From Phycisphaerae bacterium (GTDB lineage Bacteria; Planctomycetota; Phycisphaerae; Phycisphaerales; UBA1924), in contig BJHL01000003.1 in NCBI GenBank assembly GCA_014192545.1, forward strand, positions 372,001-436,000: DNA of 64,000 nt, given 5' to 3'. The notes beneath the pieces were generated by a model. The model searched no databases and had not been told where the DNA came from. It was given only the letters and a program-made list of their open reading frames with translations. Both the position numbers and the translations under genes were made by a program. Each line of letters begins with the position of its first letter. Position 1 is the stretch's first letter. Shown here in pieces: positions 1 to 64,000 of the stretch.

Positions 1-397
1 GGCCCAAACGCGGGTCATCAAGCTCGTAACTTCGCGGCCCAGCCATGCCTTGCAGTTCTTGCAGAATGTCAGGCCGAATATCAAGGCTCGTCACGCCTTC
101 TTCGCGCGTTGTCACCACACTCTTGGGCTGCTCAGCAGCGTCCGCAAGTTCGCGTGCAGCAGCTTCAGCGATGCTCTGTTTGAGCTGGCGTTCGCTTTCT
201 CGCGAGAGCGGTGACGACGCGGTGGCACAGCCGGAAAGGATGCTGGTGAGGCCTGCGGACGCGGCAAGGAGACTGAAAACGCTGCCCGCACGCAGCACAA
301 ACTCGACAACGCGCGTGGCAACACTCGCGATGCGCAGCGTCGATCCGTGCCGAGGAGGCAGAGGGGAAACAAACCCAAACCTAGCGGGGGGAGTCAT
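1..397 (-). CDS. Lipoprotein, N-terminal part (gene runs off the left edge)
   Basis: The reading frame starts at an ATG at 397 and stays open to base 1, so only about 132 N-terminal residues are visible. A hydrophobic stretch ends in the lipobox I-L-S-G-C with Cys57, so the mature protein is probably lipid-anchored. The leader before the Cys is long. An in-frame GTG at 298 would give a more normal signal peptide of about 24 residues. After the Cys comes a charged helical segment (ESERQLKQSIAEAA) and then IRPDILQELQGMAGPRSYEL. Layouts like this occur in TolC-type outer-membrane factors of planctomycetes, but that is a weak recollection and the diagnostic part lies outside the window. It is read in the same direction as the DUF4349 gene upstream of it. 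Confidence 0.6.
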   Translation of the reverse strand, partial: MTPPARFGFVSPLPPRHGSTLRIASVATRVVEFVLRAGSVFSLLAASAGLTSILSGCATASSPLSRESERQLKQSIAEAAARELADAAEQPKSVVTTREEGVTSLDIRPDILQELQGMAGPRSYELDDPRLG

Positions 398-424
398 GGG
401 GACTGGAAGGTAGGCTGGCAGAGG

Positions 425-1579
425 TCATTCGGTGGGTGCGGCCTCGCGAGACTGGGCACGGACCAAGCGGCGGATGAGACGCCACAGGCCAAGGGCAAGC
501 AGCCCCAGCAAGAGCCACCAGACCAGGCCTCCGAGGAATGTACGAATGAGGAAGGCGGCTGTATCGCTAAGAGTGCGAAGCGAGGTTTGCCACGCGTCGC
601 TGACAGATTTGATGAAGTAATCGGCGATGCCGGAGTCCTCGGCGACGGGCAGCGGCTGGGCCTGGCTGCGAAGATTGATGACGATGGTTGCAAGAGCGAC
701 CATGCGGCCGGCACGTTCGCGCTGGGCTTTGATGGCCTCGATGCGGGCACGAATGTCGTTGAGTTGCGTGCGAACAGTCAGGACTTCGCTCAGCGGCGAG
801 TCGGCGCGCTTGTCGAGCAGCGCGAGCACTTCGCGCTCGATGCGTTCTTCGTTGCGCAGGCGAGCTTCAAGGTCCATCACGGTGTCGGTGATGTCTTGGC
901 CCGTTGCGGACTCGCTGATGACGGTTCCCAGCGTGCGCAGCGCGTTGAGTGTCTCGCTGAGTCGCGACGCGGCGACTCGCAGGGTGAGACTTGCGGCGAT
1001 ATTGGGTTCTTCGCCCGTGAGCGACGAGGTTTCGATGTACTCGCCGGTTGCTTCGTTGGGCAGAAGCGTGATCTTCGCGAAGGTGCCGCGGACGTCGGTG
1101 ACGCGGAGATCGATGGCTGCCTTGTGCACGACTTGGCGGGCGGGGGCGGGCGTCAGCGAAGGAGACTGCGCGGGCGAGAGATCAATCGCGGGCGAAGAGA
1201 CAGGGGCGGTCGAAGCCGGCGGGGGCCGGCCTTCCATCATCTTCAGCTGCATCGGACTTGTTCGTTCCATCACGAGTCCATCACTCGCGACCTGAGCCGA
1301 CGTCGCAACGCGAGCCGAACTGCGAGCTTTGCCGAGCGAAGGCAGAATGATCGCCGAAGCCAGTAGAAAAAGCAGTAAACAAGCCGCAATAGTCGCAAGC
1401 TGAGGCAGACGGATCTCTCGCGTGAACACCGACCGGCGCGGCGGTGTCGCAGATGCACGCGAAGCACGCAACGCGGCGTGCCACAAGGCGACAGACGCAT
1501 CAGCGGAGGCTTGCACGGGCTTGGACAAGTCCGCAAGAGCTTGCTCTATCGCATCAGGATGTAAGTTGGAAGCGTTCAT
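425..1579 (-). CDS. DUF4349 domain membrane protein, possible regulator of the adjacent sigma factor
   Basis: The protein has 384 residues. Residues 1-55 are soluble, a membrane segment lies at about 58-80, a Pro/Ala-rich spacer follows, and the DUF4349 domain covers about 150-320. This domain is recognised by the sequences IDLRVTDVRGTF, GQDITDTVMDLEARLRNEE and a long coiled coil around LTVRTQLNDIRARIEAIKAQ. A second membrane helix at about 345-368 is followed by a basic tail. The gene overlaps the upstream ECF sigma gene by an ATGA, so the two are probably translationally coupled. That arrangement suggests an anti-sigma-like role, but no zinc-binding anti-sigma motif is visible, so this is inference. 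The first membrane segment ends in ASAIILPSLGKARSSAR, which strongly resembles the pseudopilin N-terminus found in planctomycetes. Confidence 0.8.
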   Translation of the reverse strand: MNASNLHPDAIEQALADLSKPVQASADASVALWHAALRASRASATPPRRSVFTREIRLPQLATIAACLLLFLLASAIILPSLGKARSSARVATSAQVASDGLVMERTSPMQLKMMEGRPPPASTAPVSSPAIDLSPAQSPSLTPAPARQVVHKAAIDLRVTDVRGTFAKITLLPNEATGEYIETSSLTGEEPNIAASLTLRVAASRLSETLNALRTLGTVISESATGQDITDTVMDLEARLRNEERIEREVLALLDKRADSPLSEVLTVRTQLNDIRARIEAIKAQRERAGRMVALATIVINLRSQAQPLPVAEDSGIADYFIKSVSDAWQTSLRTLSDTAAFLIRTFLGGLVWWLLLGLLALGLWRLIRRLVRAQSREAAPTE

Positions 1580-2133
1580 GGCGTATGAGCGTTGGTATCG
1601 TGATCCGTTTCTTTGTCGCGAAGCGATTCACGCAGCTGCGCGAGCGCGGCTGCGAGGCGAGACTTGAGCGTGCCCAGGGGAATATCCAAAACCTGCGCGG
1701 CTTGCGTATGCGTCAAACCTTGGTGATAGCACAGCAGCAGCAACAAACGCGTGGCCGGAGGCAACAAGCCAATTGCCGCACGCACATCCTGCTGCAACGC
1801 ATGCTCCGCAACCAGCCGCAGCGGCGATTCATCAATCTTCGGCGGCGATTCATCCGCGAGCGGCTCCTTCGCCCGCCGATCACGCAGGTCTTTGCAACGA
1901 TTAATCACGATGCGATACATCCACGTGCGGAAGCTACTGCGACCTTCAAAGCTCTTGGCGTACTTGATGACCCGCATCCACGATTCCTGCACGGCATCGT
2001 GCGCCAGATCAAGCCTGCCATCGAGCAACCCCGCCGCCAGTCCGATCAAACTGGACTCGTAACGCCCCGCCAACTCTGCCAATGCCGCATCATCACCCTT
2101 CGCAAAGCGGGCAAGCAGCGTTTCATCAGACAT
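1576..2133 (-). CDS. ECF-type RNA polymerase sigma factor
   Basis: This is a sigma-70 family factor of about 185 residues, the usual size for ECF sigma factors. Region 2 is seen in AHDAVQESWMRVIKYAKSF followed by FRTWMYRIVINRCKDLRDR. Region 4 is seen in LLPPATRLLLLLCYHQGLTH and the helix-turn-helix AAQVLDIPLGTLKSRLA. I chose the ATG at 2133 (protein begins MSDETLLARF) because it fits the family. An in-frame ATG at 2154 adds seven residues and cannot be excluded. The downstream gene overlaps by four bases and encodes a two-pass DUF4349 membrane protein that may control it. No promoter could be assigned. Confidence 0.93.
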   Translation of the reverse strand: MSDETLLARFAKGDDAALAELAGRYESSLIGLAAGLLDGRLDLAHDAVQESWMRVIKYAKSFEGRSSFRTWMYRIVINRCKDLRDRRAKEPLADESPPKIDESPLRLVAEHALQQDVRAAIGLLPPATRLLLLLCYHQGLTHTQAAQVLDIPLGTLKSRLAAALAQLRESLRDKETDHDTNAHTP

Positions 2134-2316
2134 TGTTGCTTCACGAGCTGGCACTTGGTTCTCCGCACATTAGACCGGCGGCAACAGCGAACGGTTCGGC
2201 AATCGCCAAACAAATTCTTGCAGCCCCTCTTCCCACGCCGCACACCCCTTTGCTGGTCCCAGTGCCGCCCCGCACCGCACACACCAACGCCCCCACTCCC
2301 CCACTACGCTCTGATC

Positions 2317-3174
2317 GTGAGCATCTTCGAACAAACCGTGCCCGCCAATGCCGTCACCGTGCCCATCGCCCAGCTTGGCAGCCGCATCCTGCAGCGCGTG
2401 GTCAATTTCGGCCAGTTTTCGCGGTTCGCATACGAGACAATCATCGGTATCCGCCACTTCAACCAGTGGTCGCGCCGCGAACGCATCGGCCGCCAGCTCT
2501 TTTTCATTGGCACCACCAGCGTCCCGGTCATCGCCATCGTCGGCGCGTTCATCGGCATGATCCTCGCCTTTGAAGGCTTCCGCCAGTTTCAAGCCATCGG
2601 CCAGGAAAGTCGCCTCGGGGGCGTCATCAACCTCAGCGTGGTCAAGCAAATCGGCCCGGTGCTGGCCGCCGTCATGCTCGCAGGCCGCGTGGGCTGCGCC
2701 CTCACCGCTGAACTGGGCAGCATGCGCGTCACCGAACAACTCGATGCCATGCGGGCGATGGGTTCAGACCCGGTGCGAGTGCTCGCGGTGCCGCGATTTC
2801 TTGCGTGCCTCATCAGTGTGCCGCTGCTCACCATCGTCAGCAACGGCTGCGGCGTCATCGGCGGCTGGCTCATCATCACCAAGTTCTACGATGCCGACCC
2901 GGCCCTCTACGGACGCTTCAGTGCCCAGCTCGTCAACTGGTTCGACATCATGAGCGGCTTCATCAAAGCTGTTTTCTTCGGCGGAGCCATCGGCATCGTC
3001 AGTTGCTGGAAAGGTTTTACTTGCAAGCCCGGCGCCGCCGGCGTGGGCGAAGCCACCACCGACAGCTTCGTCACCAGCTTCATCGCCATAATCGTCCTCA
3101 GCCTCGTGCTGGCCAAGCTGCTCAACGACATCGACTTCGTCATCTTCGGCGGCGTGCAATCGGTCTTCTCGTGA
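2317..3174 (+). CDS. MlaE/YrbE-type ABC transporter permease (phospholipid/MCE system)
   Basis: This 285-residue integral membrane protein of the MlaE family moves lipids between the inner and outer membranes together with an MlaF ATPase and an MCE-domain protein. Family signatures are VGAFIGMILAFEGFRQFQ, VLAAVMLAGRVGCALTAELG, the coupling-helix-like motif TEQLDAMRAMGSDPVR, and GAIGIVSCWKGFTCKPGAAG. The frame stays open far upstream, but similarity begins only around FSRFAYETIIG. I chose the GTG at 2317; a second in-frame GTG lies at 2338. No ATPase or MCE gene follows, because the next gene is on the other strand, so its partners must be encoded elsewhere. It is divergent from the sigma factor gene. 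Confidence 0.88.
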   Translation: MSIFEQTVPANAVTVPIAQLGSRILQRVVNFGQFSRFAYETIIGIRHFNQWSRRERIGRQLFFIGTTSVPVIAIVGAFIGMILAFEGFRQFQAIGQESRLGGVINLSVVKQIGPVLAAVMLAGRVGCALTAELGSMRVTEQLDAMRAMGSDPVRVLAVPRFLACLISVPLLTIVSNGCGVIGGWLIITKFYDADPALYGRFSAQLVNWFDIMSGFIKAVFFGGAIGIVSCWKGFTCKPGAAGVGEATTDSFVTSFIAIIVLSLVLAKLLNDIDFVIFGGVQSVFS

Positions 3175-3201
3175 ACGGGCGGTGAGGGCGAAGACGCTCA
3201 C

Positions 3202-3227
3202 ACCGACCGCTCAAAGCAGCGGTCGGT
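3202..3227. other. Perfect intergenic hairpin
   Basis: The inverted repeat ACCGACCGCT / AGCGGTCGGT has 10-base arms around a 6-base loop. It lies between the convergent permease gene (+) and the next gene (-). There is no T-run on either side, so it is not a classical intrinsic terminator, but it could end transcription or protect a 3' end. The stretch at about 3255-3335 next to it (CCCAGTGCCCAGTCCCC and CTCTCCGCGTGCTCCGCGG) is low-complexity and looks like dispersed intergenic repeat material. Confidence 0.55.
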
Positions 3228-3329
3228 GGCACGGTTGCGTGAACTGGGGGTCTTCACCAATGCCCAGTGCCCAGTCCCCAATGCCTCTGCCTTCCGCCGC
3301 GCTCTCCGCGTGCTCCGCGGTGAACCTCT

Positions 3330-4232
3330 TCACGCTTCGCGGAAGCTCTTGCCTGCGTTGGTGGTCTTTCGCGTTGGCGCGAGGCCGAAGATGAGGGCGT
3401 AGGTGCAGGTCAGGCCTGCGAAGGCGGCGAGGGGCAGGGTCCAGCTTGCGGCGGCGATGGCGTTGCCGAAGAAGTTGCGGGTGGGGCCGATGGCTCCGGC
3501 CTGCGGCATGGTTTGCAGGGCGGCTTGGTATTCCCAGGTGCCTTCGTGCAGTTCGCCATCTTTGGGCTTTTTCATGCCGCGCGTGGTTGGGTAGGCTAAG
3601 CGCGGGTACTTGGCGATTTCGCCGCTGGGCAGAAGTTCGTAGAAGTCGAATTGCCAGTCTTTCTTCCACACGCTGCCCCAGGTTGCCGGGTCGCTGCCGG
3701 GGCGCGGGATGCGGGCGACGATGACCAGGCGGTCGGGGACTTCGCCCTTGTCGAGCTTGGCGAGAAAACTCTTGGGCGTTTCGCCGGTGACGCGGGCCAT
3801 GCGCAGCACGCGCAGCCAATCTTCATGCGGCAAGAGGCCCGGCAAGGCGTTGCGCTGCGGGCGATCTACGTTGGCGACGGTGACGGGGATGCGCTGCGTG
3901 GCCTCACCGTAACTCAGAACCAGCGTGGGCGTTTGCGGGTTGGTGTTGTCATCAAGCAGCGTGACAGGGCGGCCCGCGTAGATGAACTCGCGCTTGTCAA
4001 CCTTGCGGAAAACATATACCTCGGGCGGGTTGGCTTTGAGGAAGGTGCGGATGCGGGCGGTCATGAGGCCGCCGGCGAGCAGCGTGATGATGAAGCTGAT
4101 AAGGGCGATGGTGAGCCAGCGGCGACGCGTGAAGGGGACGCGGGGCTGCGAGGTTGATTGCGGAATCGACGCGGACGCGGGAGTGTTCACAGGGGTGCTT
4201 TCGACGGGGGCGATGGATTCGATGTCGTTCAT
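3330..4232 (-). CDS. Membrane protein of unknown function
   Basis: About 300 residues; I do not recognise the family. From the chosen ATG at 4232 there is a Pro/Thr/Ser-rich N-terminal tail of about 45 residues, a membrane helix (WLTIALISFIITLLAGGLM), a soluble region of about 190 residues, and a second helix near the C-terminus (LPLAAFAGLTCTYALIFGLA). The soluble part contains EVYVFRKVDKREF and a segment with many Arg and Pro residues. An upstream in-frame ATG at 4280 directly follows the stop of the preceding gene, but the added sequence looks non-conserved. The gene lies 48 bases downstream of the large zinc-ribbon membrane protein and may form an operon with it. Confidence 0.7.
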   Translation of the reverse strand: MNDIESIAPVESTPVNTPASASIPQSTSQPRVPFTRRRWLTIALISFIITLLAGGLMTARIRTFLKANPPEVYVFRKVDKREFIYAGRPVTLLDDNTNPQTPTLVLSYGEATQRIPVTVANVDRPQRNALPGLLPHEDWLRVLRMARVTGETPKSFLAKLDKGEVPDRLVIVARIPRPGSDPATWGSVWKKDWQFDFYELLPSGEIAKYPRLAYPTTRGMKKPKDGELHEGTWEYQAALQTMPQAGAIGPTRNFFGNAIAAASWTLPLAAFAGLTCTYALIFGLAPTRKTTNAGKSFREA

Positions 4233-4280
4233 GCGCTGGCATGTGGTAAGTGGATGCAGTGACAATGGTAGTGCGGGCAA

Positions 4281-6263
4281 TCATCGCTTCGGTGAATGCA
4301 CAACGATGTCGTGGTTGGGCACGCTTGCGGCAGAACGCGGGGTGTAGTTCGCTGCGGTCACGCCGCCGTCGTCGATGGCGTTGGGGCCGATGGACCAGAG
4401 GGTGTACGTGGCGCGGGCAGAATCAGCGCGATAGCGCAGCGGGGCGTTGTCGATTGGGTCGATGGGAATGCTCGCGAGGAAGGTGGGGACGAGCGCGGCG
4501 AGATCGTCGGAATAGGTGCCGTGGGCGCGGTGGTGGCGTTCGAGCGCGAGGGCGGTGATGGTGAGGGTGTGGAGGGCGGCGGCGGCGTCGGTTTGTTCTA
4601 TGATCATTGAGAGCGACGGGCGCAGCGGTGCAATGAGAACAAGCTCATTCTCATTAAGTGGCAGTGGCTGTTTGCTCGCGAGTCGCTGAGCTCTCGTCAA
4701 CGAATTCTGAATTTCAAGTTCCTGAGTCATTACGTCTACCGCTTGCATGTTTTCTGTATATGAACCGAGTCGCTGCACGGCCGCGTGATCGGTAGGGTCG
4801 TTCCACAATGAACGAACAAGTGCCAGATCGCCGTCGCCTTCATCGAGTACTTCATGAACGCCACGCTTGACGCGAGCGGCATCGCTGAAGTGGACTGCGA
4901 CACTCGCCTTCATCCACAAACCCTCGCTAACTATGACGGGCGCGAAGGGATGCGGCGGCGACGCTTCATACACCGATTGCATCTGGGCGAGGGTCGAGTC
5001 GGGCCAAGGCTGCATAAGCGAGGCGACGACAGCTTCAGCGGTGCTTAAACGGACAGCATTCTCTACAAGGCGGGTAATCGAAAGACTGTAACGGTCAAAA
5101 CCACCTGCAAGAGAGAAGTTGCTGCGAAGAGAGAGGGGCAGTTGCGCGGCGTCGGCGAGCGAGGCTGTGCGGATACGCGCGATGTTGAGCCGTGAGAGAT
5201 GGCGAACCGTCGATAGGACCGAAATAGGGACATCCCCGACGTCGAGTTCTCTAAACCAGATCGGTGTGGTGTCGAGCGTAGCGAGCGTGTCGAGTTCCGC
5301 GAACCATGGCTCTTTGCGGGCTTGCTGGAACCATTCGATGGATGCTTGCTTTGTGAGCAAGTCGTCGGGCGATGGTTGGTTGGCAGGATCGGAAGGCTCA
5401 AGCTCCCAGATGGCCGATTCGTAAATCGAGAGCGTTTGTGCTTCGGGATACTTGGCCTGCGCGGCAGCTAGGGCGGCTTGGCGAGATTGCTCGCGGGCGG
5501 CGGCGATGCGATTGACGGCGGTCCAGATGTTAGTTTCTGGAATTGCGTCGGCCGCAATCGCGCCGAGCAACTTCCTGTGCTGTTCGCGGAGTGAGATGGC
5601 GTCTGCCTTCGCGATGGCTGCTTGCTTTCGCAGGGTCACTTCGCGAACTCCCCACCAGGTACCAGCGGCGAACGCTACAACCGCAGTTGCGATCGCGAGC
5701 CGTTTGACGCGTTGCTTCGTGATGATGGGGCTGGTAAGTCTTTGGGAAGGCGCGAACTCTGATTTGCCGTTTGTGGTCGATATCTCGTTCCACGCGGCGA
5801 TTGCATGCTTCGTGGTGGTGCACTCGGGGCAGCGGACCAGACCAGCTTCGTCAACATGGAGACCCGTGAGCCCGTGACGACAGCGTGGACACTCAGCGCG
5901 GCGGGCGAGAGCTTGGCGGTAGCGCAGGCATGCGAGCCAGATGATGCTCGCAACAAAGCCGAAAGCGAAAACGGCGAGGCCCGTGAGCATTGCCGGGTAG
6001 TACTCGTGCAGATCATCGCCTGTCAGGTCGCTAAAGATGTCGGCGATGCCGTCGTACGTGTCCCAGATGCGACGGTGCGTGCGGACAGCGAGGAAATAGA
6101 AGACCAGCACGCCCAGTAAGCACGCGACGAGACCGATGGCAACCACGGCGACGAGCCGATGGCTCGCGCGCGACGCATCAGCAACGAATTCCCGGCGGTC
6201 CGCACGCGGCAAGGCTCGCGTCGGTGAAAACGCACGGGCGAGAAGTCGAAGGAACATGCACAC
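4281..6263 (-). CDS. Large membrane protein with zinc ribbon and pseudopilin-like C-terminal tail
   Basis: 660 residues. Two membrane helices lie at about 39-60 and 91-113. A zinc ribbon follows with the pairs CPRC (125-128) and CPEC (145-148), then a third helix at about 190-206. A long, mostly helical soluble region ends in LERHHRAHGTYSDDLAALVP, PIDPIDNAPLRYR and WSIGPNAIDDGG. That C-terminal pattern (helix, Y/P-rich turn, DP-F/I-D, then GPxxxDDGG) is the one seen in type II secretion pseudopilins and related planctomycete proteins. The function is unknown. A role in assembling or sensing envelope proteins is a guess. The gene is probably co-transcribed with the membrane protein gene downstream of it. 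Confidence 0.75.
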   Translation of the reverse strand: MCMFLRLLARAFSPTRALPRADRREFVADASRASHRLVAVVAIGLVACLLGVLVFYFLAVRTHRRIWDTYDGIADIFSDLTGDDLHEYYPAMLTGLAVFAFGFVASIIWLACLRYRQALARRAECPRCRHGLTGLHVDEAGLVRCPECTTTKHAIAAWNEISTTNGKSEFAPSQRLTSPIITKQRVKRLAIATAVVAFAAGTWWGVREVTLRKQAAIAKADAISLREQHRKLLGAIAADAIPETNIWTAVNRIAAAREQSRQAALAAAQAKYPEAQTLSIYESAIWELEPSDPANQPSPDDLLTKQASIEWFQQARKEPWFAELDTLATLDTTPIWFRELDVGDVPISVLSTVRHLSRLNIARIRTASLADAAQLPLSLRSNFSLAGGFDRYSLSITRLVENAVRLSTAEAVVASLMQPWPDSTLAQMQSVYEASPPHPFAPVIVSEGLWMKASVAVHFSDAARVKRGVHEVLDEGDGDLALVRSLWNDPTDHAAVQRLGSYTENMQAVDVMTQELEIQNSLTRAQRLASKQPLPLNENELVLIAPLRPSLSMIIEQTDAAAALHTLTITALALERHHRAHGTYSDDLAALVPTFLASIPIDPIDNAPLRYRADSARATYTLWSIGPNAIDDGGVTAANYTPRSAASVPNHDIVVHSPKR

Positions 6264-6305
6264 CCCTTCTTTGTTGCGGCTTGCTGATGCGGCTTCGTGG
6301 CGGGT

Positions 6306-7169
6306 TTACTTCGCGGGATATTCGTACACGCCGCGGCCGGTCTTGTCGCCTAGTCGGCCTGCGGTGACGAATTGTTTGAGCAGCGGGCAGGCGCGGTAGC
6401 GGTCGTTGTTGAGACCTTCGGCCAGGACGTTCATGATGTGGACGCAGGTGTCAAGGCCGATGAAGTCGGCGAGGCGCAGCGGGCCCATGGGGAAGTTGCA
6501 GCCCAGCTTCATGATGCCGTCGATGGCTTGCGGCTCGGCGACGCCTTCCATCCACGCGTAGAAGGCTTCGTTGATCATGGGCATGAGCACGCGATTGCTG
6601 ATGAAGCCCGCGCGATCGTTGGCAATGAGCGGCGTCTTGCCCATCTTGGTTGCAAGAGCAATGGTGCGCTCAGTGACGTCTTTGCTGGTTTGCACCGCGG
6701 GGATGACTTCAACCAATTGCATGAGCGGCACAGGGTTGAAGAAGTGCATGCCAACGACGCGATGTGCCGTGCTGCCCGCAGCGGTAGCGATGTCGGTGAT
6801 GCTGATGCTGCTGGTGTTGGTCGCGAGAACGACGTTGTCACTCGGGAAGATCGCGGCGAGTTTGGTGAAGAGGTCCTTCTTCACCTTCACATCTTCGACC
6901 ACGGCTTCAACGACCCAGTCGGCACCTGCGAGAGCTTCGAGCTTGTCGGTGAACTTGATGCGAGCCAGCGCGGCGTCGGCCTCCGCCTGTGTCATCTTGG
7001 CTTTCTCGACGAACTTGCTCAGGCTTTTCTTGTGCACGCCTTGGCACTTGGCAATCGCGCCAGGAAACGCGTCGAAGACAGTCACATTGATACCGCTGAC
7101 AGCGGCGATTTGTGCGATGCCGCCACCCATTTGGCCGGCGCCCAGAACTGCGAGTGAGGAAATGGTCAT
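6306..7169 (-). CDS. hbd: 3-hydroxybutyryl-CoA dehydrogenase
   Basis: A 287-residue cytoplasmic enzyme that interconverts 3-hydroxybutyryl-CoA and acetoacetyl-CoA with NAD(P), in fatty-acid, butyrate or polyhydroxybutyrate metabolism. The N-terminal NAD-binding loop is GAGQMGGGIAQ. The catalytic region contains TNTSSISITDIA and GMHFFNPVPLMQLVEVI (His-Glu pair), and the C-terminal domain begins at ANDRAGFISNRVLMPMINEA. The tail RLGDKTGRGVYEY is typical. The ATG at 7169 fits the family; the frame stays open further upstream but without similarity. It is divergent from the desaturase gene, which suggests a shared lipid-metabolism context. Confidence 0.95.
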   Translation of the reverse strand: MTISSLAVLGAGQMGGGIAQIAAVSGINVTVFDAFPGAIAKCQGVHKKSLSKFVEKAKMTQAEADAALARIKFTDKLEALAGADWVVEAVVEDVKVKKDLFTKLAAIFPSDNVVLATNTSSISITDIATAAGSTAHRVVGMHFFNPVPLMQLVEVIPAVQTSKDVTERTIALATKMGKTPLIANDRAGFISNRVLMPMINEAFYAWMEGVAEPQAIDGIMKLGCNFPMGPLRLADFIGLDTCVHIMNVLAEGLNNDRYRACPLLKQFVTAGRLGDKTGRGVYEYPAK

Positions 7170-7369
7170 GGCGGAGTGTAATCTGAACGCGGGCGGTTGG
7201 CAGATCGTGTGCAGCGAGATTGGGGCGTTGTTTGGCAATATGGCAAGAGCGGAAATTACTGGACAACGTCCGCGTTTCGCGAGCAGGATGCGATACGCTG
7301 AAGATCCGCGCTGCATGCCAGCGAGCTGGAGGTTCTGTGAGCATCTCATTGTGAACCTTGGAACAAAGG

Positions 7370-8374
7370 ATGGTCGCATTGAAACAAACAAGCACGCACA
7401 GCAGCAGCGAAATCGAACACAAGCCGACAGGCGAGACGAATGCGAGCAAGCCTGTAGCGGGTAGCGAGGGACTAGCGTTTCCAACGACAGTTGTCGCGCC
7501 GCCGCCCGCGAAGGACAAACTGAGAATCCGCTGGGCCTACACGCTAAGCATCGTGGTGATTCATTTGCTCGCGGTTGCGGCCGCGTTGCCTTGGTTTTTT
7601 TCGTGGACTGGCGTCATTGCGTGTTTCCTCGGGCTGTATGTATTTGGAACGCTTGGAATCAACGTCGGCTTTCATCGGCTGCTCACACACCGCGGATTTG
7701 CGTGCAGCAAGTTCGTTGAGCGCTCGCTCGCGCTGCTTGGCGTTTGCTGTCTGCAAGAGGGACCCGGGCGCTGGGTGGCAATTCATCGCCAGCATCATCA
7801 ACATTCCGACGAGCAACCCGATCCGCACTCGCCCCTTGTGGCATTTTTCTGGGGGCATGTCGGCTGGCTGCTCGTGAGCAACACGGCGACCGACTCGATG
7901 AGTCTGTACGAGCGATACGCACGCGATTTGATGAAGCAGCGCTTCTACATGCAGCTTGAGCGACAACTCAACTGGCTGTGGGTGTACGTCGCCCACGCGG
8001 CGATCATCGCGGCAGTCACGTTCGGCATCGGGTGGGCAATCACGCGTGATGTGAGCGCCGCGGCGAAGCTCACGGCAAGCATGATCGTCTGGGGCGTCCT
8101 GCTGCGAACGGTTTTGGTGTGGCACATTACGTGGAGCGTCAATTCGCTTTCGCATCTGTTTGGATATCAAAGCCATGACACCGGCGAAAATAGCCGTAAT
8201 AACTGGCTTGTTGCCCTCATTTCAAACGGCGAGGGATGGCACAACAACCATCACGCTGACCCGCGCTCAGCCGCTCATGGGCATAAGTGGTACGAGCTTG
8301 ATGTGTCGTATCTGTCGATTGTGGCGATGGAAAAGCTGGGCCTGGCGACCAAGGTGATGCGGCATGATCGGTGA
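7370..8374 (+). CDS. Fatty-acid desaturase, acyl-CoA/acyl-lipid delta-9 type
   Basis: 334 residues, a membrane di-iron desaturase. The three histidine boxes are clear: GFHRLLTHRGF (HxxxxH), HRQHHQHSDE (HxxHH) and GEGWHNNHHA (HxxHH), plus the extra NSLSHLFG His that ligates iron in stearoyl-CoA desaturases. Hydrophobic pairs flank the boxes, including LSIVVIHLLAVAAALPWFF. The first 45 residues are hydrophilic and variable. The start is uncertain: the ATG at 7370 is used here, with a TTG at 7358 also in frame. Its stop overlaps a GTG of the next frame (GTGA at 8371-8374). It probably introduces a double bond at C9 of membrane fatty acids. Confidence 0.93.
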   Translation: MVALKQTSTHSSSEIEHKPTGETNASKPVAGSEGLAFPTTVVAPPPAKDKLRIRWAYTLSIVVIHLLAVAAALPWFFSWTGVIACFLGLYVFGTLGINVGFHRLLTHRGFACSKFVERSLALLGVCCLQEGPGRWVAIHRQHHQHSDEQPDPHSPLVAFFWGHVGWLLVSNTATDSMSLYERYARDLMKQRFYMQLERQLNWLWVYVAHAAIIAAVTFGIGWAITRDVSAAAKLTASMIVWGVLLRTVLVWHITWSVNSLSHLFGYQSHDTGENSRNNWLVALISNGEGWHNNHHADPRSAAHGHKWYELDVSYLSIVAMEKLGLATKVMRHDR

Positions 8375-8439
8375 GGATCGCATGCGGTGCAAGTCGTTGC
8401 ATCACGACGCTCGGCGAGATGGTGACTAACCATTGCGGC

Positions 8440-8961
8440 ATGCAAGTTCGACCAATGAAGCGTGAAGAAGCGGCGATGTATGTTGCGTTACGGCGCGAGA
8501 TGCTGGATGACGCGCCGTGGGCATTTGGGGCAAGCCCCGAAGATGACACGCGGCTGGATGCTGCTCGAATTGCTCGCAACGTGAGTCATGGCGAGTCTGC
8601 GAACAACTACGCGCTGATCGGAGCGTTTGATGACATGCCCGCTGGCTTGCGACTGGTGGGCTGCGCGGAACTGATGCGAGACAGCACGATAAAGACCCGG
8701 CATCGCGCGGATATCTATAGCGTTTATGTGACGCCCACCCATCGCGGCAGAGGTGCCGGCTTGGCGATTATTGAGGAAGCCAAACGCATGGCACGGACAT
8801 GGCGCGGCGTAGACAGCTTGCGGCTGAGCGTGAGCGTGCGCAGCCCGGCCGCTCGCCGCGTCTATGAACGCGTTGGCTTCGTCGCGTGGGGCGTTGAGCC
8901 GGGGTGCCTGTGCGTCGAGGGCGAGTTCATCGACGAGGTTCACATGGTCTGCATGCTCTAA
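8440..8961 (+). CDS. GNAT-family N-acetyltransferase
   Basis: About 173 residues. The acetyl-CoA binding signature is seen as DIYSVYVTPTHRGRGAGLAI, with the R-x-x-G-x-G/A pyrophosphate loop, followed by the conserved C-terminal strand-helix (LRLSVSVRSPAARRVYERVG). The substrate cannot be told from sequence. The start at 8440 (MQVRPMKREEA) matches how such proteins usually begin. However, the frame is open from a GTG at 8371 that overlaps the desaturase stop, so the two genes may be translationally coupled through a longer N-terminus. It is probably co-transcribed with the desaturase. Confidence 0.88.
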   Translation: MQVRPMKREEAAMYVALRREMLDDAPWAFGASPEDDTRLDAARIARNVSHGESANNYALIGAFDDMPAGLRLVGCAELMRDSTIKTRHRADIYSVYVTPTHRGRGAGLAIIEEAKRMARTWRGVDSLRLSVSVRSPAARRVYERVGFVAWGVEPGCLCVEGEFIDEVHMVCML

Positions 8962-8969
8962 TCGTCCCA

Positions 8970-9869
8970 TCAGCGTCCGCTACTGCCAATATCTGGCGGA
9001 CGCGTGGACTCCAGCACGCGACGAAATACGTGTTCATGCACCAAGTGCAGTGCATCATGTCGCTGCTTCCCCCATGACCAAACAATCTCACCCGTGATAA
9101 CTCCAGGCGTGATCGATACATCCATCCGCGGAGGCAAACCGTTCATGCCCGAACCACGCGACAGATCGATTCGCAGTGGCCGAGACGTGCGGAACACCGA
9201 AAAGGCCAGTCGCGTCCCATTCTCATCTGCAGGCAACCTTCCTTCCCAAATCTGCCCCGACCATGCATCGCGCATCGTAAAAGTCCCATCCTTGCGCACG
9301 TCCATGCGAAACGTCGGCTGATCACGCCCCCCCACATGCAACCATGTTCCCGACAACTCCTCAAAACTTGGGGGTGCGGGATAGCTCTTGTTATGCACGA
9401 GCACACCTTCGACGAAGAAAGTCTCGCCGGGCTCCACGTTGAGATCAAAGACTTCTACCCCGCCGCTTTCGCGTCGCACTTCCTGCACGCGCGTCACGCC
9501 ATCGCGCGTCATCAGTCCGCGTTCCAAACCCAACTCGTCTGCGTGAACAAACTCTCCATTCTCCGTCGCCACCGGATGCTCCGCCGTCACGCGCAGCACA
9601 CGCCCATCGTCCATCACCAGCCGCAGATGCTCATGTACACGATGCGACGTCTTCGCCGTTACTCGCGCCGCTGAGATCGATCCATCCGGCATCCTCGCCA
9701 TCACCGCGTCGCCCACTTCAAGCGTCTCAATCGCACGCGGTCCGTCAGGTGTAGCCACTTGCGATCCTTCGGCGACGCAGGACGACCCGCGCTGACACGC
9801 CCCCATCACCGCGCCCAGCAGCAACATCAACACAACGCGTACAACCGCTCGCATGATCCACCTCCTCAT
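8970..9869 (-). CDS. Lipoprotein with embedded Hint (intein-like) self-processing domain
   Basis: 299 residues. A short signal peptide ends at a lipobox-like V-M-G-A-C (Cys25). Only five residues later, Cys31 begins a Hint domain. It carries the block A motif CVAEGSQVATPDGPRAIETL, the block B TAEHPV (His98), and the C-terminal block FFVEGVLVHN (His159-Asn160). The next residue is Lys161, not Cys, Ser or Thr, so normal protein splicing is unlikely, but N- or C-terminal cleavage remains possible. After the Hint domain come about 139 residues rich in beta strands (GTWLHVGGRDQPTFRMDV), of unknown function. If it is active, cleavage would free this C-terminal part from the lipid anchor. It converges with the acetyltransferase gene. 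Confidence 0.88.
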   Translation of the reverse strand: MRRWIMRAVVRVVLMLLLGAVMGACQRGSSCVAEGSQVATPDGPRAIETLEVGDAVMARMPDGSISAARVTAKTSHRVHEHLRLVMDDGRVLRVTAEHPVATENGEFVHADELGLERGLMTRDGVTRVQEVRRESGGVEVFDLNVEPGETFFVEGVLVHNKSYPAPPSFEELSGTWLHVGGRDQPTFRMDVRKDGTFTMRDAWSGQIWEGRLPADENGTRLAFSVFRTSRPLRIDLSRGSGMNGLPPRMDVSITPGVITGEIVWSWGKQRHDALHLVHEHVFRRVLESTRPPDIGSSGR

Positions 9870-9886
9870 CCTCCGGCCAGTCTAAC

Positions 9887-9917
9887 GAAAAAGCGGGGCC
9901 CTGACAAGGCCCCGCTT
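9887..9917 (-). terminator. Intrinsic terminator of the aconitase gene
   Basis: A hairpin with the 10-base arms AAGCGGGGCC and GGCCCCGCTT and a 7-base loop lies just after the aconitase stop. Read on the minus strand it is followed by a run of five T residues. It separates aconitase from the Hint lipoprotein gene. Confidence 0.85.
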
Positions 9918-9953
9918 CTGCTTTCTTCACTTGCTTTCAGACCGGAATGTGAC

Positions 9954-12900
9954 TTACACCCCCACCGCCACCTTCTTCTTGCTCTCATTCAGCAACCGCC
10001 GCAGCACCGTCTGCAGCACGCCGCCGTTGCGGTAGTACTCAGCCTCCACGGGCGTATCGATGCGGCACCTCGTCGTGAACTCGACTTTCTGGCCGCCGCG
10101 TTTGGTCGCAGTGACGCGAACGTGGCATCGCGGCTCGATCAAGCCATCAGCGCTGAAGTTCAGGTGAATATCAAACTTTTCATCACCAGTCAGCTTGAGG
10201 CTCTTGGCCGATTGCCCCTCTTCAAAGCACAGCGGCAACACACCCATGCCCACCAAGTTGCTGCGGTGAATGCGTTCAAAGCTTTCGCTGATCACAGCTC
10301 GGCAGCCCAGCAGCAGCGTGCCCTTTGCTGCCCAGTCGCGCGAGCTGCCCATGCCGTAGTCCTTGCCCGCCAGCACGATGAGAGGCGTGCCGTCGGACTT
10401 GTAGTTCATCGCGGCGTCGTAGAGATACACCGGAGACATCGCCAGTTTCTCGACGATGGCGTGAGCAAGGTCGTTGCTCTCAACAAACGTCTCGTGCCCT
10501 TCCCGGCCTGCGTTCTTCGCAAGATTGATAACGCGCACGACGTTGGCTTCATCGCCGATCAAGTCTTCCGCGATGCCCAAGCTCTTGATGCGTTGCAAAG
10601 CCTGCGCGGGAGTCATCGTCGCAAGGTCATGGAACTGATTGAATCCACGTTCGTGCGCGGCGGTCGACATGTCCTTGGTCCAGCCACCTTCCTTGACCTT
10701 GTTGGTCGTGGGATCAATCGCGAGATTGTTCTTGATGCGGGTGTTCGCGTACGTGCCGCGAGTCATCACGCGATCATTGCCACGCCGGCTGCCGTAGCTA
10801 TTGAAGTCAGCCTTGCGCACGCCGAGCGTCTTGAGGTACTGACCAGCGGGGCTGGCTTCAGCGATGTCGCCCGCGGGGCTGATGTGGTCAGTGGTCACGC
10901 TATCGCCCACGAACGCAAGCACGCGAGCACCTTGAATGGGACGCGGCGCACTGGGCTTCTCACCCATGCCTTCAAAATACGGCGGATTTTGGATGTACGT
11001 GCTCTTGTCATCCCACGCGTACAAGTCGCTCTTGCTGACAGGAACCTTGTTCCACGTTTCGTTTGCCGTGAAGACTTTCGCGTACTGCGTCTTGTATTGA
11101 TCGCTGCTGATGGCGAGTGCCTTGATGGCCTGCACCTCGGCATGCGTGGGCCAGATGTCCTTCAGGAAAACCGGCTTACCGTCCTTGCTTACGCCCAGTG
11201 GCTCGGTTGCAAGGTCAATCGCAACGCTGCCAGCAATCGCATACGCCACGCACAGCGGCGGGCTTGCGAGGTAGTTCGCCTTCACGCTTTGGTGGACGCG
11301 GCCTTCGAAGTTGCGATTGCCCGAGAGGACGCTCGCAACGCATAGGTCGCCTTCCTTGATGGCGGCTTCAACTTCATCAGGCAGCGGGCCGGAGTTGCCG
11401 ATGCACGTCGTGCAGCCATAACCCACCGTGTGGAAGCCCAAGGCTTCAAGGTCTTCGGTGAGGTTCGCCTTGTTGTAATAGTCGGTCACAACGCGAGAGC
11501 CAGGCGCGAGGCTGGTCTTGACCCACGGCTTGCGAGTCAAGCCCAACGCGCGAGCCTTGCGAGCCACCAAGCCAGCCGCGAGCATCACATCAGGATTGCT
11601 GGTGTTGGTGCAGCTTGTGATGGCTGCGATGACAACCGCGCCGTGCGTGATCTTGCTTTCGGAGGCACGCCCTTCCAGCGCGTGCGAACTACCCGCTGCG
11701 AACTTCACAGTGCCGGTTGCACCGAAAATCTTGTCGGCAGGCATCCCAAAGCTGGTGTTGCCCAGCGGAGCCGCCATGCTCTTGAAGAACTCAGCCTTGA
11801 CGTTCTTGAGTTCGACGCGATCTTGTGGGCGCTTGGGGCCAGCCAGGCTGGGCTGCACCGTGCTCATGTCCAGTTCGAGAATGTCCGTGAACTCAGGCTC
11901 GGGGCTTGCAGGCGTCCAGAAGAGGCCATTGGCTTTGCAATAGGCTTCCACAAGGGCGATTTGCTCTTCGGTGCGACCAGTCAAACGCATGTAATCAAGC
12001 GTTGCGGCATCGATCGGGAAGAATCCCATCGTCGCGCCGTATTCAGGAGCCATGTTGGCGATAGTCGCGCGATCCGGCACGCTCATGCTTGCAAGACCTT
12101 CGCCGAAGAACTCGACGAATTTGTCAACTACGCCCTTCTTGCGAAGCATCTGCGTCACCGTCAGCACAAGGTCCGTCGCCGTCGCACCTTCGGGCAGTTT
12201 GCCAGTCAGGCGGAATCCGATCACATCAGGCGTGAGCATGTAGATGGGTTGGCCCAGCATCACGGCTTCCGCTTCGATGCCGCCCACGCCCCAACCCACA
12301 ACGCCCAGGCCGTTGATCATGGTGGTGTGGCTGTCGGTGCCCACGCACGAGTCTGGGTACGCGACCGTCTCGCCGCCAACCTTCTTGGTCAGCACACCGC
12401 TCGCGAGATACTCGAGGTTGACTTGGTGCACAATGCCCGTCGCAGGCGGCACGCATGAAAAATTGTTCAGGCTCTGCTGACCCCATTTGAGGAACTTGTA
12501 TCGCTCGCCATTGCGCTCGAATTCTTTGTCGCCGTTGATGGTGAGAGCGTTCTTGCTCGCAAACGCGTCAACTTGCACGCTGTGGTCGATGACCAGGTCG
12601 CACTTGACGAGCGGATTGATGAGGTTGGGATCGCCGCCGAGTTTCTTCATCGCGTCTCGCATCGCCGCGAGGTCCACCACGCAGGGCACACCCGTAAAGT
12701 CCTGCAAAACCACCCGTCCTGGCATGAACGGCATCTCGACCTTGTTCGGCGCCTTGGCATTCCAGTTCGCAAGGCCCGCGACGTCGTCATCGGTGACGAT
12801 GAAACCATCAACGTTGCGAAGCATCGCCTCAAGCAAGACCTTGATGCTGTAAGGCAGCTTGGCGACGTGTCCGACTTTGTGGTCGATGAGCGTCTGCAGA

Positions 12901-12968
12901 CTGAAATAGGTATACGTGCCGAATTGCGTGGAGAGTGTCTTGCGTGAGTTAAAGGGATTGGCAGTCAT
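9954..12968 (-). CDS. acnA: Aconitate hydratase, AcnA type
   Basis: About 1004 residues, slightly long for AcnA (usually about 890-930). It isomerises citrate to isocitrate in the TCA cycle using a [4Fe-4S] cluster. Cluster Cys residues are seen in [12 protein letters not shown] and [13 protein letters not shown]. Other family blocks are [20 protein letters not shown], the swivel-domain motifs [16 protein letters not shown] and [19 protein letters not shown], and [16 protein letters not shown]. The ATG at 12968 is preceded by GGAG six bases upstream, which decides the start over a TTG at 12980. A strong terminator follows the gene. It stands alone but lies in the same window as sucA-sucB. Confidence 0.97.
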
Positions 12969-13127
12969 CGAAAGCTCCAAAGAAGCGGGAAAGCGTGAGT
13001 TACTGCAGGACGATATGGGGATATCGGTTCAAGGCGAATGCGTGCTGCGAAGGGGCGTGATAAAAGTTGTTTATGGTGAAGCCAAAGCGGCGGATTTGCG
13101 CGTTTCCATGCGGGTGACGCGGTCAAA

Positions 13128-13272
13128 CTACCGGTTGAGGCGGGCAAGAAGTTGGGCAAGTTCGGCATCAACGCCCTGGTTGGTTGCCCAGTGGCGGAGA
13201 TAGTCTCGGTCGATTTGCCCCACGCACAAAGATCATCAGATCGGTTGGGCCCCAATCACGCGGGTCTGCCAT
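13128..13272 (-). pseudogene. Frameshifted C-terminal remnant of a nucleotidyltransferase-like toxin partner
   Basis: Directly downstream of the small antitoxin-like gene, one frame reads MADPRDWGPTDLMIFVRG and another continues QIDRDYLRHWATNQGVD to a TAG at 13128. The switch falls in a GTGGGGC run, and removing one G would join the two into a 47-residue product. The joined sequence resembles the C-terminal end (RDW...xIDxxYLxxWA) of nucleotidyltransferase proteins that often follow this kind of antitoxin gene. The N-terminal catalytic part is absent, so this is probably a deletion remnant. A sequencing error in the G run could explain the frameshift but not the missing domain. Confidence 0.5.
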
Positions 13273-13459
13273 TTCCCAGTCGCTCCGTGACTTCTACATC
13301 GACTTGGCGCTGCGTCCACGATGGATTCTGCGTCGTGACGAGGTGCCGAAGCATCGCCCGCGCTTGCACAACCATGCGATTCGCAGCCCACAGCTTTTGA
13401 GCCGGCGACATCGCACGCAGCACATGTACGTCTGCCTCGTCAATCACCTCAATCCGCAT
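13256..13459 (-). CDS. Small antitoxin-like protein (Rv0078B-like pattern)
   Basis: 67 residues from the ATG at 13459, which has GGAG nine bases upstream; an ATG at 13474 is also in frame. The pattern MSPAQKLWAANRMVVQARAM followed by QNPSWTQRQVDVEVTERL matches a common small protein with two helices and the motif (P-x-W-s-x-x-x-V-x-x-E-V). That protein is usually encoded just before a nucleotidyltransferase-like gene and is often annotated as a putative antitoxin. Here only a remnant of the partner follows (13128-13272). It lies 18 bases downstream of the LysR gene, possibly in one transcript. Confidence 0.6.
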   Translation of the reverse strand: MRIEVIDEADVHVLRAMSPAQKLWAANRMVVQARAMLRHLVTTQNPSWTQRQVDVEVTERLGNGRPA

Positions 13460-13491
13460 CTCGCGACGCTCCATGCAACCATCGTACGCGC

Positions 13492-14406
13492 TCAGCGTTT
13501 ACCCAGCCGCTTCGCCCCATCTACCAAGGCCTTCTCGCACGCCTGCGCGGCCACGCTCAGCGACCGGTCCCGGCTCTTTACAATCGCAAGTTGTCGCTTC
13601 AGCGCCCCATCCACACATGACAGCCCGGCCGCAAATTCCGTGCTTGTCGCCAGCGCGAACTTGCTGACAAACCCCGCGCCGATCCCCGCCTTGACCATCT
13701 GCATGATCCCTTCAATGCTGCGAACTTCCATCACGTAATTCAGCGTCACACCCCCTTGTGCCGCAGCCCGATCAATCACATCTCGCACCGCACTGCTTGC
13801 TTCAAAGCCCACGATGGCCATGCCTTCCAGATCGCACCAGGCAAACGTCGTGCGTTTTCGCTGCGGGTCACGCAGCGGCGATGTTGCCGGCAGAATCAAC
13901 CGCAGTTCATCTTCAATAAGAGGCACACGAATGAGCTTGTCCGCATCAGGCAGCGTGATGGGCAGCGTCACCAGTCCCAGATCAAGCTCGCTACTGATCA
14001 CACTCGCAGCAACTTGATTGCTGCCAGCTTCTCGCACGAAAAATCGCAATCCCGGATGCTGTTTGCGAATCAGCGAAACAACCGGCGGCAGCAAATAACT
14101 CACCGCCGTCGCACCGCCGCCAATGCGAATCGTGCCGCGTTCAAGACCCAGCAGTTCGCGCACGGCTACTTCGCCTTGCTCTGCTGCTCGCACCGCGCTC
14201 TGCGCGTGCGCCAAAAACACGCGACCTGCTTCCGTGAGTTCCACACCTTTGCCGCTCCGCGTGAGCAGTGGCGTTCCAACATGGGCTTCAAGCTTCTTGA
14301 GCATCGCGCTCAGTGCGGGCTGCGTGATGCCAAGTTGTCTGCTCGCACGCGTCAGATGCCCGACTTTGGCAATCACAACAAAGTACCGCAGCGGGGTCAG
14401 CTCCAT
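13492..14406 (-). CDS. LysR-family transcriptional regulator
   Basis: 304 residues, the normal length. The N-terminal winged helix-turn-helix contains LRYFVVIAKVGHLTRASRQL and ITQPALSAMLKKLEAHVGTP. It is followed by the linker helix and the substrate-binding domain (RIGGGATAVSYLLPPVVSLI onwards). The effector and target are unknown. LysR genes are often divergent from their target, but the gene upstream (flhG) reads in the same direction, so no target is suggested by position. Confidence 0.95.
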   Translation of the reverse strand: MELTPLRYFVVIAKVGHLTRASRQLGITQPALSAMLKKLEAHVGTPLLTRSGKGVELTEAGRVFLAHAQSAVRAAEQGEVAVRELLGLERGTIRIGGGATAVSYLLPPVVSLIRKQHPGLRFFVREAGSNQVAASVISSELDLGLVTLPITLPDADKLIRVPLIEDELRLILPATSPLRDPQRKRTTFAWCDLEGMAIVGFEASSAVRDVIDRAAAQGGVTLNYVMEVRSIEGIMQMVKAGIGAGFVSKFALATSTEFAAGLSCVDGALKRQLAIVKSRDRSLSVAAQACEKALVDGAKRLGKR

Positions 14407-14489
14407 GACCAGAGCATAGAGAACCCCTGCACCGCGCGTGAAAGCAGCAAGACAGACGCGTCCAACCGAGTTGTGAAACAGCCCTCAAT

Positions 14490-15602
14490 CTACCCCTGAA
14501 GCAACCGCGACAACCACCCCTTTGGCCTCTCCACCTGCACCGGATCAATCAGCTTGATCCCGGCCTCTCGCGCCAGCTTGCACGCCGTCGTCCGCAGTTC
14601 ACTCGCAAATCGCCCTTGCGGCTGCTTGAGCAGCGCCGCAGTTCGGCTCTTGACCGCGTCCGTCACCAGTTCATCCTTATGCAGCCAGCCCAACAGCTCC
14701 GGCGTGAACTTGAGGAACGTGCCGCACGTGGTTGCGATGCGTTGGAAGGTCTTGCGTGCCTCTTCTTCATTCATCGCCTGATTCACGATGATGCCTACAC
14801 GCCCCGCAAACTGATCGCCGTTGCGCTGCGGCTGCCGCAGCAGCTTCAGCGTCGCATACGCATCAGCAATCGACGTCGGCTCGGGCGTCACCACCACCGC
14901 CGCCAGATCACTAAACCGCACAAAGCTCAGCACACCCTCAGACAAGCCCGCCCCGGTATCAAACATCACCAAATCGCTTGACTCTTCCAGGTCCAGCACC
15001 GCTTCAAGGAGCGCCGCTCGTTCCGCCTCTGGCAAGTTTGCCATGCGAGCAATGCCCACGCTGCCCGGCACCAGCTTGAAACCGCCCGGAGCGTCGATTG
15101 CAATCTGATCCAAACCCTTGCGAGGCGAACCAACCTCGATGACCGTTTCAAGCCGGCGCGTGGGGCTCATGCCGCAAAGCACGTCGGCATTCGCCAACCC
15201 CAAGTCCGCATCAACCAGCGTGACGCGAATGTGGCGCTGAGCCAAAGCCGTCGCCACGTTCACCGCGATGCTGGTCTTGCCGACACCGCCCTTGCCACTC
15301 GTGATCGCAACAACCGGCACCTTGCGAATACGCAGCGGCTTGTCGTCAGGCCGAAAGAACGGCACGCTCCGCTGCGTCGCGATGGGCGCAACGTACTCCT
15401 GCTTGAAACTCGTCACCATCTGCCGCAGGCGACTCGCCTGGTCAGTCGGAGCAGAGTAAAAGGGATCACGCCGCGAAGCCATGGGGGCCAGCGTATTCAA
15501 CATAGGGGAGCCCGGATTATGGGGTGAGGTTGGGGCAACCTGCGACGAGTTCCCGTCGCTGGGCAAAGCCGCAGCGGATGAAGGCGATGTAACAGCGCTC
15601 AT
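14490..15602 (-). CDS. flhG: FlhG/FleN-type MinD-like ATPase
   Basis: 370 residues. The deviant Walker A motif GKGGVGKTSIAVNVATALA, the VDADLGLANADVLCG segment and the VMFDTGAGLSEGVLSF block place it in the ParA/MinD superfamily, closest to FlhG, which sets flagellar number by acting on FlhF. The first 90 residues are Ser/Pro-rich and basic and carry no recognised motif. Its start overlaps the stop of flhF by four bases (ATGA, 15599-15602), so the pair is coupled. No flhA or other flagellar gene is adjacent. Confidence 0.9.
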   Translation of the reverse strand: MSAVTSPSSAAALPSDGNSSQVAPTSPHNPGSPMLNTLAPMASRRDPFYSAPTDQASRLRQMVTSFKQEYVAPIATQRSVPFFRPDDKPLRIRKVPVVAITSGKGGVGKTSIAVNVATALAQRHIRVTLVDADLGLANADVLCGMSPTRRLETVIEVGSPRKGLDQIAIDAPGGFKLVPGSVGIARMANLPEAERAALLEAVLDLEESSDLVMFDTGAGLSEGVLSFVRFSDLAAVVVTPEPTSIADAYATLKLLRQPQRNGDQFAGRVGIIVNQAMNEEEARKTFQRIATTCGTFLKFTPELLGWLHKDELVTDAVKSRTAALLKQPQGRFASELRTTACKLAREAGIKLIDPVQVERPKGWLSRLLQG

Positions 15603-17170
15603 GGACGCAATTTCCCGTCAAGCACTAATCGTGCTAAGCGAGGCGGATGGGCGAGCTCGATATGCTCGGGAACCTCCTGCCCCGTGGTGAGAAAACTGAG
15701 CTTGAGTCCCACGTTCACACAAACCGTGGGGACGATGCCGAAGCGAACCGCTTCGTCGAGTTTGGTCAGAATCAGATTCGTTGGACGCAGCACACTGAAA
15801 CGCTGAGCCGCACTGGTCAGCACATCCTCAGCCATGATGGCCGAAAGAACCAAGTGCGTTTCATCGGCGTTGGCGGCGTCTATGAACGCGCTGAGTTCGT
15901 CGATGCGCGCGGTATCGTGTTGACTGCGTCCGGCCGTGTCGAGCAGTACAACGTCGCAATCCGAAAGACTGGTGCATGCTTCCCCCACTTCGCGAGGTGT
16001 CAGGCAAACTTTCAGTGGCAGATCAATGATGTTGGCATACGTTCGCAGTTGTTCCACCGCTGCGATGCGATACGTATCGCTGGTAATCAGTCCCACGCGG
16101 ACGTTGTGTCGCAGTTTGTAGGCGGCAGCAAGTTTCGCAATCGTCGTCGTTTTTCCAACGCCGGTCGGACCAACCAGCGCAATGGTCAAAGGCCTTGGGC
16201 CGTAGCTGCTCGCACGTTTGCCGGGCTTACTGATCGTTCCCACGCAGGGCATGAGCGTTGCAGTATGCCGCTCAATTGCGCTGCGCACGATTGTGATATC
16301 AGCCAGCTCATCCGCATGCAGTTCATCGCGGACACTGCCGATCACGCGCTCGATCAAATCCGCTCGCAGCCCGGTATCTTGCAGTTGCAAGTAGACCGTC
16401 GCCAAGGGCGGCGTCATCCCAGTCGTCGCGAGTGCGCTGGCGTTGCCCACGCTGATTCCCGTCCGCCGCGTTTCGCTGAGCAGTTGGCTCATCAGTGAGC
16501 GAATCGAACCCAGTTCGCTGCGCAAGACATCCACCGCGCCGGCGTCGGTTGGCGCAAGCTCGACAGCTGTTGCGAGTTTCTCGCGCGGGGGCTGCATCGC
16601 TGGCCGCGTGGTCGCAGCATTCGCTGGCGTAGATTGTGGTTTGATGCTCGCTGGTGCAACACCTGCCGCCGTGGCGGAAAGGCTCACGCCTTGCATCGTC
16701 GCGCTCGCCGCCGGAGCGGCGGGTTTGAACTCCACGACACTCGTTGGCTGGGGCAATGGCGCGGCAATCGTCGCGGCGCGACCGGGGCCGATGGTCGTGA
16801 AGGTTGATGTAATGAAGCCGTCGTCGCCGTTTTCGCCCACGCGCGAAACGTTGTCGCTGATGCGGCTCGCACGCGTCTCGCGCGCTGGCTCATTCGCACT
16901 CGCAAACGGCCTATTCGCCGCCACCGCCGCCGCCGCCTCGCGTGGCAAGGTCGCACTCGGCGGCGCATTGCGAATCTTCGGCCCCATCACCGTCGCCGCG
17001 TCGCTGGCGGTAATCTCAAATTCGTCATGCCCGCCCATCCCCATGACCGCCCCGACCCGGGTAGCACGCGTGTGCAGAATAACCGCGTCCTTACCCAGGT
17101 CTTGTTTGACCTGCGCAAGGGCATCCGCCATGCTGCGACCTCGGTACGTCTTGAGGTTCATCTCTGCCAT
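15599..17170 (-). CDS. flhF: Flagellar biosynthesis GTPase FlhF
   Basis: 523 residues, an SRP-type GTPase that places the flagellum at the cell pole. The B domain starts MNLKTYRGRSMADALAQVKQ with the usual AVILHTRATRVG. A low-complexity Ala/Pro-rich linker follows at about 65-190. The NG domain has the P-loop GPTGVGKTTTIAKLAAAYKL, SDTYRIAAVEQLRTYANI, DTAGRSQHD and LTKLDEA. It is coupled to flhG by an overlap. Upstream lies a repeat-rich region of about 800 bases, so this is probably the first gene of its transcript. Confidence 0.95.
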   Translation of the reverse strand: MAEMNLKTYRGRSMADALAQVKQDLGKDAVILHTRATRVGAVMGMGGHDEFEITASDAATVMGPKIRNAPPSATLPREAAAAVAANRPFASANEPARETRASRISDNVSRVGENGDDGFITSTFTTIGPGRAATIAAPLPQPTSVVEFKPAAPAASATMQGVSLSATAAGVAPASIKPQSTPANAATTRPAMQPPREKLATAVELAPTDAGAVDVLRSELGSIRSLMSQLLSETRRTGISVGNASALATTGMTPPLATVYLQLQDTGLRADLIERVIGSVRDELHADELADITIVRSAIERHTATLMPCVGTISKPGKRASSYGPRPLTIALVGPTGVGKTTTIAKLAAAYKLRHNVRVGLITSDTYRIAAVEQLRTYANIIDLPLKVCLTPREVGEACTSLSDCDVVLLDTAGRSQHDTARIDELSAFIDAANADETHLVLSAIMAEDVLTSAAQRFSVLRPTNLILTKLDEAVRFGIVPTVCVNVGLKLSFLTTGQEVPEHIELAHPPRLARLVLDGKLRP

Positions 17171-17339
17171 CCTGGCCTAGAGCCCGCGACAAGGGGCCCG
17201 AATCGAACCACTGACCCGGCATCCTGCCCGGCCACGCCCGCAGCAACCGCTGCATGCGTCCCTTAAGCATACCAGATTGGGGAAGGGGTGCAAGGGGTCT
17301 TGGTGGTTGTTTGGGCGAAGATTTTTAATTGGAGGCAGA

Positions 17340-17372
17340 GTACCGGAGTGCCGGAGTACCGGAGTACCGGAG
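17340..17372 (+). repeat. GTACCGGAGT repeat block, left arm
   Basis: Four near-exact tandem copies of TACCGGAG/TGCCGGAG units spaced 8-10 bases apart. The reverse complement of the same unit fills 17758-17820, about 400 bases away, so the two blocks form a large interrupted inverted repeat. Confidence 0.75.
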
Positions 17373-17512
17373 GAAAGGCGGAGGGGGTGCGGGGGTGAGG
17401 GGGTGCGAGGGGTGCGGGTGGTCCTGTAAAAACTTTTGAATTGGGGATTGGCTGGGCCTGCGGCCGCGTCGGGGGAGGTTTTGGGGGCGCGAATGCTCTG
17501 TTTGAGCGCACG

Positions 17513-17617
17513 TTTGCTCCGTACGCGGCCGCGTGCGCTCCGTACGTGGTCGCATGCGCTCCTGATGCGGTCGCGTGCGCTCCTGATGCGGCCGTGCGCG
17601 CTCCTTACGCGGGCGTG
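17513..17617 (+). repeat. 21-base tandem repeat, about five copies
   Basis: Five imperfect 21-base units with the core TGCGCTCC(G/T)(T/G)A(C/T)G(C/T)GG(C/T)CGC start at 17513, 17534, 17555, 17576 and 17597. Because 21 is a multiple of three, open frames cross it on both strands as 7-residue repeats, but nothing suggests that these are translated. Confidence 0.75.
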
Positions 17618-17757
17618 CAGGTCATTTTCTCGGCCACGCAGGGAACCTGCGCGGGCGTGCAGGCAACAGATCGGGGCGTGAACCCCCCCGAAATCTACAA
17701 GTGTCAGCCTATCCACAACCCCCCTACCCCCAACCCACCCCCGCGCCCGTGTGCCTT

Positions 17758-17820
17758 GCCTCCGGTACTTCGTCTCTTCGGTACTCCGGTACTGCTCTGC
17801 CGTACTCCGGTACTTCCCCT
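17758..17820 (-). repeat. GTACCGGAGT repeat block, right arm
   Basis: Several copies of ACTCCGGTAC and close variants lie between 17758 and 17820. They are the reverse complement of the block at 17340-17372 and end three bases before the TATAAT hexamer upstream of sucA, so they could affect its promoter. Confidence 0.7.
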
Positions 17821-17822
17821 CC

Positions 17823-17828
17823 TATAAT
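17823..17828 (+). promoter_or_regulatory. Possible -10 element of sucA
   Basis: A perfect TATAAT hexamer lies 138 bases before the sucA start. No good -35 hexamer is visible at 16-18 bases upstream, where the GTAC repeats sit, so this is only a candidate. Confidence 0.35.
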
Positions 17829-17965
17829 TCCCCGTTCTGGCCTGCGTCCTATCGGCCAATGTTCGGTGGGTCGTTGGCGGCCCGTCTTTTGCATTTGGCC
17901 ATTAGCCTCTTGGTGCTGCGCGGCTGGCGGTTTGGTGTGTGCTGGCGGCAGACGAAGGAATCGAC

Positions 17966-20842
17966 ATGACTGCAACTTCTTCTTCTAACTCGGCCTGGGC
18001 TCCTGTGCTTCGCGGCAACCGTCCGGCGGTGAATGGATGGAGCGCGGAGTATCTCGATGAGCAGTACAAGGCCTTCCTGGCGGATGCCAAGAGCGTGCCA
18101 GCGGACTTGCAGCAGTTCTTTGCGGGGTTTGATTTGGGGAATAGTGCGAGCGCGGGTGGCGCGAGCACGGGCGCGAATGGCGCGAGTAGCGCTGGCGCGG
18201 GCGTGAACGATGTGCAGCGCAAGGCCGATGCGCTGGTGCGGGGCTATCGCGATCTGGGGCATCTGGCTGCGAACATTGATCCGTTCCACCGGGCGCGGAC
18301 GGGGGTGCGGTCTGACAAGTTGGACGCGAAGAAGATTGGCGTGACGGACGCCGACATGGGCAAGACGGTTTCGTCGCCCTTTGGCAGCATCACGGTGCGC
18401 GAGTTGATCGCGACGCTCGAAGCCGCGTATTGCGGGTCTATCGGCATCGAGTTCATGCACTCGCCTGATGAAGTCGAGCGCGCGTGGTTTGCCAAGCAGA
18501 TTGAAACCAAAGCGTGGACCACGCCTATTTCGGCTCGCGAACGCATGATGGTCTTGGAGCAGATCACGGCGGCGGAGCAGTTTGATTTGTTTCTGGGCAA
18601 GCGGTACCAAGGCAAGAAGCGGTTTAGCCTCGAAGGTGGCGATGCGCTGATTCCGTTGATGAAGGCTCTGGCGCAGCGCGCGGGCGAGCATGGGACGGGC
18701 GAGATCATTTTGGGCATGCCCCACCGCGGGCGGCTGAGCGTGTTGCACAACTTCCTGGGCAAAGACTTGCAGAAGTTGTTTACCGAGTTCGAAGATGCGT
18801 GGCAGATGGGCGGGCAAGCGACCGCCACGGGGCAAGCGGGTGATGTGAAGTACCACCGCGGCTATTCGGGCGACCAGCCGATCTTCGACAGCACCGGCAA
18901 CAAGATCGGGCTGGTGCATTTGTCGATGATGAACAACCCCAGCCACTTGGAAAGCGTCGATCCGGTGGTGATGGGTAAGGCCCGCGCCAAGCAAGATATC
19001 TTGGGTGACATTAGCAAGACCCGCGTGGTGAGTGTCATGCTCCACGGCGATGCGGCGGTGATCGGGCAAGGCGTGGTTGCTGAGTGCCTGAACATGAGCA
19101 AGCTGCCCGGCTACGACGTGGGCGGCACGATTCACGTGGTCGTGAACAACATGGTCGGGTTTACGACTGATCCCGAAGATGGCCGGAGCACGGCGTATTG
19201 CACGGATGTGGGCAAGATTGTCAATGCTCCCGCGATTCACGTGAATGGTGATGATCCGGAAGCGGTTGTGCGGGCCGCGAAGCTGGCGGTTGACTATCGC
19301 CAGGAATTCAAGCGCGATGTGTTTATTGATCTGGTCTGCTTCCGTCGCCACGGGCACAACGAAGCGGATGAGCCGCGCTACACGCAGCCGCAGTTGTACA
19401 AGTATGTGAGTGACAACAAGGGACCGGCGGAAAACTATCGCAAGCGTTTGGCGGATGCGGGGCTGGTGACGGCCGAGCAGAGCCAGGCGGTTGTTGATCG
19501 CATCTTTGCGGAACTGGATGCGGGACAGACCAAGGCCAAGGCCCAGCCGGTGAACCCGGTGACGGCGCCGGGCGGCGGGCAATGGGATGGCTTCACGGGT
19601 GAATACACCTTTGAAAGCCCCAAGACGGCGGTTGATCCGCTGACTATCAGCCGGGTGTGCAGTGCGATGGGCACCGCGCCTGAAGGCTTCAATGTGAATG
19701 CGAAGCTGAAGGCGATGCTGACGGCGCGGGCCGGGCTGACCAGCAGCAAGAAGCTGAGCCACGCCGATGCCGAGCAGATTGCTATTGGCACGTTGCTGCT
19801 GGATGGATATCCGGTGCGGCTGAGCGGGCAGGATTGTCGGCGTGGGACGTTTACGCAGCGGCATGCGGTGCTGCGTGATGAGAAGACGGGCGAACGCGTG
19901 ACGCTGCTGAACAACATTGTGTCCGCCGACAAGCAAGCCAAGTTCGATGTGTGGGATAGCCCGCTGAGCGAATACAGCGTGATGGGCTTTGATTACGGGT
20001 ATAGCCGCGGGCAGCCCAAAGCACTTGTCATGTGGGAAGGGCAGTTTGGCGATTTCGGCAATGGCGCGCAGATCATGATTGATCAGTGGATTGCCAGCAG
20101 CGAAACCAAGTGGAGCAGATGGGGCGGGCTGGTGCTGCTGCTGCCCCACGGCTTTGAAGGACAAGGCCCCGAGCACAGCAGTGCGCGCATGGAGCGGTTT
20201 TTGCAACTGTGCGCGGATGACAACATGGAAGTGTGCTATCCGTCAACCGGTGCGCAGACCTTCCACATGCTGCGCCGGCAGGCATTGCGGAAGATTCGCA
20301 AGCCCTTGATTGTGATGACGCCCAAGAAGTACCTGCGCATTGAGACCAGCACGATTGATGATCTGAGCACAGGCAGTTTCCAGCACTTTATTGATGATGT
20401 GAGTGTCTCGGCGAGTGAAGCCAAGAGCATCAAGCAGGTGATTTACTGCTCGGGCAAGATTTATCACGAGCTGGCGGAGCGGCGCGAGGCGTGCGGCCGC
20501 AAAGATGTGGCGATTGTGCGCGTGGAGCAGTTGTTCCCGCTGCATGTTGAACTGGCGAAGAAGATTGATGCGAAGTATCCGGCGAGTGCCAAGCGCGTGT
20601 GGGTGCAGGAAGAGCATCGCAACGCGGGTGCGTGGATGTACATTGCCGATGCGTTCCGCGAGGCGATGGGCGTGAGCTTGTCGTACATTGGTCGCAAGCC
20701 CAGCGCAAGCCCGGCGACGGGCAGCGAGAAGACGCACAAGAAGGAACAGGATGCGGTGCTGGACGCGGCGATTGGGCCGGCTCCGGCGGGCGGGACGGGC
20801 GGCGGCGATAAGTCCAAGCCTGAGACCGCCGGCAAGCGATAA
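17966..20842 (+). CDS. sucA: 2-oxoglutarate dehydrogenase E1 component
   Basis: 958 residues, the thiamine-diphosphate subunit that decarboxylates 2-oxoglutarate in the TCA cycle. The N-terminus (WSAEYLDEQYKAFLADAKSV) is the E2-binding region. A short Gly/Ala/Ser linker follows at about 60-90. Catalytic blocks include EILLGMPHRGRLSVL-like IILGMPHRGRLSVLHNFLG, KYHRGYSGDQPI, MNNPSHLESVDPVVMGKARA, LHGDAAVIGQGVVAE and FRRHGHNEADEP. The transketolase-like C-terminal domain has LSGQDCRRGTFTQRHAVL and HGFEGQGPEHSSARMERFLQ. The ATG at 17966 follows GAAGGA at a good distance, so it is preferred over an in-frame start at 17939. sucB follows after 102 bases. Confidence 0.97.
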   Translation: MTATSSSNSAWAPVLRGNRPAVNGWSAEYLDEQYKAFLADAKSVPADLQQFFAGFDLGNSASAGGASTGANGASSAGAGVNDVQRKADALVRGYRDLGHLAANIDPFHRARTGVRSDKLDAKKIGVTDADMGKTVSSPFGSITVRELIATLEAAYCGSIGIEFMHSPDEVERAWFAKQIETKAWTTPISARERMMVLEQITAAEQFDLFLGKRYQGKKRFSLEGGDALIPLMKALAQRAGEHGTGEIILGMPHRGRLSVLHNFLGKDLQKLFTEFEDAWQMGGQATATGQAGDVKYHRGYSGDQPIFDSTGNKIGLVHLSMMNNPSHLESVDPVVMGKARAKQDILGDISKTRVVSVMLHGDAAVIGQGVVAECLNMSKLPGYDVGGTIHVVVNNMVGFTTDPEDGRSTAYCTDVGKIVNAPAIHVNGDDPEAVVRAAKLAVDYRQEFKRDVFIDLVCFRRHGHNEADEPRYTQPQLYKYVSDNKGPAENYRKRLADAGLVTAEQSQAVVDRIFAELDAGQTKAKAQPVNPVTAPGGGQWDGFTGEYTFESPKTAVDPLTISRVCSAMGTAPEGFNVNAKLKAMLTARAGLTSSKKLSHADAEQIAIGTLLLDGYPVRLSGQDCRRGTFTQRHAVLRDEKTGERVTLLNNIVSADKQAKFDVWDSPLSEYSVMGFDYGYSRGQPKALVMWEGQFGDFGNGAQIMIDQWIASSETKWSRWGGLVLLLPHGFEGQGPEHSSARMERFLQLCADDNMEVCYPSTGAQTFHMLRRQALRKIRKPLIVMTPKKYLRIETSTIDDLSTGSFQHFIDDVSVSASEAKSIKQVIYCSGKIYHELAERREACGRKDVAIVRVEQLFPLHVELAKKIDAKYPASAKRVWVQEEHRNAGAWMYIADAFREAMGVSLSYIGRKPSASPATGSEKTHKKEQDAVLDAAIGPAPAGGTGGGDKSKPETAGKR

Positions 20843-20944
20843 TGAGTGAGTCAGATTGCGTTGGTCAACGTTCGAGGATGCATTGACAACAATTGCGACG
20901 TGTGCGAAGGTTCGCCCGGTCGCTCAGCCAAGCGGAAAGCAACT

Positions 20945-22270
20945 ATGCCTATTGACATCATCATTCCAACCGCCGGTGAGAGCATCACTTCAGGCGTGAT
21001 TAGCCGGTGGCTGAAGAACGACGGCGACTTTGTGAAGCGGGATGAGCCGGTGCTTGAGCTTGAGACCGACAAGGTGACGATGGAAATTGCTGCGCCGGCG
21101 GCGGGCAGCGTGAAGCAGACGGCCAAGACGGGCGAGACGGTGAAGATCGGGCAGGTGGTGGGCAGCATTGCTGAAGGTGCGGCCCCGGCGGCGACTGCGG
21201 CTCCTGCGAAGAGCGAAGCGAAGACAGAAGCGAAGGTTGGATCGAGCGAGCCCAAGGCTTCGGCTCAGGTGGCGACGGCGGCGCCGGTTGCGGCTGCTGC
21301 GGGTGTTGCCGGCTCGGCGGCGGCGGAGAAGGCGGCAGTAGAAGATGTGCGTGCAACGCCACTCGCGAAGAAGTTGGCGGATGAGAATCATGTTGATCTC
21401 GGGCATGTTGTGGGCACGGGCGCGGGTGGACGCATTCGCGAGCAAGATGTGCTGGCGTACATGCAGAGCCATCAGCCGGGCAGCGTGAATGGTGCGGGTG
21501 CGGCGGCTGCTTCATCTGCGGCGGCTGGCGGTGGTGCGTCGGCGGCTCGCAGCGTGACGCGCGATCGCATGACGCCCTTGCGGCAGCGAATTGCACAGCG
21601 GCTAGTGCAAGCGCAGCACACGGCTGCGATGCTGACGACGTTCAACGAAGTGGACATGGGCCCTGTGATGGAGCTTCGCAAGCAATACAAGGAAGAGTTT
21701 GAGAAGAAGCACACTATTGGGCTGGGGTTCATGGGCTTCTTTGTCAAGGCGGTGTGTACGGCACTCAAGGCGTATCCGGCGGTCAACAGCTACATCGTGG
21801 ATGATGACGCGGGCGGCATTGCAATTGAGCGGCATGGCTACTGCGATGTGGCGATTGCGGTGAGCACGCCCAAGGGGCTGGTGGTGCCAGTCCTGCGCAA
21901 CGCGGAGAAGATGAGCCTGGCTGATGTTGAAAAGGGAATCAAGGAACTCGCGACCAAAGCCAAGGATGGCAAGCTGACGCTTGAAGACATGACTGGCGGC
22001 ACCTTCACCATTACCAACGGCGGCGTGTTTGGCAGTTTGATGAGCACGCCGATTCTCAATCCGCCGCAAAGCGGGATTTTGGGCATGCATGCGATCAAGA
22101 ATCGTCCCATGGAGTACCCGGTTGCCAGCGGCCAGATCGCGATTCGGCCCATGATGTACCTGGCGCACAGCTATGACCATCGCATCATCGATGGTGCGGA
22201 GGCGGTGCAGTTCTTGGTGAAGGTGAAGCAGTGCATTGAGGATCCGCAGCGGATGTTGCTGGAGTTGTAG
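20945..22270 (+). CDS. sucB: Dihydrolipoamide succinyltransferase (2-oxoglutarate dehydrogenase E2)
   Basis: 441 residues. The lipoyl domain at residues 1-80 has the lipoylation site in [17 protein letters not shown]. An Ala/Pro linker leads to the peripheral subunit-binding domain ([21 protein letters not shown]). The catalytic domain ends in the active-site motif [13 protein letters not shown] with the His-Asp pair. The ATG at 20945 begins [14 protein letters not shown], as expected for the family. The open frame upstream to 20846 has no similarity. The E3 gene (lpd) does not follow, since the next gene is convergent, so E3 must be shared from another locus. Confidence 0.96.
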
Positions 22271-22332
22271 TCGCCTGGTTGAGAGGTGCGATAGAGAAGT
22301 GATTCGTGCATCAACACGCTTGGCTGCGAGCT

Positions 22333-23403
22333 TTACGCGATCAATTCGTGCATCTTTGACTTTGCGATCATTTCATCGATGATGGCCGGGAGGCTATGTC
22401 TCAGTTGCCACGTGGGATAGTGCGCATGGAACTTTGACATGTCGGTGTAGTAGCAGATGTGGTCGCCGATGCGGTTTGTCGGGTCGTATGACAGCGTGGG
22501 GCGATTGCCGGTCTGCCGGTGGATGTAATCGATGCACTCGATGACGCTTGCGGCGTTGTGTTTGCCGCCTCCCAGGTTGTAGACTTCGCCTGGACGGGGG
22601 TTTTGGGCGAAGTGCCAGAAGGCGTTGATGACATCGTGGCAGTGAATCTGGTCGCGGACTTGTTTGCCTTTGTAGCCGAAGATGGTGTACGGTTTTTCTT
22701 CGATTGCGCACTTGACGAGATAGTTGAGGAACCCGTGCAGTTCAACGCCTGCGTGCTGGGGGCCGGTCAGACAGCCGCCACGAAACACACCGGTTTTGAG
22801 GCCGAAATAGCGGCCGTATTCCTGCGCGAGCAGATCACCTGAGGCTTTGCTGACGCCGAAGAGCGAGTGGGTGTTCTGGTCGATCGTCAGGGATTCGTTG
22901 ATGCCTCGAACGAGTGAAGGGTGTGCGAAGTCATAACGCGTAGAGAACTCGGTGAGTGGCAAACGGTTGGGCGCGTCGCCGTAGACCTTGTTGGTTGAGA
23001 CGTGGATGAAGACTGCGTTGGGTCGCAGCGTGCGGCATGATTCAAGCAGGTTGAGCGTGCCCATGGCGTTGACTTCAAAGTCATCGAAGACGCGCTTGGC
23101 TGCGAGATCATGGCTCGGCTGCGCCGCAGCATGAATGATGATGTCGAACTTTGCGTCAGCGAAAAGACTGCGCACGCCGGCACGATCTCGGATGTCTAGC
23201 GTGACGTGCTCAAAGTTCGCGCATGATGCGAGCAGGCGGTGACGGTTTGAAGTTGTATCGCCTTTGGGCCCAAAGAAGTCGCCCCGCATGTTGTTGTCAA
23301 CACCCGTGACGCGAAAGCCCATGGCGTCAAAGAACGTGACAGCTTCTGAGCCTATGAGGCCTGAAGATCCGGTGACGAGGACGTATTTGGGTGCGGATTT
23401 CAT
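22333..23403 (-). CDS. NAD-dependent sugar-nucleotide epimerase (CDP-paratose 2-epimerase-like)
   Basis: 356 residues, an extended short-chain dehydrogenase acting on a nucleotide sugar. The NAD-binding motif is TGSSGLIGSEAV. Other blocks are DIIIHAAAQPSHDLA and STNKVYGDAPNR. The segment at the YxxxK position reads SLFGVSKASGDLLAQEYGRY, so Phe stands where the catalytic Tyr is expected. It continues GVFRGGCLTGPQHAG and GYKGKQVRDQIHCHDV, which is typical of the CDP-paratose/tyvelose epimerase-like group. The ATG at 23403 has GGAG eight bases upstream and begins three bases after the stop of the methyltransferase gene, so they form one operon. The likely role is supplying a sugar to the glycan cluster. 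Confidence 0.88.
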   Translation of the reverse strand: MKSAPKYVLVTGSSGLIGSEAVTFFDAMGFRVTGVDNNMRGDFFGPKGDTTSNRHRLLASCANFEHVTLDIRDRAGVRSLFADAKFDIIIHAAAQPSHDLAAKRVFDDFEVNAMGTLNLLESCRTLRPNAVFIHVSTNKVYGDAPNRLPLTEFSTRYDFAHPSLVRGINESLTIDQNTHSLFGVSKASGDLLAQEYGRYFGLKTGVFRGGCLTGPQHAGVELHGFLNYLVKCAIEEKPYTIFGYKGKQVRDQIHCHDVINAFWHFAQNPRPGEVYNLGGGKHNAASVIECIDYIHRQTGNRPTLSYDPTNRIGDHICYYTDMSKFHAHYPTWQLRHSLPAIIDEMIAKSKMHELIA

Positions 23404-23406
23404 CAC

Positions 23407-24132
23407 TCAGTCTCCGGGTTTCCAATTTTGAGGCCATGGAAAGGCGTCGCCACGTGCTGCGATGCTGTCGATGAGGCGACGATGGACGAAGAATGCGTCG
23501 ACGACGAAAAGTTCCTGGTCAGGCTTACGCCAGTACTCACCCAGTTGGACAAGCACGTGGCCCAGCGGCCGAAGGAAGTCCATGACTTCCGGCAGCAGCG
23601 GAGTTTGGCTGCCGTAGCCGCGGCCGAGCCATGTTTCAATGTGCATCGCGTCTGCCGCTTCAACGGTTGCGCGACCACCATCAAGGACGAGCAGTTCGCC
23701 CCCTTGTACATCAATCTTGATGAGTTGAGGCTGTGGGATTGCATGACGCTTGCGAAACTCGTCAAGCGTTGCAACTGGAACGCGCACAACTTCGGAAGCT
23801 GGCGCATTGCGAGCGAGGAGCGAACTGCCGACTATCCAGGGCTGCTTCCAAAAGTCTTGCTCGCCGGATTGCGCGCCGAGGGCTACTTCGTGGATGTGAA
23901 AGCTGCGGTGCGTTTGCTTCGCCCAGTCCAGCACCCGTGCGTACTCAGCTTCGCGACGAGCGAGGGGCTCAAAGATATCGAAGCGTGCATCGGGCAGAAT
24001 ATCAGCCATCGCGCTAGACCACGCGGCGTTGGAGCCACCGACGTCGACGACGGAATCGATCTGCCAGCCTGACTGCAGCAGGCTTGCGAAGAAGCGTCGT
24101 TCACAATCTGCAAATGGAATGGTGGTTTTCAT
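23407..24132 (-). CDS. FkbM-family methyltransferase
   Basis: 241 residues, an S-adenosylmethionine-dependent methyltransferase. Motif I is VVDVGGSNAAWS. Later blocks are DARFDIFEPL, GSSLLARN, VPVATLDEFRKRH and the FkbM signature LIKIDVQGGELLVLDGG. Such enzymes usually O-methylate sugars or glycan-linked hydroxyls. The gene sits nine bases downstream of a second FkbM gene and directly upstream of the epimerase gene, so all three are probably one transcript. Confidence 0.9.
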   Translation of the reverse strand: MKTTIPFADCERRFFASLLQSGWQIDSVVDVGGSNAAWSSAMADILPDARFDIFEPLARREAEYARVLDWAKQTHRSFHIHEVALGAQSGEQDFWKQPWIVGSSLLARNAPASEVVRVPVATLDEFRKRHAIPQPQLIKIDVQGGELLVLDGGRATVEAADAMHIETWLGRGYGSQTPLLPEVMDFLRPLGHVLVQLGEYWRKPDQELFVVDAFFVHRRLIDSIAARGDAFPWPQNWKPGD

Positions 24133-24141
24133 GGACGTTTC

Positions 24142-25215
24142 TCATGCCGACAGCGTCGGTTGAATCGATTGCTGAATGAGGTGGGGTGTATAGAGCGCGA
24201 TGACGTGCATTCCTTGCATGCGCAACGCTTCGCTCTTGTGCCAAAGCGAAACTTCGTGGGCGTCACTTGAAAGCACGACGACATCAATACCGCGAGATTG
24301 AGCAGTTTGTGGCAAGATGATTTCGCGGCCGGCGATTCGTTCGCCTCGCAGTTGGAGGTTGTCATCCAGAATCGCGACGATGGGCAGCGGCATCTCGTCG
24401 AAGAACTGGGCGAGAGCCTGCGTGTGCTTGCCCGATCCGTACAGCGCGGCAGCGGTACAGCCGCGTGCAGCCGCTCGCTGGAGTGCGCGGCGAAGACGCC
24501 CTTTGGGAGAGAGATCCGGGAGGTTTTTGCGTGTGCGCAGTTGGGCGAGCACATCATTTCGCAGCCAGAGGCCATCGCCGTACGTAGTTTGCTCTTCGTC
24601 GCCTCGGTCGTTGACTTCATGCAACTGGTGAAGGGAGAAGTTGTTCTCGGCAAGGAATCGATCGATCTGCGAGAAGGACGCACAACCTTCGTACTCTGGC
24701 GCGAACTGACACTCACAGTTGATTGCCCGGACATTGCCAAGCAAACCAGTTGCACCTTTCAGCACTTCGAGATCGAAGCCCTGCACGTCGACTTTCACTA
24801 GGTCAACGCGATTGATGCCTTGCTGATTCGCCCAGTTGTCGAGCGTAACAACCGGCACCTTGACAACCTGACGAGTGGCGTACCAGTCGCCGTAGTAGCG
24901 ACGGCCAAGTTCGCTTGGAGCCAGCAGCGAAGAGCACCAGTGATTGCCAGTGATGTGAAAGTCCGCCGAACCAGCCTTTGAACCACACGCAAACGGATAG
25001 ATTGAAACGCGCGAGTCGTTCGCAACCGACGCCGCGAGTCGCTCGTGCGTTTCTGGAGCGGGTTCAAAGGCATGAACGTGCGACTGAGGAAACTCCTTGA
25101 GAACGCGGGCGATGGTTTGGCCTTCATTTGCCCCAACATCGACCACGGTCAGGCGTTCCTCAATGTCAAAAACGCGTGTGAGCGAGGTGTATGCGTCGTA
25201 TGGAAAGAGCTTCAT
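24142..25215 (-). CDS. FkbM methyltransferase fused to a C-terminal Rossmann-like domain
   Basis: About 357 residues from the ATG at 25215; ATGs at 25272 and 25341 are also in frame. The N-terminal 210 residues are an FkbM methyltransferase: TVVDVGANEGQTIARVLKEF, HAFEPAPETHERL and LVKVDVQGFDLEVLKGATG. After a linker comes a separate domain (about residues 255-340) starting AALYGSGKHTQALAQFF, with IVAILDDNLQLRGERIAGRE and DVVVLSSDAHEVSLW. That domain recurs at the C-termini of the two divergent neighbours at 25416 and 26540. It looks like a nucleotide-binding fold (Gly-rich loop after a strand, acidic pair after the second strand), function unknown. Confidence 0.85.
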   Translation of the reverse strand: MKLFPYDAYTSLTRVFDIEERLTVVDVGANEGQTIARVLKEFPQSHVHAFEPAPETHERLAASVANDSRVSIYPFACGSKAGSADFHITGNHWCSSLLAPSELGRRYYGDWYATRQVVKVPVVTLDNWANQQGINRVDLVKVDVQGFDLEVLKGATGLLGNVRAINCECQFAPEYEGCASFSQIDRFLAENNFSLHQLHEVNDRGDEEQTTYGDGLWLRNDVLAQLRTRKNLPDLSPKGRLRRALQRAAARGCTAAALYGSGKHTQALAQFFDEMPLPIVAILDDNLQLRGERIAGREIILPQTAQSRGIDVVVLSSDAHEVSLWHKSEALRMQGMHVIALYTPHLIQQSIQPTLSA

Positions 25216-25415
25216 GGGGATGGCATCTCCGCACCGACTCCCGTCGGGACTTGATTCGTTATCGGTTGCCATTTGGCGGGTGCGTGAGCGTTGGTCGGTA
25301 TGTTGGGGCAAGATTTTCGATTTCTCGCTAACTTGCGGCAATTTCGCTCAAGTCATCACCTTGTGTTCAAGAGGTCCGGCCTTCTGCGACGATGCTGCAA
25401 TTGCAGGAGGTTTTC

Positions 25416-26543
25416 ATGTCCAGCAACGATGTGTGGTTCGTCATTCCCAGCGCGAGCCCTGAAAAGTGCCGTAAGACACTGCCCTTGTGGCGTGAACGTG
25501 GCTATCGCATCGCCGTTCTCCAGAACTTTGAGAAGGGTGAGATTCCTGCTGATATCGTGGACTGGTTTGACTACTACCCCGGCTGGCCCGAAAGCGTCAA
25601 CATTCTGTGCCGACAGGTCATTCCGCAAAGTTGCCAACTGATCGTGAGTGGCGGTGATGACATGCTGCCTGACCCAAACCACACCGCCCAAGAACTTGCA
25701 GCACAATTCTTCGATCGTTTCCCGGATGGGTTTGGTGTCATGCAGCCGCATGGCGATGAGTTCATGTGTGCGAAGCGATACTGCGGCTCGCCGTTCATCG
25801 GTCGCGCGTGGTTTGAGAACATGTACGGCGGGCGCGGTCCGATGTACGGGGGATATCACCACAATTACGCAGACAATGAGCTGTACTGGGTCGCAAAGGG
25901 ATTGAACGCGCTGTGGGAGCGAACTGATCTTTCCCACTTCCACGATCACTTCACGCGAACCGGCGAATCGCAGCCAGACTACTGGAACAGTGTGAAGCAG
26001 CGTGATCTGCAGGACTGTCTGCTGTACTACGCGCGCGTTCATGAGACATTTCCGGGTCATGCTCCCACTCAAGCAGCGTTGTGTCGTCCGTTCGACGAAT
26101 CGCTTCCGCGTGCCGAGATGCTGCTGCTCGCCGAGCACCGGCTCTTCCGCGTGGCGATTGACAACCCGTACAGCAACGCGATTGCGAAGGCACTCACGCA
26201 GTGCGCCGACGAAGGAGAACACACTGTCGGGCTCTATGGATTTGGTCTGCACACGCAGGTCGCTGGCAGCGCGTTGCGTGAGCCGCCGGTCAAGATCGCG
26301 TGCATCATCGACGACAATGAATCTAATCATGGCCGGGTCGCGTGGGGAATTCCCGTGGTTTCGCGTCACACCGCGCTGGCAATGGGGTTGCAGGCGGTCG
26401 TGCTATCAGGCAACTCGGTGGAAGACCGACTGTGGAGCAATGCAACGCCATTTCGTGAGCGCGGCATCACTGTGAGGCGTCTGTATGCGAACACGCCCGC
26501 CAACGACGCTGATCTTGCTCGGACTCGTCTCATTACGCTGTGA
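25416..26543 (+). CDS. Glycosyltransferase-like protein with the shared C-terminal Rossmann-like domain
   Basis: 375 residues. The start is secure: AGGAGG lies just before the ATG at 25416. The N-terminal half resembles a GT-A fold: VWFVIPSASPEKCRKTLPLW, then CQLIVSGGDDMLPDP with an acidic GDD that may bind metal-sugar nucleotide, and a Tyr/Gly-rich segment FENMYGGRGPMYGGYHHNY. The C-terminal domain (about 271-357) begins VGLYGFGLHTQVAGSAL and continues ACIIDDNESNHGRVAWGIPV and AVVLSGNSVEDRLW, matching the tails of the two adjacent proteins. The sugar substrate is unknown. It is divergent from the FkbM operon and overlaps the next gene by GTGA. Confidence 0.75.
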   Translation: MSSNDVWFVIPSASPEKCRKTLPLWRERGYRIAVLQNFEKGEIPADIVDWFDYYPGWPESVNILCRQVIPQSCQLIVSGGDDMLPDPNHTAQELAAQFFDRFPDGFGVMQPHGDEFMCAKRYCGSPFIGRAWFENMYGGRGPMYGGYHHNYADNELYWVAKGLNALWERTDLSHFHDHFTRTGESQPDYWNSVKQRDLQDCLLYYARVHETFPGHAPTQAALCRPFDESLPRAEMLLLAEHRLFRVAIDNPYSNAIAKALTQCADEGEHTVGLYGFGLHTQVAGSALREPPVKIACIIDDNESNHGRVAWGIPVVSRHTALAMGLQAVVLSGNSVEDRLWSNATPFRERGITVRRLYANTPANDADLARTRLITL

Positions 26544-27619
26544 GCGTCATTATGATTCATGTGATAGGCGACAGCCACGTGTCGATATTCACGGGCTTAC
26601 ATGGCGTGTGCCCGGCGTTCCCTGACTCGACGCCGCATGCGCTAGACTCGTTTCGCGTGTGGCATCTCGGCCCGTTCTTGGCGTATTCGGTAGACAAACC
26701 CACTCACAGGGTGTGCAGGCTCGCGCTGCAATGCTTGAAACATGTTCCGATGAAGTCGCAGATCGCGTTCTTCATGGGTGAGATTGACTGCAGAAATCAC
26801 ATTCTCAAGCACGGCTCATCGCGTCGGACCATCGTCCAGAACGCCAAAAAGGTTGCTACTCGATACGTGCGTGCGGTTGACGAACTTTCCCGGCCGCGAA
26901 AGCCAGTCAAACTCGCCGTCGTCGCGCTTCCACCCGCAACTGAAGCGCAGCACGGCAACGAGCATCAGCCAAGTGTCGGCACGCACGCGCAGCGGACTGT
27001 CGCGGTCGCGGCATTTAACGCGGGGCTTCGCGCCGCTGCGAAGTCGTGCGGTATGCAAGTCTTTGAGGCGATCGCGAGCCTGGGCGATGAACAGGGGCGC
27101 CCGCTCGGTGCGTACTTCGCCGACGGCGTGCATGCTGATCCGCGATGTTTGCCTGTGGTTGTGCAGGAGCTGCGACAGAAGGGCTGGCTTGATATGCACG
27201 GTCATGACCTTGCGGTGGCGCAAGCACTCGCATGTATCGCCCCGCCGACGCGGCACAGCCTGCCTTGCGGACTTGGTGACCTGCGAACCGCCAGGCTTGT
27301 GCTCGCGGAACGTGCTGCACTTCGGTGCCGCGCTGCAGGCGCGAAGACGGCGGCGGTGTATGGCGCGGGCCGACACACGCACGATCTGGGTCTGGCGTGC
27401 TTCACGCGCGCAGGGTTGCGCGTGGTGGCTTTGCTAGATGACAGCCCTGCTGTTGACACACTTCACGGTGTGCGGGTGATGCGGCCCGACGCGGTTCGTA
27501 CGCGGTTTGATGCTGTCATCATTTCCTCTGACGGTCACGAGAGCACGCTGCTGCAATCGGCGAAGCGGCGGTTCGGCTCATCGAAGCTGATCATGCCGAT
27601 CTACACGCAGCCTGAGTGA
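26540..27619 (+). CDS. SGNH-hydrolase-like protein with the shared C-terminal Rossmann-like domain
   Basis: 359 residues from a GTG at 26540 that overlaps the preceding stop; an ATG at 26552 (MIHVIGDSH) is an alternative. The N-terminal part shows SGNH-like blocks: IGDSHVSIFTGLHG with the nucleophile Ser in GDSH, FFMGEIDCRNHIL in the place of the usual GxND, and FADGVHADP giving the Asp-His pair. Such proteins are often glycan O-acetyl esterases or transferases. The C-terminal domain (about 271-355) starts AAVYGAGRHTHDLG and contains VVALLDDSPAVDTLHGVRV and DAVIISSDGHESTL, the same as in the two neighbours. The end overlaps the convergent glycosyltransferase gene by 29 bases. Confidence 0.75.
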   Translation: MSVIMIHVIGDSHVSIFTGLHGVCPAFPDSTPHALDSFRVWHLGPFLAYSVDKPTHRVCRLALQCLKHVPMKSQIAFFMGEIDCRNHILKHGSSRRTIVQNAKKVATRYVRAVDELSRPRKPVKLAVVALPPATEAQHGNEHQPSVGTHAQRTVAVAAFNAGLRAAAKSCGMQVFEAIASLGDEQGRPLGAYFADGVHADPRCLPVVVQELRQKGWLDMHGHDLAVAQALACIAPPTRHSLPCGLGDLRTARLVLAERAALRCRAAGAKTAAVYGAGRHTHDLGLACFTRAGLRVVALLDDSPAVDTLHGVRVMRPDAVRTRFDAVIISSDGHESTLLQSAKRRFGSSKLIMPIYTQPE

Positions 27620-30020
27620 CATCTGCATGTTCGTCGATCATTTCGAACATGCGACCCAACTGCGAACGCAGGCTGTAATGACGAAGCGCCGCCGATTGCT
27701 GCCACGATGCCAGAGAGTCGCGTCGCACGCGACGAGTCACGGCAGCCGTAGCCGATGCGATAAATGACTCTCGCGACCAGAAGCAGCTGGACGCGATGTC
27801 TCCGGTCAGCCATGCTGCCTCGACAGGTAAAGCGTGCGAGCCCGGCTTGATCTGCGACACATCCATCACCTGCTTGCCGTCTAACGGATGCTGCGGGTGC
27901 ATGCCCAGGTCGCCATACAACGAATAGACGAGCATGGATTCCCAATGCCCAGCGATCTGCGTCGCGAGATACTGCTTTCCATCGATGATGACTCGCTCAC
28001 ACTCCGCCGCATCGACGCGCGTCCCGATCGAGTTCTGAGCCCAGAATTCCAGCAGTCGCACATCATCCGCCTTTACACGCACAAGCGTGCAGCCGCCGGA
28101 TAGGGCGCACTCCAGCACACGTTGGTGATACATGCCGCCCAGCCCGGCGTGCAGGTGCACTCGCGCACACTGATACGCCGCGCGAAGTGATTCATCATGT
28201 GACAGCTCGCCCTTGGCATACTTTGCAAATCGCTCGTGGCGTTCCCATCCGCGACCGTACAAGTGCAGTCGCCAGCCGCGCGAGTCGCAGAGATCAGCAG
28301 CCCAGCCGATCATCTGTTGCCGTAATGCACGTTCAGCGATCGGGTGGACGACTTGATGTAGCACATCTGCGCCTATGCGCTCAACGCTAGCTTGTCCGCC
28401 GATTTTTCGTAGCTTTTGTTCCACAAGCTGGCGGAGTGCAGGCAGCAACTGCTCGCCATGAACATCAGCGGCACAGGCCATATCGGTGACAATCGGTGTC
28501 AACTCGCTGATAAGATGCCGCGCAGTTCCATCACCCGCAGACGCGACGGCTCTCGCGGCGAAAGCTTGCGGCGTCTCGCTTTGGTGCGACACGTAAGCAA
28601 CTTCACACGCGAACTTGCGCCGCAAATCTTCTTCCACGGGCTTTTCATGAAACTTGATCTGGCTTGCCAGTACCGGTGTTTCAAGTGTGCGATTGGTGGC
28701 GATTGCCAACGTCTGAATCATCTCAGGATGCAAGTGTCCCATGATGAAATCTCGCTCGGTGACTTTGCTTGCTGAGCCGGATTGAAACAGATGCCGCATC
28801 GCATCTTGAACCCACGTGACAACAGTTGTCATGGGCGGTGCAACGTCGGGTAACTGGGACCGCAGCGTGTTGATGAAAAGCACGATATCCGGCTGAAATC
28901 GTTCGAATGCCTGAAGCAACGCGAGTGGCGTGAGAAGCGAGTGCTCGTCAGGCTCAACCAGTACGCTCGCCTCGCACCCCAGCGTGCGCAGCGTTGCAGC
29001 AATGTCCGATGCGGCATGCTGCACGTATGTCGAGTATCGCGTCGTTGGTAGCAGCACCCGCACGCCTTGTCCGGCGGACAGCCGGTTGTCGCGTTGCGAT
29101 GCGGTCTGGATGTCCCACGCCAACACACGTGCGCGCGTTGCGGTCGTTTCTTGCGATTGCAACTCGCCCACCTCGGCAAGCAATCGGCCAGGCTCCCCTC
29201 GCGGCCAGCGTGCCGATTCAAATGGTGGCATGGGCAAAGACACCACCCATCCCAGCGTGCACCCGATGCGAGCACGGGCCTCATCGCTCACGCGCTGAGG
29301 GCAGTCGGCACCGATCCACACTTGCACGCGTAGTGCAGCAAGAACATCCGGCATGGCTCGCAAGCACAATGCGCACAATGCTTCGGCGGGGCTTGCTGCG
29401 AGAAGCACAACGCGAGCTTGCAATTCTCCACGGGATTTTGCTGTTTGTGCGAAGAGTGTCGTAATCACTTCCGGCGCGTGCATGCCATCGAGATAGAACG
29501 GTCCATCACGCACGTTGCTTTGGGCAAGAAGCTCACCGGCACCGAGTGTGTTGGAAAACAACACCCACGATTGATCCGGCGCTCGCAACGTGACCACGCC
29601 GGTCGTGGTGCGGAAAGCGCGATGTTGACGCAGTGCAGTCGTCCACGATTCGACATGGGGTGCGAGTATGTCGCGCGTTGTAACTGGCAACGCGTGCAAG
29701 TTCGCTTCTAAATTCTTCAACATTTCAGCGTGCGACACAGCATCATCTGGCAAACTCGCGAGCAGCTTCGCCAGCCCCGCCTTGGCAGGATGCTCCGTCT
29801 CTCTCAATGCCTCGCTGGCCAGCGTTCGCAATCCCATCCGCGCATATGCAACCGCTTGCGCGACACGCAGCTCATTGCGGATTTGATCCGGCAACTGCTC
29901 TCGCAGTTTGGCTGCAATCGCCGGCACGACCGCCCACGCATCTGCAGTCAGTGCTTGCTTGCCCACGCCAGATCGGCAGATATCCGCCTCGATTGGGGTG
30001 AACTGCGGGTCGATGGGCAT
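27591..30020 (-). CDS. Large glycosyltransferase with C-terminal GT1/CgeB-like domain
   Basis: 809 residues. The first 130 residues are helical and resemble TPR-type repeats (NELRVAQAVAYARMGLRTLA). A middle region (about 150-310) has no recognised motif. From about 318 there is a two-lobed glycosyltransferase: GVRVLLPTTRYSTYVQHAAS, DIVLFINTLRS, VVTWVQDAMRHLFQ and finally LHLYGRGWERH with ARVHLHAGLGGMYHQRVLEC. That last segment is the nucleotide-sugar binding part of GT1-like and spore-protein (CgeB, DUF3880-like) glycosyltransferases. The substrate is unknown. The gene converges on the SGNH-like gene and overlaps its end. Confidence 0.78.
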   Translation of the reverse strand: MPIDPQFTPIEADICRSGVGKQALTADAWAVVPAIAAKLREQLPDQIRNELRVAQAVAYARMGLRTLASEALRETEHPAKAGLAKLLASLPDDAVSHAEMLKNLEANLHALPVTTRDILAPHVESWTTALRQHRAFRTTTGVVTLRAPDQSWVLFSNTLGAGELLAQSNVRDGPFYLDGMHAPEVITTLFAQTAKSRGELQARVVLLAASPAEALCALCLRAMPDVLAALRVQVWIGADCPQRVSDEARARIGCTLGWVVSLPMPPFESARWPRGEPGRLLAEVGELQSQETTATRARVLAWDIQTASQRDNRLSAGQGVRVLLPTTRYSTYVQHAASDIAATLRTLGCEASVLVEPDEHSLLTPLALLQAFERFQPDIVLFINTLRSQLPDVAPPMTTVVTWVQDAMRHLFQSGSASKVTERDFIMGHLHPEMIQTLAIATNRTLETPVLASQIKFHEKPVEEDLRRKFACEVAYVSHQSETPQAFAARAVASAGDGTARHLISELTPIVTDMACAADVHGEQLLPALRQLVEQKLRKIGGQASVERIGADVLHQVVHPIAERALRQQMIGWAADLCDSRGWRLHLYGRGWERHERFAKYAKGELSHDESLRAAYQCARVHLHAGLGGMYHQRVLECALSGGCTLVRVKADDVRLLEFWAQNSIGTRVDAAECERVIIDGKQYLATQIAGHWESMLVYSLYGDLGMHPQHPLDGKQVMDVSQIKPGSHALPVEAAWLTGDIASSCFWSRESFIASATAAVTRRVRRDSLASWQQSAALRHYSLRSQLGRMFEMIDEHADVTQAACRSA

Positions 30021-30140
30021 GTTCGAAGGATCGGTATTCTGAGCACAAAAACACGAAAAAACTGCGCAGCGATTGTCTAGTCGGCATAATCACTCCAGAC
30101 CGGCTGAATACACCCATCACGATCGACCGATATTCACAAA

Positions 30141-31802
30141 ATGGCGATCTCCTCGGACCTCACGCATCACGTCGATAGTCGCGAGATCCCAGGTGCTCGT
30201 GCGAAGGTTCTCACGCAGTCGCGGTTGCTTGAGCTGCGCGAACAAGCACGCATCGCCGGCAAAGTGGTCGTGCAGTGCCACGGGTGCTTCGACATCGTCC
30301 ATCCCGGTCACATTCGTCACCTGCGGCAAGCTCGCTCGCACGGGGACATTCTGCTCGTGACAATTACGGGCGATGTTGCGTGGACCAAGCGTGATGGCGC
30401 GCCGCTGATTCCGCAGGAGCTTCGTGCTGAAAATCTCGCCGAACTCGACTGCGTGGACTGGGTCGCAATTGAACCAAGACCGACCGCTGCGGAATTGCTC
30501 GCGGAAGTCAAGCCCGATGTTTACGTCAAGGGCAAGGAGTACGAACGCAGCGATGATCCGCGTTTTCTCGAAGAGCGCCGAGTCGTCGAATCACACGGCG
30601 GACGCGTCGTTTTCTCAAGCGGCGACATCGTTTTTTCATCAACGGCACTTATTCGCTCGCTTGAGTCAATGGCCGATCCGTATCACGCAAAACTCACGAG
30701 CTTGCTCGCGCGACCCGAACTCAGCGCGCCGGCACTGCATCAGCGTTTGTCAGCGTGTGCCGGTAAGCGCGTGCTCGTTGTCGGCGAGACAATTCTCGAC
30801 ACGTACTGGCTCTGCGACCAACCAGAAATCGCAAGTGAATCGCCCGTCATGACGTTGCGGCCGATTGAAAAACGCCAGTACGATGGTGGCGCAGCAGTCA
30901 TCGCGCGACATCTCGCAGCAATGGGTGCGAGACCGACCCTGCTCACGTGCCTTTCGCCTCGCCCCGAATCCGCGTTGCTTCGCCGCCGGCTTGAAGCCGA
31001 AGGGATTCAAATCGAGGCGATAGCGAGTGATGAACCGCAGCCAGAAAAGCAGCGATTTTTGGTGGGGTCGCAGAAAATCATGAAGGTAAACAACTTTCAT
31101 CCACTCTCGCTTGATGCAGAGCGTCGTGATCGGATGGTTGACATCGCAGCAAGCACCGCGAGAGGGTTTGATGCCGCAATCGTCGTTGACTTTGGCAATG
31201 GCATGTTGTCTCCCGTGACGATCGAACGACTCGGAGCCGCGCTCAGATCGCGCGTGGGTGTGCTTGCGGGCGATGTGTCAGGGCGCCGGGCTGCATTGCG
31301 GCACTTTCTCAACTTTGATTTGCTGGCACCGTCCGAAGCCGAAGCTCGTGCTGCAATGCAATGCTTTGATGAGAGCCTGCCCGTTGTCGCGTGGCGCCTG
31401 TTTCAGCAGACAGGTGCACGCAACGCGTTTATCACGCTGGGCGCCGAAGGTCTTATTGCGTGCTCTCGCAAGCCCGGCGCTGAGCTTGCTCAGGAACGCG
31501 AGAATCTCTCTCGCGTGACGAGCGAGTATGTTCCGTCGCTCATTGCACACGCGCTTGATCCGCTAGGCTGCGGCGATGCCCTCCTCGCCGCCGCAACACT
31601 CAGTCTCACCACAGGCGCATCGCCACTCGCTGGTGCCTTCTTGGGCAGCATCGCGGCTGCCGCACAGGCGCAGCGAATGGGAAACGTGGCAATTTCTGCA
31701 GCAGATATGCGACAAGGCATTGCTCGCGCACACGCCGCCAAACTCGTGTTCGCCCCGGCGGATTCCGATACGCTCGCTTCAACTGGGTCGGCATCGCCGT
31801 GA
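30141..31802 (+). CDS. HldE-like bifunctional sugar nucleotidyltransferase and PfkB-family kinase, domains in reverse order
   Basis: 553 residues. The N-terminal domain (about 40-175) is a cytidylyl/adenylyltransferase with CHGCFDIVHPGHIRHLRQAR (HxGH motif), DVYVKGKEYERSDDP and VFSSTALI. The C-terminal domain (about 208-530) is a PfkB carbohydrate kinase with VVGETILDTYWLCDQPEIA, YDGGAAVIARHLAAMGA and the anion-hole motif DPLGCGDALLAAATLS. In E. coli HldE the kinase comes first, so here the order is swapped. The likely job is phosphorylating and nucleotidylating a heptose or similar sugar for the glycan cluster. The exact sugar cannot be told. The next gene starts within its stop (GTGA). Confidence 0.88.
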   Translation: MAISSDLTHHVDSREIPGARAKVLTQSRLLELREQARIAGKVVVQCHGCFDIVHPGHIRHLRQARSHGDILLVTITGDVAWTKRDGAPLIPQELRAENLAELDCVDWVAIEPRPTAAELLAEVKPDVYVKGKEYERSDDPRFLEERRVVESHGGRVVFSSGDIVFSSTALIRSLESMADPYHAKLTSLLARPELSAPALHQRLSACAGKRVLVVGETILDTYWLCDQPEIASESPVMTLRPIEKRQYDGGAAVIARHLAAMGARPTLLTCLSPRPESALLRRRLEAEGIQIEAIASDEPQPEKQRFLVGSQKIMKVNNFHPLSLDAERRDRMVDIAASTARGFDAAIVVDFGNGMLSPVTIERLGAALRSRVGVLAGDVSGRRAALRHFLNFDLLAPSEAEARAAMQCFDESLPVVAWRLFQQTGARNAFITLGAEGLIACSRKPGAELAQERENLSRVTSEYVPSLIAHALDPLGCGDALLAAATLSLTTGASPLAGAFLGSIAAAAQAQRMGNVAISAADMRQGIARAHAAKLVFAPADSDTLASTGSASP

Positions 31803-32917
31803 TCTCGTACGTCTTGCCAACACGAGATCGCACAGCCACGCTCAATGCAACATTGCGAGATCTCGCGTCGCTCCCAGCACACGATGCTCAACTCGTTATC
31901 GTTGACAACGCATCAACGCAGCCTTGCGTCGCACCACGCTCGCTTTCAAACGGCGTTCAGGTTCACATCGAGCGACTGCGCGAGAACCAAGGTACAGGCG
32001 GTCGCAACGCCGGCGTCGTTCGTGCCCTTGCATCATGCGGTTCAGCATCGCTCGGTTCAGCAGCAAGCAATCACTGGATCATCATGCTCGATGATGACAG
32101 CGCTCCCCTCTCGCTCGACTTCTTACCACTGCTTGCTTCAGCACAACCAGACGAAGCTGTCATCGCCGCCGAAGTTCTGCTCGAGGACAGCCCCGACGGA
32201 ACCCAGCGGCACGAATCTGGCGGCTTGCCCGAAGTTCCCATCGGCTGCGGTGCAGCAATTCGCGCGGACGTCTGGACCGAGATTGGCGGCTACGACCCAA
32301 CCTTCGACTACTACGCCGAGGAATATGACTTTGCCGCTCGCATGCTGCTCGCTGGCATGCGCGTTCGCTACGACCGGCGGTTCCAGGTGCGTCATCGAAA
32401 AGTGAGCCAGGGTCGCGACATGAACCGCATTCTCTGCAATCTTGTGCGAAACAATGCATGGGTCATGGCTCGCTACGCACCAGACGATCAGCGCGGCGCG
32501 CTGATTCAACATCAGATTGATCGTTACGCGATCATCGCTGACAAAGAAAAAGCGACGGCTGGATACCAACGTGGCCTCGCCCAACTGCAAGCTACGCTTT
32601 CGCACCAGCCACGCCGACCGCTCAATACAGACAAATGGCAACGATTCACCGGCTACGCCGCCGTCGCCGCGACACTCCGACGCGCCGCGGCTTCATGCGG
32701 CATCCTCGCAATCGTCAATCATGGCAAGAACGTGGAAGTAATCGAACAAGCCGCTCGCGATGTTGGCATGACCATCACGCCGGAAATCGCAAACGCCGAC
32801 ACGCTGCTGATCGGATCGCTTTCGCCAGGCCCAATGCTCGACGCAACCGCGATGCAACTGGCCGCACACCCATCGATGTGCGTACTCCCTCCTTGGACAC
32901 TTGCCGGCGCAAGCTGA
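31799..32917 (+). CDS. Glycosyltransferase family 2 with an extra C-terminal domain
   Basis: 372 residues from a GTG overlapping the HldE-like stop. The GT-A domain has ISYVLPTRDRTATLNATL, LVIVDNAST, the metal-binding DDDSAP after WIIML, and the acceptor-side block GGYDPTFDYYAEEYDFAARM. Residues from about 285 form a second small domain (AASCGILAIVNHGKNVEVIE, ADTLLIGSLSPGPM) that resembles a Rossmann half but is not clearly the same as the domain shared by the three genes at 24142-27619. It probably uses the sugar activated by the upstream enzyme. Confidence 0.88.
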   Translation: MISYVLPTRDRTATLNATLRDLASLPAHDAQLVIVDNASTQPCVAPRSLSNGVQVHIERLRENQGTGGRNAGVVRALASCGSASLGSAASNHWIIMLDDDSAPLSLDFLPLLASAQPDEAVIAAEVLLEDSPDGTQRHESGGLPEVPIGCGAAIRADVWTEIGGYDPTFDYYAEEYDFAARMLLAGMRVRYDRRFQVRHRKVSQGRDMNRILCNLVRNNAWVMARYAPDDQRGALIQHQIDRYAIIADKEKATAGYQRGLAQLQATLSHQPRRPLNTDKWQRFTGYAAVAATLRRAAASCGILAIVNHGKNVEVIEQAARDVGMTITPEIANADTLLIGSLSPGPMLDATAMQLAAHPSMCVLPPWTLAGAS

Positions 32918-33185
32918 ACTCGCCCACATTTCACCGCGTGACGCCTGCAAATCCTTGCACCGTGCGACTATGCAGCTGCAAAAGGCTTCGCTCAACTAGA
33001 ACGAACTTCCGTTTCGTTTCGCGACAGTCCAGTCATGCCCGCAAAATCGATCGCAGCGTTTAATCGCATTGGCGGAGCATCACGCGTAGAAGATAAACAC
33101 TTGCACTGACCGCACGGACAGATCGACCCGAGCCACTGCGCACAGCCAGCATACTCAACAAGCATCCTCTACCAGCATCTTCAAA
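32918..33185. other. Intergenic stretch without recognisable content
   Basis: About 270 bases between the end of the glycan cluster and the tRNA gene. I see no convincing reading frame, hairpin or repeat in it. Confidence 0.6.
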
Positions 33186-33258
33186 TGGAGCGAAAGAGAC
33201 TCGAACTCTCAACCCCTAGCTTGCAAAGCTAGTGCTCTACCAATTGAGCTATCGCCCC
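33186..33258 (-). tRNA. tRNA-Ala (anticodon TGC)
   Basis: The minus strand folds as a cloverleaf: acceptor GGGGCGA pairing with TCGCTCC (one G-U), D arm GCTC...GAGC, anticodon stem CTAGC/GCTAG with the loop TTTGCAA, and T arm GAGAG-TTCGAGT-CTCTT. The anticodon is TGC (alanine) and the discriminator base is A. The CCA end is not encoded. Confidence 0.97.
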
Positions 33259-33365
33259 GAAGGGTCACAATGGTAGCACGTTTCTGCTCCATGGGGAGTA
33301 TGCTTGGTAGCGGGATTGACGTCTGAGCGTTGCCTGCAATCCGTCGCGGTTCTGAAAGGATTTCC

Positions 33366-34376
33366 ATGCGTTCTGAGTTGCTTGGTCGTTTATTGGTGGG
33401 ATCGGTCGTCTCGTGCATGGGGTTCGCGGCGGGGGCCACTCAGGACAGTGTCGCGATTCCTCCAACCAATGCGACTGACGAAGCGCAGGTCGATTTGCAA
33501 GCAGCCGCGCAGCCAGCGTCACGCCGTCGCGAAGATGCATCGCCGCAAGCGGAGGTGTCGTTGTATGGAATGCACCTGTTTTCAGCCGACTTTGACAACA
33601 GTCCCAGCGACGTTTCCGTCACGGGCGGCGGTGCTGGTCTCGATTTTTCGATTCCAGTCACTGAACGCGGCACGCTCACGATCTCGGCGAGTGCCGAGTA
33701 CTGGAACTACGACTTCAGCAATGGCAACGCGTTCTTCCCGCTCGCAGATGCGACTCTGGATGGACCTTGGGAAGACATCTACGTTGGCACTGTCGGTATG
33801 TCTTGGAGTAATAAAATTCATGACAAATGGGGTTACCGCGTCGGCTTCGAGATCACGAGCAGCGGCGAAACCGGAGCGGATTTCTCAGACACGCTCACCT
33901 ACGGCGGCTTTATCGGCGCGACCTACGCCATCAACCAAGACTTCGCTGTGGGCTTTGGCGTCGGTGTGCAGACGCAACATGAGGACGACGCCCTCTTCGT
34001 GCCCGTACCGATCATTCAGTGGCGCATCAATGATCAGTGGAGCATCACCACCAAGCGAGTTGGCAACTTGGGCGGACTCGCAGTGAACTACGCAGTTTGC
34101 GATACGATCACGCTCTCACTCATGGGCGGATACGAACGCAATAGTTACCGGCTTGATGACGAAGGGATTCTGCCCGATGGCGTCGGCCGGCATAGCGGCA
34201 TTCCAGTCGTACTCAACATCGCCTGGACTGCGTCATCACAGATCGAACTCAACGCGTGGGGCGGCTACCTCTTCGCGCAGGAGTACGAACTCATTGATAC
34301 CGACGAGAACAGCGTCGCCAAAGTTGATGCAGATGCAGCGGCGATGGTGGGCTTTGGCGCCACGTTCAAGTTCTGA
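33366..34376 (+). CDS. Secreted beta-barrel outer-membrane-like protein (DUF6268-like)
   Basis: 336 residues from the ATG at 33366, which has AAAGGA just upstream. A signal peptide (LLVGSVVSCMGFAAGATQ) is followed by an Ala/Gln-rich stretch. Then come many amphipathic beta strands with alternating aromatic and polar residues, such as LTISASAEYWNYDF, WSNKIHDKWGYRVGFEI and YAINQDFAVGFGVGVQT. The protein ends in a Phe-terminated strand (GFGATFKF), typical of barrels inserted by the BAM machinery. The DUF6268 assignment is by general resemblance. The function is unknown. Confidence 0.75.
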   Translation: MRSELLGRLLVGSVVSCMGFAAGATQDSVAIPPTNATDEAQVDLQAAAQPASRRREDASPQAEVSLYGMHLFSADFDNSPSDVSVTGGGAGLDFSIPVTERGTLTISASAEYWNYDFSNGNAFFPLADATLDGPWEDIYVGTVGMSWSNKIHDKWGYRVGFEITSSGETGADFSDTLTYGGFIGATYAINQDFAVGFGVGVQTQHEDDALFVPVPIIQWRINDQWSITTKRVGNLGGLAVNYAVCDTITLSLMGGYERNSYRLDDEGILPDGVGRHSGIPVVLNIAWTASSQIELNAWGGYLFAQEYELIDTDENSVAKVDADAAAMVGFGATFKF

Positions 34377-34425
34377 GTCGCTATGTGACACTGACACATC
34401 AGCGCTCGATGCGAGAGCGGCTTAC

Positions 34426-35607
34426 CTATCGCGCGCTTGCATCCTTGCGACGCGTCACGCGCGGTCGACGCCTTTGCACCGATGGCTGCTGACCAACATC
34501 ACATGAAAATCGCACAAACGCTGTGTCTGCCAGCCGATTCGTCGTCGTTTGTATGGCAATTTCCCCGCGATCGACGCCCAGAAATCGCCGCCCCAGAGAA
34601 TGAGCAACCGCAAGCGTCGTGCCTGAGCCTGCGAAAAAGTCTGCGACCAGATCACCCGGCTCACTCGCCCATTTCACGATCCGCTCAAGCAACGCCTCGG
34701 GTTTCTGCGTGACGTAATCAATCGCCAACTCGCGCTTGGTCGCATGGCGCAGTGGCTTCACGCCATCATCAGTCCAGATCGTGTCGATCGTTATTGCTTT
34801 GCACCATCGGCCCGCATCATCTCGCACCAGCGGATACTTGATGTAGACCTTCCCCGTCCCGCTGTCATACACCCGGCCTTCACTGCGAAGCCGCTCGATG
34901 CTCGCATCGCTGTAATCGCCTCGCGGTGCAGTGGTGAAAAACGTCTGCGCCTGTTCATCCCACTTGGCACCGATGGGCGATCCCTCACGCGTGCACTCGC
35001 AAGGCTCAAGCAACTGCGGCAGTTTGCCAGGAAACAACGTACGCGCGGCTGCGCTGTATACAAATATGCTGTCAGCCGTTCGACCAAGCTGCGCGCTCGC
35101 GGCTTGGCGTCCAAGATTCGGCGCACGTCGCCAGACAATTTCGTTGCGAAAACACGCGCGCCCAAAGACTTCATCGAGCATCACGCGCAGCCAAGCACTC
35201 GCTCGCCAATCACACTGCACGAAGATGAATCCATCGCGACGCAACACGCGATGCATCAACACAAGCCTCTCGAACATCGCTTGGCAATAGGTCGCGTCCT
35301 CCCACGTGTCCGAATACGCCAACGCGGCCCCATCGCTTGACTGCACCCCGTGATCAACCTGCGTCGCATACGGCGGATCGATGTAGATCAGCCGAGGCTC
35401 AATTCGCGCGTCTGCCATGAACCGCAGCACGTCCAAGTTGTCAGCCTGTACCAACGCATTGCCCGCTTGCGAAAGCGGCGCGAGCGCGGCTGCAACATCT
35501 GGCGAGACCGCAGTATTCGGCTGCTGCTTGCCAGCCCACGTCAACGTGACTGTCGGTCGCTGCGAACGCGTCTTCTCGCCTTGGCTATCCGATGGTCGCA
35601 TCCGCAA
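34426..35607 (-). CDS. DNA adenine methyltransferase, beta class (orphan)
   Basis: 393 residues. The catalytic motif IV is YIDPPYATQVDHG near residue 95, and the SAM-binding motif I FFAGSGTTLAVAHSLGRRFL lies near the C-terminus. That IV-before-I order defines the beta class found in type III Mod and solitary N6-adenine or N4-cytosine methyltransferases. NALVQADNLDVLRFM before motif IV is also typical. The middle region presumably recognises the target. No restriction or Res gene is adjacent, so it may be a solitary regulatory or remnant enzyme. It is convergent with the barrel gene and divergent from the efflux locus. Confidence 0.9.
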   Translation of the reverse strand: MRMRPSDSQGEKTRSQRPTVTLTWAGKQQPNTAVSPDVAAALAPLSQAGNALVQADNLDVLRFMADARIEPRLIYIDPPYATQVDHGVQSSDGAALAYSDTWEDATYCQAMFERLVLMHRVLRRDGFIFVQCDWRASAWLRVMLDEVFGRACFRNEIVWRRAPNLGRQAASAQLGRTADSIFVYSAAARTLFPGKLPQLLEPCECTREGSPIGAKWDEQAQTFFTTAPRGDYSDASIERLRSEGRVYDSGTGKVYIKYPLVRDDAGRWCKAITIDTIWTDDGVKPLRHATKRELAIDYVTQKPEALLERIVKWASEPGDLVADFFAGSGTTLAVAHSLGRRFLGVDRGEIAIQTTTNRLADTAFVRFSCDVGQQPSVQRRRPRVTRRKDASAR

Positions 35608-35682
35608 GGCTATGCCAAGGTGTGATTTAGAACAAAACTGGAGGTGCCCGTCAATCGAGTTGACTGGCTCGTGCGTAGACTA

Positions 35683-35700
35683 TTCAAACACTCGTTTGAA
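35683..35700. promoter_or_regulatory. Palindromic operator candidate of the first TetR gene
   Basis: A perfect inverted repeat TTCAAAC-ACTC-GTTTGAA lies 40 bases before the first TetR start. A TTGACT hexamer 17 bases upstream (35660-35665) could be its -35 box, with the palindrome covering the -10 region. This is a plausible autoregulatory site for the downstream TetR protein. Confidence 0.6.
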
Positions 35701-35740
35701 ACACACGTTTTACTCCGAATTACACCCCCTCCCACCACCA

Positions 35741-36460
35741 ATGCCCGCCGGACCCTTCCAACCCTTCGCCCACCTGCACCCAGTCGCGCCGCCAGTCGCA
35801 ACTGACACGCGCGAGAATGTGCTGCTTGCCGCGGGCGAAGTCTTCGCGCATCGCGGGTTCAAGGACGCCACAATACGAGAAATCTGCGAACGCGCCGATG
35901 CCAATATCGCCGCAGTCAGCTATCACTTTGGCGACAAAGCCGGCCTGTACGCGGCGGTACTCGAATATGCGTACGCCATTGCAAGCCAGCGAGCACCGAT
36001 CGAAGCGTTCTTTGCTCATGCGAACACGCCCGAACAAAAGCTACGGGCCATGGTTGAAATGATGTTCACCCGAATCGTTGATCAAGGCCGCCCCAGTTGG
36101 CACGGCGTGCTGATGGCTCGCGAGATGGTCGAACCAACCTCCGCTCTTGATCACGTCGTCACACAATCCATCGCGCCGATGTGGAAGCGCATGACAGACA
36201 TAGTCCACGCCTTTTTAGGACCACATGCCAGCGAAGCTGAGATCACCGCTGCTGGAAATAGCATCGTGGGTCAGATTCTGCATTACAAGCACGCCAGGCC
36301 CATCATCGTTCGCATGCAACACGGCCAAGCCTACTCGAGCGAGCAAATTGATTATTGGGCTCGTCACGTCGCAGACTTTTCTGTTGCAGGCCTGCACGCA
36401 CTACGCGCTGCTATCGATCAGCGATCAACGCCCACACACGATTCAGGAGCATTCTCTTGA
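35741..36460 (+). CDS. TetR-family repressor, first of two in the efflux locus
   Basis: 239 residues from the ATG at 35741. The DNA-binding domain is ENVLLAAGEVFAHRGFKDAT followed by IREICERADANIAAVSYHFG with the recognition helix. The C-terminal ligand domain (LRAMVEMMFTRIVDQGRPSW) resembles CerR/DUF1956-type regulators. Its stop overlaps the TTG start of the first permease gene, so repressor and permease are coupled. It probably binds the palindrome at 35683-35700 and responds to a pump substrate. Confidence 0.92.
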   Translation: MPAGPFQPFAHLHPVAPPVATDTRENVLLAAGEVFAHRGFKDATIREICERADANIAAVSYHFGDKAGLYAAVLEYAYAIASQRAPIEAFFAHANTPEQKLRAMVEMMFTRIVDQGRPSWHGVLMAREMVEPTSALDHVVTQSIAPMWKRMTDIVHAFLGPHASEAEITAAGNSIVGQILHYKHARPIIVRMQHGQAYSSEQIDYWARHVADFSVAGLHALRAAIDQRSTPTHDSGAFS

Positions 36461-37614
36461 TCTCCATTGCCCTCAAAATGCTCTTTCGCGATACCGGCAA
36501 GTACTTCGGCATCATCCTCGGTGTCGCGCTGGCAAGCATGGTCATCGTTTGGCAAGGCTCGATCTTCGTGGGCCTCATGTCGCGAACGTTCGCAGTTATC
36601 ACCGACATCGCGCAGCCTGATATCTGGGTGATGGACTCCAAAGTGCAATTCATCGACGACGCAAAACCACTGCAAGATACGGCACTTTCTCGCGTTCGGG
36701 GCGTCGAAGGCGTTGCGTGGGCCATGCCGCTTTACAAGGGCAACACTCGCGCCCGTCAGGAAGACGGCACGATCGTCAACTGCAATCTCTTCGGCATCGA
36801 CGACGCCACACTCATCGGGGGCCCCTCGCGGATGGTCGATGGTCGGCTGGAAGATCTCTGGCGGGCCGACGGCGTGATCGTGGATCGTGTCGGTGCCGAA
36901 TCACGGCTCGCAAGATTCGATCCCGAAACCAAAACATCAATTCCTCTCAAAGTCGGCGACACGCTCGAACTCAACGATCGCCGAGCCGTTGTCGTGGGCA
37001 TCACGGAAACCACACGCAGCTTCCAGAGCCAACCAACGATCTACACAACCTATTCGCGTGCCGTGCAGTTTGTTCCTCGCGAACGCAAGATGCTCACGTA
37101 CATCATCGCGAAAGCTGCTGAAGGCGTTGATGTTCCCAAACTCGCCGAGACTATTGAAGATCGCTCAGGTCTTGCAGTCTACAGCGGCCGTGAATTCAGT
37201 TGGAAGACCGTGATGTACTTTGTACAGAACACCGGCATCCCCATCAACTTCGGTATTGCCGTCGCACTGGGCTTCATCATCGGCACGATCATCACCGGCT
37301 TCATGTTCTACTCGTTCACCGTCGACAACCTCCGCTACTTCGGCACGCTCAAAGCCATGGGCACCAGCAACGGCAAACTCATGGTCATGATTCTGGTTCA
37401 AGCCGTCGTCATCGCCCTCATCGGCTTTGGCTTGGGCTCGGGCCTCGCCGCCTACATGGGCTTCAATGCGCGCAACAGCCCGCTCGCGTTTCGGTTGCTC
37501 TGGCAAACTCTCTTCCTCGCAGGCTGCGCGGTCGCCGTCATCAGTGCCCTCAGCGCCATGCTCAGCCTCATCAAAGTCATCCGCCTCGAACCAGCGATCG
37601 TCTTCAAAGGCTAA
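36457..37614 (+). CDS. ABC transporter permease (DevC/MacB-like), first copy
   Basis: 385 residues. The start is a TTG at 36457 overlapping the TetR stop (TTGA), supported by AGGAG seven bases upstream. One N-terminal helix (FGIILGVALASMVIVWQ) is followed by a periplasmic domain of about 200 residues (QPDIWVMDSKVQFIDDAKPL) and three C-terminal helices with the FtsX-type block YFGTLKAMGTSNGKLMVMIL. It ends RLEPAIVFKG. The same architecture appears in the second permease at 38552, and the two are clear paralogues. It is probably one half of a drug or lipid exporter. Confidence 0.92.
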   Translation: MISIALKMLFRDTGKYFGIILGVALASMVIVWQGSIFVGLMSRTFAVITDIAQPDIWVMDSKVQFIDDAKPLQDTALSRVRGVEGVAWAMPLYKGNTRARQEDGTIVNCNLFGIDDATLIGGPSRMVDGRLEDLWRADGVIVDRVGAESRLARFDPETKTSIPLKVGDTLELNDRRAVVVGITETTRSFQSQPTIYTTYSRAVQFVPRERKMLTYIIAKAAEGVDVPKLAETIEDRSGLAVYSGREFSWKTVMYFVQNTGIPINFGIAVALGFIIGTIITGFMFYSFTVDNLRYFGTLKAMGTSNGKLMVMILVQAVVIALIGFGLGSGLAAYMGFNARNSPLAFRLLWQTLFLAGCAVAVISALSAMLSLIKVIRLEPAIVFKG

Positions 37615-37751
37615 CGACTGCTCGACCGATGCACTCGACCTACTCGCTGCACTTCTACTCGGACAGAGCTCGCAAAACGAGAGTTCACAAGTCTCATAAA
37701 GCAAACGATCGCAGACACCTAGCAACAAAATTGCAGAAAATAACCACAATC

Positions 37752-37799
37752 CACTAAACACCGTTCACTAAACATCGTATATTCACTGAACAGTGTTCA
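37752..37799. promoter_or_regulatory. Direct repeats and palindromic operator candidate of the second TetR gene
   Basis: Two copies of CACTAAACA(C/T)CG lie at 37752-37763 and 37766-37777. They are followed by a perfect palindrome TGAAC-AGT-GTTCA at 37787-37799, nested in CACTGAACAGTG. All of it lies within 50 bases of the second TetR start, where its promoter must be. Confidence 0.6.
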
Positions 37800-37802
37800 C
37801 CA

Positions 37803-38555
37803 ATGACCCGCTCCGCCAAACCATTTCCGCCCATCCGCGCCATCAGCCCCTCAGTTGATCAGAGCATGCACACGCCGGCTGCGGCTGCTTCCCCAGCCGC
37901 CCAGCGTCGCGAGCACGAGAACGCCAAGGCTCGCGCAAAGATCATCGCCGCCGCTCGCAAGCTTTTCATCAAACGCGGCTTCGAAGACGTCTCGATGCGC
38001 GACATCGCTAAAGCCGCTCACTACACCCCCGGCGCGATCTACGTCCACTTTCAAGACAAGCTGCAACTCATCTATGTGATGATGCAGGAAGACTTCCGTG
38101 CCTTCGACGCCAGCATGCACGATGCGGCCAATATCACCGACCCGGTCATACGTCTTCGCGAAATCGCCCGCGGCTACGTTCGCTTCGCACTGGCCCACCC
38201 CCACCACTACAAGCTCATGTTCATGACCGAAGCTCCCAACTTCGGCAGTTCGCATGACAAGAAAAACAACTGCGAGTTCGCCGATGCTGACCGCGAAGGC
38301 TACAACATGTGCCGCATGACGGTCGCTGACTGCATCGCACAGAAGCGATTCCTTCCTGTTTACAACGACGTCGAAACGATCTCGCAAGCGTGCTGGGGCT
38401 GCGTGCACGGCGTTGTCAGTCTCTATATCACCCACGGCAAGCTGCCTTGGGCACGCTTCACTGATCCGCTGCGATCTGCCTTCACCGCAATCGACGTTCA
38501 CATGAGTGGCTTGACAGCCACCAAAATCGGCGTTTCCGCAGGAGAAAAAGCATGA
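37803..38555 (+). CDS. TetR-family repressor, second of two in the efflux locus
   Basis: 250 residues. A variable N-terminal tail of about 45 residues precedes the DNA-binding domain: KARAKIIAAARKLFIKRGFE and VSMRDIAKAAHYTPGAIYVH. The C-terminal domain (AHPHHYKLMFMTEAPNFGSS) is different from that of the first TetR, so it probably senses another ligand. Its stop overlaps the ATG of the second permease (ATGA). The palindrome at 37787-37799 is its likely operator. Confidence 0.92.
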   Translation: MTRSAKPFPPIRAISPSVDQSMHTPAAAASPAAQRREHENAKARAKIIAAARKLFIKRGFEDVSMRDIAKAAHYTPGAIYVHFQDKLQLIYVMMQEDFRAFDASMHDAANITDPVIRLREIARGYVRFALAHPHHYKLMFMTEAPNFGSSHDKKNNCEFADADREGYNMCRMTVADCIAQKRFLPVYNDVETISQACWGCVHGVVSLYITHGKLPWARFTDPLRSAFTAIDVHMSGLTATKIGVSAGEKA

Positions 38556-39706
38556 TTCGCCTCGCTATCAAAATGATCATGGGCGATCGGCTCAAGTACC
38601 TGGGCCTGCTCATCGGCCTGGCTTTCGCCGCAACGCTCATCACGCAGCAAGCGTCGATTTTCATGGGCTACACGCAGCGCACATGGGCATTCATCAAAGA
38701 CACGCCCCACGCCGACATCTGGGTGATGGACGAGCAGATGCGCTTCACCGAAGATTCCAAGCCGCTGCAAGACGTCGTGCTCTACCGCACGCGCAGCGTT
38801 CCGGGCGTTGACTGGGCTATGCCCATGTACCGCGCTCAATTGCCTGTTCGCCTCGCCGACGGCACGCTCGAAATGACCAACATCATCGGCGTTGACGATT
38901 CCACGCTGCTGGGCGGCCCGATCAACATGCTCGCCGGATCACTCGAAGATCTGCGGCAAGCTGACAGCGTCATTGTCGAGAAGCGCGCCGCCGAGGGTGA
39001 TCTCATGATCACCAATCCCGATGGCACAAAGCGTCCGCTGCGCGTGGGCGACGCGATCAGTATCAACGATAACGCCGCCCGCGTCGTGGGCATCTGCGAA
39101 ACGCGCGAGCCCTTCTACTGGCAGCCTTCGCTCTACACAACATACTCGCGTGCGCTTCAATTCGCGCCGCAGCAACGCAAACTCATGAGCTTCGTACTCG
39201 TCGGCGCAAAGCCTGGCGAAGACATCAACGCGCTTGCGACACGCATCAGCGACTTTACAGGCCACAAAGCCCGCACTGCCGACGACTTCTCTGCCCTCAC
39301 GATGTGGTACACGCTCATCAACACGGGCATTCTCGTCAACTTCGGCATCACTGTCGCGCTCGGCTTCGTCATCGGCTTGCTCGTCTGCGGCCAAACGTTC
39401 TTCAACTATGTTGTCGACAACGCCAAGTACTTCGGCGCGCTCAAAGCACTCGGCCTTACCAACCGTCGCCTGCTCGCCATGATCTTCGCACAAGTCATCG
39501 TTGTCGGCACCATGGGTTATGGCCTTGGTGCTGGCTGCGCCGCCCTCACCGGCATGTTTCTCAAGCCCGTCGGCGTTGGCTTCTACATGCCCTGGCAACT
39601 TCTCGTCGGCAGTGGGGTCGGCATGCTCTTCATCTGCCTCGCGTCAGCCGCCATCTCCGCCATCAACATTCTCCGTCTCGAACCCGCAACCGTCTTCAAG
39701 TCCTAA
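38552..39706 (+). CDS. ABC transporter permease (DevC/MacB-like), second copy
   Basis: 384 residues, paralogous along its full length to the permease at 36457: compare HADIWVMDEQMRFTEDSKPL here with QPDIWVMDSKVQFIDDAKPL there, and RLEPATVFKS at the end. It has one N-terminal helix, a large external domain and three C-terminal helices with KYFGALKALGLTNRRLLAMI. It is coupled to the second TetR and lies 11 bases before the ATPase gene. The two permeases may form a heterodimer around a shared ATPase, or serve as alternatives; the sequence cannot decide. Confidence 0.93.
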   Translation: MIRLAIKMIMGDRLKYLGLLIGLAFAATLITQQASIFMGYTQRTWAFIKDTPHADIWVMDEQMRFTEDSKPLQDVVLYRTRSVPGVDWAMPMYRAQLPVRLADGTLEMTNIIGVDDSTLLGGPINMLAGSLEDLRQADSVIVEKRAAEGDLMITNPDGTKRPLRVGDAISINDNAARVVGICETREPFYWQPSLYTTYSRALQFAPQQRKLMSFVLVGAKPGEDINALATRISDFTGHKARTADDFSALTMWYTLINTGILVNFGITVALGFVIGLLVCGQTFFNYVVDNAKYFGALKALGLTNRRLLAMIFAQVIVVGTMGYGLGAGCAALTGMFLKPVGVGFYMPWQLLVGSGVGMLFICLASAAISAINILRLEPATVFKS

Positions 39707-39717
39707 CGAGATTCACC

Positions 39718-40500
39718 ATGTCAACCGCAACCTTCGCAACCCCCGCAGCCTCGCTCGCGCCCTCCGCCGACGTTGTCGTGCGCTGCAAAGCCGTCACCAA
39801 AACCTACGGCAAAGGCGACAGCGCCGTCCGCGCCCTTCGCGGCGTTGACCTCACCGTCAACAAAGGCGAAATGCTCATGCTCGTCGGCCCCAGCGGCTGC
39901 GGCAAAACCACACTCATCAGCGTCGTCGCCGGCGTGCTTGATCGTGATGGCGGCGAGTGCAGCGTGCTGGGCAAAGACTACGCCCAGATGAATCAAGCTC
40001 AAAAAGCCGCGTTTCGTGCCGTCAACATCGGCTTCGTCTTCCAAGCCTTCAACCTCATTCCCACGCTCACCATCGCAGAGAACGTCGCAGTCCCGCTGCT
40101 CATCAACGGCGTCTCACGCAGCCAGGCACTCGCTCGCGCCAAAGAAGTCCTGACACTCGTGGGCCTTGGCGATCGCACCAAAGACGAACCGCGCAAGCTC
40201 TCGGGCGGTCAACAACAACGCGTCGCCATCAGCCGGGCAATCGTGCACAAGCCCAAACTGCTCGTCTGCGACGAACCCACCAGCGCACTCGACCACGCAA
40301 CCGGACAAAAAGTCATCGAACTGCTGCGAGGCGTTGCAGCAGGCGAAGACCTCACGCTGCTGGTCGTCACGCACGACTCCCGCATCTTCGAATTCGCCGA
40401 TCGCATCGCCGAAATGGACGACGGCCACATCGTCCGCACCATCGAAGGCCAAGGCCTGCGCAGAGCATCACACATCGCCGAGAACCCACTCGGCAAATAG
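39718..40500 (+). CDS. ABC transporter ATP-binding protein (LolD/MacB type)
   Basis: 260 residues. Walker A is GPSGCGKTTLISVVAGVLDR, the Q-loop is FVFQAFNLIPTLT, the signature is LSGGQQQRVAISRA, Walker B is LLVCDEPTSALD and the switch His is in VVTHDSR. The ATG at 39718 follows the permease stop closely. It is the only ATPase in the locus, so it probably energises both permeases. Confidence 0.97.
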   Translation: MSTATFATPAASLAPSADVVVRCKAVTKTYGKGDSAVRALRGVDLTVNKGEMLMLVGPSGCGKTTLISVVAGVLDRDGGECSVLGKDYAQMNQAQKAAFRAVNIGFVFQAFNLIPTLTIAENVAVPLLINGVSRSQALARAKEVLTLVGLGDRTKDEPRKLSGGQQQRVAISRAIVHKPKLLVCDEPTSALDHATGQKVIELLRGVAAGEDLTLLVVTHDSRIFEFADRIAEMDDGHIVRTIEGQGLRRASHIAENPLGK

Positions 40501-40542
40501 TCTTTTACTCCGTCACTTCGTCACTTCCGTCCGGAGGTTTCC

Positions 40543-41724
40543 ATGATCCGCACCATTCTTATCCCCCTTCTCGCCATCGTCGGCATCGTGTTCGCTGCCA
40601 TCACCGTCGTCAAAGGCTCGGTCCCGCCGCCGTCCTTGCCGCCAGTCATCGAGCCCCCACGCCCTCCCTACGACCACTTCGTTGCAGGCTCGGGTCTCGT
40701 TGAAGCCGCGAGCGAGAACATCGCCGTCGGCGCGCCCATCAGCGCCCTCGTCACACGTGTCTACGTCGACGTCAGCGATGCCATCAAAAAGGCGGACCCG
40801 CTCTTCTCGCTCGACACGCGCGAGCTCGAAGCGCAAATGAAAAGCCGCCGCGCCGCCTTCGACGTTGCCAAAGCGCAACTCGCTCGCCTTGAAGCTGGCA
40901 CGCGTCCCGAAATCATCCCGCCCCAGCGCGCTCGCGTAGCCGCTGGCGAGGCTGAAGTTGCGGACGCGCAAGCCCAACTCCTCGACGCACAAGCCAGCCT
41001 CGACGACGCCAAGATGCAGAACACGCGCGCAGAAACGCTGGGCGAGAACGCTCTCAGCGCTGAAGAACGCTCACGCCGCAAGTTCTCGCTGCAAGGTGCG
41101 CAGGCTCGCGTCGTCGCCGCCCAGTCGCGCATTGCAACCGCACAAGCCCGCGAAGCCGAAGCCCGTGCATCGCTCGCCCTGCTCGAAGCTGGCACCTGGA
41201 GCGTCGAGATCGACGTTGCCAAGAGCCAAGTCGCCGAAGCCCAGGCTGCAATCGATGCGCTGCAAATCGAGATCGACCGCCGAACCGTCAAGAGTCCCGT
41301 CGATGGCAAGGTTCTCCAGAAAAACGTGCGCGAAGGCGAATTCGCACAAGCTGGCGCACTCGCCACGCCGCTCATGCTCGTCGGCCAAGTCAGCCCGCTG
41401 CACGTTCGCGTTGATATCGACGAGTTCGAAGCCTGGCGCGTGCGTGAAAACATGCCCGCCGTCGCCTTCGCTCGCGGCAACAAGGACATTCGCACTGACC
41501 TGACCTTCGTTCGCTTCGAACCCTACATCGTGCCCAAGCGCAGCCTGACCGGCGCAAGTACCGAGCGTGTCGACACCCGCGTCCTCCAAGCTATCTTCAG
41601 CTTCGACCCCAAGAACCTTCCCCTCTACGTCGGCCAGCAAGTTGACGTCTACATCAAGTCTGATCCCATGACACGCAGCACCGCTTCTACATCCCCGGCA
41701 TCCAACGCACTTCCCAACGAGTGA
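40543..41724 (+). CDS. Membrane-fusion (HlyD/EmrA-like) protein of the efflux system
   Basis: 393 residues; GGAGG lies seven bases before the ATG. An N-terminal membrane anchor (ILIPLLAIVGIVFAAITVV) is followed by a half lipoyl motif (ENIAVGAPISALVTRVYVDV), two long Ala/Arg/Glu-rich coiled-coil segments (about 95-225), the second half (RTVKSPVDGKVLQKNVREGE) and a beta-barrel domain (PLHVRVDIDEFEAW). It would link the inner-membrane permease to the outer-membrane factor encoded next. No antiporter or MFS gene is present, in keeping with an ABC-driven pump. Confidence 0.94.
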   Translation: MIRTILIPLLAIVGIVFAAITVVKGSVPPPSLPPVIEPPRPPYDHFVAGSGLVEAASENIAVGAPISALVTRVYVDVSDAIKKADPLFSLDTRELEAQMKSRRAAFDVAKAQLARLEAGTRPEIIPPQRARVAAGEAEVADAQAQLLDAQASLDDAKMQNTRAETLGENALSAEERSRRKFSLQGAQARVVAAQSRIATAQAREAEARASLALLEAGTWSVEIDVAKSQVAEAQAAIDALQIEIDRRTVKSPVDGKVLQKNVREGEFAQAGALATPLMLVGQVSPLHVRVDIDEFEAWRVRENMPAVAFARGNKDIRTDLTFVRFEPYIVPKRSLTGASTERVDTRVLQAIFSFDPKNLPLYVGQQVDVYIKSDPMTRSTASTSPASNALPNE

Positions 41725-41842
41725 CTTCACGACCCATCATCGCCTAGCCTTTGCTTCTGCCCACTTGTTGCACGACATCAATCAATCTGTTCCGCCCGCC
41801 GCACGATCCAGCACATCTGGCTCTTCAAACCCGGAGCATCGC

Positions 41843-43357
41843 ATGCCTCGCGTCTCTCGCCTCGCACTACCGCTCACCGCTGCCGCTTTGCTCACCGCTC
41901 TCGCTGGCTGCACCGTGGGCCCAAACTACACCAAGCCTGAAATCAAAACCCCTGACGCATTCGCCTCGCTCGACAACATGGCCGGCACCGGCGTCACCAG
42001 CTCCGCTACCAGCGTCGCGCCCGGCGCACTTTCCTACTGGTGGCGCTCACTGGGAGACGAGCAACTCGCAAGCCTCATCGATCGCGCCGTTGCCAACAAC
42101 CTCGACCTCAAACTCGCCGAAGCTCGCCTGCGCGAAGCCCGCGCCTTGCGAGGCGTGTCCGAAAGCGCCCTCTACCCCAGCGTCGATACCACAGGCAGTG
42201 CCGAGCGCCGCCGCAACAGCGAAAACAACGGCCAACCCGGCTCGTCCGGCACGCGCAACAGCTTTCGTGCAGGCGTCGACGCGAGCTGGGAACTCGACAT
42301 CTTCGGCGGCATTCGCCGTGATGTCGAAGCCTCTCGCGCCGACCTTGACGCGAGTGCCGAAGACAAGCAAGCCATCCTCGTCTCACTCGTCGCTGAAGTC
42401 GCGAGCAACTACGTCCAGCTTCGCGCCGCACAGCAGCGCCAACTTGTCAGCGACAACGCCATCACCACGCAAAGCGAAACTGTTGACCTCACACGCTCGC
42501 GACTCGACGCAGGCCTCGCCGCCGAACTCGAAGTCGCGCAAGCGCAGGCACTCCTCGCCACGCGGCGAAGCCAGCGTCCGCCACTCATGACGAGCGAGCG
42601 TGCAGCGATGTATCGCTTGGGCGTGTTGCTGGGCCAGAATCCATCTGCACTCGTGCAAGAACTCGCGCCGAAATCAACGATCCCCAAACTCACGGGCGAC
42701 ATCGCCGTCGGCATTCCAAGCGACCTGCTGCGTCGCCGGCCTGACATCCGCCGTGCTGAGCGCCGCATCGCTGCCTCCAGTGCTCGCATCGGCGTCGCAA
42801 CCGCCGATCTCTTCCCGCGATTCAGCCTTACGGGCGACTTTGGTTTCCAAAGCGACAAGGTTGAAGACCTCTTCGACGCCAGCAGCCGCACCTGGGGCTT
42901 CGGTCCCAGCGTCCGCTGGAATATCTTCGATGCAGGCCGCATCCGCCGATTGATCGACGCCGCGAGCGAACGTGAAAAGCAGTCGCTCATCACCTACGAA
43001 CAAACCATCTTGACGAGCCTCGAAGATGTCGAAAACGCGCTTGTGCGCCTGTCAAACGAACAAATGCGCAACCGTGCGTTGATCGAAGCTGTCGACGCCA
43101 ACAAGCGCGCCGTTGCTCTCGCCGACGAACGCTACCGCAGCGGCGTGGGCGATTTCCTCAACGTCCTCGAAAGCCAGCGCCAGCTCTATGACGCCGCCGA
43201 TGAAGTCGTTCTGAGCGAAGCGCAGGTGACCGACGCAGTCATCAGCCTCTACCGCGCCTTGGGCGGCGGCTGGGCAGAACCACAACCCAATCCGCCCCAG
43301 TACGAAGCTCCCAGCGCGCAGACGACGCCCACGACCGCCTCACAATCCGCGCAGTAA
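41843..43357 (+). CDS. Outer-membrane efflux lipoprotein, NodT/TolC type
   Basis: 504 residues from the ATG at 41843, preceded by GGAGCATCGC. The signal peptide ends in the lipobox L-A-G-C, followed by TVGPNYTKPEIKTPDAF, the hallmark start of NodT-type factors. The paired TolC repeats are seen in NNLDLKLAEARLREARALRG and the matching C-terminal block RALIEAVDANKRAVALADER. WELDIFGGIRRDVEASRAD and IPSDLLRRRPDIRRAERRIA are further signatures. The Pro/Gln-rich tail is variable. It completes the pump and is followed by a terminator. Confidence 0.96.
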   Translation: MPRVSRLALPLTAAALLTALAGCTVGPNYTKPEIKTPDAFASLDNMAGTGVTSSATSVAPGALSYWWRSLGDEQLASLIDRAVANNLDLKLAEARLREARALRGVSESALYPSVDTTGSAERRRNSENNGQPGSSGTRNSFRAGVDASWELDIFGGIRRDVEASRADLDASAEDKQAILVSLVAEVASNYVQLRAAQQRQLVSDNAITTQSETVDLTRSRLDAGLAAELEVAQAQALLATRRSQRPPLMTSERAAMYRLGVLLGQNPSALVQELAPKSTIPKLTGDIAVGIPSDLLRRRPDIRRAERRIAASSARIGVATADLFPRFSLTGDFGFQSDKVEDLFDASSRTWGFGPSVRWNIFDAGRIRRLIDAASEREKQSLITYEQTILTSLEDVENALVRLSNEQMRNRALIEAVDANKRAVALADERYRSGVGDFLNVLESQRQLYDAADEVVLSEAQVTDAVISLYRALGGGWAEPQPNPPQYEAPSAQTTPTTASQSAQ

Positions 43358-43404
43358 TTCAGCAACTTCTACGCTTCGCTTCCACGTCGTAACCGTCAAA
43401 TCAG

Positions 43405-43440
43405 ACAAGCCCGCGAGTCGCCTCGCGGGCTTGTTTCGTT
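43405..43440 (+). terminator. Intrinsic terminator, end of the efflux operon
   Basis: A 13-base perfect stem ACAAGCCCGCGAG / CTCGCGGGCTTGT with a 4-base loop is followed by TTTCGTT. It lies between the efflux operon (+) and the chemoreceptor gene (-) and could act in both directions. Confidence 0.85.
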
Positions 43441-43484
43441 CGTTCGTAGTGAGCCTTCACTCACACTTCTCGCGACTTCTCACA

Positions 43485-45893
43485 TCACGCTGCGACCTTC
43501 TGCTTCATCGAATACGCAGCCTTCTTCATCGCCGCAGGCTTGCCCTCCGTCGTCGTGGACGAAGAGTTCGCGTCTGCGAGTTTGAACCTTGAAACCAGCT
43601 CGCGAAGTTGCTCAGCCTTGCTGCTCAATTCGCTGCTAGCCTGCGCCGCCTGAGCCGCACCGCTGGTGGCTTCACGCGTCACACTGTTGATGTTCTCCAG
43701 GCTTCGGCTGATCTGTTCGCTCGCGCTGCCTTGCTGCTCCGCAGCCGCCGCGATGGTCTGAATCATCACCGCCACATCCTTGGCGTTGTTCACAATCATG
43801 TTCAGGCTCTCGCCAGCAGCCTGGGCCTTCTGCACGCCCACTTCAACCTGCTTGGTGCCGCCATCCATGCGTTCCACCGCCGTTCGCGTCTCATCCTGAA
43901 TTGCGCGAATGCTTTCGCCAACTTCTTCCGTCGCTTTCTGCGTCCGCTCTGCAAGCTTGCGAACTTCATCAGCAACCACCGCAAAGCCGCGGCCATGCTC
44001 ACCGGCACGCGCCGCTTCAATCGCAGCGTTGAGGGCCAGCAAGTTGGTTTGATCAGCAATGTCATTAATGACCTTGATGATCTCGCCAATCTGCTCGCCG
44101 CGCTTGCCCAGTTCCGTCACGCTCGCGCTGCTCGCGCTCACAGCTTCATTGATTGACTGCATACCCGCAACCGTCTCGGCGACCACCTGCCCGCCTTGCG
44201 TTGCGCTCCGCCCGCTGGCCTCCGCGCGATCCCGCGCAGTGGCCGACTTGGCACCAACTTCGACAACACTCGCGGCCATTTCCTGCACCGCGCTACTGAT
44301 TTGTGTCACCTGCTCGGCTTGCTGATCCATGCCGCGGGCCATCTCTTCACTGCTGGCTGCAATTTCAGTCGCTGCTGCAGCAACATCCTGCGCACTGCCA
44401 CGCACTTGCAGCATGATGTCTTGAATGCGAACCACAAACGCGTTGAACCACTTGCCCAGTTCGCCCAGTTCATCGGGCCGCTGCTCGTCCACGCGTCGCG
44501 TCAGGTCCGCTTCACCTTGTGCAATGTCCTTGAGCCGTTCGATCAACAAGTTGATTGGCTTGGTGATGCTGCGCGCCGTGAACAAGGCAGTGAACACGCC
44601 AGTGAGCAGCGCAATGCCACCCACAACCTTCACCATCATCATTTCTTTGGCGAGCGTTGCCTCGGCCGCAGCCTGCACCTCGCGCTTCTCATTCGTCAGC
44701 GCTTGGTTCAGTCCCATGCTCAACTGCCCCAGCTTCACTCCCATCGGATCCAGTTTTTCTTTGCGATCCTCAACCATCGTCTGCTGAAGCTCAAAAACCT
44801 CAGTTCCAATCGCAATGTACTTGTTCAGCGTTTCAAGGCCTTCTGCCGCCAGTTCCCGGTGAGCAACTGCCTTCGCGTCCTTCGCAAGAATTTGCAAATT
44901 GTCGCTGACACTCTTGCTGCCAATGGTCACCTTTTCGAATTCCTTCTTGTCGTTTGTCACCAGGAATCGCGCCACGCCCAGCCGCGTCAGGTTGACACTT
45001 GCCAAGGCTTCATACGCCAGTTCCGCGTGCTTCGAGTCGTCAGAATCTTGCACATGCTTCGAGTCGCCAGAATCGTGCACATGCTTTGCAAGCTCGTGCA
45101 CCGTGGCTTCCAGTTTTTCACCCGTAGGTCCGCACTGCTTGTAGAAGGCCTCAAGGCCTTCTGCCGCCAGTTCCCGGTGAATAACTGCATTCGCGTACTT
45201 CGCAAGAATTTGCAAATTGTCGCTGACACTCTTGCTGCCAACGGTCGCCTTTTCGAATTCCTTCTTGTCGTTTGTCACCAGGAATCGCGTCACGCCCAGC
45301 CGCGTCAGGTTGACACTTGCCAAGGCTTCATACGCCAGTTCCGCATGCTTCGAGTCGCCAGAATCTTGCACATGCTTCGAGTCGCCAGAATCTTGCACAT
45401 GCTTCGAGTCGCCAGAATCTTGCACATGCTTTGCAAGCTCGCGCACCGTGGCTTCCAGTTTTTCACCCGTAGGTCCGCACTGCTTGTAGAAGGTCTCAAA
45501 TCGCTTGTCCGTCGCTGCGATCAGTGCACGTGCGGCAGATTCATATGCGTCGCTCGTGGTTGCAATGGTCTCCACCACCTTCACAACTTCTGCATTCTCC
45601 GACATCTTCGTCAAGTTGTCTCGGTACGTGCGCACGTCTTTGGTCGCATCCTCAAACTGCTTCGCGCGCTCAGGCGAAGGTTCAACCGCATACCGGTTGG
45701 TCGCCAGTCGCAACTGACGCATGCTTCCATCCAGTTCGCCGGCGACGCGGATCATGTCCGCCAGTTGCACCAACTCAGCATTGCTCTTGCCCGCCTGCTG
45801 CCCCATGTACAGCCCCAACCCCGCGACAGTCGCCATCAAGGCTACGGATCCGCCAAAGCCCAACGCCAGTTTCCGTGCGATCGTAAAACGCAT
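43485..45893 (-). CDS. Methyl-accepting chemotaxis protein with duplicated sensor segment
   Basis: 802 residues from the ATG at 45893. An N-terminal helix ([20 protein letters not shown]) leads to a periplasmic helical sensor, a second helix ([20 protein letters not shown]), a HAMP domain and the cytoplasmic signalling tip, seen in [20 protein letters not shown] and [20 protein letters not shown]. The C-terminus has no NWETF-type pentapeptide. The sensor contains a tandem duplication of about 106-115 residues starting [16 protein letters not shown], and within it three copies (then two) of the nine-residue unit HVQDSGDSK. No other chemotaxis gene is adjacent. Confidence 0.95.
44829..45146 (-). 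repeat. Sensor-domain tandem duplication, copy 2
   Basis: A 318-base unit inside the chemoreceptor gene, nearly identical in DNA to the adjacent 345-base unit. It encodes [19 protein letters not shown] to LAAEGLET. It has two nine-residue HVxDSxDSK units where copy 1 has three, which accounts for the 27-base length difference. Confidence 0.9.
45147..45491 (-). repeat. Sensor-domain tandem duplication, copy 1
   Basis: A 345-base unit directly before copy 2 in the protein. It contains three exact 27-base copies encoding HVQDSGDSK at about 45350-45430. Long stretches are base-identical to copy 2, so the duplication is recent or kept uniform by gene conversion. Confidence 0.9.
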
Positions 45894-46198
45894 GTCCACA
45901 CACTTCCTCTCTGAAGCCTGACAAGTCCTGTTGCCTGACAAAGGATCGCCGCCACATCCCACATTGCACACGGCTTACCAAACATCGGGAACTCAGTCAA
46001 CCAACATGAACGTCCGTTTATTCCGGCACAAAAATACGTAGAATTCGCAGCAATGCAGCTTCGCAATCTTGGGGTGTCCACCCCGTTCAAGTGCAGATAT
46101 CAGCCCTTCACCACACACGCATAGACTCTGATTCGCTATCAATCCGCCCGCTCCCCGTCGCACGCGCGACATGAGCCGGGCCGCATCGGAGGTCTCCC
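45894..46198. other. Intergenic region between divergent chemoreceptor and Skp-like genes
   Basis: 305 bases carrying the promoters of both divergent genes. No clear -35/-10 pair, hairpin or small gene could be picked out. Confidence 0.5.
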
Positions 46199-46948
46199 AT
46201 GGCTTGCTGTGTTTCGCGTGTCGGTTTGGTCCTCGCCGTCGTTATTGGTGCAGGCGTCGCCGGTGCCCTCGTCGCCTCGCTCGCGCACCCCACGCAAGCC
46301 GTTGCGCAGTCGTCACCCGCCGCTACTCAGCGCATCGCCACCGTCGACACCCTCGCCATCGTCGAGCGCATGGTCCTCTCCGACCGCTACAAGCCTGCCC
46401 GCGACAAACTCACCGAAGAAAAGAACGCTGGTCTCAAGGTCATCCGCGACAGCATCGCCAATCTCGAAGAGCGCGCCAAGGGCCTCGCCCAGGACAGCCC
46501 CGAGCTGCAAGGTCTCGCCCAACAATACAACCAGCTCACCCAAAGCCTCCAAAGCGAAGAACAAAAGGCCATCGCCGAGCAAGACGTTTTCAACGCCCAG
46601 CAAATCGCCGAAGCCTACCGCCTCGTCACAGACGCCGCGACCAAACTCGGCACCGAACGCGGCTACTCGCACGTGGTCCAAACCCGCGGTGGTGAAGTCA
46701 GCTTCCGCAGCCGAGGCGTCGCGGGCACCATCCAAGAGATCCTCGCTCGCAATGTCATCTCCAGCCCCACGGCTGATGATCTCACGCCGGCCCTCATCGA
46801 CCAATTCGGCGTCGCCAACGTCGATATCGAGGCACCTGCCGCCGGCGCCGCGCCCGCTGCCCCCGCCGCGCCACAAACTGCTCCCGCTGCCACGCAACCC
46901 GCGACTGCTCCCCAACCTCCCTCGCAGCCCGCAACGCAGCCGAAGTAA
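46199..46948 (+). CDS. OmpH/Skp-like periplasmic chaperone
   Basis: 249 residues; GGAGG lies just before the ATG. A long signal peptide (VGLVLAVVIGAGVAGALVAS) is followed by RIATVDTLAIVERMVLSDRY, the usual first strand of Skp, then a coiled-coil tentacle region (EEKNAGLKVIRDSIANLEER to SEEQKAIAEQDVFNAQQIAE) and a second strand block (GYSHVVQTRGGEVSFRS). The last 40 residues are Ala/Pro/Thr/Gln-rich. Skp proteins hold unfolded outer-membrane proteins during transport. No bamA gene is adjacent, unlike in many bacteria. Confidence 0.88.
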   Translation: MACCVSRVGLVLAVVIGAGVAGALVASLAHPTQAVAQSSPAATQRIATVDTLAIVERMVLSDRYKPARDKLTEEKNAGLKVIRDSIANLEERAKGLAQDSPELQGLAQQYNQLTQSLQSEEQKAIAEQDVFNAQQIAEAYRLVTDAATKLGTERGYSHVVQTRGGEVSFRSRGVAGTIQEILARNVISSPTADDLTPALIDQFGVANVDIEAPAAGAAPAAPAAPQTAPAATQPATAPQPPSQPATQPK

Positions 46949-46977
46949 AACTCGCAGAAATACGCAGCGTCAACAAC

Positions 46978-47003
46978 AAACCCGTGCACTCGCGCGGGTT
47001 TTT
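46978..47003 (+). terminator. Intrinsic terminator of the Skp-like gene
   Basis: The hairpin AAACCCGTGC / GCGCGGGTTT with a short loop and one mismatch is followed by a run of T residues on the plus strand, 30 bases after the stop. Confidence 0.8.
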
Positions 47004-47047
47004 CCTTGCTTCCTGCTCGCATGGCCAGCGTTGCTCGCCACTCGCCC

Positions 47048-48325
47048 TCACGCCGCCAGCAACTTGATCGCCCGCCGCTGATCCGTCGCGCATCGCATGC
47101 GAATAGCCAGTGTCGTGATGTCATCAGCCTGATGCAAACTGCCGCATTGCTCATCGAGCATGTATTCAAGCTGCGTGAGCACCGCCGAAGGATCATGATC
47201 CGCGAGCCGCGTGAACAGCGACTCTAAGTGTTCAACATGCGCATGCGTGTGCTTGCCTTGCTGCAGCCGCACCGCCCGCAGAGTCTTCTCAACCGGAAAC
47301 GCCGCTTCAAGCCCATCGGTGTACAGCACGAGCGTCTCCGCGGGCGACAGTTTGCAAGTCACGCACGGAAACTCGGCATCACTAAACACGCCCAGCAAGG
47401 GCCCGTCTGTCTCAATTTCTCGCGCACCCTTGTTACCCATCAGCACCGGTGCCGGATGTCCCGCCCCCGCAATCTGCAGCTCGCCCGTTAGCGGATTCAA
47501 CATGCCATACACCGCCGTAGCGAATCGCCCCGTGTGCAAACTGCTATCCAGCAAACGCTTGTTCAATCGCTCCAGCACCTGCGAAGGCGAAAGCTCGTTC
47601 TCATCGCGATCCGCACTCAGCAAGCTGTTCGTCAGCACCATCGTCAACAGTGCCGCTGGGACGCCATGCCCCACCGCATCAGCCACAAAGAACGCCACGC
47701 GTCCATCAACCAACTGCCGGACGTGATAGATATCTCCCGAAACTGCATTGACTGGCCGATACACCACGCCCATCTCAAGTTGCTCAACAACCGGCAACGA
47801 TGACGCTGTAAACTCGTGCTGCACGCCCGCCGCCAAGTGCAACTCCTCGTGCATCCGCTCCACTTCCGCACCTGCGCCCGCTTGCACCCGCATCGTTATC
47901 GAAAGCTCGCGCGAAACCTGATCCACCAGGTCCTGCCGCGCTGCCAACGCAAACAGCATCGCGCCAATCACGCTTGCCGATGTATCCGAAGGCTGCACGA
48001 TGATCCCCTGCTGCTGCAGATGCTTCCATCGCGCATGCTCTTCCGCAACAATCACCGCTGGCAAGTTCGCCGTGTACAGTTCATCCACGCATCGATCAAC
48101 CGCCTCCGCCGAGTGCCACTTGCCCACCACCAGTAGTGCCGCTGCGGACCGCGTACGCAGCGTTTCATCACCCGCGCACAGCCTCGCCAGCAACTGCTCG
48201 AACGTCATGCGCTGCAAACTCGGCCCATGCTCATCAGGCCACGCCGCGAGCACGCCGCGCAGCAGATCCGCCTCTCGCTCGCACGCCGATCCCGATGTCG
48301 CAACAAGAAGGTTGTGTTGTCCCAT
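47048..48325 (-). CDS. SpoIIE/RsbU-type PP2C serine phosphatase
   Basis: 425 residues from the ATG at 48325, which has AGGA seven bases upstream. Residues 1-140 resemble a degenerate response-regulator receiver (LLVVGKWHSAEAVDRCVDEL, AVIVAEEHARWKHLQQQGII). A helical linker leads to the PP2C domain with VNAVSGDIYHVRQLVDGRVA, FFVADAVGHGVPAALLTMVL, AGAGHPAPVL and VLYTDGLEAAF, which carry the metal-binding Asp residues. Such phosphatases usually act on an anti-sigma-factor antagonist in partner-switching control. No such partner is encoded nearby. Confidence 0.92.
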   Translation of the reverse strand: MGQHNLLVATSGSACEREADLLRGVLAAWPDEHGPSLQRMTFEQLLARLCAGDETLRTRSAAALLVVGKWHSAEAVDRCVDELYTANLPAVIVAEEHARWKHLQQQGIIVQPSDTSASVIGAMLFALAARQDLVDQVSRELSITMRVQAGAGAEVERMHEELHLAAGVQHEFTASSLPVVEQLEMGVVYRPVNAVSGDIYHVRQLVDGRVAFFVADAVGHGVPAALLTMVLTNSLLSADRDENELSPSQVLERLNKRLLDSSLHTGRFATAVYGMLNPLTGELQIAGAGHPAPVLMGNKGAREIETDGPLLGVFSDAEFPCVTCKLSPAETLVLYTDGLEAAFPVEKTLRAVRLQQGKHTHAHVEHLESLFTRLADHDPSAVLTQLEYMLDEQCGSLHQADDITTLAIRMRCATDQRRAIKLLAA

Positions 48326-48494
48326 ACGTTCCTCAGCCAAAGGTGCGAGCGTCGCAGCCATGCGACACCAAACACCCATCGGCCAACGCCCTCTCGCATT
48401 CACTCGCTCTCAATTGCGACAAACTAATCCGCTCTCGCCCAGTGCGCCTATTCCACCTCGGCAAGAGCATCGGCTTGTTCTCGGGCGATGACGA

Positions 48495-49025
48495 TTATCG
48501 CCGGTTCCTCACCAGCCACACCGCGTTGACGACTACGCCACCAGCCGCAGCCGTCACAAGTGCGCCGATGATCAACAACCCCGCGATACGCCACAACTGA
48601 CCATCCTCAAAACCAACCGGCGTGATAAATGCATCGTCGGGGCGACTTGGATCAACCGAGACCTCAACGGTCATCACGCCACGCGCCATCTGCGCATCCC
48701 ACTTTTTCCAGTCTGAAAGCGGTATCAGATTCCCACCCGTACCCACTTCACTGCACTGATACGCAGCACCGCCAGCGGTGTACGCGACCGTTGCCTGCAC
48801 CTTCGCCAAAAAGTTGGAACCTCCACGGCGTCGACTTCTTTCAACAGTCTCGGTCTTGATCGCAGGCTGCACAAGCGTGCCCTGCACGCGAATTCGTCCA
48901 AATTCAAGCGAACGAAACGTCGAACTGACGTGATTCGTCATGGTGATGAATGAAATCAATACTGCCAGAACAACGCTGAAGAAGATCAGCGGCCCCACCC
49001 CACGTTCTGGAACCTCAAACCTCAT
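48495..49025 (-). CDS. DUF3592 membrane protein
   Basis: 176 residues. Two membrane helices (PLIFFSVVLAVLISFITM and LLIIGALVTAAAGGVVVNAV) flank an external beta-rich part with YTAGGAAYQCSEVG and VEVSVDPSRPDDAFITPVGF, the pattern of the DUF3592 family of unknown function. The start overlaps the stop of the pterin dehydratase gene by ATGA, so it is coupled to it. Confidence 0.8.
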   Translation of the reverse strand: MRFEVPERGVGPLIFFSVVLAVLISFITMTNHVSSTFRSLEFGRIRVQGTLVQPAIKTETVERSRRRGGSNFLAKVQATVAYTAGGAAYQCSEVGTGGNLIPLSDWKKWDAQMARGVMTVEVSVDPSRPDDAFITPVGFEDGQLWRIAGLLIIGALVTAAAGGVVVNAVWLVRNRR

Positions 49026-49330
49026 GCCTTCGCCGGCTTCTTCACCAACTTCTTCGCCAACTCGTCACACTTGCTCGCCAAATCAAAGTCCTTCGCCGTT
49101 ATGCCGTTCGCGTCATGCGTCGCCAGCGTCAGCGTCACCTTGCTATAGCGAATCAAAATGTCGGGATGGTGGGCGGCAGCCTCCGCCGTCGTCGCGACCT
49201 GATCCACGAACTTCATGGCGGTCATAAAGTCCGGAAACAAATACGTCCGCTGAATCGCCTCCCCCGCCAGCGACCACTCCTTGGCCTTCTTGAGCTGCGC
49301 TTCAACCTGCGCAACAGTCATCTTCTCCAT
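49022..49330 (-). CDS. 4a-hydroxytetrahydrobiopterin dehydratase (pterin-4a-carbinolamine dehydratase)
   Basis: 102 residues, the usual size. The active-site pattern is complete: EAAAHHPDILIRYSKVTLTL followed by THDANGITAKDFDLASKCD. It recycles oxidised pterin cofactor or acts in a related folate/molybdopterin-linked step. The ATG at 49330 or at 49321 (the latter with GGAG upstream) is the start. It is divergent from the GluQ-type gene and coupled to DUF3592. Confidence 0.93.
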   Translation of the reverse strand: MEKMTVAQVEAQLKKAKEWSLAGEAIQRTYLFPDFMTAMKFVDQVATTAEAAAHHPDILIRYSKVTLTLATHDANGITAKDFDLASKCDELAKKLVKKPAKA

Positions 49331-49364
49331 GAGGCTTTTCTCTTTCCCACGGCGCGCGACCGGT

Positions 49365-50384
49365 ATGGATCGCGGGCAACCACACACTGTAGCATTGCGT
49401 CCCTTGCCCACCACTCCCTCACCAACTCCTACCACCCGTCTGGCCCCCAGCCCCACCGGCGCGCTCCACCTCGGCAACGCGCGCACATTTCTGGTCACTT
49501 GGGCCTTGGCCCGCCAGCAAAACATGCGCATCGTCCTCCGCATCGAGGACCTCGACACCCCGCGCGTCAAGCCGGGCGTGCTCGATCTCACCATCGATCT
49601 GCTCACTTGGCTGGGCATCGACTGGGACACTGGCCCCATCATCCAATCGCACGATCTGCGTCATCATCACGCCGCGATGCAGCATCTGGTCGCCAATCGA
49701 CACGCCTTTCCTGACACGCGCACCCGCCGCGAACTGGAAGCACTCGCCTCTCCCCAAAGCGCGCCCAACGAAGGCTCGCACGAACTTGTCTTTCCTGCTT
49801 CGCTGCGACCTGCCACGCTTCCCACGACCTTCACCGACGATGCTCCCGCCTGGCGTTTCATCACGCCGGCCGAGCCGATCCCGTTCCACGACGAGTTCGC
49901 CGGCCCGCAAACCACGCATCCCGCCCAAACCATCGGCGACTTCATCATCTGGACCCGCCGAGACGCTGCCACGCCGGGCCAACCCGCCTATCAACTCGCC
50001 GTCGTCGTCGATGACTTCCGCCAAGCCATCACCCACGTCATTCGCGGCGACGACCTCATCGAAAGCACTGGCCGGCAACTCCTCCTCGCCCGCGCGCTGG
50101 GCCATACCACGCAGCCAACCTACCTCCATCTGCCGCTCATTCGCGGCTCTGACGGCCGACGCCTCGCCAAGCGCCACGGCGACACGCGACTGGACACCTA
50201 CCGCGATCGTGGCGTCTCCGCCGAGCGCGTGATCGGGCTCGTCGCGTATTGGTCAGGCATCACCCCTTCGCGAAGTGCGATGTCTGCCGCCGACTTTCGT
50301 TCGGCCCTCCAACTCTCTACCATACCAAAGGGTCCTATTACTTTCACCGCAGAGGATGACGCATGGCTGCTTGCACGATCTTGA
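49365..50384 (+). CDS. Glutamyl-Q tRNA(Asp) synthetase-like protein
   Basis: About 339 residues, the length of a truncated GluRS without the anticodon-binding domain. The HIGH-type motif is RLAPSPTGALHLGNARTFLV, then VLRIEDLDTPRVKPG and LTWLGIDWDTGP, QLAVVVDDFRQAITHVIRGD, and the KMSKS-like RLAKRHGDTRLDTYRDRG. GluQ enzymes attach glutamate to queuosine in tRNA-Asp. The zinc-binding Cys residues typical of GluQ are missing here: the segment reads AFPDTRTRRELEAL. The ATG at 49365 is one of several possible starts. Its 3' end overlaps the next gene by 22 bases. Confidence 0.85.
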   Translation: MDRGQPHTVALRPLPTTPSPTPTTRLAPSPTGALHLGNARTFLVTWALARQQNMRIVLRIEDLDTPRVKPGVLDLTIDLLTWLGIDWDTGPIIQSHDLRHHHAAMQHLVANRHAFPDTRTRRELEALASPQSAPNEGSHELVFPASLRPATLPTTFTDDAPAWRFITPAEPIPFHDEFAGPQTTHPAQTIGDFIIWTRRDAATPGQPAYQLAVVVDDFRQAITHVIRGDDLIESTGRQLLLARALGHTTQPTYLHLPLIRGSDGRRLAKRHGDTRLDTYRDRGVSAERVIGLVAYWSGITPSRSAMSAADFRSALQLSTIPKGPITFTAEDDAWLLARS

Positions 50385-51133
50385 ACGCTTCACTCGCCAC
50401 ACGCACCGCAGGCGTGCTGCTGCTCGCCGCGTCACTCACCACCGCAAGCTGCGGCCAAAACGCTCCAACCACGCCAGCGACCAAACCCGTGGAAACCAAA
50501 CCCGCCGACAGCAAGCAACCCGAAACAAAACCTGCGGACGCAAAACCGGCCGAATCCAAGCCTGCTGAAACCAAGCCAGCCGAAACGAAACCAGCCGAAA
50601 CAAAACCCGCAACACCCGCAATCGACGAAGCCGCTTGGCCCGCACCCGCCAATCCAATCGGCTCGCTTGAAACCATGGACGTCAAACTGGGTGATCGCAC
50701 CTTCAGCCTCGAAAAAGCCGTCACCAATGATTCTCGCTTTGGCGGTCTTTCCGGTCGCCGCGAAATCGCTGCAACCGGCGGCATGATCTTCATCTTCGGC
50801 CAGCCCCAACTCATGCAATTCGTGATGCGCGATTGTCCCATCCCCATCGACATCATCTACGTCGACTCAGGCGGCCGGGTCACGGCGATGTACAACATGC
50901 AACCCGAAGCGCCGCGCACGCAAGCCGAGAAAGACATCAGCGCGATCACCCGCGTCAACAAAGCCTACGAAGATCGCCTGAAGAAATACTCCAGCCGATT
51001 CGACGCGATCATCGCCATCGAACTCAAAGGCGGCACGCTCAACATCAACAACAGCAACCCGGGTGGCATCGAGCTCAAAGTGGGGCAGAAGCTTGATCTG
51101 GATATGCAGGCGCTTCGCAAGTTGGCGAAGTGA
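50363..51133 (+). CDS. DUF192 lipoprotein with KPAETKPA repeats
   Basis: 256 residues. The signal peptide ends in a lipobox-like T-T-A-S-C. Next is a repetitive spacer of about 45 residues made of TKPAE/TKPAD/SKPAE units, which probably spans the periplasm. The DUF192 domain follows: FGGLSGRREIAATGGMIFIF and MQFVMRDCPIPIDIIYVDSG. The function of DUF192 is unknown. It starts inside the end of the GluQ-type gene, so the two are probably co-transcribed. Confidence 0.88.
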   Translation: MAACTILNASLATRTAGVLLLAASLTTASCGQNAPTTPATKPVETKPADSKQPETKPADAKPAESKPAETKPAETKPAETKPATPAIDEAAWPAPANPIGSLETMDVKLGDRTFSLEKAVTNDSRFGGLSGRREIAATGGMIFIFGQPQLMQFVMRDCPIPIDIIYVDSGGRVTAMYNMQPEAPRTQAEKDISAITRVNKAYEDRLKKYSSRFDAIIAIELKGGTLNINNSNPGGIELKVGQKLDLDMQALRKLAK

Positions 51134-51195
51134 CGCATCTTGTCTTCCATCCGGACCTTCGCAGAGCCTCAGGTCCGGCGTCGGGTGGCGCGCTC

Positions 51196-51837
51196 TTACT
51201 CCGTCCCGTACATTCTGTCACCCGCATCGCCTAAGCCTGGGCAAATAAATCCCTTTTCGTTGAGTTGCCGATCCACCGCTGCGGTGTAGATCGTCATGTC
51301 AGGGTGATCGCGCCGCAATCGCGTGATGCCTTCGGGGCTTGCGACCAGACAGATCATCCGCATGTCGCTGGCACCTTCGTCCTTGAGAATTCTCGCCGCG
51401 GCACTCGCGCTACCGCCTGTTGCGAGCATCGGATCAACCAAAATCACAGGCCCAGCCGCGATGTCTTTGGGCAAGCGTTGCAGGTAAACGCGCGGCTCAA
51501 GCGTGTGCTCATCACGAGCAAGCCCCAAGTGTCCGATGCGTGCCTCGGGCATCATTTCCATGATGCCCTCGGCCATGCCCAGCCCGCTGCGCAGCACTGG
51601 CACCACCGTCACGGCGGCACTCAGCCGCTGACACGTCATCGTCTCGATAGGTGTCTCGATCCGCACGCCGTGCGTGGGCAAACCTTCGGTCACTTCATAC
51701 ACCATCAGCCCGGCGATTTGATACAGCAGGGCGCGAAAGGGCCGGTGGCTGACCGACTTGTCGCGCAGGTAAGAGAGCTTGTGTTGGATCAGCGGATGAT
51801 CGAAGACAACAACGCCGGGTGCGTATTCGCGGGCCAT
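51196..51837 (-). CDS. upp: Uracil phosphoribosyltransferase
   Basis: 213 residues; it converts uracil and PRPP to UMP in pyrimidine salvage. The family start is VVVFDHPLIQHKLSYLRDKS. The middle contains VVPVLRSGLGMAEGIMEMMP, the PRPP loop is VILVDPMLATGGSASAAARI, and the C-terminal uracil-binding block is KGFICPGLGDAGDRMYGT. The ATG at 51837 fits; the frame is open further upstream through a low-complexity GGGAACGGAGAACGG stretch that is not coding. Confidence 0.96.
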   Translation of the reverse strand: MAREYAPGVVVFDHPLIQHKLSYLRDKSVSHRPFRALLYQIAGLMVYEVTEGLPTHGVRIETPIETMTCQRLSAAVTVVPVLRSGLGMAEGIMEMMPEARIGHLGLARDEHTLEPRVYLQRLPKDIAAGPVILVDPMLATGGSASAAARILKDEGASDMRMICLVASPEGITRLRRDHPDMTIYTAAVDRQLNEKGFICPGLGDAGDRMYGTE

Positions 51838-51911
51838 GGGGGATGGTAGAGGGAGCGGGGAACGGAGAACGGAGAACAGGGAGAGTGAGTGGGTGAGGAT
51901 ATTGAATTGGG

Positions 51912-52424
51912 CTATACCGTTCTCAATGCGGCAATTTGATCGTGTATAGGTTTGCCCGCAACCACCGCGTCCGGCCACACCTCGGCCAGCGGCTGCAACA
52001 CAAACAATCGCTCACACATCCGCGGATGCGGCAACGTCAGATACGGCGCGGCGCTCTCGTCATGCATCACGACGTCACCAAAGAGCAACAAGTCAAGATC
52101 AAGCGTGCGCGGCCCCCATCGCTGCTGGGACGAACGATCTCGACCATGCGCCATCTCGATGCGAAGCAACGCCGCCAGCAAGCCACGCGGCGTGAGGCAT
52201 GTCGCGACGCGCACGCACGCGTTCAGATACATGCCTTGCACGCCAGGCCCCACCGGCGCAGTCTCATGCAATCGCGAAGTCGCGACAACTGCCGTCATGG
52301 GCAAGGCTGCAATCGCCGCGACCGCGCTGCGAAGCGTCTGCTCGCGATCGCCAAGATTGCTCCCCATCGCGATAGCGGCGTGGACCGGGAGCGTCTGATT
52401 GCGAGCGTCACTTTGCACACCCAA
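51912..52424 (-). CDS. folK: 2-amino-4-hydroxy-6-hydroxymethyldihydropteridine diphosphokinase
   Basis: 170 residues. It activates the pterin precursor of folate with ATP. Motifs are AAIAMGSNLGDREQTLRSAV, TAPVGPGVQGMYLNACVRV, and the catalytic RWGPRTLDLDLLLFGD with LTLPHPRMCERLFVLQPLAE. Another pterin-linked enzyme (the dehydratase at 49022) lies 2.6 kb away. It is divergent from the OPT transporter and shares its promoter region. Confidence 0.95.
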   Translation of the reverse strand: MGVQSDARNQTLPVHAAIAMGSNLGDREQTLRSAVAAIAALPMTAVVATSRLHETAPVGPGVQGMYLNACVRVATCLTPRGLLAALLRIEMAHGRDRSSQQRWGPRTLDLDLLLFGDVVMHDESAAPYLTLPHPRMCERLFVLQPLAEVWPDAVVAGKPIHDQIAALRTV

Positions 52425-52468
52425 GCGTAGTGACGCCGGGATTGCAGATTCCCTACTCTCGTATCCCT

Positions 52469-54487
52469 ATGGCCATCAAGACACTCACCGACGAACAAGT
52501 CCAAACGTGGTCCCGCGAGCAAAAAGACCGCTGGTGGCTGGAAAACGTGTACCGCGGCGACATGGCGCAATTGACGATTCGCTCGGCAATCACCGGCTTT
52601 CTGCTCGGTGGCGTGCTGAGCGCAACCAATCTTTACATCGGCGCCAAAACCGGATGGACGCTGGGCGTGGGTCTCACCAGCGTCATTCTCGCCTTCGCCG
52701 CCTTCCGCCTCATGTCGGCGCTCGGCTCGCGCGACATGACGATCCTCGAGAACAACGCCAGCCAGTCCATCGCCACGGCTGCTGGCTATATGACCGGACC
52801 ACTCATCAGCGGCATCGCGGCGTACATGATGGTGAAGAACCAGATCATGCCGTGGTGGCAGATGATGCTGTTTAACGTGGTGCTCAGCATTCTCGGCGTG
52901 CTGGTCGCATTCCCGATGAAACGGCGATTCATCAACGATGAGCAAGCACCATTTCCCGAAGGCCAAGCGTGTGGCGTCGTGCTGGACACGCTGTACACAT
53001 CGAGCGCGAAGGTCGGCATTTTCAAGGCAAAAGCACTCGTACTCGCCGGCGTAATCGCTGGCTTCTTGAAGTTCCTGACAGGCGAAAGCTACCAGACACT
53101 CATTCAAGACAAGTGGCTGAGACTCACGAACGTCACGTGGATGAGCGAGCACTTGGATGCTTGGTACTACAAACTCGTCGAGGCAGGCAAAGCGCCGCTG
53201 CCAGCGATTGCAGGCATCGATATTCGCAAGTTGGGGCTTTCTCCCACGCTTGATCTGGCCATGTTCGGCGCAGGCGGCCTGCTCAATATCAAGTACGCAA
53301 TCAACATGATGGTCGGGCTATTCATCGGCTGGTGCATCATGGGACCGGTTGCAATTGTCAATGGCTGGGTACAAAAGAAAAGTGTCGTGCTGACGGCCGA
53401 TGCCGCGTTTGGTCGAACTGACGTGCTAAACGGGTGGCTCTTGTGGCCCGGCGTCGCGATGCTCGTGTGCGCCAGCATGGCCGCGTTTTTCGCCAAACCC
53501 CAAGTCATCATCTCCGCATTCAGCGGTGTTTTCGGCAAGAAAAAGGAAGGCCAAGACACGCTGGGTCACATCGAAGTGCCGCTGTGGGTCTCGTGGGTGG
53601 GCGTGCCGATCGTGGGGGCAATTGCCGTGTGGATGGCCCACGACTGGTTTGGCGTCAACTGGTTCCTGGGTGCACTTTCGATTCCGCTCATTCTGCTACT
53701 CACGCTGATCGCTGTCAACGCTACTGCGATGACCAGCATCACGCCCACCGGTTCGCTCAGCAAAATCACGCAGTTCACGTTCGGCGCGCTTGATCCCAAG
53801 CATCCGCAGACCAACCTCATGACCGCTCTCATGACGACCGAGGTTGCAAGCAACTCCGCGAACCTGCTCATGGATATCAAGCCCGGTTACATGCTGGGCG
53901 GCAAGCCCCGGCACCAAGCATGGGGCCACTGCATCGGCATCATCGCAGGCGCCATCGCCAGTACGCCGCTGTTTTTCATTCTGTTCCTCAACGGACACAA
54001 AGACAATCCGTTCACGACGCCCAATCCCGAACTCGCAAACGCAAGCGTTGAGAAGGTGCTGCTCGCCAAGCCTGACGAATTCAGCTTCATCGGTGCTGTG
54101 CAGTGGAAAGGTATCAGCGAGTTCATTCAAGGACTCACCGGCGGCGGCGGGCTGACGAGCATCATCCACCCCAGCGCGTTGTGGGCCATGGGCATCTTCG
54201 CCGTGTTGGGCATCGCCTTTGAACTCGTGCGCGTTTTCACCAAGAACAAAAGTCCAATTTCACCGGTTGCCATCGGCTTGGGTCTCGTGCTGCCGGCAGA
54301 CTCGACATTCTGGATGTTCTTGGGCTCGCTCTTTTTCTGGGTCATGGGCAGCATGTACAAGGCACGGAAAGAAAGCTTGGGCAACCAGCTTTGGGTGCAG
54401 ACACACGAGCCTATTTGTGCCGGACTGATCGCAGGTGCCGCACTCATCGGGATCGGCGATATCTTGATCAGCGTTTTCTTGCTGTAA
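52469..54487 (+). CDS. OPT-family oligopeptide transporter
   Basis: 672 residues with about 14 to 16 hydrophobic segments. The protein begins AIKTLTDEQVQTWSREQKDR, then LTIRSAITGFLLGGVLSATN, which is the conserved first helix of the family. It also has MTILENNASQSIATAAGYMT, IGWCIMGPVAIVNGW, and the late block VLPADSTFWMFLGSLFFWVM. OPT proteins import oligopeptides or metal-chelating compounds with protons. The ATG at 52469 is preferred over one at 52430. Confidence 0.93.
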   Translation: MAIKTLTDEQVQTWSREQKDRWWLENVYRGDMAQLTIRSAITGFLLGGVLSATNLYIGAKTGWTLGVGLTSVILAFAAFRLMSALGSRDMTILENNASQSIATAAGYMTGPLISGIAAYMMVKNQIMPWWQMMLFNVVLSILGVLVAFPMKRRFINDEQAPFPEGQACGVVLDTLYTSSAKVGIFKAKALVLAGVIAGFLKFLTGESYQTLIQDKWLRLTNVTWMSEHLDAWYYKLVEAGKAPLPAIAGIDIRKLGLSPTLDLAMFGAGGLLNIKYAINMMVGLFIGWCIMGPVAIVNGWVQKKSVVLTADAAFGRTDVLNGWLLWPGVAMLVCASMAAFFAKPQVIISAFSGVFGKKKEGQDTLGHIEVPLWVSWVGVPIVGAIAVWMAHDWFGVNWFLGALSIPLILLLTLIAVNATAMTSITPTGSLSKITQFTFGALDPKHPQTNLMTALMTTEVASNSANLLMDIKPGYMLGGKPRHQAWGHCIGIIAGAIASTPLFFILFLNGHKDNPFTTPNPELANASVEKVLLAKPDEFSFIGAVQWKGISEFIQGLTGGGGLTSIIHPSALWAMGIFAVLGIAFELVRVFTKNKSPISPVAIGLGLVLPADSTFWMFLGSLFFWVMGSMYKARKESLGNQLWVQTHEPICAGLIAGAALIGIGDILISVFLL

Positions 54488-54497
54488 GAGGTGATGG

Positions 54498-55103
54498 ATG
54501 GCAAAGCGTGTGGTTGCGCAAGTACGTGTGGCAAGCAAGAAGGCTCAGCACAAAAAAGGTTCGCTTGCGAAACCTACAACGAATCCGGCTGCCAAGCCCA
54601 ACGCTCCGCGCTCAGACCTCAACGCGCCTGTTGAAGTTGCGATGAACACGATGACTGCGCCCGTGCGCGAGATTGCGTGGAAACTCGATCGGCTCATCCG
54701 GCATTGCGCGGGCAAACGCGATCTGGTTTCGCAAGTTAAGTGGGGCAACGCTTGTTACGTGGTGGGCGGCACGGACTTGTTTAGCATCGCAGGCAACAAG
54801 GCGTACGCGTCGCTCTACGTCGGCAATGGCGTTGTGTTGCAGGGGCTGTGTACGCGCGTGCTTGAAGGCAATGGAAAACTGATGCGGCATGTCAGGTGTC
54901 GAACGATGGACGACGCCCGGCGCGAGGACGTCCGCAGCGTCATCGAAGCCTCCATTGCACTTGCACGAGTCTCGGGCAAGACGGCGTGGACGAAAGGTCC
55001 AGTGAGCAAGAGCAACAGTGCTTCCGCGACGAATGCAGTAACGAAGAAGAAGGCTGCGAAGACCGCGCGTGTATCGGTCAAGCGCGACGCAAAGCGGACG
55101 TGA
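54498..55103 (+). CDS. DUF1801-family small protein
   Basis: 201 residues; GAGGTGATGG precedes the ATG, ten bases after the OPT gene. The central part (about 45-160) matches DUF1801: LIRHCAGKRDLVSQVKWGNA, CYVVGGTDLFSIAGNKAYAS and LMRHVRCRTMDDARREDVRS. Both ends are Lys/Ala/Thr-rich and basic, suggesting loose nucleic-acid binding, but the function is unknown. Confidence 0.75.
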   Translation: MAKRVVAQVRVASKKAQHKKGSLAKPTTNPAAKPNAPRSDLNAPVEVAMNTMTAPVREIAWKLDRLIRHCAGKRDLVSQVKWGNACYVVGGTDLFSIAGNKAYASLYVGNGVVLQGLCTRVLEGNGKLMRHVRCRTMDDARREDVRSVIEASIALARVSGKTAWTKGPVSKSNSASATNAVTKKKAAKTARVSVKRDAKRT

Positions 55104-55204
55104 CGCAATGTGCAACTCAAAAACGAATACCCGCCATTGCGAGCGTTTTCTTCGTCACTTCGTCACTTTCTTCTTCTTCTTCGAGGGCTTGCGCCCTCGT
55201 GTTC

Positions 55205-55930
55205 TTACGAGCTGCCGCCTCGCATGCGCTCGAGTCCTTCGGGGAACGGGTAGCTTGGGAACACGCCCACGTGTCCCATGCGCCACATAGTTTGGCTGGT
55301 GTACACATCGCCGCGGAAGCCGCTGTTGTACATCACCCGCAGCACATTTTCAAACGTCGGCTCTTCGTTGCCCGCGTCAATCAGCCGATTGGCCTTCGCG
55401 TTTAGGAAACTCACCGTCGCCGCGGGCGTGCGTTCCTTGCGATCATGCAGCATCTTGTTGATCGTGCGGAACCCGCGAGCGAGATCATCAACCGTGAAGT
55501 GATTGCGCCCCTTGGGCCGCAGCAGCGCGAGAATCAGCAAGCTGTCAAGATCAAACTTCAGCACAAACGGCTCACGATCGCCGCCCGCGTGAATCGCCGC
55601 ACTTTCTTGAAACATCTTCGCGTAACTCGTCACGCTTTTGCTCGTCCACTGGCTCGTCGGAATCAGTTCAACAAGCTGCGCGATGATGCCGTGGCTGTTG
55701 TCGTAGTCGTTCACGCCACAAATAACGGTGCGGTACCGCCCATCGAGCAAGTCTCGCAGCAAATCCTGCCCCCACATGATGCGCACTCGCTCGCCCGGCG
55801 TCTTCTGACCATCGCCAGGCAGCAGGCTGATGCGCTCTGCTGACACCGAAGGGTTGATAAGGTGGTCCGCATCGTCGTCATACAGGCGAATTTCAGGTTT
55901 ATGAGATTTTGGAGCAGGTGAAGCAGCCAT
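55205..55930 (-). CDS. Conserved hypothetical protein
   Basis: 241 residues from the ATG at 55930, which has a strong GGAGG seven bases upstream. I do not recognise the family. No membrane helix or signal peptide is visible. The protein contains VRIMWGQDLLRDLLDGRYRT, VCGVNDYDNSHGIIAQLVEL, FVLKFDLDSLLILALLRPKG and TVDDLARGFRTINKMLHDRK. The middle looks like a mixed alpha/beta soluble domain, and the last part like a helical bundle. It is divergent from the acyltransferase gene. Confidence 0.75.
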   Translation of the reverse strand: MAASPAPKSHKPEIRLYDDDADHLINPSVSAERISLLPGDGQKTPGERVRIMWGQDLLRDLLDGRYRTVICGVNDYDNSHGIIAQLVELIPTSQWTSKSVTSYAKMFQESAAIHAGGDREPFVLKFDLDSLLILALLRPKGRNHFTVDDLARGFRTINKMLHDRKERTPAATVSFLNAKANRLIDAGNEEPTFENVLRVMYNSGFRGDVYTSQTMWRMGHVGVFPSYPFPEGLERMRGGSS

Positions 55931-55990
55931 GCCTGAGCCTCCGAGGTTGACCATCACGGACAAGCGATATCGGCCCCGCGCGAGCCGTCG

Positions 55991-57076
55991 ATGTCGAACA
56001 TGGTACCAAAAACTCCGCATACCGTGAACACCATTCGGCGTGTTTTTGCCGACAAACCTTGCGTGACTACGTCTGCTCAGCCAATTTCGCCTGTCGTCGC
56101 CGCGGCAAAAACGCCGCGCGAGGCGGGTATTGAGTGGTTGCGCGTCATTGCGTGCGTCGCAATTGTCGCTTTTCACGCCAATACCACGCAGTGGCCCCTA
56201 AGCATCTTTGGGCTGCAAGTCTTCACTGTGTTCACCATCGCGCTCGCAGTGCAGAGTGCCGGAAGGCGCGGCCCCGGTGACTTCATTCGCGCTCGCGCAT
56301 CCACATTGCTGCTGCCCTGGGTTTTCTGGTGGGTCGCCTACGCCGCGTGGAAAACAATTCTGTGCGTCCGCAACGATCAAGCGTGGCACGCCTGGTTTGA
56401 TTGGTGGCGGTTGCTCGCAGGACCAGGCACGCATTTATGGTTCTTGCCCTTTGCGTTTGTCGCAACTGCGGTCGCAGGTCTCTGGTTTGGTTCACGCCCA
56501 GAACCCGCGAATATTCCCGCCGCGCGCCGAAGCGTGGCCGTCTGGAGCGTGCTTTCAGCGGCGACATTGCTTGCCTCGAGTTACGGCATGCAAGTGCTCA
56601 TCGCCGAGCTAAACCAAGGCCGGTCGTATCAGCCCTTGCAGCAATGGCTCGCCGTACTGCCCGCCGTCATGATGGGGCTGGGTATCGTGCGCTCGCGAGT
56701 TGCAGGTGCGTACGACAACGTTTCGTTACTCGTACTGTGGGTCGCAACGATGGCCGCCGCTGGCGTAGCGTTTGCACTCGGCTGGAGCAATCTCGCTGGC
56801 CCTTACATGCTCGCAATCTCACTGTGCATGCTCGGCTTACGCATCCGCACGCCTGCCAGCTCCGCGCTCCTCGCCGCCTCCTCACTCACCTTCGGCATCT
56901 TTCTCCTGCACCTCATGGCCTTTGATGTCTGGTATTTCCTTGTCGCACGATTGCATTGGGAAAAGGTGCTCGCCAACTCGCACGCATTCGCTGCCAGCAT
57001 GACGGTCTTCGCCGTCGTGTCCAGCGCCGTCGTCACGTGGATGTTGCGAAAGACAGCGCTCCGCCGTGTGTTGTGA
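55991..57076 (+). CDS. Acyltransferase-3 family membrane protein
   Basis: 361 residues with about ten membrane helices. The N-terminal block EAGIEWLRVIACVAIVAFHA with the conserved R and H, and the block LLAGPGTHLWFLPFAFVATA, are the hallmarks of the OafA/WecH type, which O-acetylate surface sugars or lipids. The last helices have FGIFLLHLMAFDVWYFLVAR. The ATG at 55991 lacks a clear ribosome site; ATGs at 56000 and later are alternatives. Confidence 0.88.
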   Translation: MSNMVPKTPHTVNTIRRVFADKPCVTTSAQPISPVVAAAKTPREAGIEWLRVIACVAIVAFHANTTQWPLSIFGLQVFTVFTIALAVQSAGRRGPGDFIRARASTLLLPWVFWWVAYAAWKTILCVRNDQAWHAWFDWWRLLAGPGTHLWFLPFAFVATAVAGLWFGSRPEPANIPAARRSVAVWSVLSAATLLASSYGMQVLIAELNQGRSYQPLQQWLAVLPAVMMGLGIVRSRVAGAYDNVSLLVLWVATMAAAGVAFALGWSNLAGPYMLAISLCMLGLRIRTPASSALLAASSLTFGIFLLHLMAFDVWYFLVARLHWEKVLANSHAFAASMTVFAVVSSAVVTWMLRKTALRRVL

Positions 57077-57120
57077 GCAGTCGTGATTTGTGCCGGCAGC
57101 AACTGTTGCAACAATCGGAT

Positions 57121-57148
57121 TTGTCGATTCGCCCAGTTGTGGTATGCT
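57121..57148 (+). promoter_or_regulatory. Promoter placing the transcription start at the ATG of the DUF2780 gene
   Basis: A -35-like TTGTCG and a -10-like TATGCT, separated by 16 bases, with TG at the extended -10 position. The -10 ends seven bases before the ATG at 57155, so the mRNA would be leaderless or nearly so. Confidence 0.5.
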
Positions 57149-57154
57149 GTTGAC

Positions 57155-57652
57155 ATGCAAGACTTCATCAACATGGCGACCAAGCAACTCGGCATCTCTG
57201 AAGGCGCGGCCAAGCAAGGCACCGGTGCGCTCCTGGGCATGGTGCAGCAACAACTCGGCGGTGGTGATTTCAGCAAACTCACCAGCATGTTGCCCGGCGC
57301 GCAGCAACTGATGAGTGGCGGCAGCACTGCGACCGGCGCAGATGCGAGCGCGGGCGGCGGCATGGCGGGCGCTCTGGACGGACTGCTCGGCGGGAACAAA
57401 GGTGGATCAAGCGGCGGCTCAGGCGGTGGGCTCAGTGCTCTCGCCAGCGCAGCCTCAGGCCTGTTCGGCAAAGACGCCGGCGGTCTGGGCCAAATCGCCG
57501 GGCTCGTCAGTCAGTTGAGCAGTGCGGGCATCGATGCGGACAAAGCTGGTGGGTTCGTGAAACTCTTCATGGATTACATCGACGGCAAAGGCGGCGGCGA
57601 TATGGTGACGAAGCTGCTGGGTAATGCGGACTTGAAGAAGTTGATTGGGTGA
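57155..57652 (+). CDS. DUF2780-like Gly-rich protein
   Basis: 165 residues from the ATG at 57155. The N-terminal third (MQDFINMATKQLGISEGAAK, GALLGMVQQQLGGGDFSKLT) and the C-terminal third (QLSSAGIDADKAGGFVKLFM, LLGNADLKKLIG) match DUF2780, a small domain of unknown role. Between them is a Gly/Ser-rich stretch. No signal peptide is visible. No ribosome-binding site is visible upstream, in keeping with a leaderless start. The next gene begins four bases after its stop. Confidence 0.78.
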   Translation: MQDFINMATKQLGISEGAAKQGTGALLGMVQQQLGGGDFSKLTSMLPGAQQLMSGGSTATGADASAGGGMAGALDGLLGGNKGGSSGGSGGGLSALASAASGLFGKDAGGLGQIAGLVSQLSSAGIDADKAGGFVKLFMDYIDGKGGGDMVTKLLGNADLKKLIG

Positions 57653-57655
57653 ATC

Positions 57656-58000
57656 ATGCGCGCCAATCTGCGAATCTGCAACGGTCTCGCGGCGTCCGGC
57701 TTGGCCTGTTGTTGCGTCTTGATGGTCGGTTGCGGGACACAAGGTCAGGCTCAGCGCATCGACGCGATTGCACGGCGAGAGAAGTTGTCGCCATCTATCG
57801 TCAGCCTGTCGAGAGGCGATATGGTCGTACTTGTTCCGTGGGACGAACGCGACGAGCTAGAGGTGTGGCGATCGCCGACCATTACATACTGGGACACGCA
57901 ACTCAGCCGTGTGCTAGAAGTGAAGCCGACAGGTGAACGCACCTGGCGCGAGCGTTCGGCAGCTGACGAAGATCTCGAACGGTGGGTTCTGAAACGCTGA
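57656..58000 (+). CDS. Small lipoprotein
   Basis: 114 residues. The signal peptide ends in the lipobox L-M-V-G-C, preceded by the Cys-rich stretch ACCCV. The mature part (about 90 residues) begins GTQGQAQRIDAIARREKLSP and contains MVVLVPWDERDELEVWRS. The function is unknown. It follows the DUF2780 gene closely and converges on the glycosyltransferase gene. Confidence 0.8.
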   Translation: MRANLRICNGLAASGLACCCVLMVGCGTQGQAQRIDAIARREKLSPSIVSLSRGDMVVLVPWDERDELEVWRSPTITYWDTQLSRVLEVKPTGERTWRERSAADEDLERWVLKR

Positions 58001-58003
58001 CGC

Positions 58004-59011
58004 TCACGCATCCAGCGGCATTGCCACTGCAGGCCGCTGCGGATTCCATTCGCTGCGCTGCCGTTCAACAACTTCCGCCGTCGCGCGCGCCTTGCCTTTG
58101 AACAACGCGGCCCATTGCCATTTGTTGATGAACTCGCGCAGCGCCGGGTCATTCAGGCGTTCTTCGCCTTTCATCATGCTGCGCACAAACCCCCACCACA
58201 TCGCTGCGCCGCCGATGAGGAACGGCCGCTTGGTCATGCGAAAAATCGCACTCGCCGTCATGTATGCGAGCGTGGTGCCCATGAAATACTGCCCGAAACC
58301 GTGCCGCATGCGCCCAGTGAAGATGCCTTTGTGACTGCTGCCCATGGGTCGCAAATGCGTGAAGCGCAGGTCGGGCTCGTCCCAACTGCACGCGATCCAG
58401 CCCAGTTGCCGACAGCGATGGCAATCGATGCCGTCCCACATGACTTGCCGCACAAAGCCGCCCACCTGTTTGAACGCGCTCACGCGATAGAACTTGGTCA
58501 TGCCCGCGCTGGTTTCATCGCCCAGAAATTCACTCACCAGCGGCGAGTTGGGATCTTCAGGATTCGTCGGCATGTACGCCTTGCCACTGCACGTCGCAAT
58601 GCGAGGCTCAGCTTCCATCCGCTGCATCAGCGTCTCGAAGTAACGCGGCGGGAGCGAGAGATCAAGATCAATCTTGCAGACATACGCAAACTCGCCTGCA
58701 TCAAGCCGATCCTTGATCGCGCGATAGCCCTCATAAAACGCCTCGATAACACCAGGCCCCACCTTGCGCTTGCCGCGATTGGCGCGTGTGACGATCAGAA
58801 ACTTCTGCGGATGCTTACTCGCATACTCCGCGAGAATCTTGGGCGTGTCGTCAGTGCTGCCGTCATCAACAACCACAACGAGCGCCGGCGGCACGCTCTG
58901 CGCGAGAATAGTGTCAAGCGTCACCCGCATGTAGCGGGCTTCGTCGCGGCAGGGAGCAATGAGGGCGTAAGCGCGGTTGGACACAGAAGCATTATCGGCA
59001 GGATGCAGCAT
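58004..59011 (-). CDS. Glycosyltransferase family 2
   Basis: 335 residues. The GT-A fold starts at AYALIAPCRDEARYMRVTLD, with VVVVDDGSTDDTPKILAEYA, the metal site in CKIDLDLSLPPRYFETLMQR, and the acceptor block GGFVRQVMWDGIDCHRCRQL. A membrane-associated C-terminal segment (FMGTTLAYMTASAIFRMT) suggests transfer to a lipid or envelope acceptor. The start is uncertain. The ATG at 59011 is one base after the T-run of the mscL terminator, and a GTG at 59083 is in frame but would put the hairpin inside the coding region. Confidence 0.85.
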   Translation of the reverse strand: MLHPADNASVSNRAYALIAPCRDEARYMRVTLDTILAQSVPPALVVVVDDGSTDDTPKILAEYASKHPQKFLIVTRANRGKRKVGPGVIEAFYEGYRAIKDRLDAGEFAYVCKIDLDLSLPPRYFETLMQRMEAEPRIATCSGKAYMPTNPEDPNSPLVSEFLGDETSAGMTKFYRVSAFKQVGGFVRQVMWDGIDCHRCRQLGWIACSWDEPDLRFTHLRPMGSSHKGIFTGRMRHGFGQYFMGTTLAYMTASAIFRMTKRPFLIGGAAMWWGFVRSMMKGEERLNDPALREFINKWQWAALFKGKARATAEVVERQRSEWNPQRPAVAMPLDA

Positions 59012-59012
59012 G

Positions 59013-59045
59013 AAAAAAAGCCCCGATACCTTTCGGTTTCGGGGC
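59013..59045 (-). terminator. Intrinsic terminator of mscL touching the next start codon
   Basis: On the minus strand GCCCCGAAACC and GGTATCGGGGC (one mismatch) form a stem with a short loop and are followed by seven T residues. The T-run ends one base before the glycosyltransferase ATG at 59011. Confidence 0.85.
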
Positions 59046-59123
59046 ATTTGTTTGGGATCAATCTGCTCGCACGCCTTCGCCACCCAAGCGGAAATCGAGC
59101 AGAACGAGCAGCAACTGAGCCGA

Positions 59124-59588
59124 TTATCGCTTCTTCATCTCGGCGAGAATGTCGGCCAGCAGTTGCTGATCCTTGGTCGGGCCAGCCGGCGCGGCGGCGG
59201 GCTTCGCGGCTTCAAACCGGGTCTTCGCGGTGTTGTACGCCTTGATGACCATGAACAGGATGAACGCAAGAATGATGAAGTTGACGATGATCGTGATGAA
59301 GTTGCCGTACGCCATGACCGCGCCGGCCTTCTGCGCTTCTGCCAACGGCAGTGCGCCGTCAGGATTCGCTGCCTTGAATGCGTCAACCGCACTCTTCGCG
59401 CTTTTGCTAAGCGGGATGTAGCTGTCCTTGAAATTCACGTTACCCGCCATGCCCACGACCGGCATGATGATGTCGTTGATCATCGACGTGACGATGCCGC
59501 CGAACGCGCCGCCGATGATGACGCCGATCGCGAGATCGAGGAAGTTACCCTTGAGTGCGAATTCTTTGAATTCACTGATGAGACCCAT
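59124..59588 (-). CDS. mscL: Large-conductance mechanosensitive channel MscL
   Basis: 154 residues, close to the normal 130-150. The N-terminal amphipathic and pore helices are [20 protein letters not shown] and [20 protein letters not shown]. The second helix is [20 protein letters not shown]. The periplasmic loop between them is extended. The C-terminus has a Pro/Ala-rich linker and a short helical bundle ([13 protein letters not shown]). It relieves osmotic shock by opening under membrane tension. The ATG at 59588 has AAAGGA upstream. Confidence 0.96.
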
Positions 59589-59771
59589 AGCACGAATCCT
59601 TTCCAAGTGGCAAGCGAAAGCCCGCCGAGGTTTGCCTTGCAGTGTCAACGCACATCCGTCGACGCCCCCTTATCGGGCGGTCGCTGGCGAATTCTTCACA
59701 GTTGTATCAACATTCGCGGCCTGACTTGCGGGGATGCTCACCAAGTACATTGCGGCACGGCGATTACACCT

Positions 59772-60395
59772 CTACTCCACCCGTAGGAAAAAAGCCATCG
59801 CTCCGACCTCGTCGGCACTGACCCGCACCGGTACCCAAGTGGTTTGCTGCTCGTTGTAGCTGTCGTTGCGGTAGCGATCGTCGCGGTCGCGGTACCACAC
59901 GGTGCCGAACTTGTTGCTGTTGACGGGCTCTTGCACGATTTTGTCGGCTTTGCCTAGCACGCGCGTGGAATAGACGACCATGTTCGCGCCCAACTTGCGA
60001 GCAACTTCCGGCAGCGTCGCTTGAGGGTCGCCCAGATTGTCCGTCGTCTTGAACTGGCTGTGCGCAACCATGGTAACTGCTGCTGGATTTTGCGAGATTT
60101 GCAAGCCGCGGAGGAGATTTGCTTTCTCGGCGTTTTTTTGATTGACGGACCACTCGCTGACGTGTACATCGCTGGCTGCTCGCCCGGCTTCGATTTCTGC
60201 GAGCGTGTTTTGGAGCCTGTCCCAAGAGACATCACGCACGAGCACGGGCGCTACTTTGTCGAGGGGTGCGAGCGCAACAGTGCTATCGCTGGCGGAGCGC
60301 CGCACATTTTGTTCCCATGCACTTTGCGAGGCGCAGCCTCCGCACAGGAGCATGCTGAAGGCGAGAAGCGACAATGTCAGGACGGGCGTGTTCAT
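59772..60395 (-). CDS. Lipoprotein of unknown function
   Basis: 207 residues from the ATG at 60395. The signal peptide ends in C-G-G-C. The mature part starts ASQSAWEQNVRRSASDSTVA and contains a strand-rich domain (VAPVLVRDVSWDRLQNTLAE, MVVYSTRVLGKADKIVQEP). A polar segment rich in Asp, Arg, Tyr and Asn (VWYRDRDDRYRNDSYNEQ) is unusual. I do not recognise the family. It is downstream of nothing obvious and reads in the same direction as mscL. Confidence 0.78.
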   Translation of the reverse strand: MNTPVLTLSLLAFSMLLCGGCASQSAWEQNVRRSASDSTVALAPLDKVAPVLVRDVSWDRLQNTLAEIEAGRAASDVHVSEWSVNQKNAEKANLLRGLQISQNPAAVTMVAHSQFKTTDNLGDPQATLPEVARKLGANMVVYSTRVLGKADKIVQEPVNSNKFGTVWYRDRDDRYRNDSYNEQQTTWVPVRVSADEVGAMAFFLRVE

Positions 60396-61145
60396 GATGC
60401 ATTGTTCGCTGCGTGGGAGCGGTTGGTGGGATTTGAGAAAGCGATAAAGTGAAATGCGATAAAGCGATAGATAAGAGGCATGACACAACGCTCGCGAGTT
60501 GCGAGTGGGTTGGTTGCGGGGGATTTGCTTTCTTTCCGCGTGCGAGGGATGATCGATGGGGGGTCGCGTGCGACCTTTTCCCATTCTGCGGCTCGCACCG
60601 GATTGGCGGGCTGGGGCTTGTTTCGCTTGCGCGAAACATCGCGGCGTGTTCCGCGAGGGTTGGAATGCAATTGTGCTTGCAATCCTGCCGCCTTGGAAGG
60701 GCGGCCCACCTTCAGACCGTGGCGCTTGGGTGCGCGTTGATCACGCCGGGGGTGTTGCTCGATCAAATGGGCGCTGGGTTGCGTGACTTGGCTTTGGAAT
60801 GAGGACGCACGACTTCCGGGCATTACTCCCTGGCCTTTCGTCCACCGACCATTGCGGTTGTCACGCTCGCCGAGGCCGCCGCAGAAGCGACACGGAAGGT
60901 GTGATCGACGCGTACTGCGGCGACCGGGAGTAGTTTCGCGTGGGGAGAGAAGATGTAAAGAGGAAAGTTTGTTGTGACCGGGAGATTGCGCGCGCTTGCG
61001 GTAGATGGGTGGGAGATTTTTGGACAAAGGTGGTAGATGCGCGCCAGGAAGCAGGGAGACGGGATTCGGGATTCGTGATTCGGCATTCGGGGAAAACGGG
61101 AAGGCATTAAGGCATAGGGGGAGCTTTTTGGTGGTTTTGCTTGGC
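60396..61145. other. Long intergenic region with a dispersed hairpin and simple repeats
   Basis: About 750 bases with no believable gene. Frames on both strands are low-complexity and end randomly. It contains the GCCGCC...GGCGGC hairpin at 60687-60705 and, near 61040-61110, short direct repeats of the type GGGATTCGGGATTCG. Promoters for the lipoprotein at 59772-60395 should lie at its left end. Confidence 0.65.
60687..60705. repeat. Dispersed GCCGCC/GGCGGC hairpin, isolated copy
   Basis: GCCGCC-TTGGAAG-GGCGGC followed by CCACC. It differs by only a few bases from the units at 62880-62956, so both belong to one dispersed repeat family. Confidence 0.7.
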
Positions 61146-61694
61146 TTAGGTGCCAGGGATTTGTTGCTCTACGTGCCACTGCATCTCGCCGCCGCGGCAA
61201 TCTATGTGCACGGTGAAGAAGCCGTGTTGACCGCCGGCGGACTTTGGTTCGGCGGCGTGCATGAGGGGCCAGATGACTTTGCGGTCGGTTTCGGGCACGG
61301 GCAGGTCTTTAAGTTGGTCGAGGTGGAACCAATCAAGCCGGCCTTCGCGCATATCGCGCGGCGTGACTTCGACGGCGCCAATGACGCGGTAGACGAACAT
61401 GAGCCAGTGGCCTTTGCCTTCGAACTCTTGTTCGCTGACGAGGCCGATAAGGCGGAAGCGCGAGAGGGGCAGGTCGAGGTCGGCTTCTTCGTGGACTTCG
61501 CGCTGGGCGCACTGCATGGGGCTTTCGCCCAGGGCGACGTCGAGCTTGCCGCCTATAGGGCTGACGAGGTTGAAGTTTGGCTCCTTTTTGCGGTGCAAAA
61601 GCAGCACGCGGTTGTGAGCGTCGCGAAGATCGCAGAGGCAGGCGATGCGGTAGGGCTTTTGCGGGAGGGAACCAGCGAGGGTGTCGGTGGACAT
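61146..61694 (-). CDS. Nudix hydrolase
   Basis: 182 residues from the ATG at 61694. The Nudix box is present as GGKLDVALGESPMQCAQREV plus HEEADL, with a two-residue insertion between the first Gly and Glu compared with the standard spacing. RIACLCDLRDAHNRVLLLHR before it is the usual first strand pair. The substrate is unknown; members cleave nucleoside diphosphates linked to other groups. A run of GGGGAACGGAGAACGG type lies just upstream at about 61725-61765. Confidence 0.9.
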   Translation of the reverse strand: MSTDTLAGSLPQKPYRIACLCDLRDAHNRVLLLHRKKEPNFNLVSPIGGKLDVALGESPMQCAQREVHEEADLDLPLSRFRLIGLVSEQEFEGKGHWLMFVYRVIGAVEVTPRDMREGRLDWFHLDQLKDLPVPETDRKVIWPLMHAAEPKSAGGQHGFFTVHIDCRGGEMQWHVEQQIPGT

Positions 61695-61862
61695 GGGGCG
61701 GAGGGTAAGGCGGGTGGGGTGGAGAACGGGGAGCGGAGAACGGGGAACGGGGAACGGGAGCGGAGCGTATTTCGATTTGTTGCGGATCTTGGAGGTGGTG
61801 GAGAATGTGGCCTTTGGGCTTGCAACGGCTTGTACAATGCTGCGGTAGAAGGTAACAGCATC

Positions 61863-62861
61863 ATGACGGATCGCAGACGACAACTTGGGCAGCGAGGATT
61901 CACGCTCATTGAGCTGCTGGTTGTCATTGGCATTATCGCGCTGCTGATGTCGATTCTGCTGCCGACGCTGGCGGGGGCTCGGCGGACGGCGCGGGCGACG
62001 CTGGGCGTGGCCAACATGCGGTCGTTGTCGCAGGTGATGTTCATTTACACCAACAACTACAACGGGCAGTTTTTGATGCCGTTTAAGTCGGATTGGCAAG
62101 GCGAGGGCTGGGCGTGGAGCGATGTGGTTGCGAAGAACAGCACCGCGAACGAGACGGTGGCGTGGGACTTCAGCAACGTTGACGCCCAGTTCGAGACCGA
62201 GAGCTTTGCGTACTACTGGTACAGCTACATGACGAAGATTGATGGGGCGGGGACGCTGAATGTTGAGCAGTTTTCGCCCGCGGATGGCCCGCTACAGAAC
62301 TTGCGGAATTCGCTGGGCGACCGGCAGGAGACGCGCGAGGGACACATGCTGTGGCCGAGCAGTTTCTTGATGTCGCCGACGTTTTGGTGTAGCCCGGCGA
62401 GGTACACGGGCAATGTGCGCGGCGATATGGATGCGGGGTTGTTGTCGGGGGCGAATGTCGCGTCGATGACGTTGCCTGATCGCAAGGTGATGCTGTGGGA
62501 ACGGATGGATTTTCGGCAGACCAAGCGGGGTGTGGTTGATACCGCGCTGAGCACGCCCAACATGTCGCCGGCGTGGGGAAGCCCGCGAGCGAAGATCAAT
62601 GTCGCGACGGGTGATGGCAGCGTGACGAATGTTGATATGCAGAACTTGCTGCTGCGAGCGGCGGCTGATGATGGATTTGTACTTGAGCCGCTGGGGACGT
62701 TACGGGCTCCGGATGGCCCGCCCTTAAAGGGGCCGCGCGATCCGTTGCCGGCGGGGGCGATTAGCAATGCAGCGGTTGGCGGCGAGTTGACGTTGGACAA
62801 TGAGTATCCGTTGTGGTTTTTCGCGACGCGTGATGGGATTCGGGGGAGGGACTTGCCGTGA
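61863..62861 (+). CDS. Pseudopilin-like protein with type IV prepilin N-terminus
   Basis: 332 residues from the ATG at 61863. The leader MTDRRRQLGQR is cut before Phe in GFTLIELLVVIGIIALLMS, the classic prepilin-peptidase site (G|FTLIE with Glu5). It continues ILLPTLAGARRTARATL. The large C-terminal part (SPTFWCSPARYTGNVRG, RAKINVATGDGSVTNVDMQN) has the pattern of the planctomycete-specific type II secretion-like proteins. These are numerous in that phylum and their role is unclear. The reading frame is open further upstream, but only the ATG at 61863 makes sense. Confidence 0.9.
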   Translation: MTDRRRQLGQRGFTLIELLVVIGIIALLMSILLPTLAGARRTARATLGVANMRSLSQVMFIYTNNYNGQFLMPFKSDWQGEGWAWSDVVAKNSTANETVAWDFSNVDAQFETESFAYYWYSYMTKIDGAGTLNVEQFSPADGPLQNLRNSLGDRQETREGHMLWPSSFLMSPTFWCSPARYTGNVRGDMDAGLLSGANVASMTLPDRKVMLWERMDFRQTKRGVVDTALSTPNMSPAWGSPRAKINVATGDGSVTNVDMQNLLLRAAADDGFVLEPLGTLRAPDGPPLKGPRDPLPAGAISNAAVGGELTLDNEYPLWFFATRDGIRGRDLP

Positions 62862-62879
62862 GGGGAGGAAGAGTCGGAA

Positions 62880-62956
62880 GCCGCCACGGAGTGGCGGCCT
62901 ACCGAAGATCGAGCCGCCATGGAATGGCGGGCCACCGAAAATAGAGCCGCCAGGGA
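62880..62956. repeat. 33-base tandem repeat of the GCCGCC/GGCGGC hairpin
   Basis: Units start at 62880, 62913 and 62946 (the last one truncated). The first two form stems such as GCCGCCA...TGGCGGC. The truncated third unit supplies the AGGGA just before the ATG at 62963, so the repeat reaches into the ribosome-binding region of the next gene. Confidence 0.8.
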
Positions 62957-62962
62957 TGATGC

Positions 62963-63466
62963 ATGTCTTTTGAGGAACGGTTTGCAAATGTGGGACGTTG
63001 GTTGGATGACCTGGTGTGGTCGCTCAAGACGCGATCGGGGTCGGGGAATCGCATGCGCGGGATGCGCGATGCCGTGGCGGAAAAAATGCGGACGGCGAAG
63101 GAGGGGGCCGGCGAGCAGCTCGAACGCGTGAAGTACATGCACATGCCCGAGACGGATGGGCCCACGGGCAAGGGGTGGCGGATTGCGGGCGTCGTCGTGG
63201 TGTGCGTGCTTTGTATGGCGGTGGGGATTCTTGTGGGCCCGCGAGTCTTTGGAACCACGCAGCACCGGTTGACGGTTGAAGAAATGGCGGCGATGGAGAA
63301 GCTGCGAGCGAACGCGAACCGAACCACGCTGTTTACACCCGCGCCGCAGGCGGGCGAAGCGACTGGCGCGGATGGCAAGCCAGCGGCGAGGCCTCGAACG
63401 ACGACGGCGAACCCGATGTTTGGGGCACCGGTGGGCGGCGCGAAGGACGGCGGGGGCCGGCCCTGA
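62963..63466 (+). CDS. Single-pass membrane protein of unknown function
   Basis: 167 residues. A hydrophilic, mostly basic N-terminal part (about 70 residues, FANVGRWLDDLVWSLKTRSG) comes before one membrane helix (WRIAGVVVVCVLCMAVGILV), and a polar tail with LTVEEMAAMEKLRANANRTT ends Pro/Gly-rich. The N-terminus is likely to be cytoplasmic. The family is not recognised. It follows the pseudopilin gene in the same direction, with the hairpin repeat between them. Confidence 0.7.
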   Translation: MSFEERFANVGRWLDDLVWSLKTRSGSGNRMRGMRDAVAEKMRTAKEGAGEQLERVKYMHMPETDGPTGKGWRIAGVVVVCVLCMAVGILVGPRVFGTTQHRLTVEEMAAMEKLRANANRTTLFTPAPQAGEATGADGKPAARPRTTTANPMFGAPVGGAKDGGGRP

Positions 63467-63715
63467 GCGTTGGCGGTCGTGTGGCGGAATGCAGGCGAAA
63501 TCAAGGCGTTGAACTCACACGCGAAACCTTTGCGGCAAGTGGGCAATTTGTCCGCCGAAAACCGATACAGTGCGATTGAGAAAACGCGTTGTCGCGAGGT
63601 GTCAAAGCGTCATGTTGCGGTGCGAGGGATCGCGCGGGCGTGAATCGGCTTTGCAGATTGTTTGCGGCGATGGGTTGGGCTGGCTGGGCTTTTCTATCTG
63701 TTGCAAGGATGCACT

Positions 63716-64000
63716 GTGACCGCGATTCCACATACTCCAACGTCGCCATCGCTTACGACTTCCAGCTCCCCCACTACTGCGGTTGGCGCGGGCAGTTCGC
63801 ACTTGTCGGCGGAAGTGTCCATTGTGTCGACGGTCTCCATGGCTGGGGCGCATTTGCGGCTTGCTGGCGAGGCGACCGTGCGTGACAACTTTGATGTGCT
63901 GATGAAGCACGTGTATTTGATTGGCATTGGCGGCTCGGGCATGTCGGGGCTGGCGCGCATGCTCAAGAGTCGCGGAGCGATTGTGAGCGGCAGCGACAAC
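63716..64000 (+). CDS. murC: UDP-N-acetylmuramate--L-alanine ligase, N-terminal part (runs off the right edge)
   Basis: The visible end, MKHVYLIGIGGSGMSGLARM followed by LKSRGAIVSGSDN, is the nucleotide-binding start of MurC, which adds L-Ala to UDP-MurNAc in peptidoglycan synthesis. The frame is open back to a GTG at 63716 that has AAGGA nearby, which would add about 62 Ser/Thr-rich residues before the usual start. The ATG at 63902 is the conventional start but has no clear ribosome site. I annotate from 63716 with the alternative noted. Confidence 0.8.
   Translation, partial: MTAIPHTPTSPSLTTSSSPTTAVGAGSSHLSAEVSIVSTVSMAGAHLRLAGEATVRDNFDVLMKHVYLIGIGGSGMSGLARMLKSRGAIVSGSDN

Follow-up and report, generated by a model that had tools for sequence, protein, structure and literature searches.

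Rossmann-like accessory domains of glycan enzymes are known for individual enzyme types, namely PglD, the C-methyltransferases and WbaP. In PglD, NeuD, VioB and PerB, such a domain of about 90-105 amino acids (PF17836, TIGR03570) precedes a left-handed beta-helix acyltransferase and carries a GxGxH loop after strand 1 and an acidic pair or residue after strand 2. For Pcryo_0637/PglD, UDP is contacted by a Ser and a Cys or His of the first loop and by two consecutive Asp residues (PMC8040287). The C-methyltransferases KijD1, TcaB9 and MtmC have a C-terminal domain of this type (PF08484) besides their zinc-binding and C-methyltransferase domains. The PF13727 domain occurs in PglF-type dehydratases and in WbaP; in WbaP, this nucleotide-binding domain lies ahead of the catalytic domain and beside membrane helices; it is stabilised by UMP, UDP or UTP and is part of the dimer interface, and UMP inhibits WbaP with an apparent IC50 of 4.1 µM (PMC10942596). 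Here we analysed a window of 64,000 nucleotides from a Phycisphaerae bacterium (contig BJHL01000003.1, positions 372,001 to 436,000), in which a comparable domain closes the products of three adjacent genes, A, B and C.

A sequence-only reading of the window had claimed that these three proteins end in one common domain, and BLASTP, Smith-Waterman scores and a shared profile family all agree with it. The domain, termed the tail, comprises the last ~105 residues of each protein and was located at 24178..24495 (minus strand) in gene A (LRRALQ...LYTPHL) and, by pairwise alignment and profile search, at 26178..26498 (plus strand) in gene B and 27302..27616 (plus strand) in gene C. The motifs listed beforehand were found as YGSGKHT, YGFGLHT and YGAGRHT (YGxGxHT), as DD in all three, and as LSSDAHE, LSGNSVE and ISSDGHE (LSS, LSG or ISS), with the announced acidic residue being a Glu that is invariant in the three tails. 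Pairwise BLASTP led to identities of 34% for tails A-B (8e-18), 32% for A-C (4e-15) and 27% for B-C (5e-7), and the Smith-Waterman Z scores were 28, 23 and 10, respectively, with none of 500 shuffles scoring as high as the observed alignments. Iterative profile searches recruited one family from tail A, B or C alike, so that membership of only one tail was not seen, and the homology of the three C-terminal regions holds. The source genome contains exactly three tail copies, all at this locus. A fourth had been suspected by eye in the GT2 glycosyltransferase at 31799..32917 (plus strand; PF00535 1e-6) but gave no match in a sensitive profile scan, and no tail copies were found in viral contigs. 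As had been noted, the genes lie on both strands, more precisely with A divergent from B and C, an order kept in other genomes, and with the start of C overlapping the end of B by 4 bp. A recent tandem duplication in the source genome was rejected, since orthologous tails from other genera are 39-77% identical compared to 20-33% for the window paralogues and the tail tree groups mainly by head.

The heads fall into the three classes originally proposed. That of gene A (24496..25215, minus strand) is an FkbM methyltransferase well above the curated cut-offs (PF05050 1e-24, 87.9 vs 22.7 bits; TIGR01444 8e-31, 107.4 vs 37.7 bits), and homologues point to 25215 (MKLF...) as the most likely translation start, rather than the TTG at 25341. 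For the head of gene B (25416..26177, plus strand; VWFVIPSA..., GGDDMLPDP, YADNELYW), no Pfam match above cut-off, the GT2 family profile included, and no NCBIfam match was obtained. Its predicted fold supports a GT-A-like glycosyltransferase, with VIA Z 15.0 to GalNAc-T2 and 14.8 to PcManGT, Z 13-15 across ~210 residues to many GT-A enzymes and a Foldseek match to SunS (2e-6); in its DXD-like acidic motif GGDD, G87 and D89 are invariant and G88 and D90 nearly invariant. The head of gene C (26540..27301, plus strand; IGDSH, GEIDCR, DGVHAD) is probably an SGNH enzyme, judged from an alignment of six homologues in which GDSH (GDS, block I) and DGVH (DxxH, block V) are invariant; GEID replaces GxND, with the block III Asn absent, and the best homologue of this head type reached PF13472 with 4e-4 and 21.3 bits (cut-off 32.9). 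PDB sequence searches with the head of gene B alone or of gene C alone gave no match. Likely classes are thus now given to the products of genes B and C, which the annotation libraries used had left unassigned.

The tail was modelled from tail A with an alignment including tails B and C, resulting in a five-stranded Rossmann-like domain (pLDDT 96.9), and again within full-length B; this check for differing folds did not refute the common domain. The C-terminal domain of KijD1 (306-414) matched the model with VIA Z 10.4, 103 of 106 residues aligned and an rmsd of 3.1, those of TcaB9 and MtmC with Z about 10, and the N-domain of UDP-quinovosamine dehydrogenase was also among the fold matches. 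The closest PDB match by both sequence and Foldseek was 3nkl (6e-8 with the tail profile; Foldseek 1.6e-5, VIA Z 10.5). The tail profile also detected the perosamine N-acetyltransferase PerB (2e-4), where the tail His falls on the His of GGGGHA and DD on DADP, with the first Asp aligned. NAD-binding domains of Rex-family repressors fit the tail fold equally well (Z up to 10.6), an observation counting against a nucleotide-sugar ligand. At E<=0.01, 38 of 74 tails matched TIGR03570 (NeuD/PglB/VioB; best 1.5e-7) and 17 matched PglD_N, and Methyltransf_14 (PF08484) was matched by nine (best 1e-4). The three tails of the window stay below every Pfam cut-off, that of PglD_N included, which is exceeded by two full-length homologues (L036, 26.7 vs 23.4 bits; L065, 30.1 bits). 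The best reading is a superfamily shared with the N-terminal domains of NeuD and PglD, the C-terminal domains of the C-methyltransferases and the 3nkl-type domains of UDP-sugar dehydrogenases/dehydratases. With the first of these, the tail has in common its size, the Rossmann-like fold, the glycine-rich loop with His, the acidic residues after strand 2 and the occurrence in sugar-nucleotide pathways, but it follows glycosyltransferase, methyltransferase and SGNH heads instead of preceding an acyltransferase. With KijD1, TcaB9 and MtmC it shares the whole-domain fold, the C-terminal place and the attachment to a methyltransferase; however, their zinc-binding and catalytic domains are absent from genes A, B and C, the FkbM, GT-A, SGNH, GT4 and GT2 heads that carry tails differ from them, and the sequence match is weak. 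A related domain in the FkbM enzyme of PDB 2py6 (chain residues 42-107; 1e-5 with the A-type profile) is N-terminal, in contrast to the C-terminal tail of gene A.

Conservation within the tail is concentrated at GxGxHT, DD and SSDxHE, which directly follow strands 1, 2 and 4 (3.0 bits per position vs 1.7 elsewhere; equalled by 7 of 20,000 random block placements). G22 is conserved in 99%, H24 in 88%, D44 in 97% and D45 in 96% of the tails, and tails retain His and DD whether the head is of GT4, GT2, GT-A, FkbM or SGNH type. In the model these motifs would sit where PglD-type domains hold a UDP-sugar, and by analogy G22, H24, D44 and D45 may be the counterparts of the UDP-contacting residues of PglD, their exact equivalence being presumed.

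The tail was found in 30 of 37 genomes searched of the same Phycisphaerales family, mostly at the C-terminus and following GT4, GT2, FkbM, GT-A, SGNH and other (class I) methyltransferase heads. Of the 25 genomes that carry at least two copies, 18 have two tails within 10 kb of each other, and a tail lies within 12 kb of the conserved glycosyltransferase of the family in 22 of the 30. A profile scan of genome contigs with a narrow alignment led to 10 loci, nearly all from Phycisphaerales or Phycisphaerae MAGs, and in a phylum-wide sample with up to 16 candidates scored per genome, strong matches occurred only in the same family, those elsewhere being weak and often partial. The tail is maintained across many genera and has been joined to numerous enzymes of a single glycan-assembly locus. 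In the window, this locus also encodes, without tails, an NAD-dependent epimerase/dehydratase (22333..23406, minus strand; PF01370 2e-39), conserved in the locus by synteny, and a second FkbM methyltransferase (23407..24132, minus strand; PF05050 6e-13). On the other side follow an 809-aa glycosyltransferase-like protein (Glyco_trans_1_2; 27591..30020, minus strand), which 35 of the 37 family genomes encode, usually close to tail genes, and an HldE-like kinase/nucleotidyltransferase in which the nucleotidyltransferase domain comes first (30141..31802, plus strand), both assigned by profile matches. The locus may serve flagellin glycosylation, as hinted at by FlhF/FlhG at 14.5-17 kb, but the flagellins are on other contigs and the genes adjoining the tail locus differ among the relatives listed; flagellins occur in all 36 relatives, so that their distribution offers no contrast.

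From the fold, the NeuD/PglD_N and C-methyltransferase profile matches and the conserved cleft, the tail is, with somewhat better than even confidence, a compact Rossmann-like sugar-nucleotide-binding accessory domain of the enzymes of this glycan-assembly locus. Of the common nucleotide-sugar or glycan ligand first suggested, only the nucleotide-sugar part gained support. We infer a sugar nucleotide as ligand class; which one it is, and whether the site serves substrate supply or regulation, is a matter of speculation. A nucleoside-diphosphate sugar or a nucleotide would occupy the cleft along the sheet's C-terminal edge, where GxGxHT, DD and SSDxHE lie. On methyltransferase and SGNH heads, the tail would most likely hold the sugar nucleotide under modification, as in PglD and KijD1. 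The active sites of the GT4, GT2 and GT-A heads are themselves expected to accommodate a sugar nucleotide, and a second site thus needs another reason; here the tail may rather hold or sense the same sugar nucleotide, or the released nucleotide. With a common ligand, all tail-bearing enzymes would draw on one pool, and it is a tentative possibility that, via the tail on all heads, the entire pathway is supplied or controlled by one sugar nucleotide or by the nucleotide product derived from it.

Rather doubtful is a purely regulatory role, in which the tail has no substrate site and free UMP, UDP or an equivalent tunes the heads through a sensing and dimerisation domain. The PF13727 domain of WbaP has been proposed in such a role and, like the predicted function of the tail, is a nucleotide-binding accessory domain on a glycan enzyme; WbaP (8t53) matched the model with Z 8.8 over 87 residues, and a common regulator would explain one site on chemically unrelated heads and on glycosyltransferases with their own donor site. 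However, no tail out of 74 matched PF13727 at E<=0.01, the C-methyltransferase domain is the nearest match over the whole domain, and the predicted elements of the tail do not include the additional C-terminal beta-hairpin seen in WbaP. An interaction module with a vestigial cleft, tying the heads together or to a common scaffold, for which the neighbouring 809-aa glycosyltransferase would be a candidate, appears unlikely. It would agree with the confinement of the tail in this genome to three genes at one locus, the clustering repeated in relatives and the B-type (13/13) and C-type (4/4) heads, which never occur tail-less in 41 genomes. The conserved residues at the ligand cleft are a mild argument against docking as the sole role, and five of the 30 tail-bearing genomes have a single tail gene and hence no partner tail; moreover, tails on different heads are on average 37% identical within one locus and 35% between loci, indicating no co-variation by genome. 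A Rex-like NAD(P)-binding, redox-sensing domain is very improbable despite the fold match and a weak Rex profile match of tail A (0.002), as 86% of the tails carry Thr at the classic third glycine (GxGxHT instead of GxGxxG), Rex was matched by one of 74 tails compared to the 38 matching NeuD, and the tail genes stand among glycan enzymes.

The superfamily is already known, and the real, so far unnamed variation is one version of it on several enzyme types of one locus; our literature search found no description of lineage-wide tail use on a glycan gene set. As the same tail is kept on different heads across genera, the function of an accessory domain becomes a testable comparison. If the sugar-nucleotide-binding reading is true, one domain may have become a pathway-wide accessory module for the glycosyltransferases, methyltransferases and SGNH enzyme of a glycan locus.

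The proteins encoded by gene A (24142-25215, minus strand), gene B (25416-26543, plus strand) and gene C (26540-27619, plus strand) carry an FkbM, a GT-A and an SGNH-like head, respectively, followed by C-terminal segments of about 105 residues each. Pairwise BLASTP of these segments (8e-18 for A-B, 4e-15 for A-C and 5e-7 for B-C) and shuffled-sequence Z-scores of 28, 23 and 10 for the same pairs showed that the common C-terminal domain proposed in the sequence-only reading is sound. The heads themselves are mutually unrelated. That of A is FkbM (PF05050, 1e-24), whereas the head of B had no match in NCBIfam and no Pfam match above a cut-off; its model (pLDDT 86.7) has a GT-A glycosyltransferase fold that scores Z 15.0 against GalNAc-T2 and Z 14.8 against an archaeal mannosyltransferase. 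The head of C scored below the Pfam cut-off, and in an alignment of six homologues SGNH blocks I and V (GDSH and DGVH) were invariant, with GEID where GxND is expected. A profile search of the own 3.66-Mb assembly found tail copies only in A, B and C. About 200 bp lie between the divergent genes A and B (25216-25415), likely a shared promoter region, and a second FkbM methyltransferase without the tail adjoins gene A (23407-24132), offering a natural control for the tail's contribution.

The tail model (pLDDT 96.9) is a beta-alpha Rossmann-like domain. Its fold recurs in the C-terminal domains of three sugar C-methyltransferases, KijD1, TcaB9 and MtmC (Z about 10, 103 of 106 residues), in 3nkl, deposited as UDP-D-quinovosamine 4-dehydrogenase (Z 10.5), and in perosamine N-acetyltransferase and WbaP (Z 8.8), and Rex repressors matched equally well. 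By sequence, the family profile matched 3nkl (6e-8) and perosamine N-acetyltransferase (2e-4), and a relative of the domain (1e-5) is N-terminal in the solved FkbM enzyme 2py6. Among the 74 tails from the first 41 sequences searched, 38 matched a NeuD/PglB/VioB acyltransferase model, 17 PglD_N and only one Rex. G20, G22, H24, T25, D44, D45, S76 and E81 (tail numbering) are among the most strongly conserved positions, and these are placed on or just past the loops after predicted strands 1, 2 and 4, the ligand edge of such a sheet. Mean information was 3.0 bits in the conserved blocks versus 1.7 elsewhere; when equal-sized blocks were placed at random 20,000 times, 7 placements did as well. PglD-type enzymes hold the UDP-sugar through a Ser and His/Cys in their first loop and a pair of adjacent Asp residues (PMC8040287), and residues of this kind are kept in the tails of all main head classes. 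Fold, profile matches and the conserved cleft lead us to infer sugar-nucleotide binding by the tail.

The 74 tails were found on GT4 (25 proteins), B-type GT-A (11), GT2 (11), FkbM (5) and SGNH (4) heads, as well as on several other proteins, class I methyltransferases among them; a larger set of 112 open frames held 116 tails. Across 41 genomes the tail directly followed the B-type head in 13 of 13 matches and the C-type head in 4 of 4, and neither head occurred without it. The C-terminal position is not universal, since the tail lies ahead of the catalytic domain in some class I methyltransferases. Open frames with two tails each (L039:10646-12625, L105:4837-9615 and L065:6180-10634, all in relatives' loci) suggest that the domain also duplicates inside proteins.

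As some assemblies are fragmented, the following counts of occurrence and clustering are lower bounds: the profile matched in 36 of 61 genomes (own genome included), among them 30 of the 37 of the same family, 25 of these 30 had at least two copies, two tails lay within 10 kb in 18 of the 25 (1.8% expected for three random positions), and in 22 of the 30 a tail lay within 12 kb of a homologue of an 809-aa glycosyltransferase. The latter, glycosyltransferase-like, is encoded at 27591-30020, is usually close to tail genes and has homologues in 35 of the 37 family genomes; Pfam covers only a short Glyco_trans_1_2 stretch of it and leaves the greater part unassigned. In a wider phylum sample strong tail matches were confined to the own family, and the named relatives' records are Phycisphaerales and Phycisphaerae MAGs, which bears out the term planctomycete in the sequence-only reading.

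The A-B-C set recurred in like order and orientation in two genomes (G002 and G020), and all three heads were found again at two further loci (L095 and L099). Same-head tails of A-B-C loci are 39-77% identical between genomes, those inside the window only 20-33% identical to one another, and the tail tree groups mainly by head with a few mixtures, which places the three fusions before these genera, with occasional later exchange. A more recent exchange is likely at L103 (genome G321), where four tail genes adjoin (6599-11334; FkbM, FkbM, GT-A, GT-A) and an FkbM tail shares 62% identity with a GT-A tail.

An HldE-like protein (30141-31802) inverts the domain order usual for HldE, with the nucleotidyltransferase ahead of the kinase domain, and its sugar may be other than heptose since every HldE score fell under the equivalog cut-offs. 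To the eye, the C-terminal 80 or so residues of a GT2 (31799-32917) look like a Rossmann-like tail that has degraded, and the tail profile gave no match there.

In sugar C-methyltransferases a Rossmann-like domain helps to hold the nucleotide-sugar during sugar modification, as titles of ligand-bound entries also indicate. That of PglD does so while a partner domain modifies the sugar (PMC8040287). Holding of this kind fits A and C directly. Where the head is a glycosyltransferase, WbaP is the closest precedent: its domain acts as a UMP/UDP sensor and forms dimers (PMC10942596). On these precedents we favour a single ligand-binding domain, which would supply or sense one nucleotide-sugar pool common to all tail enzymes. 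Pure sensing, as in WbaP, appears somewhat less likely than substrate holding. Of the roles guessed in the sequence-only reading, a nucleotide-sugar ligand is the better half, judging from fold, NeuD and PglD_N matches and cleft conservation, and docking alone is the least supported. The domain type is already known; what appears new is that, throughout one bacterial family, enzymes of a glycan locus share it as a tail.
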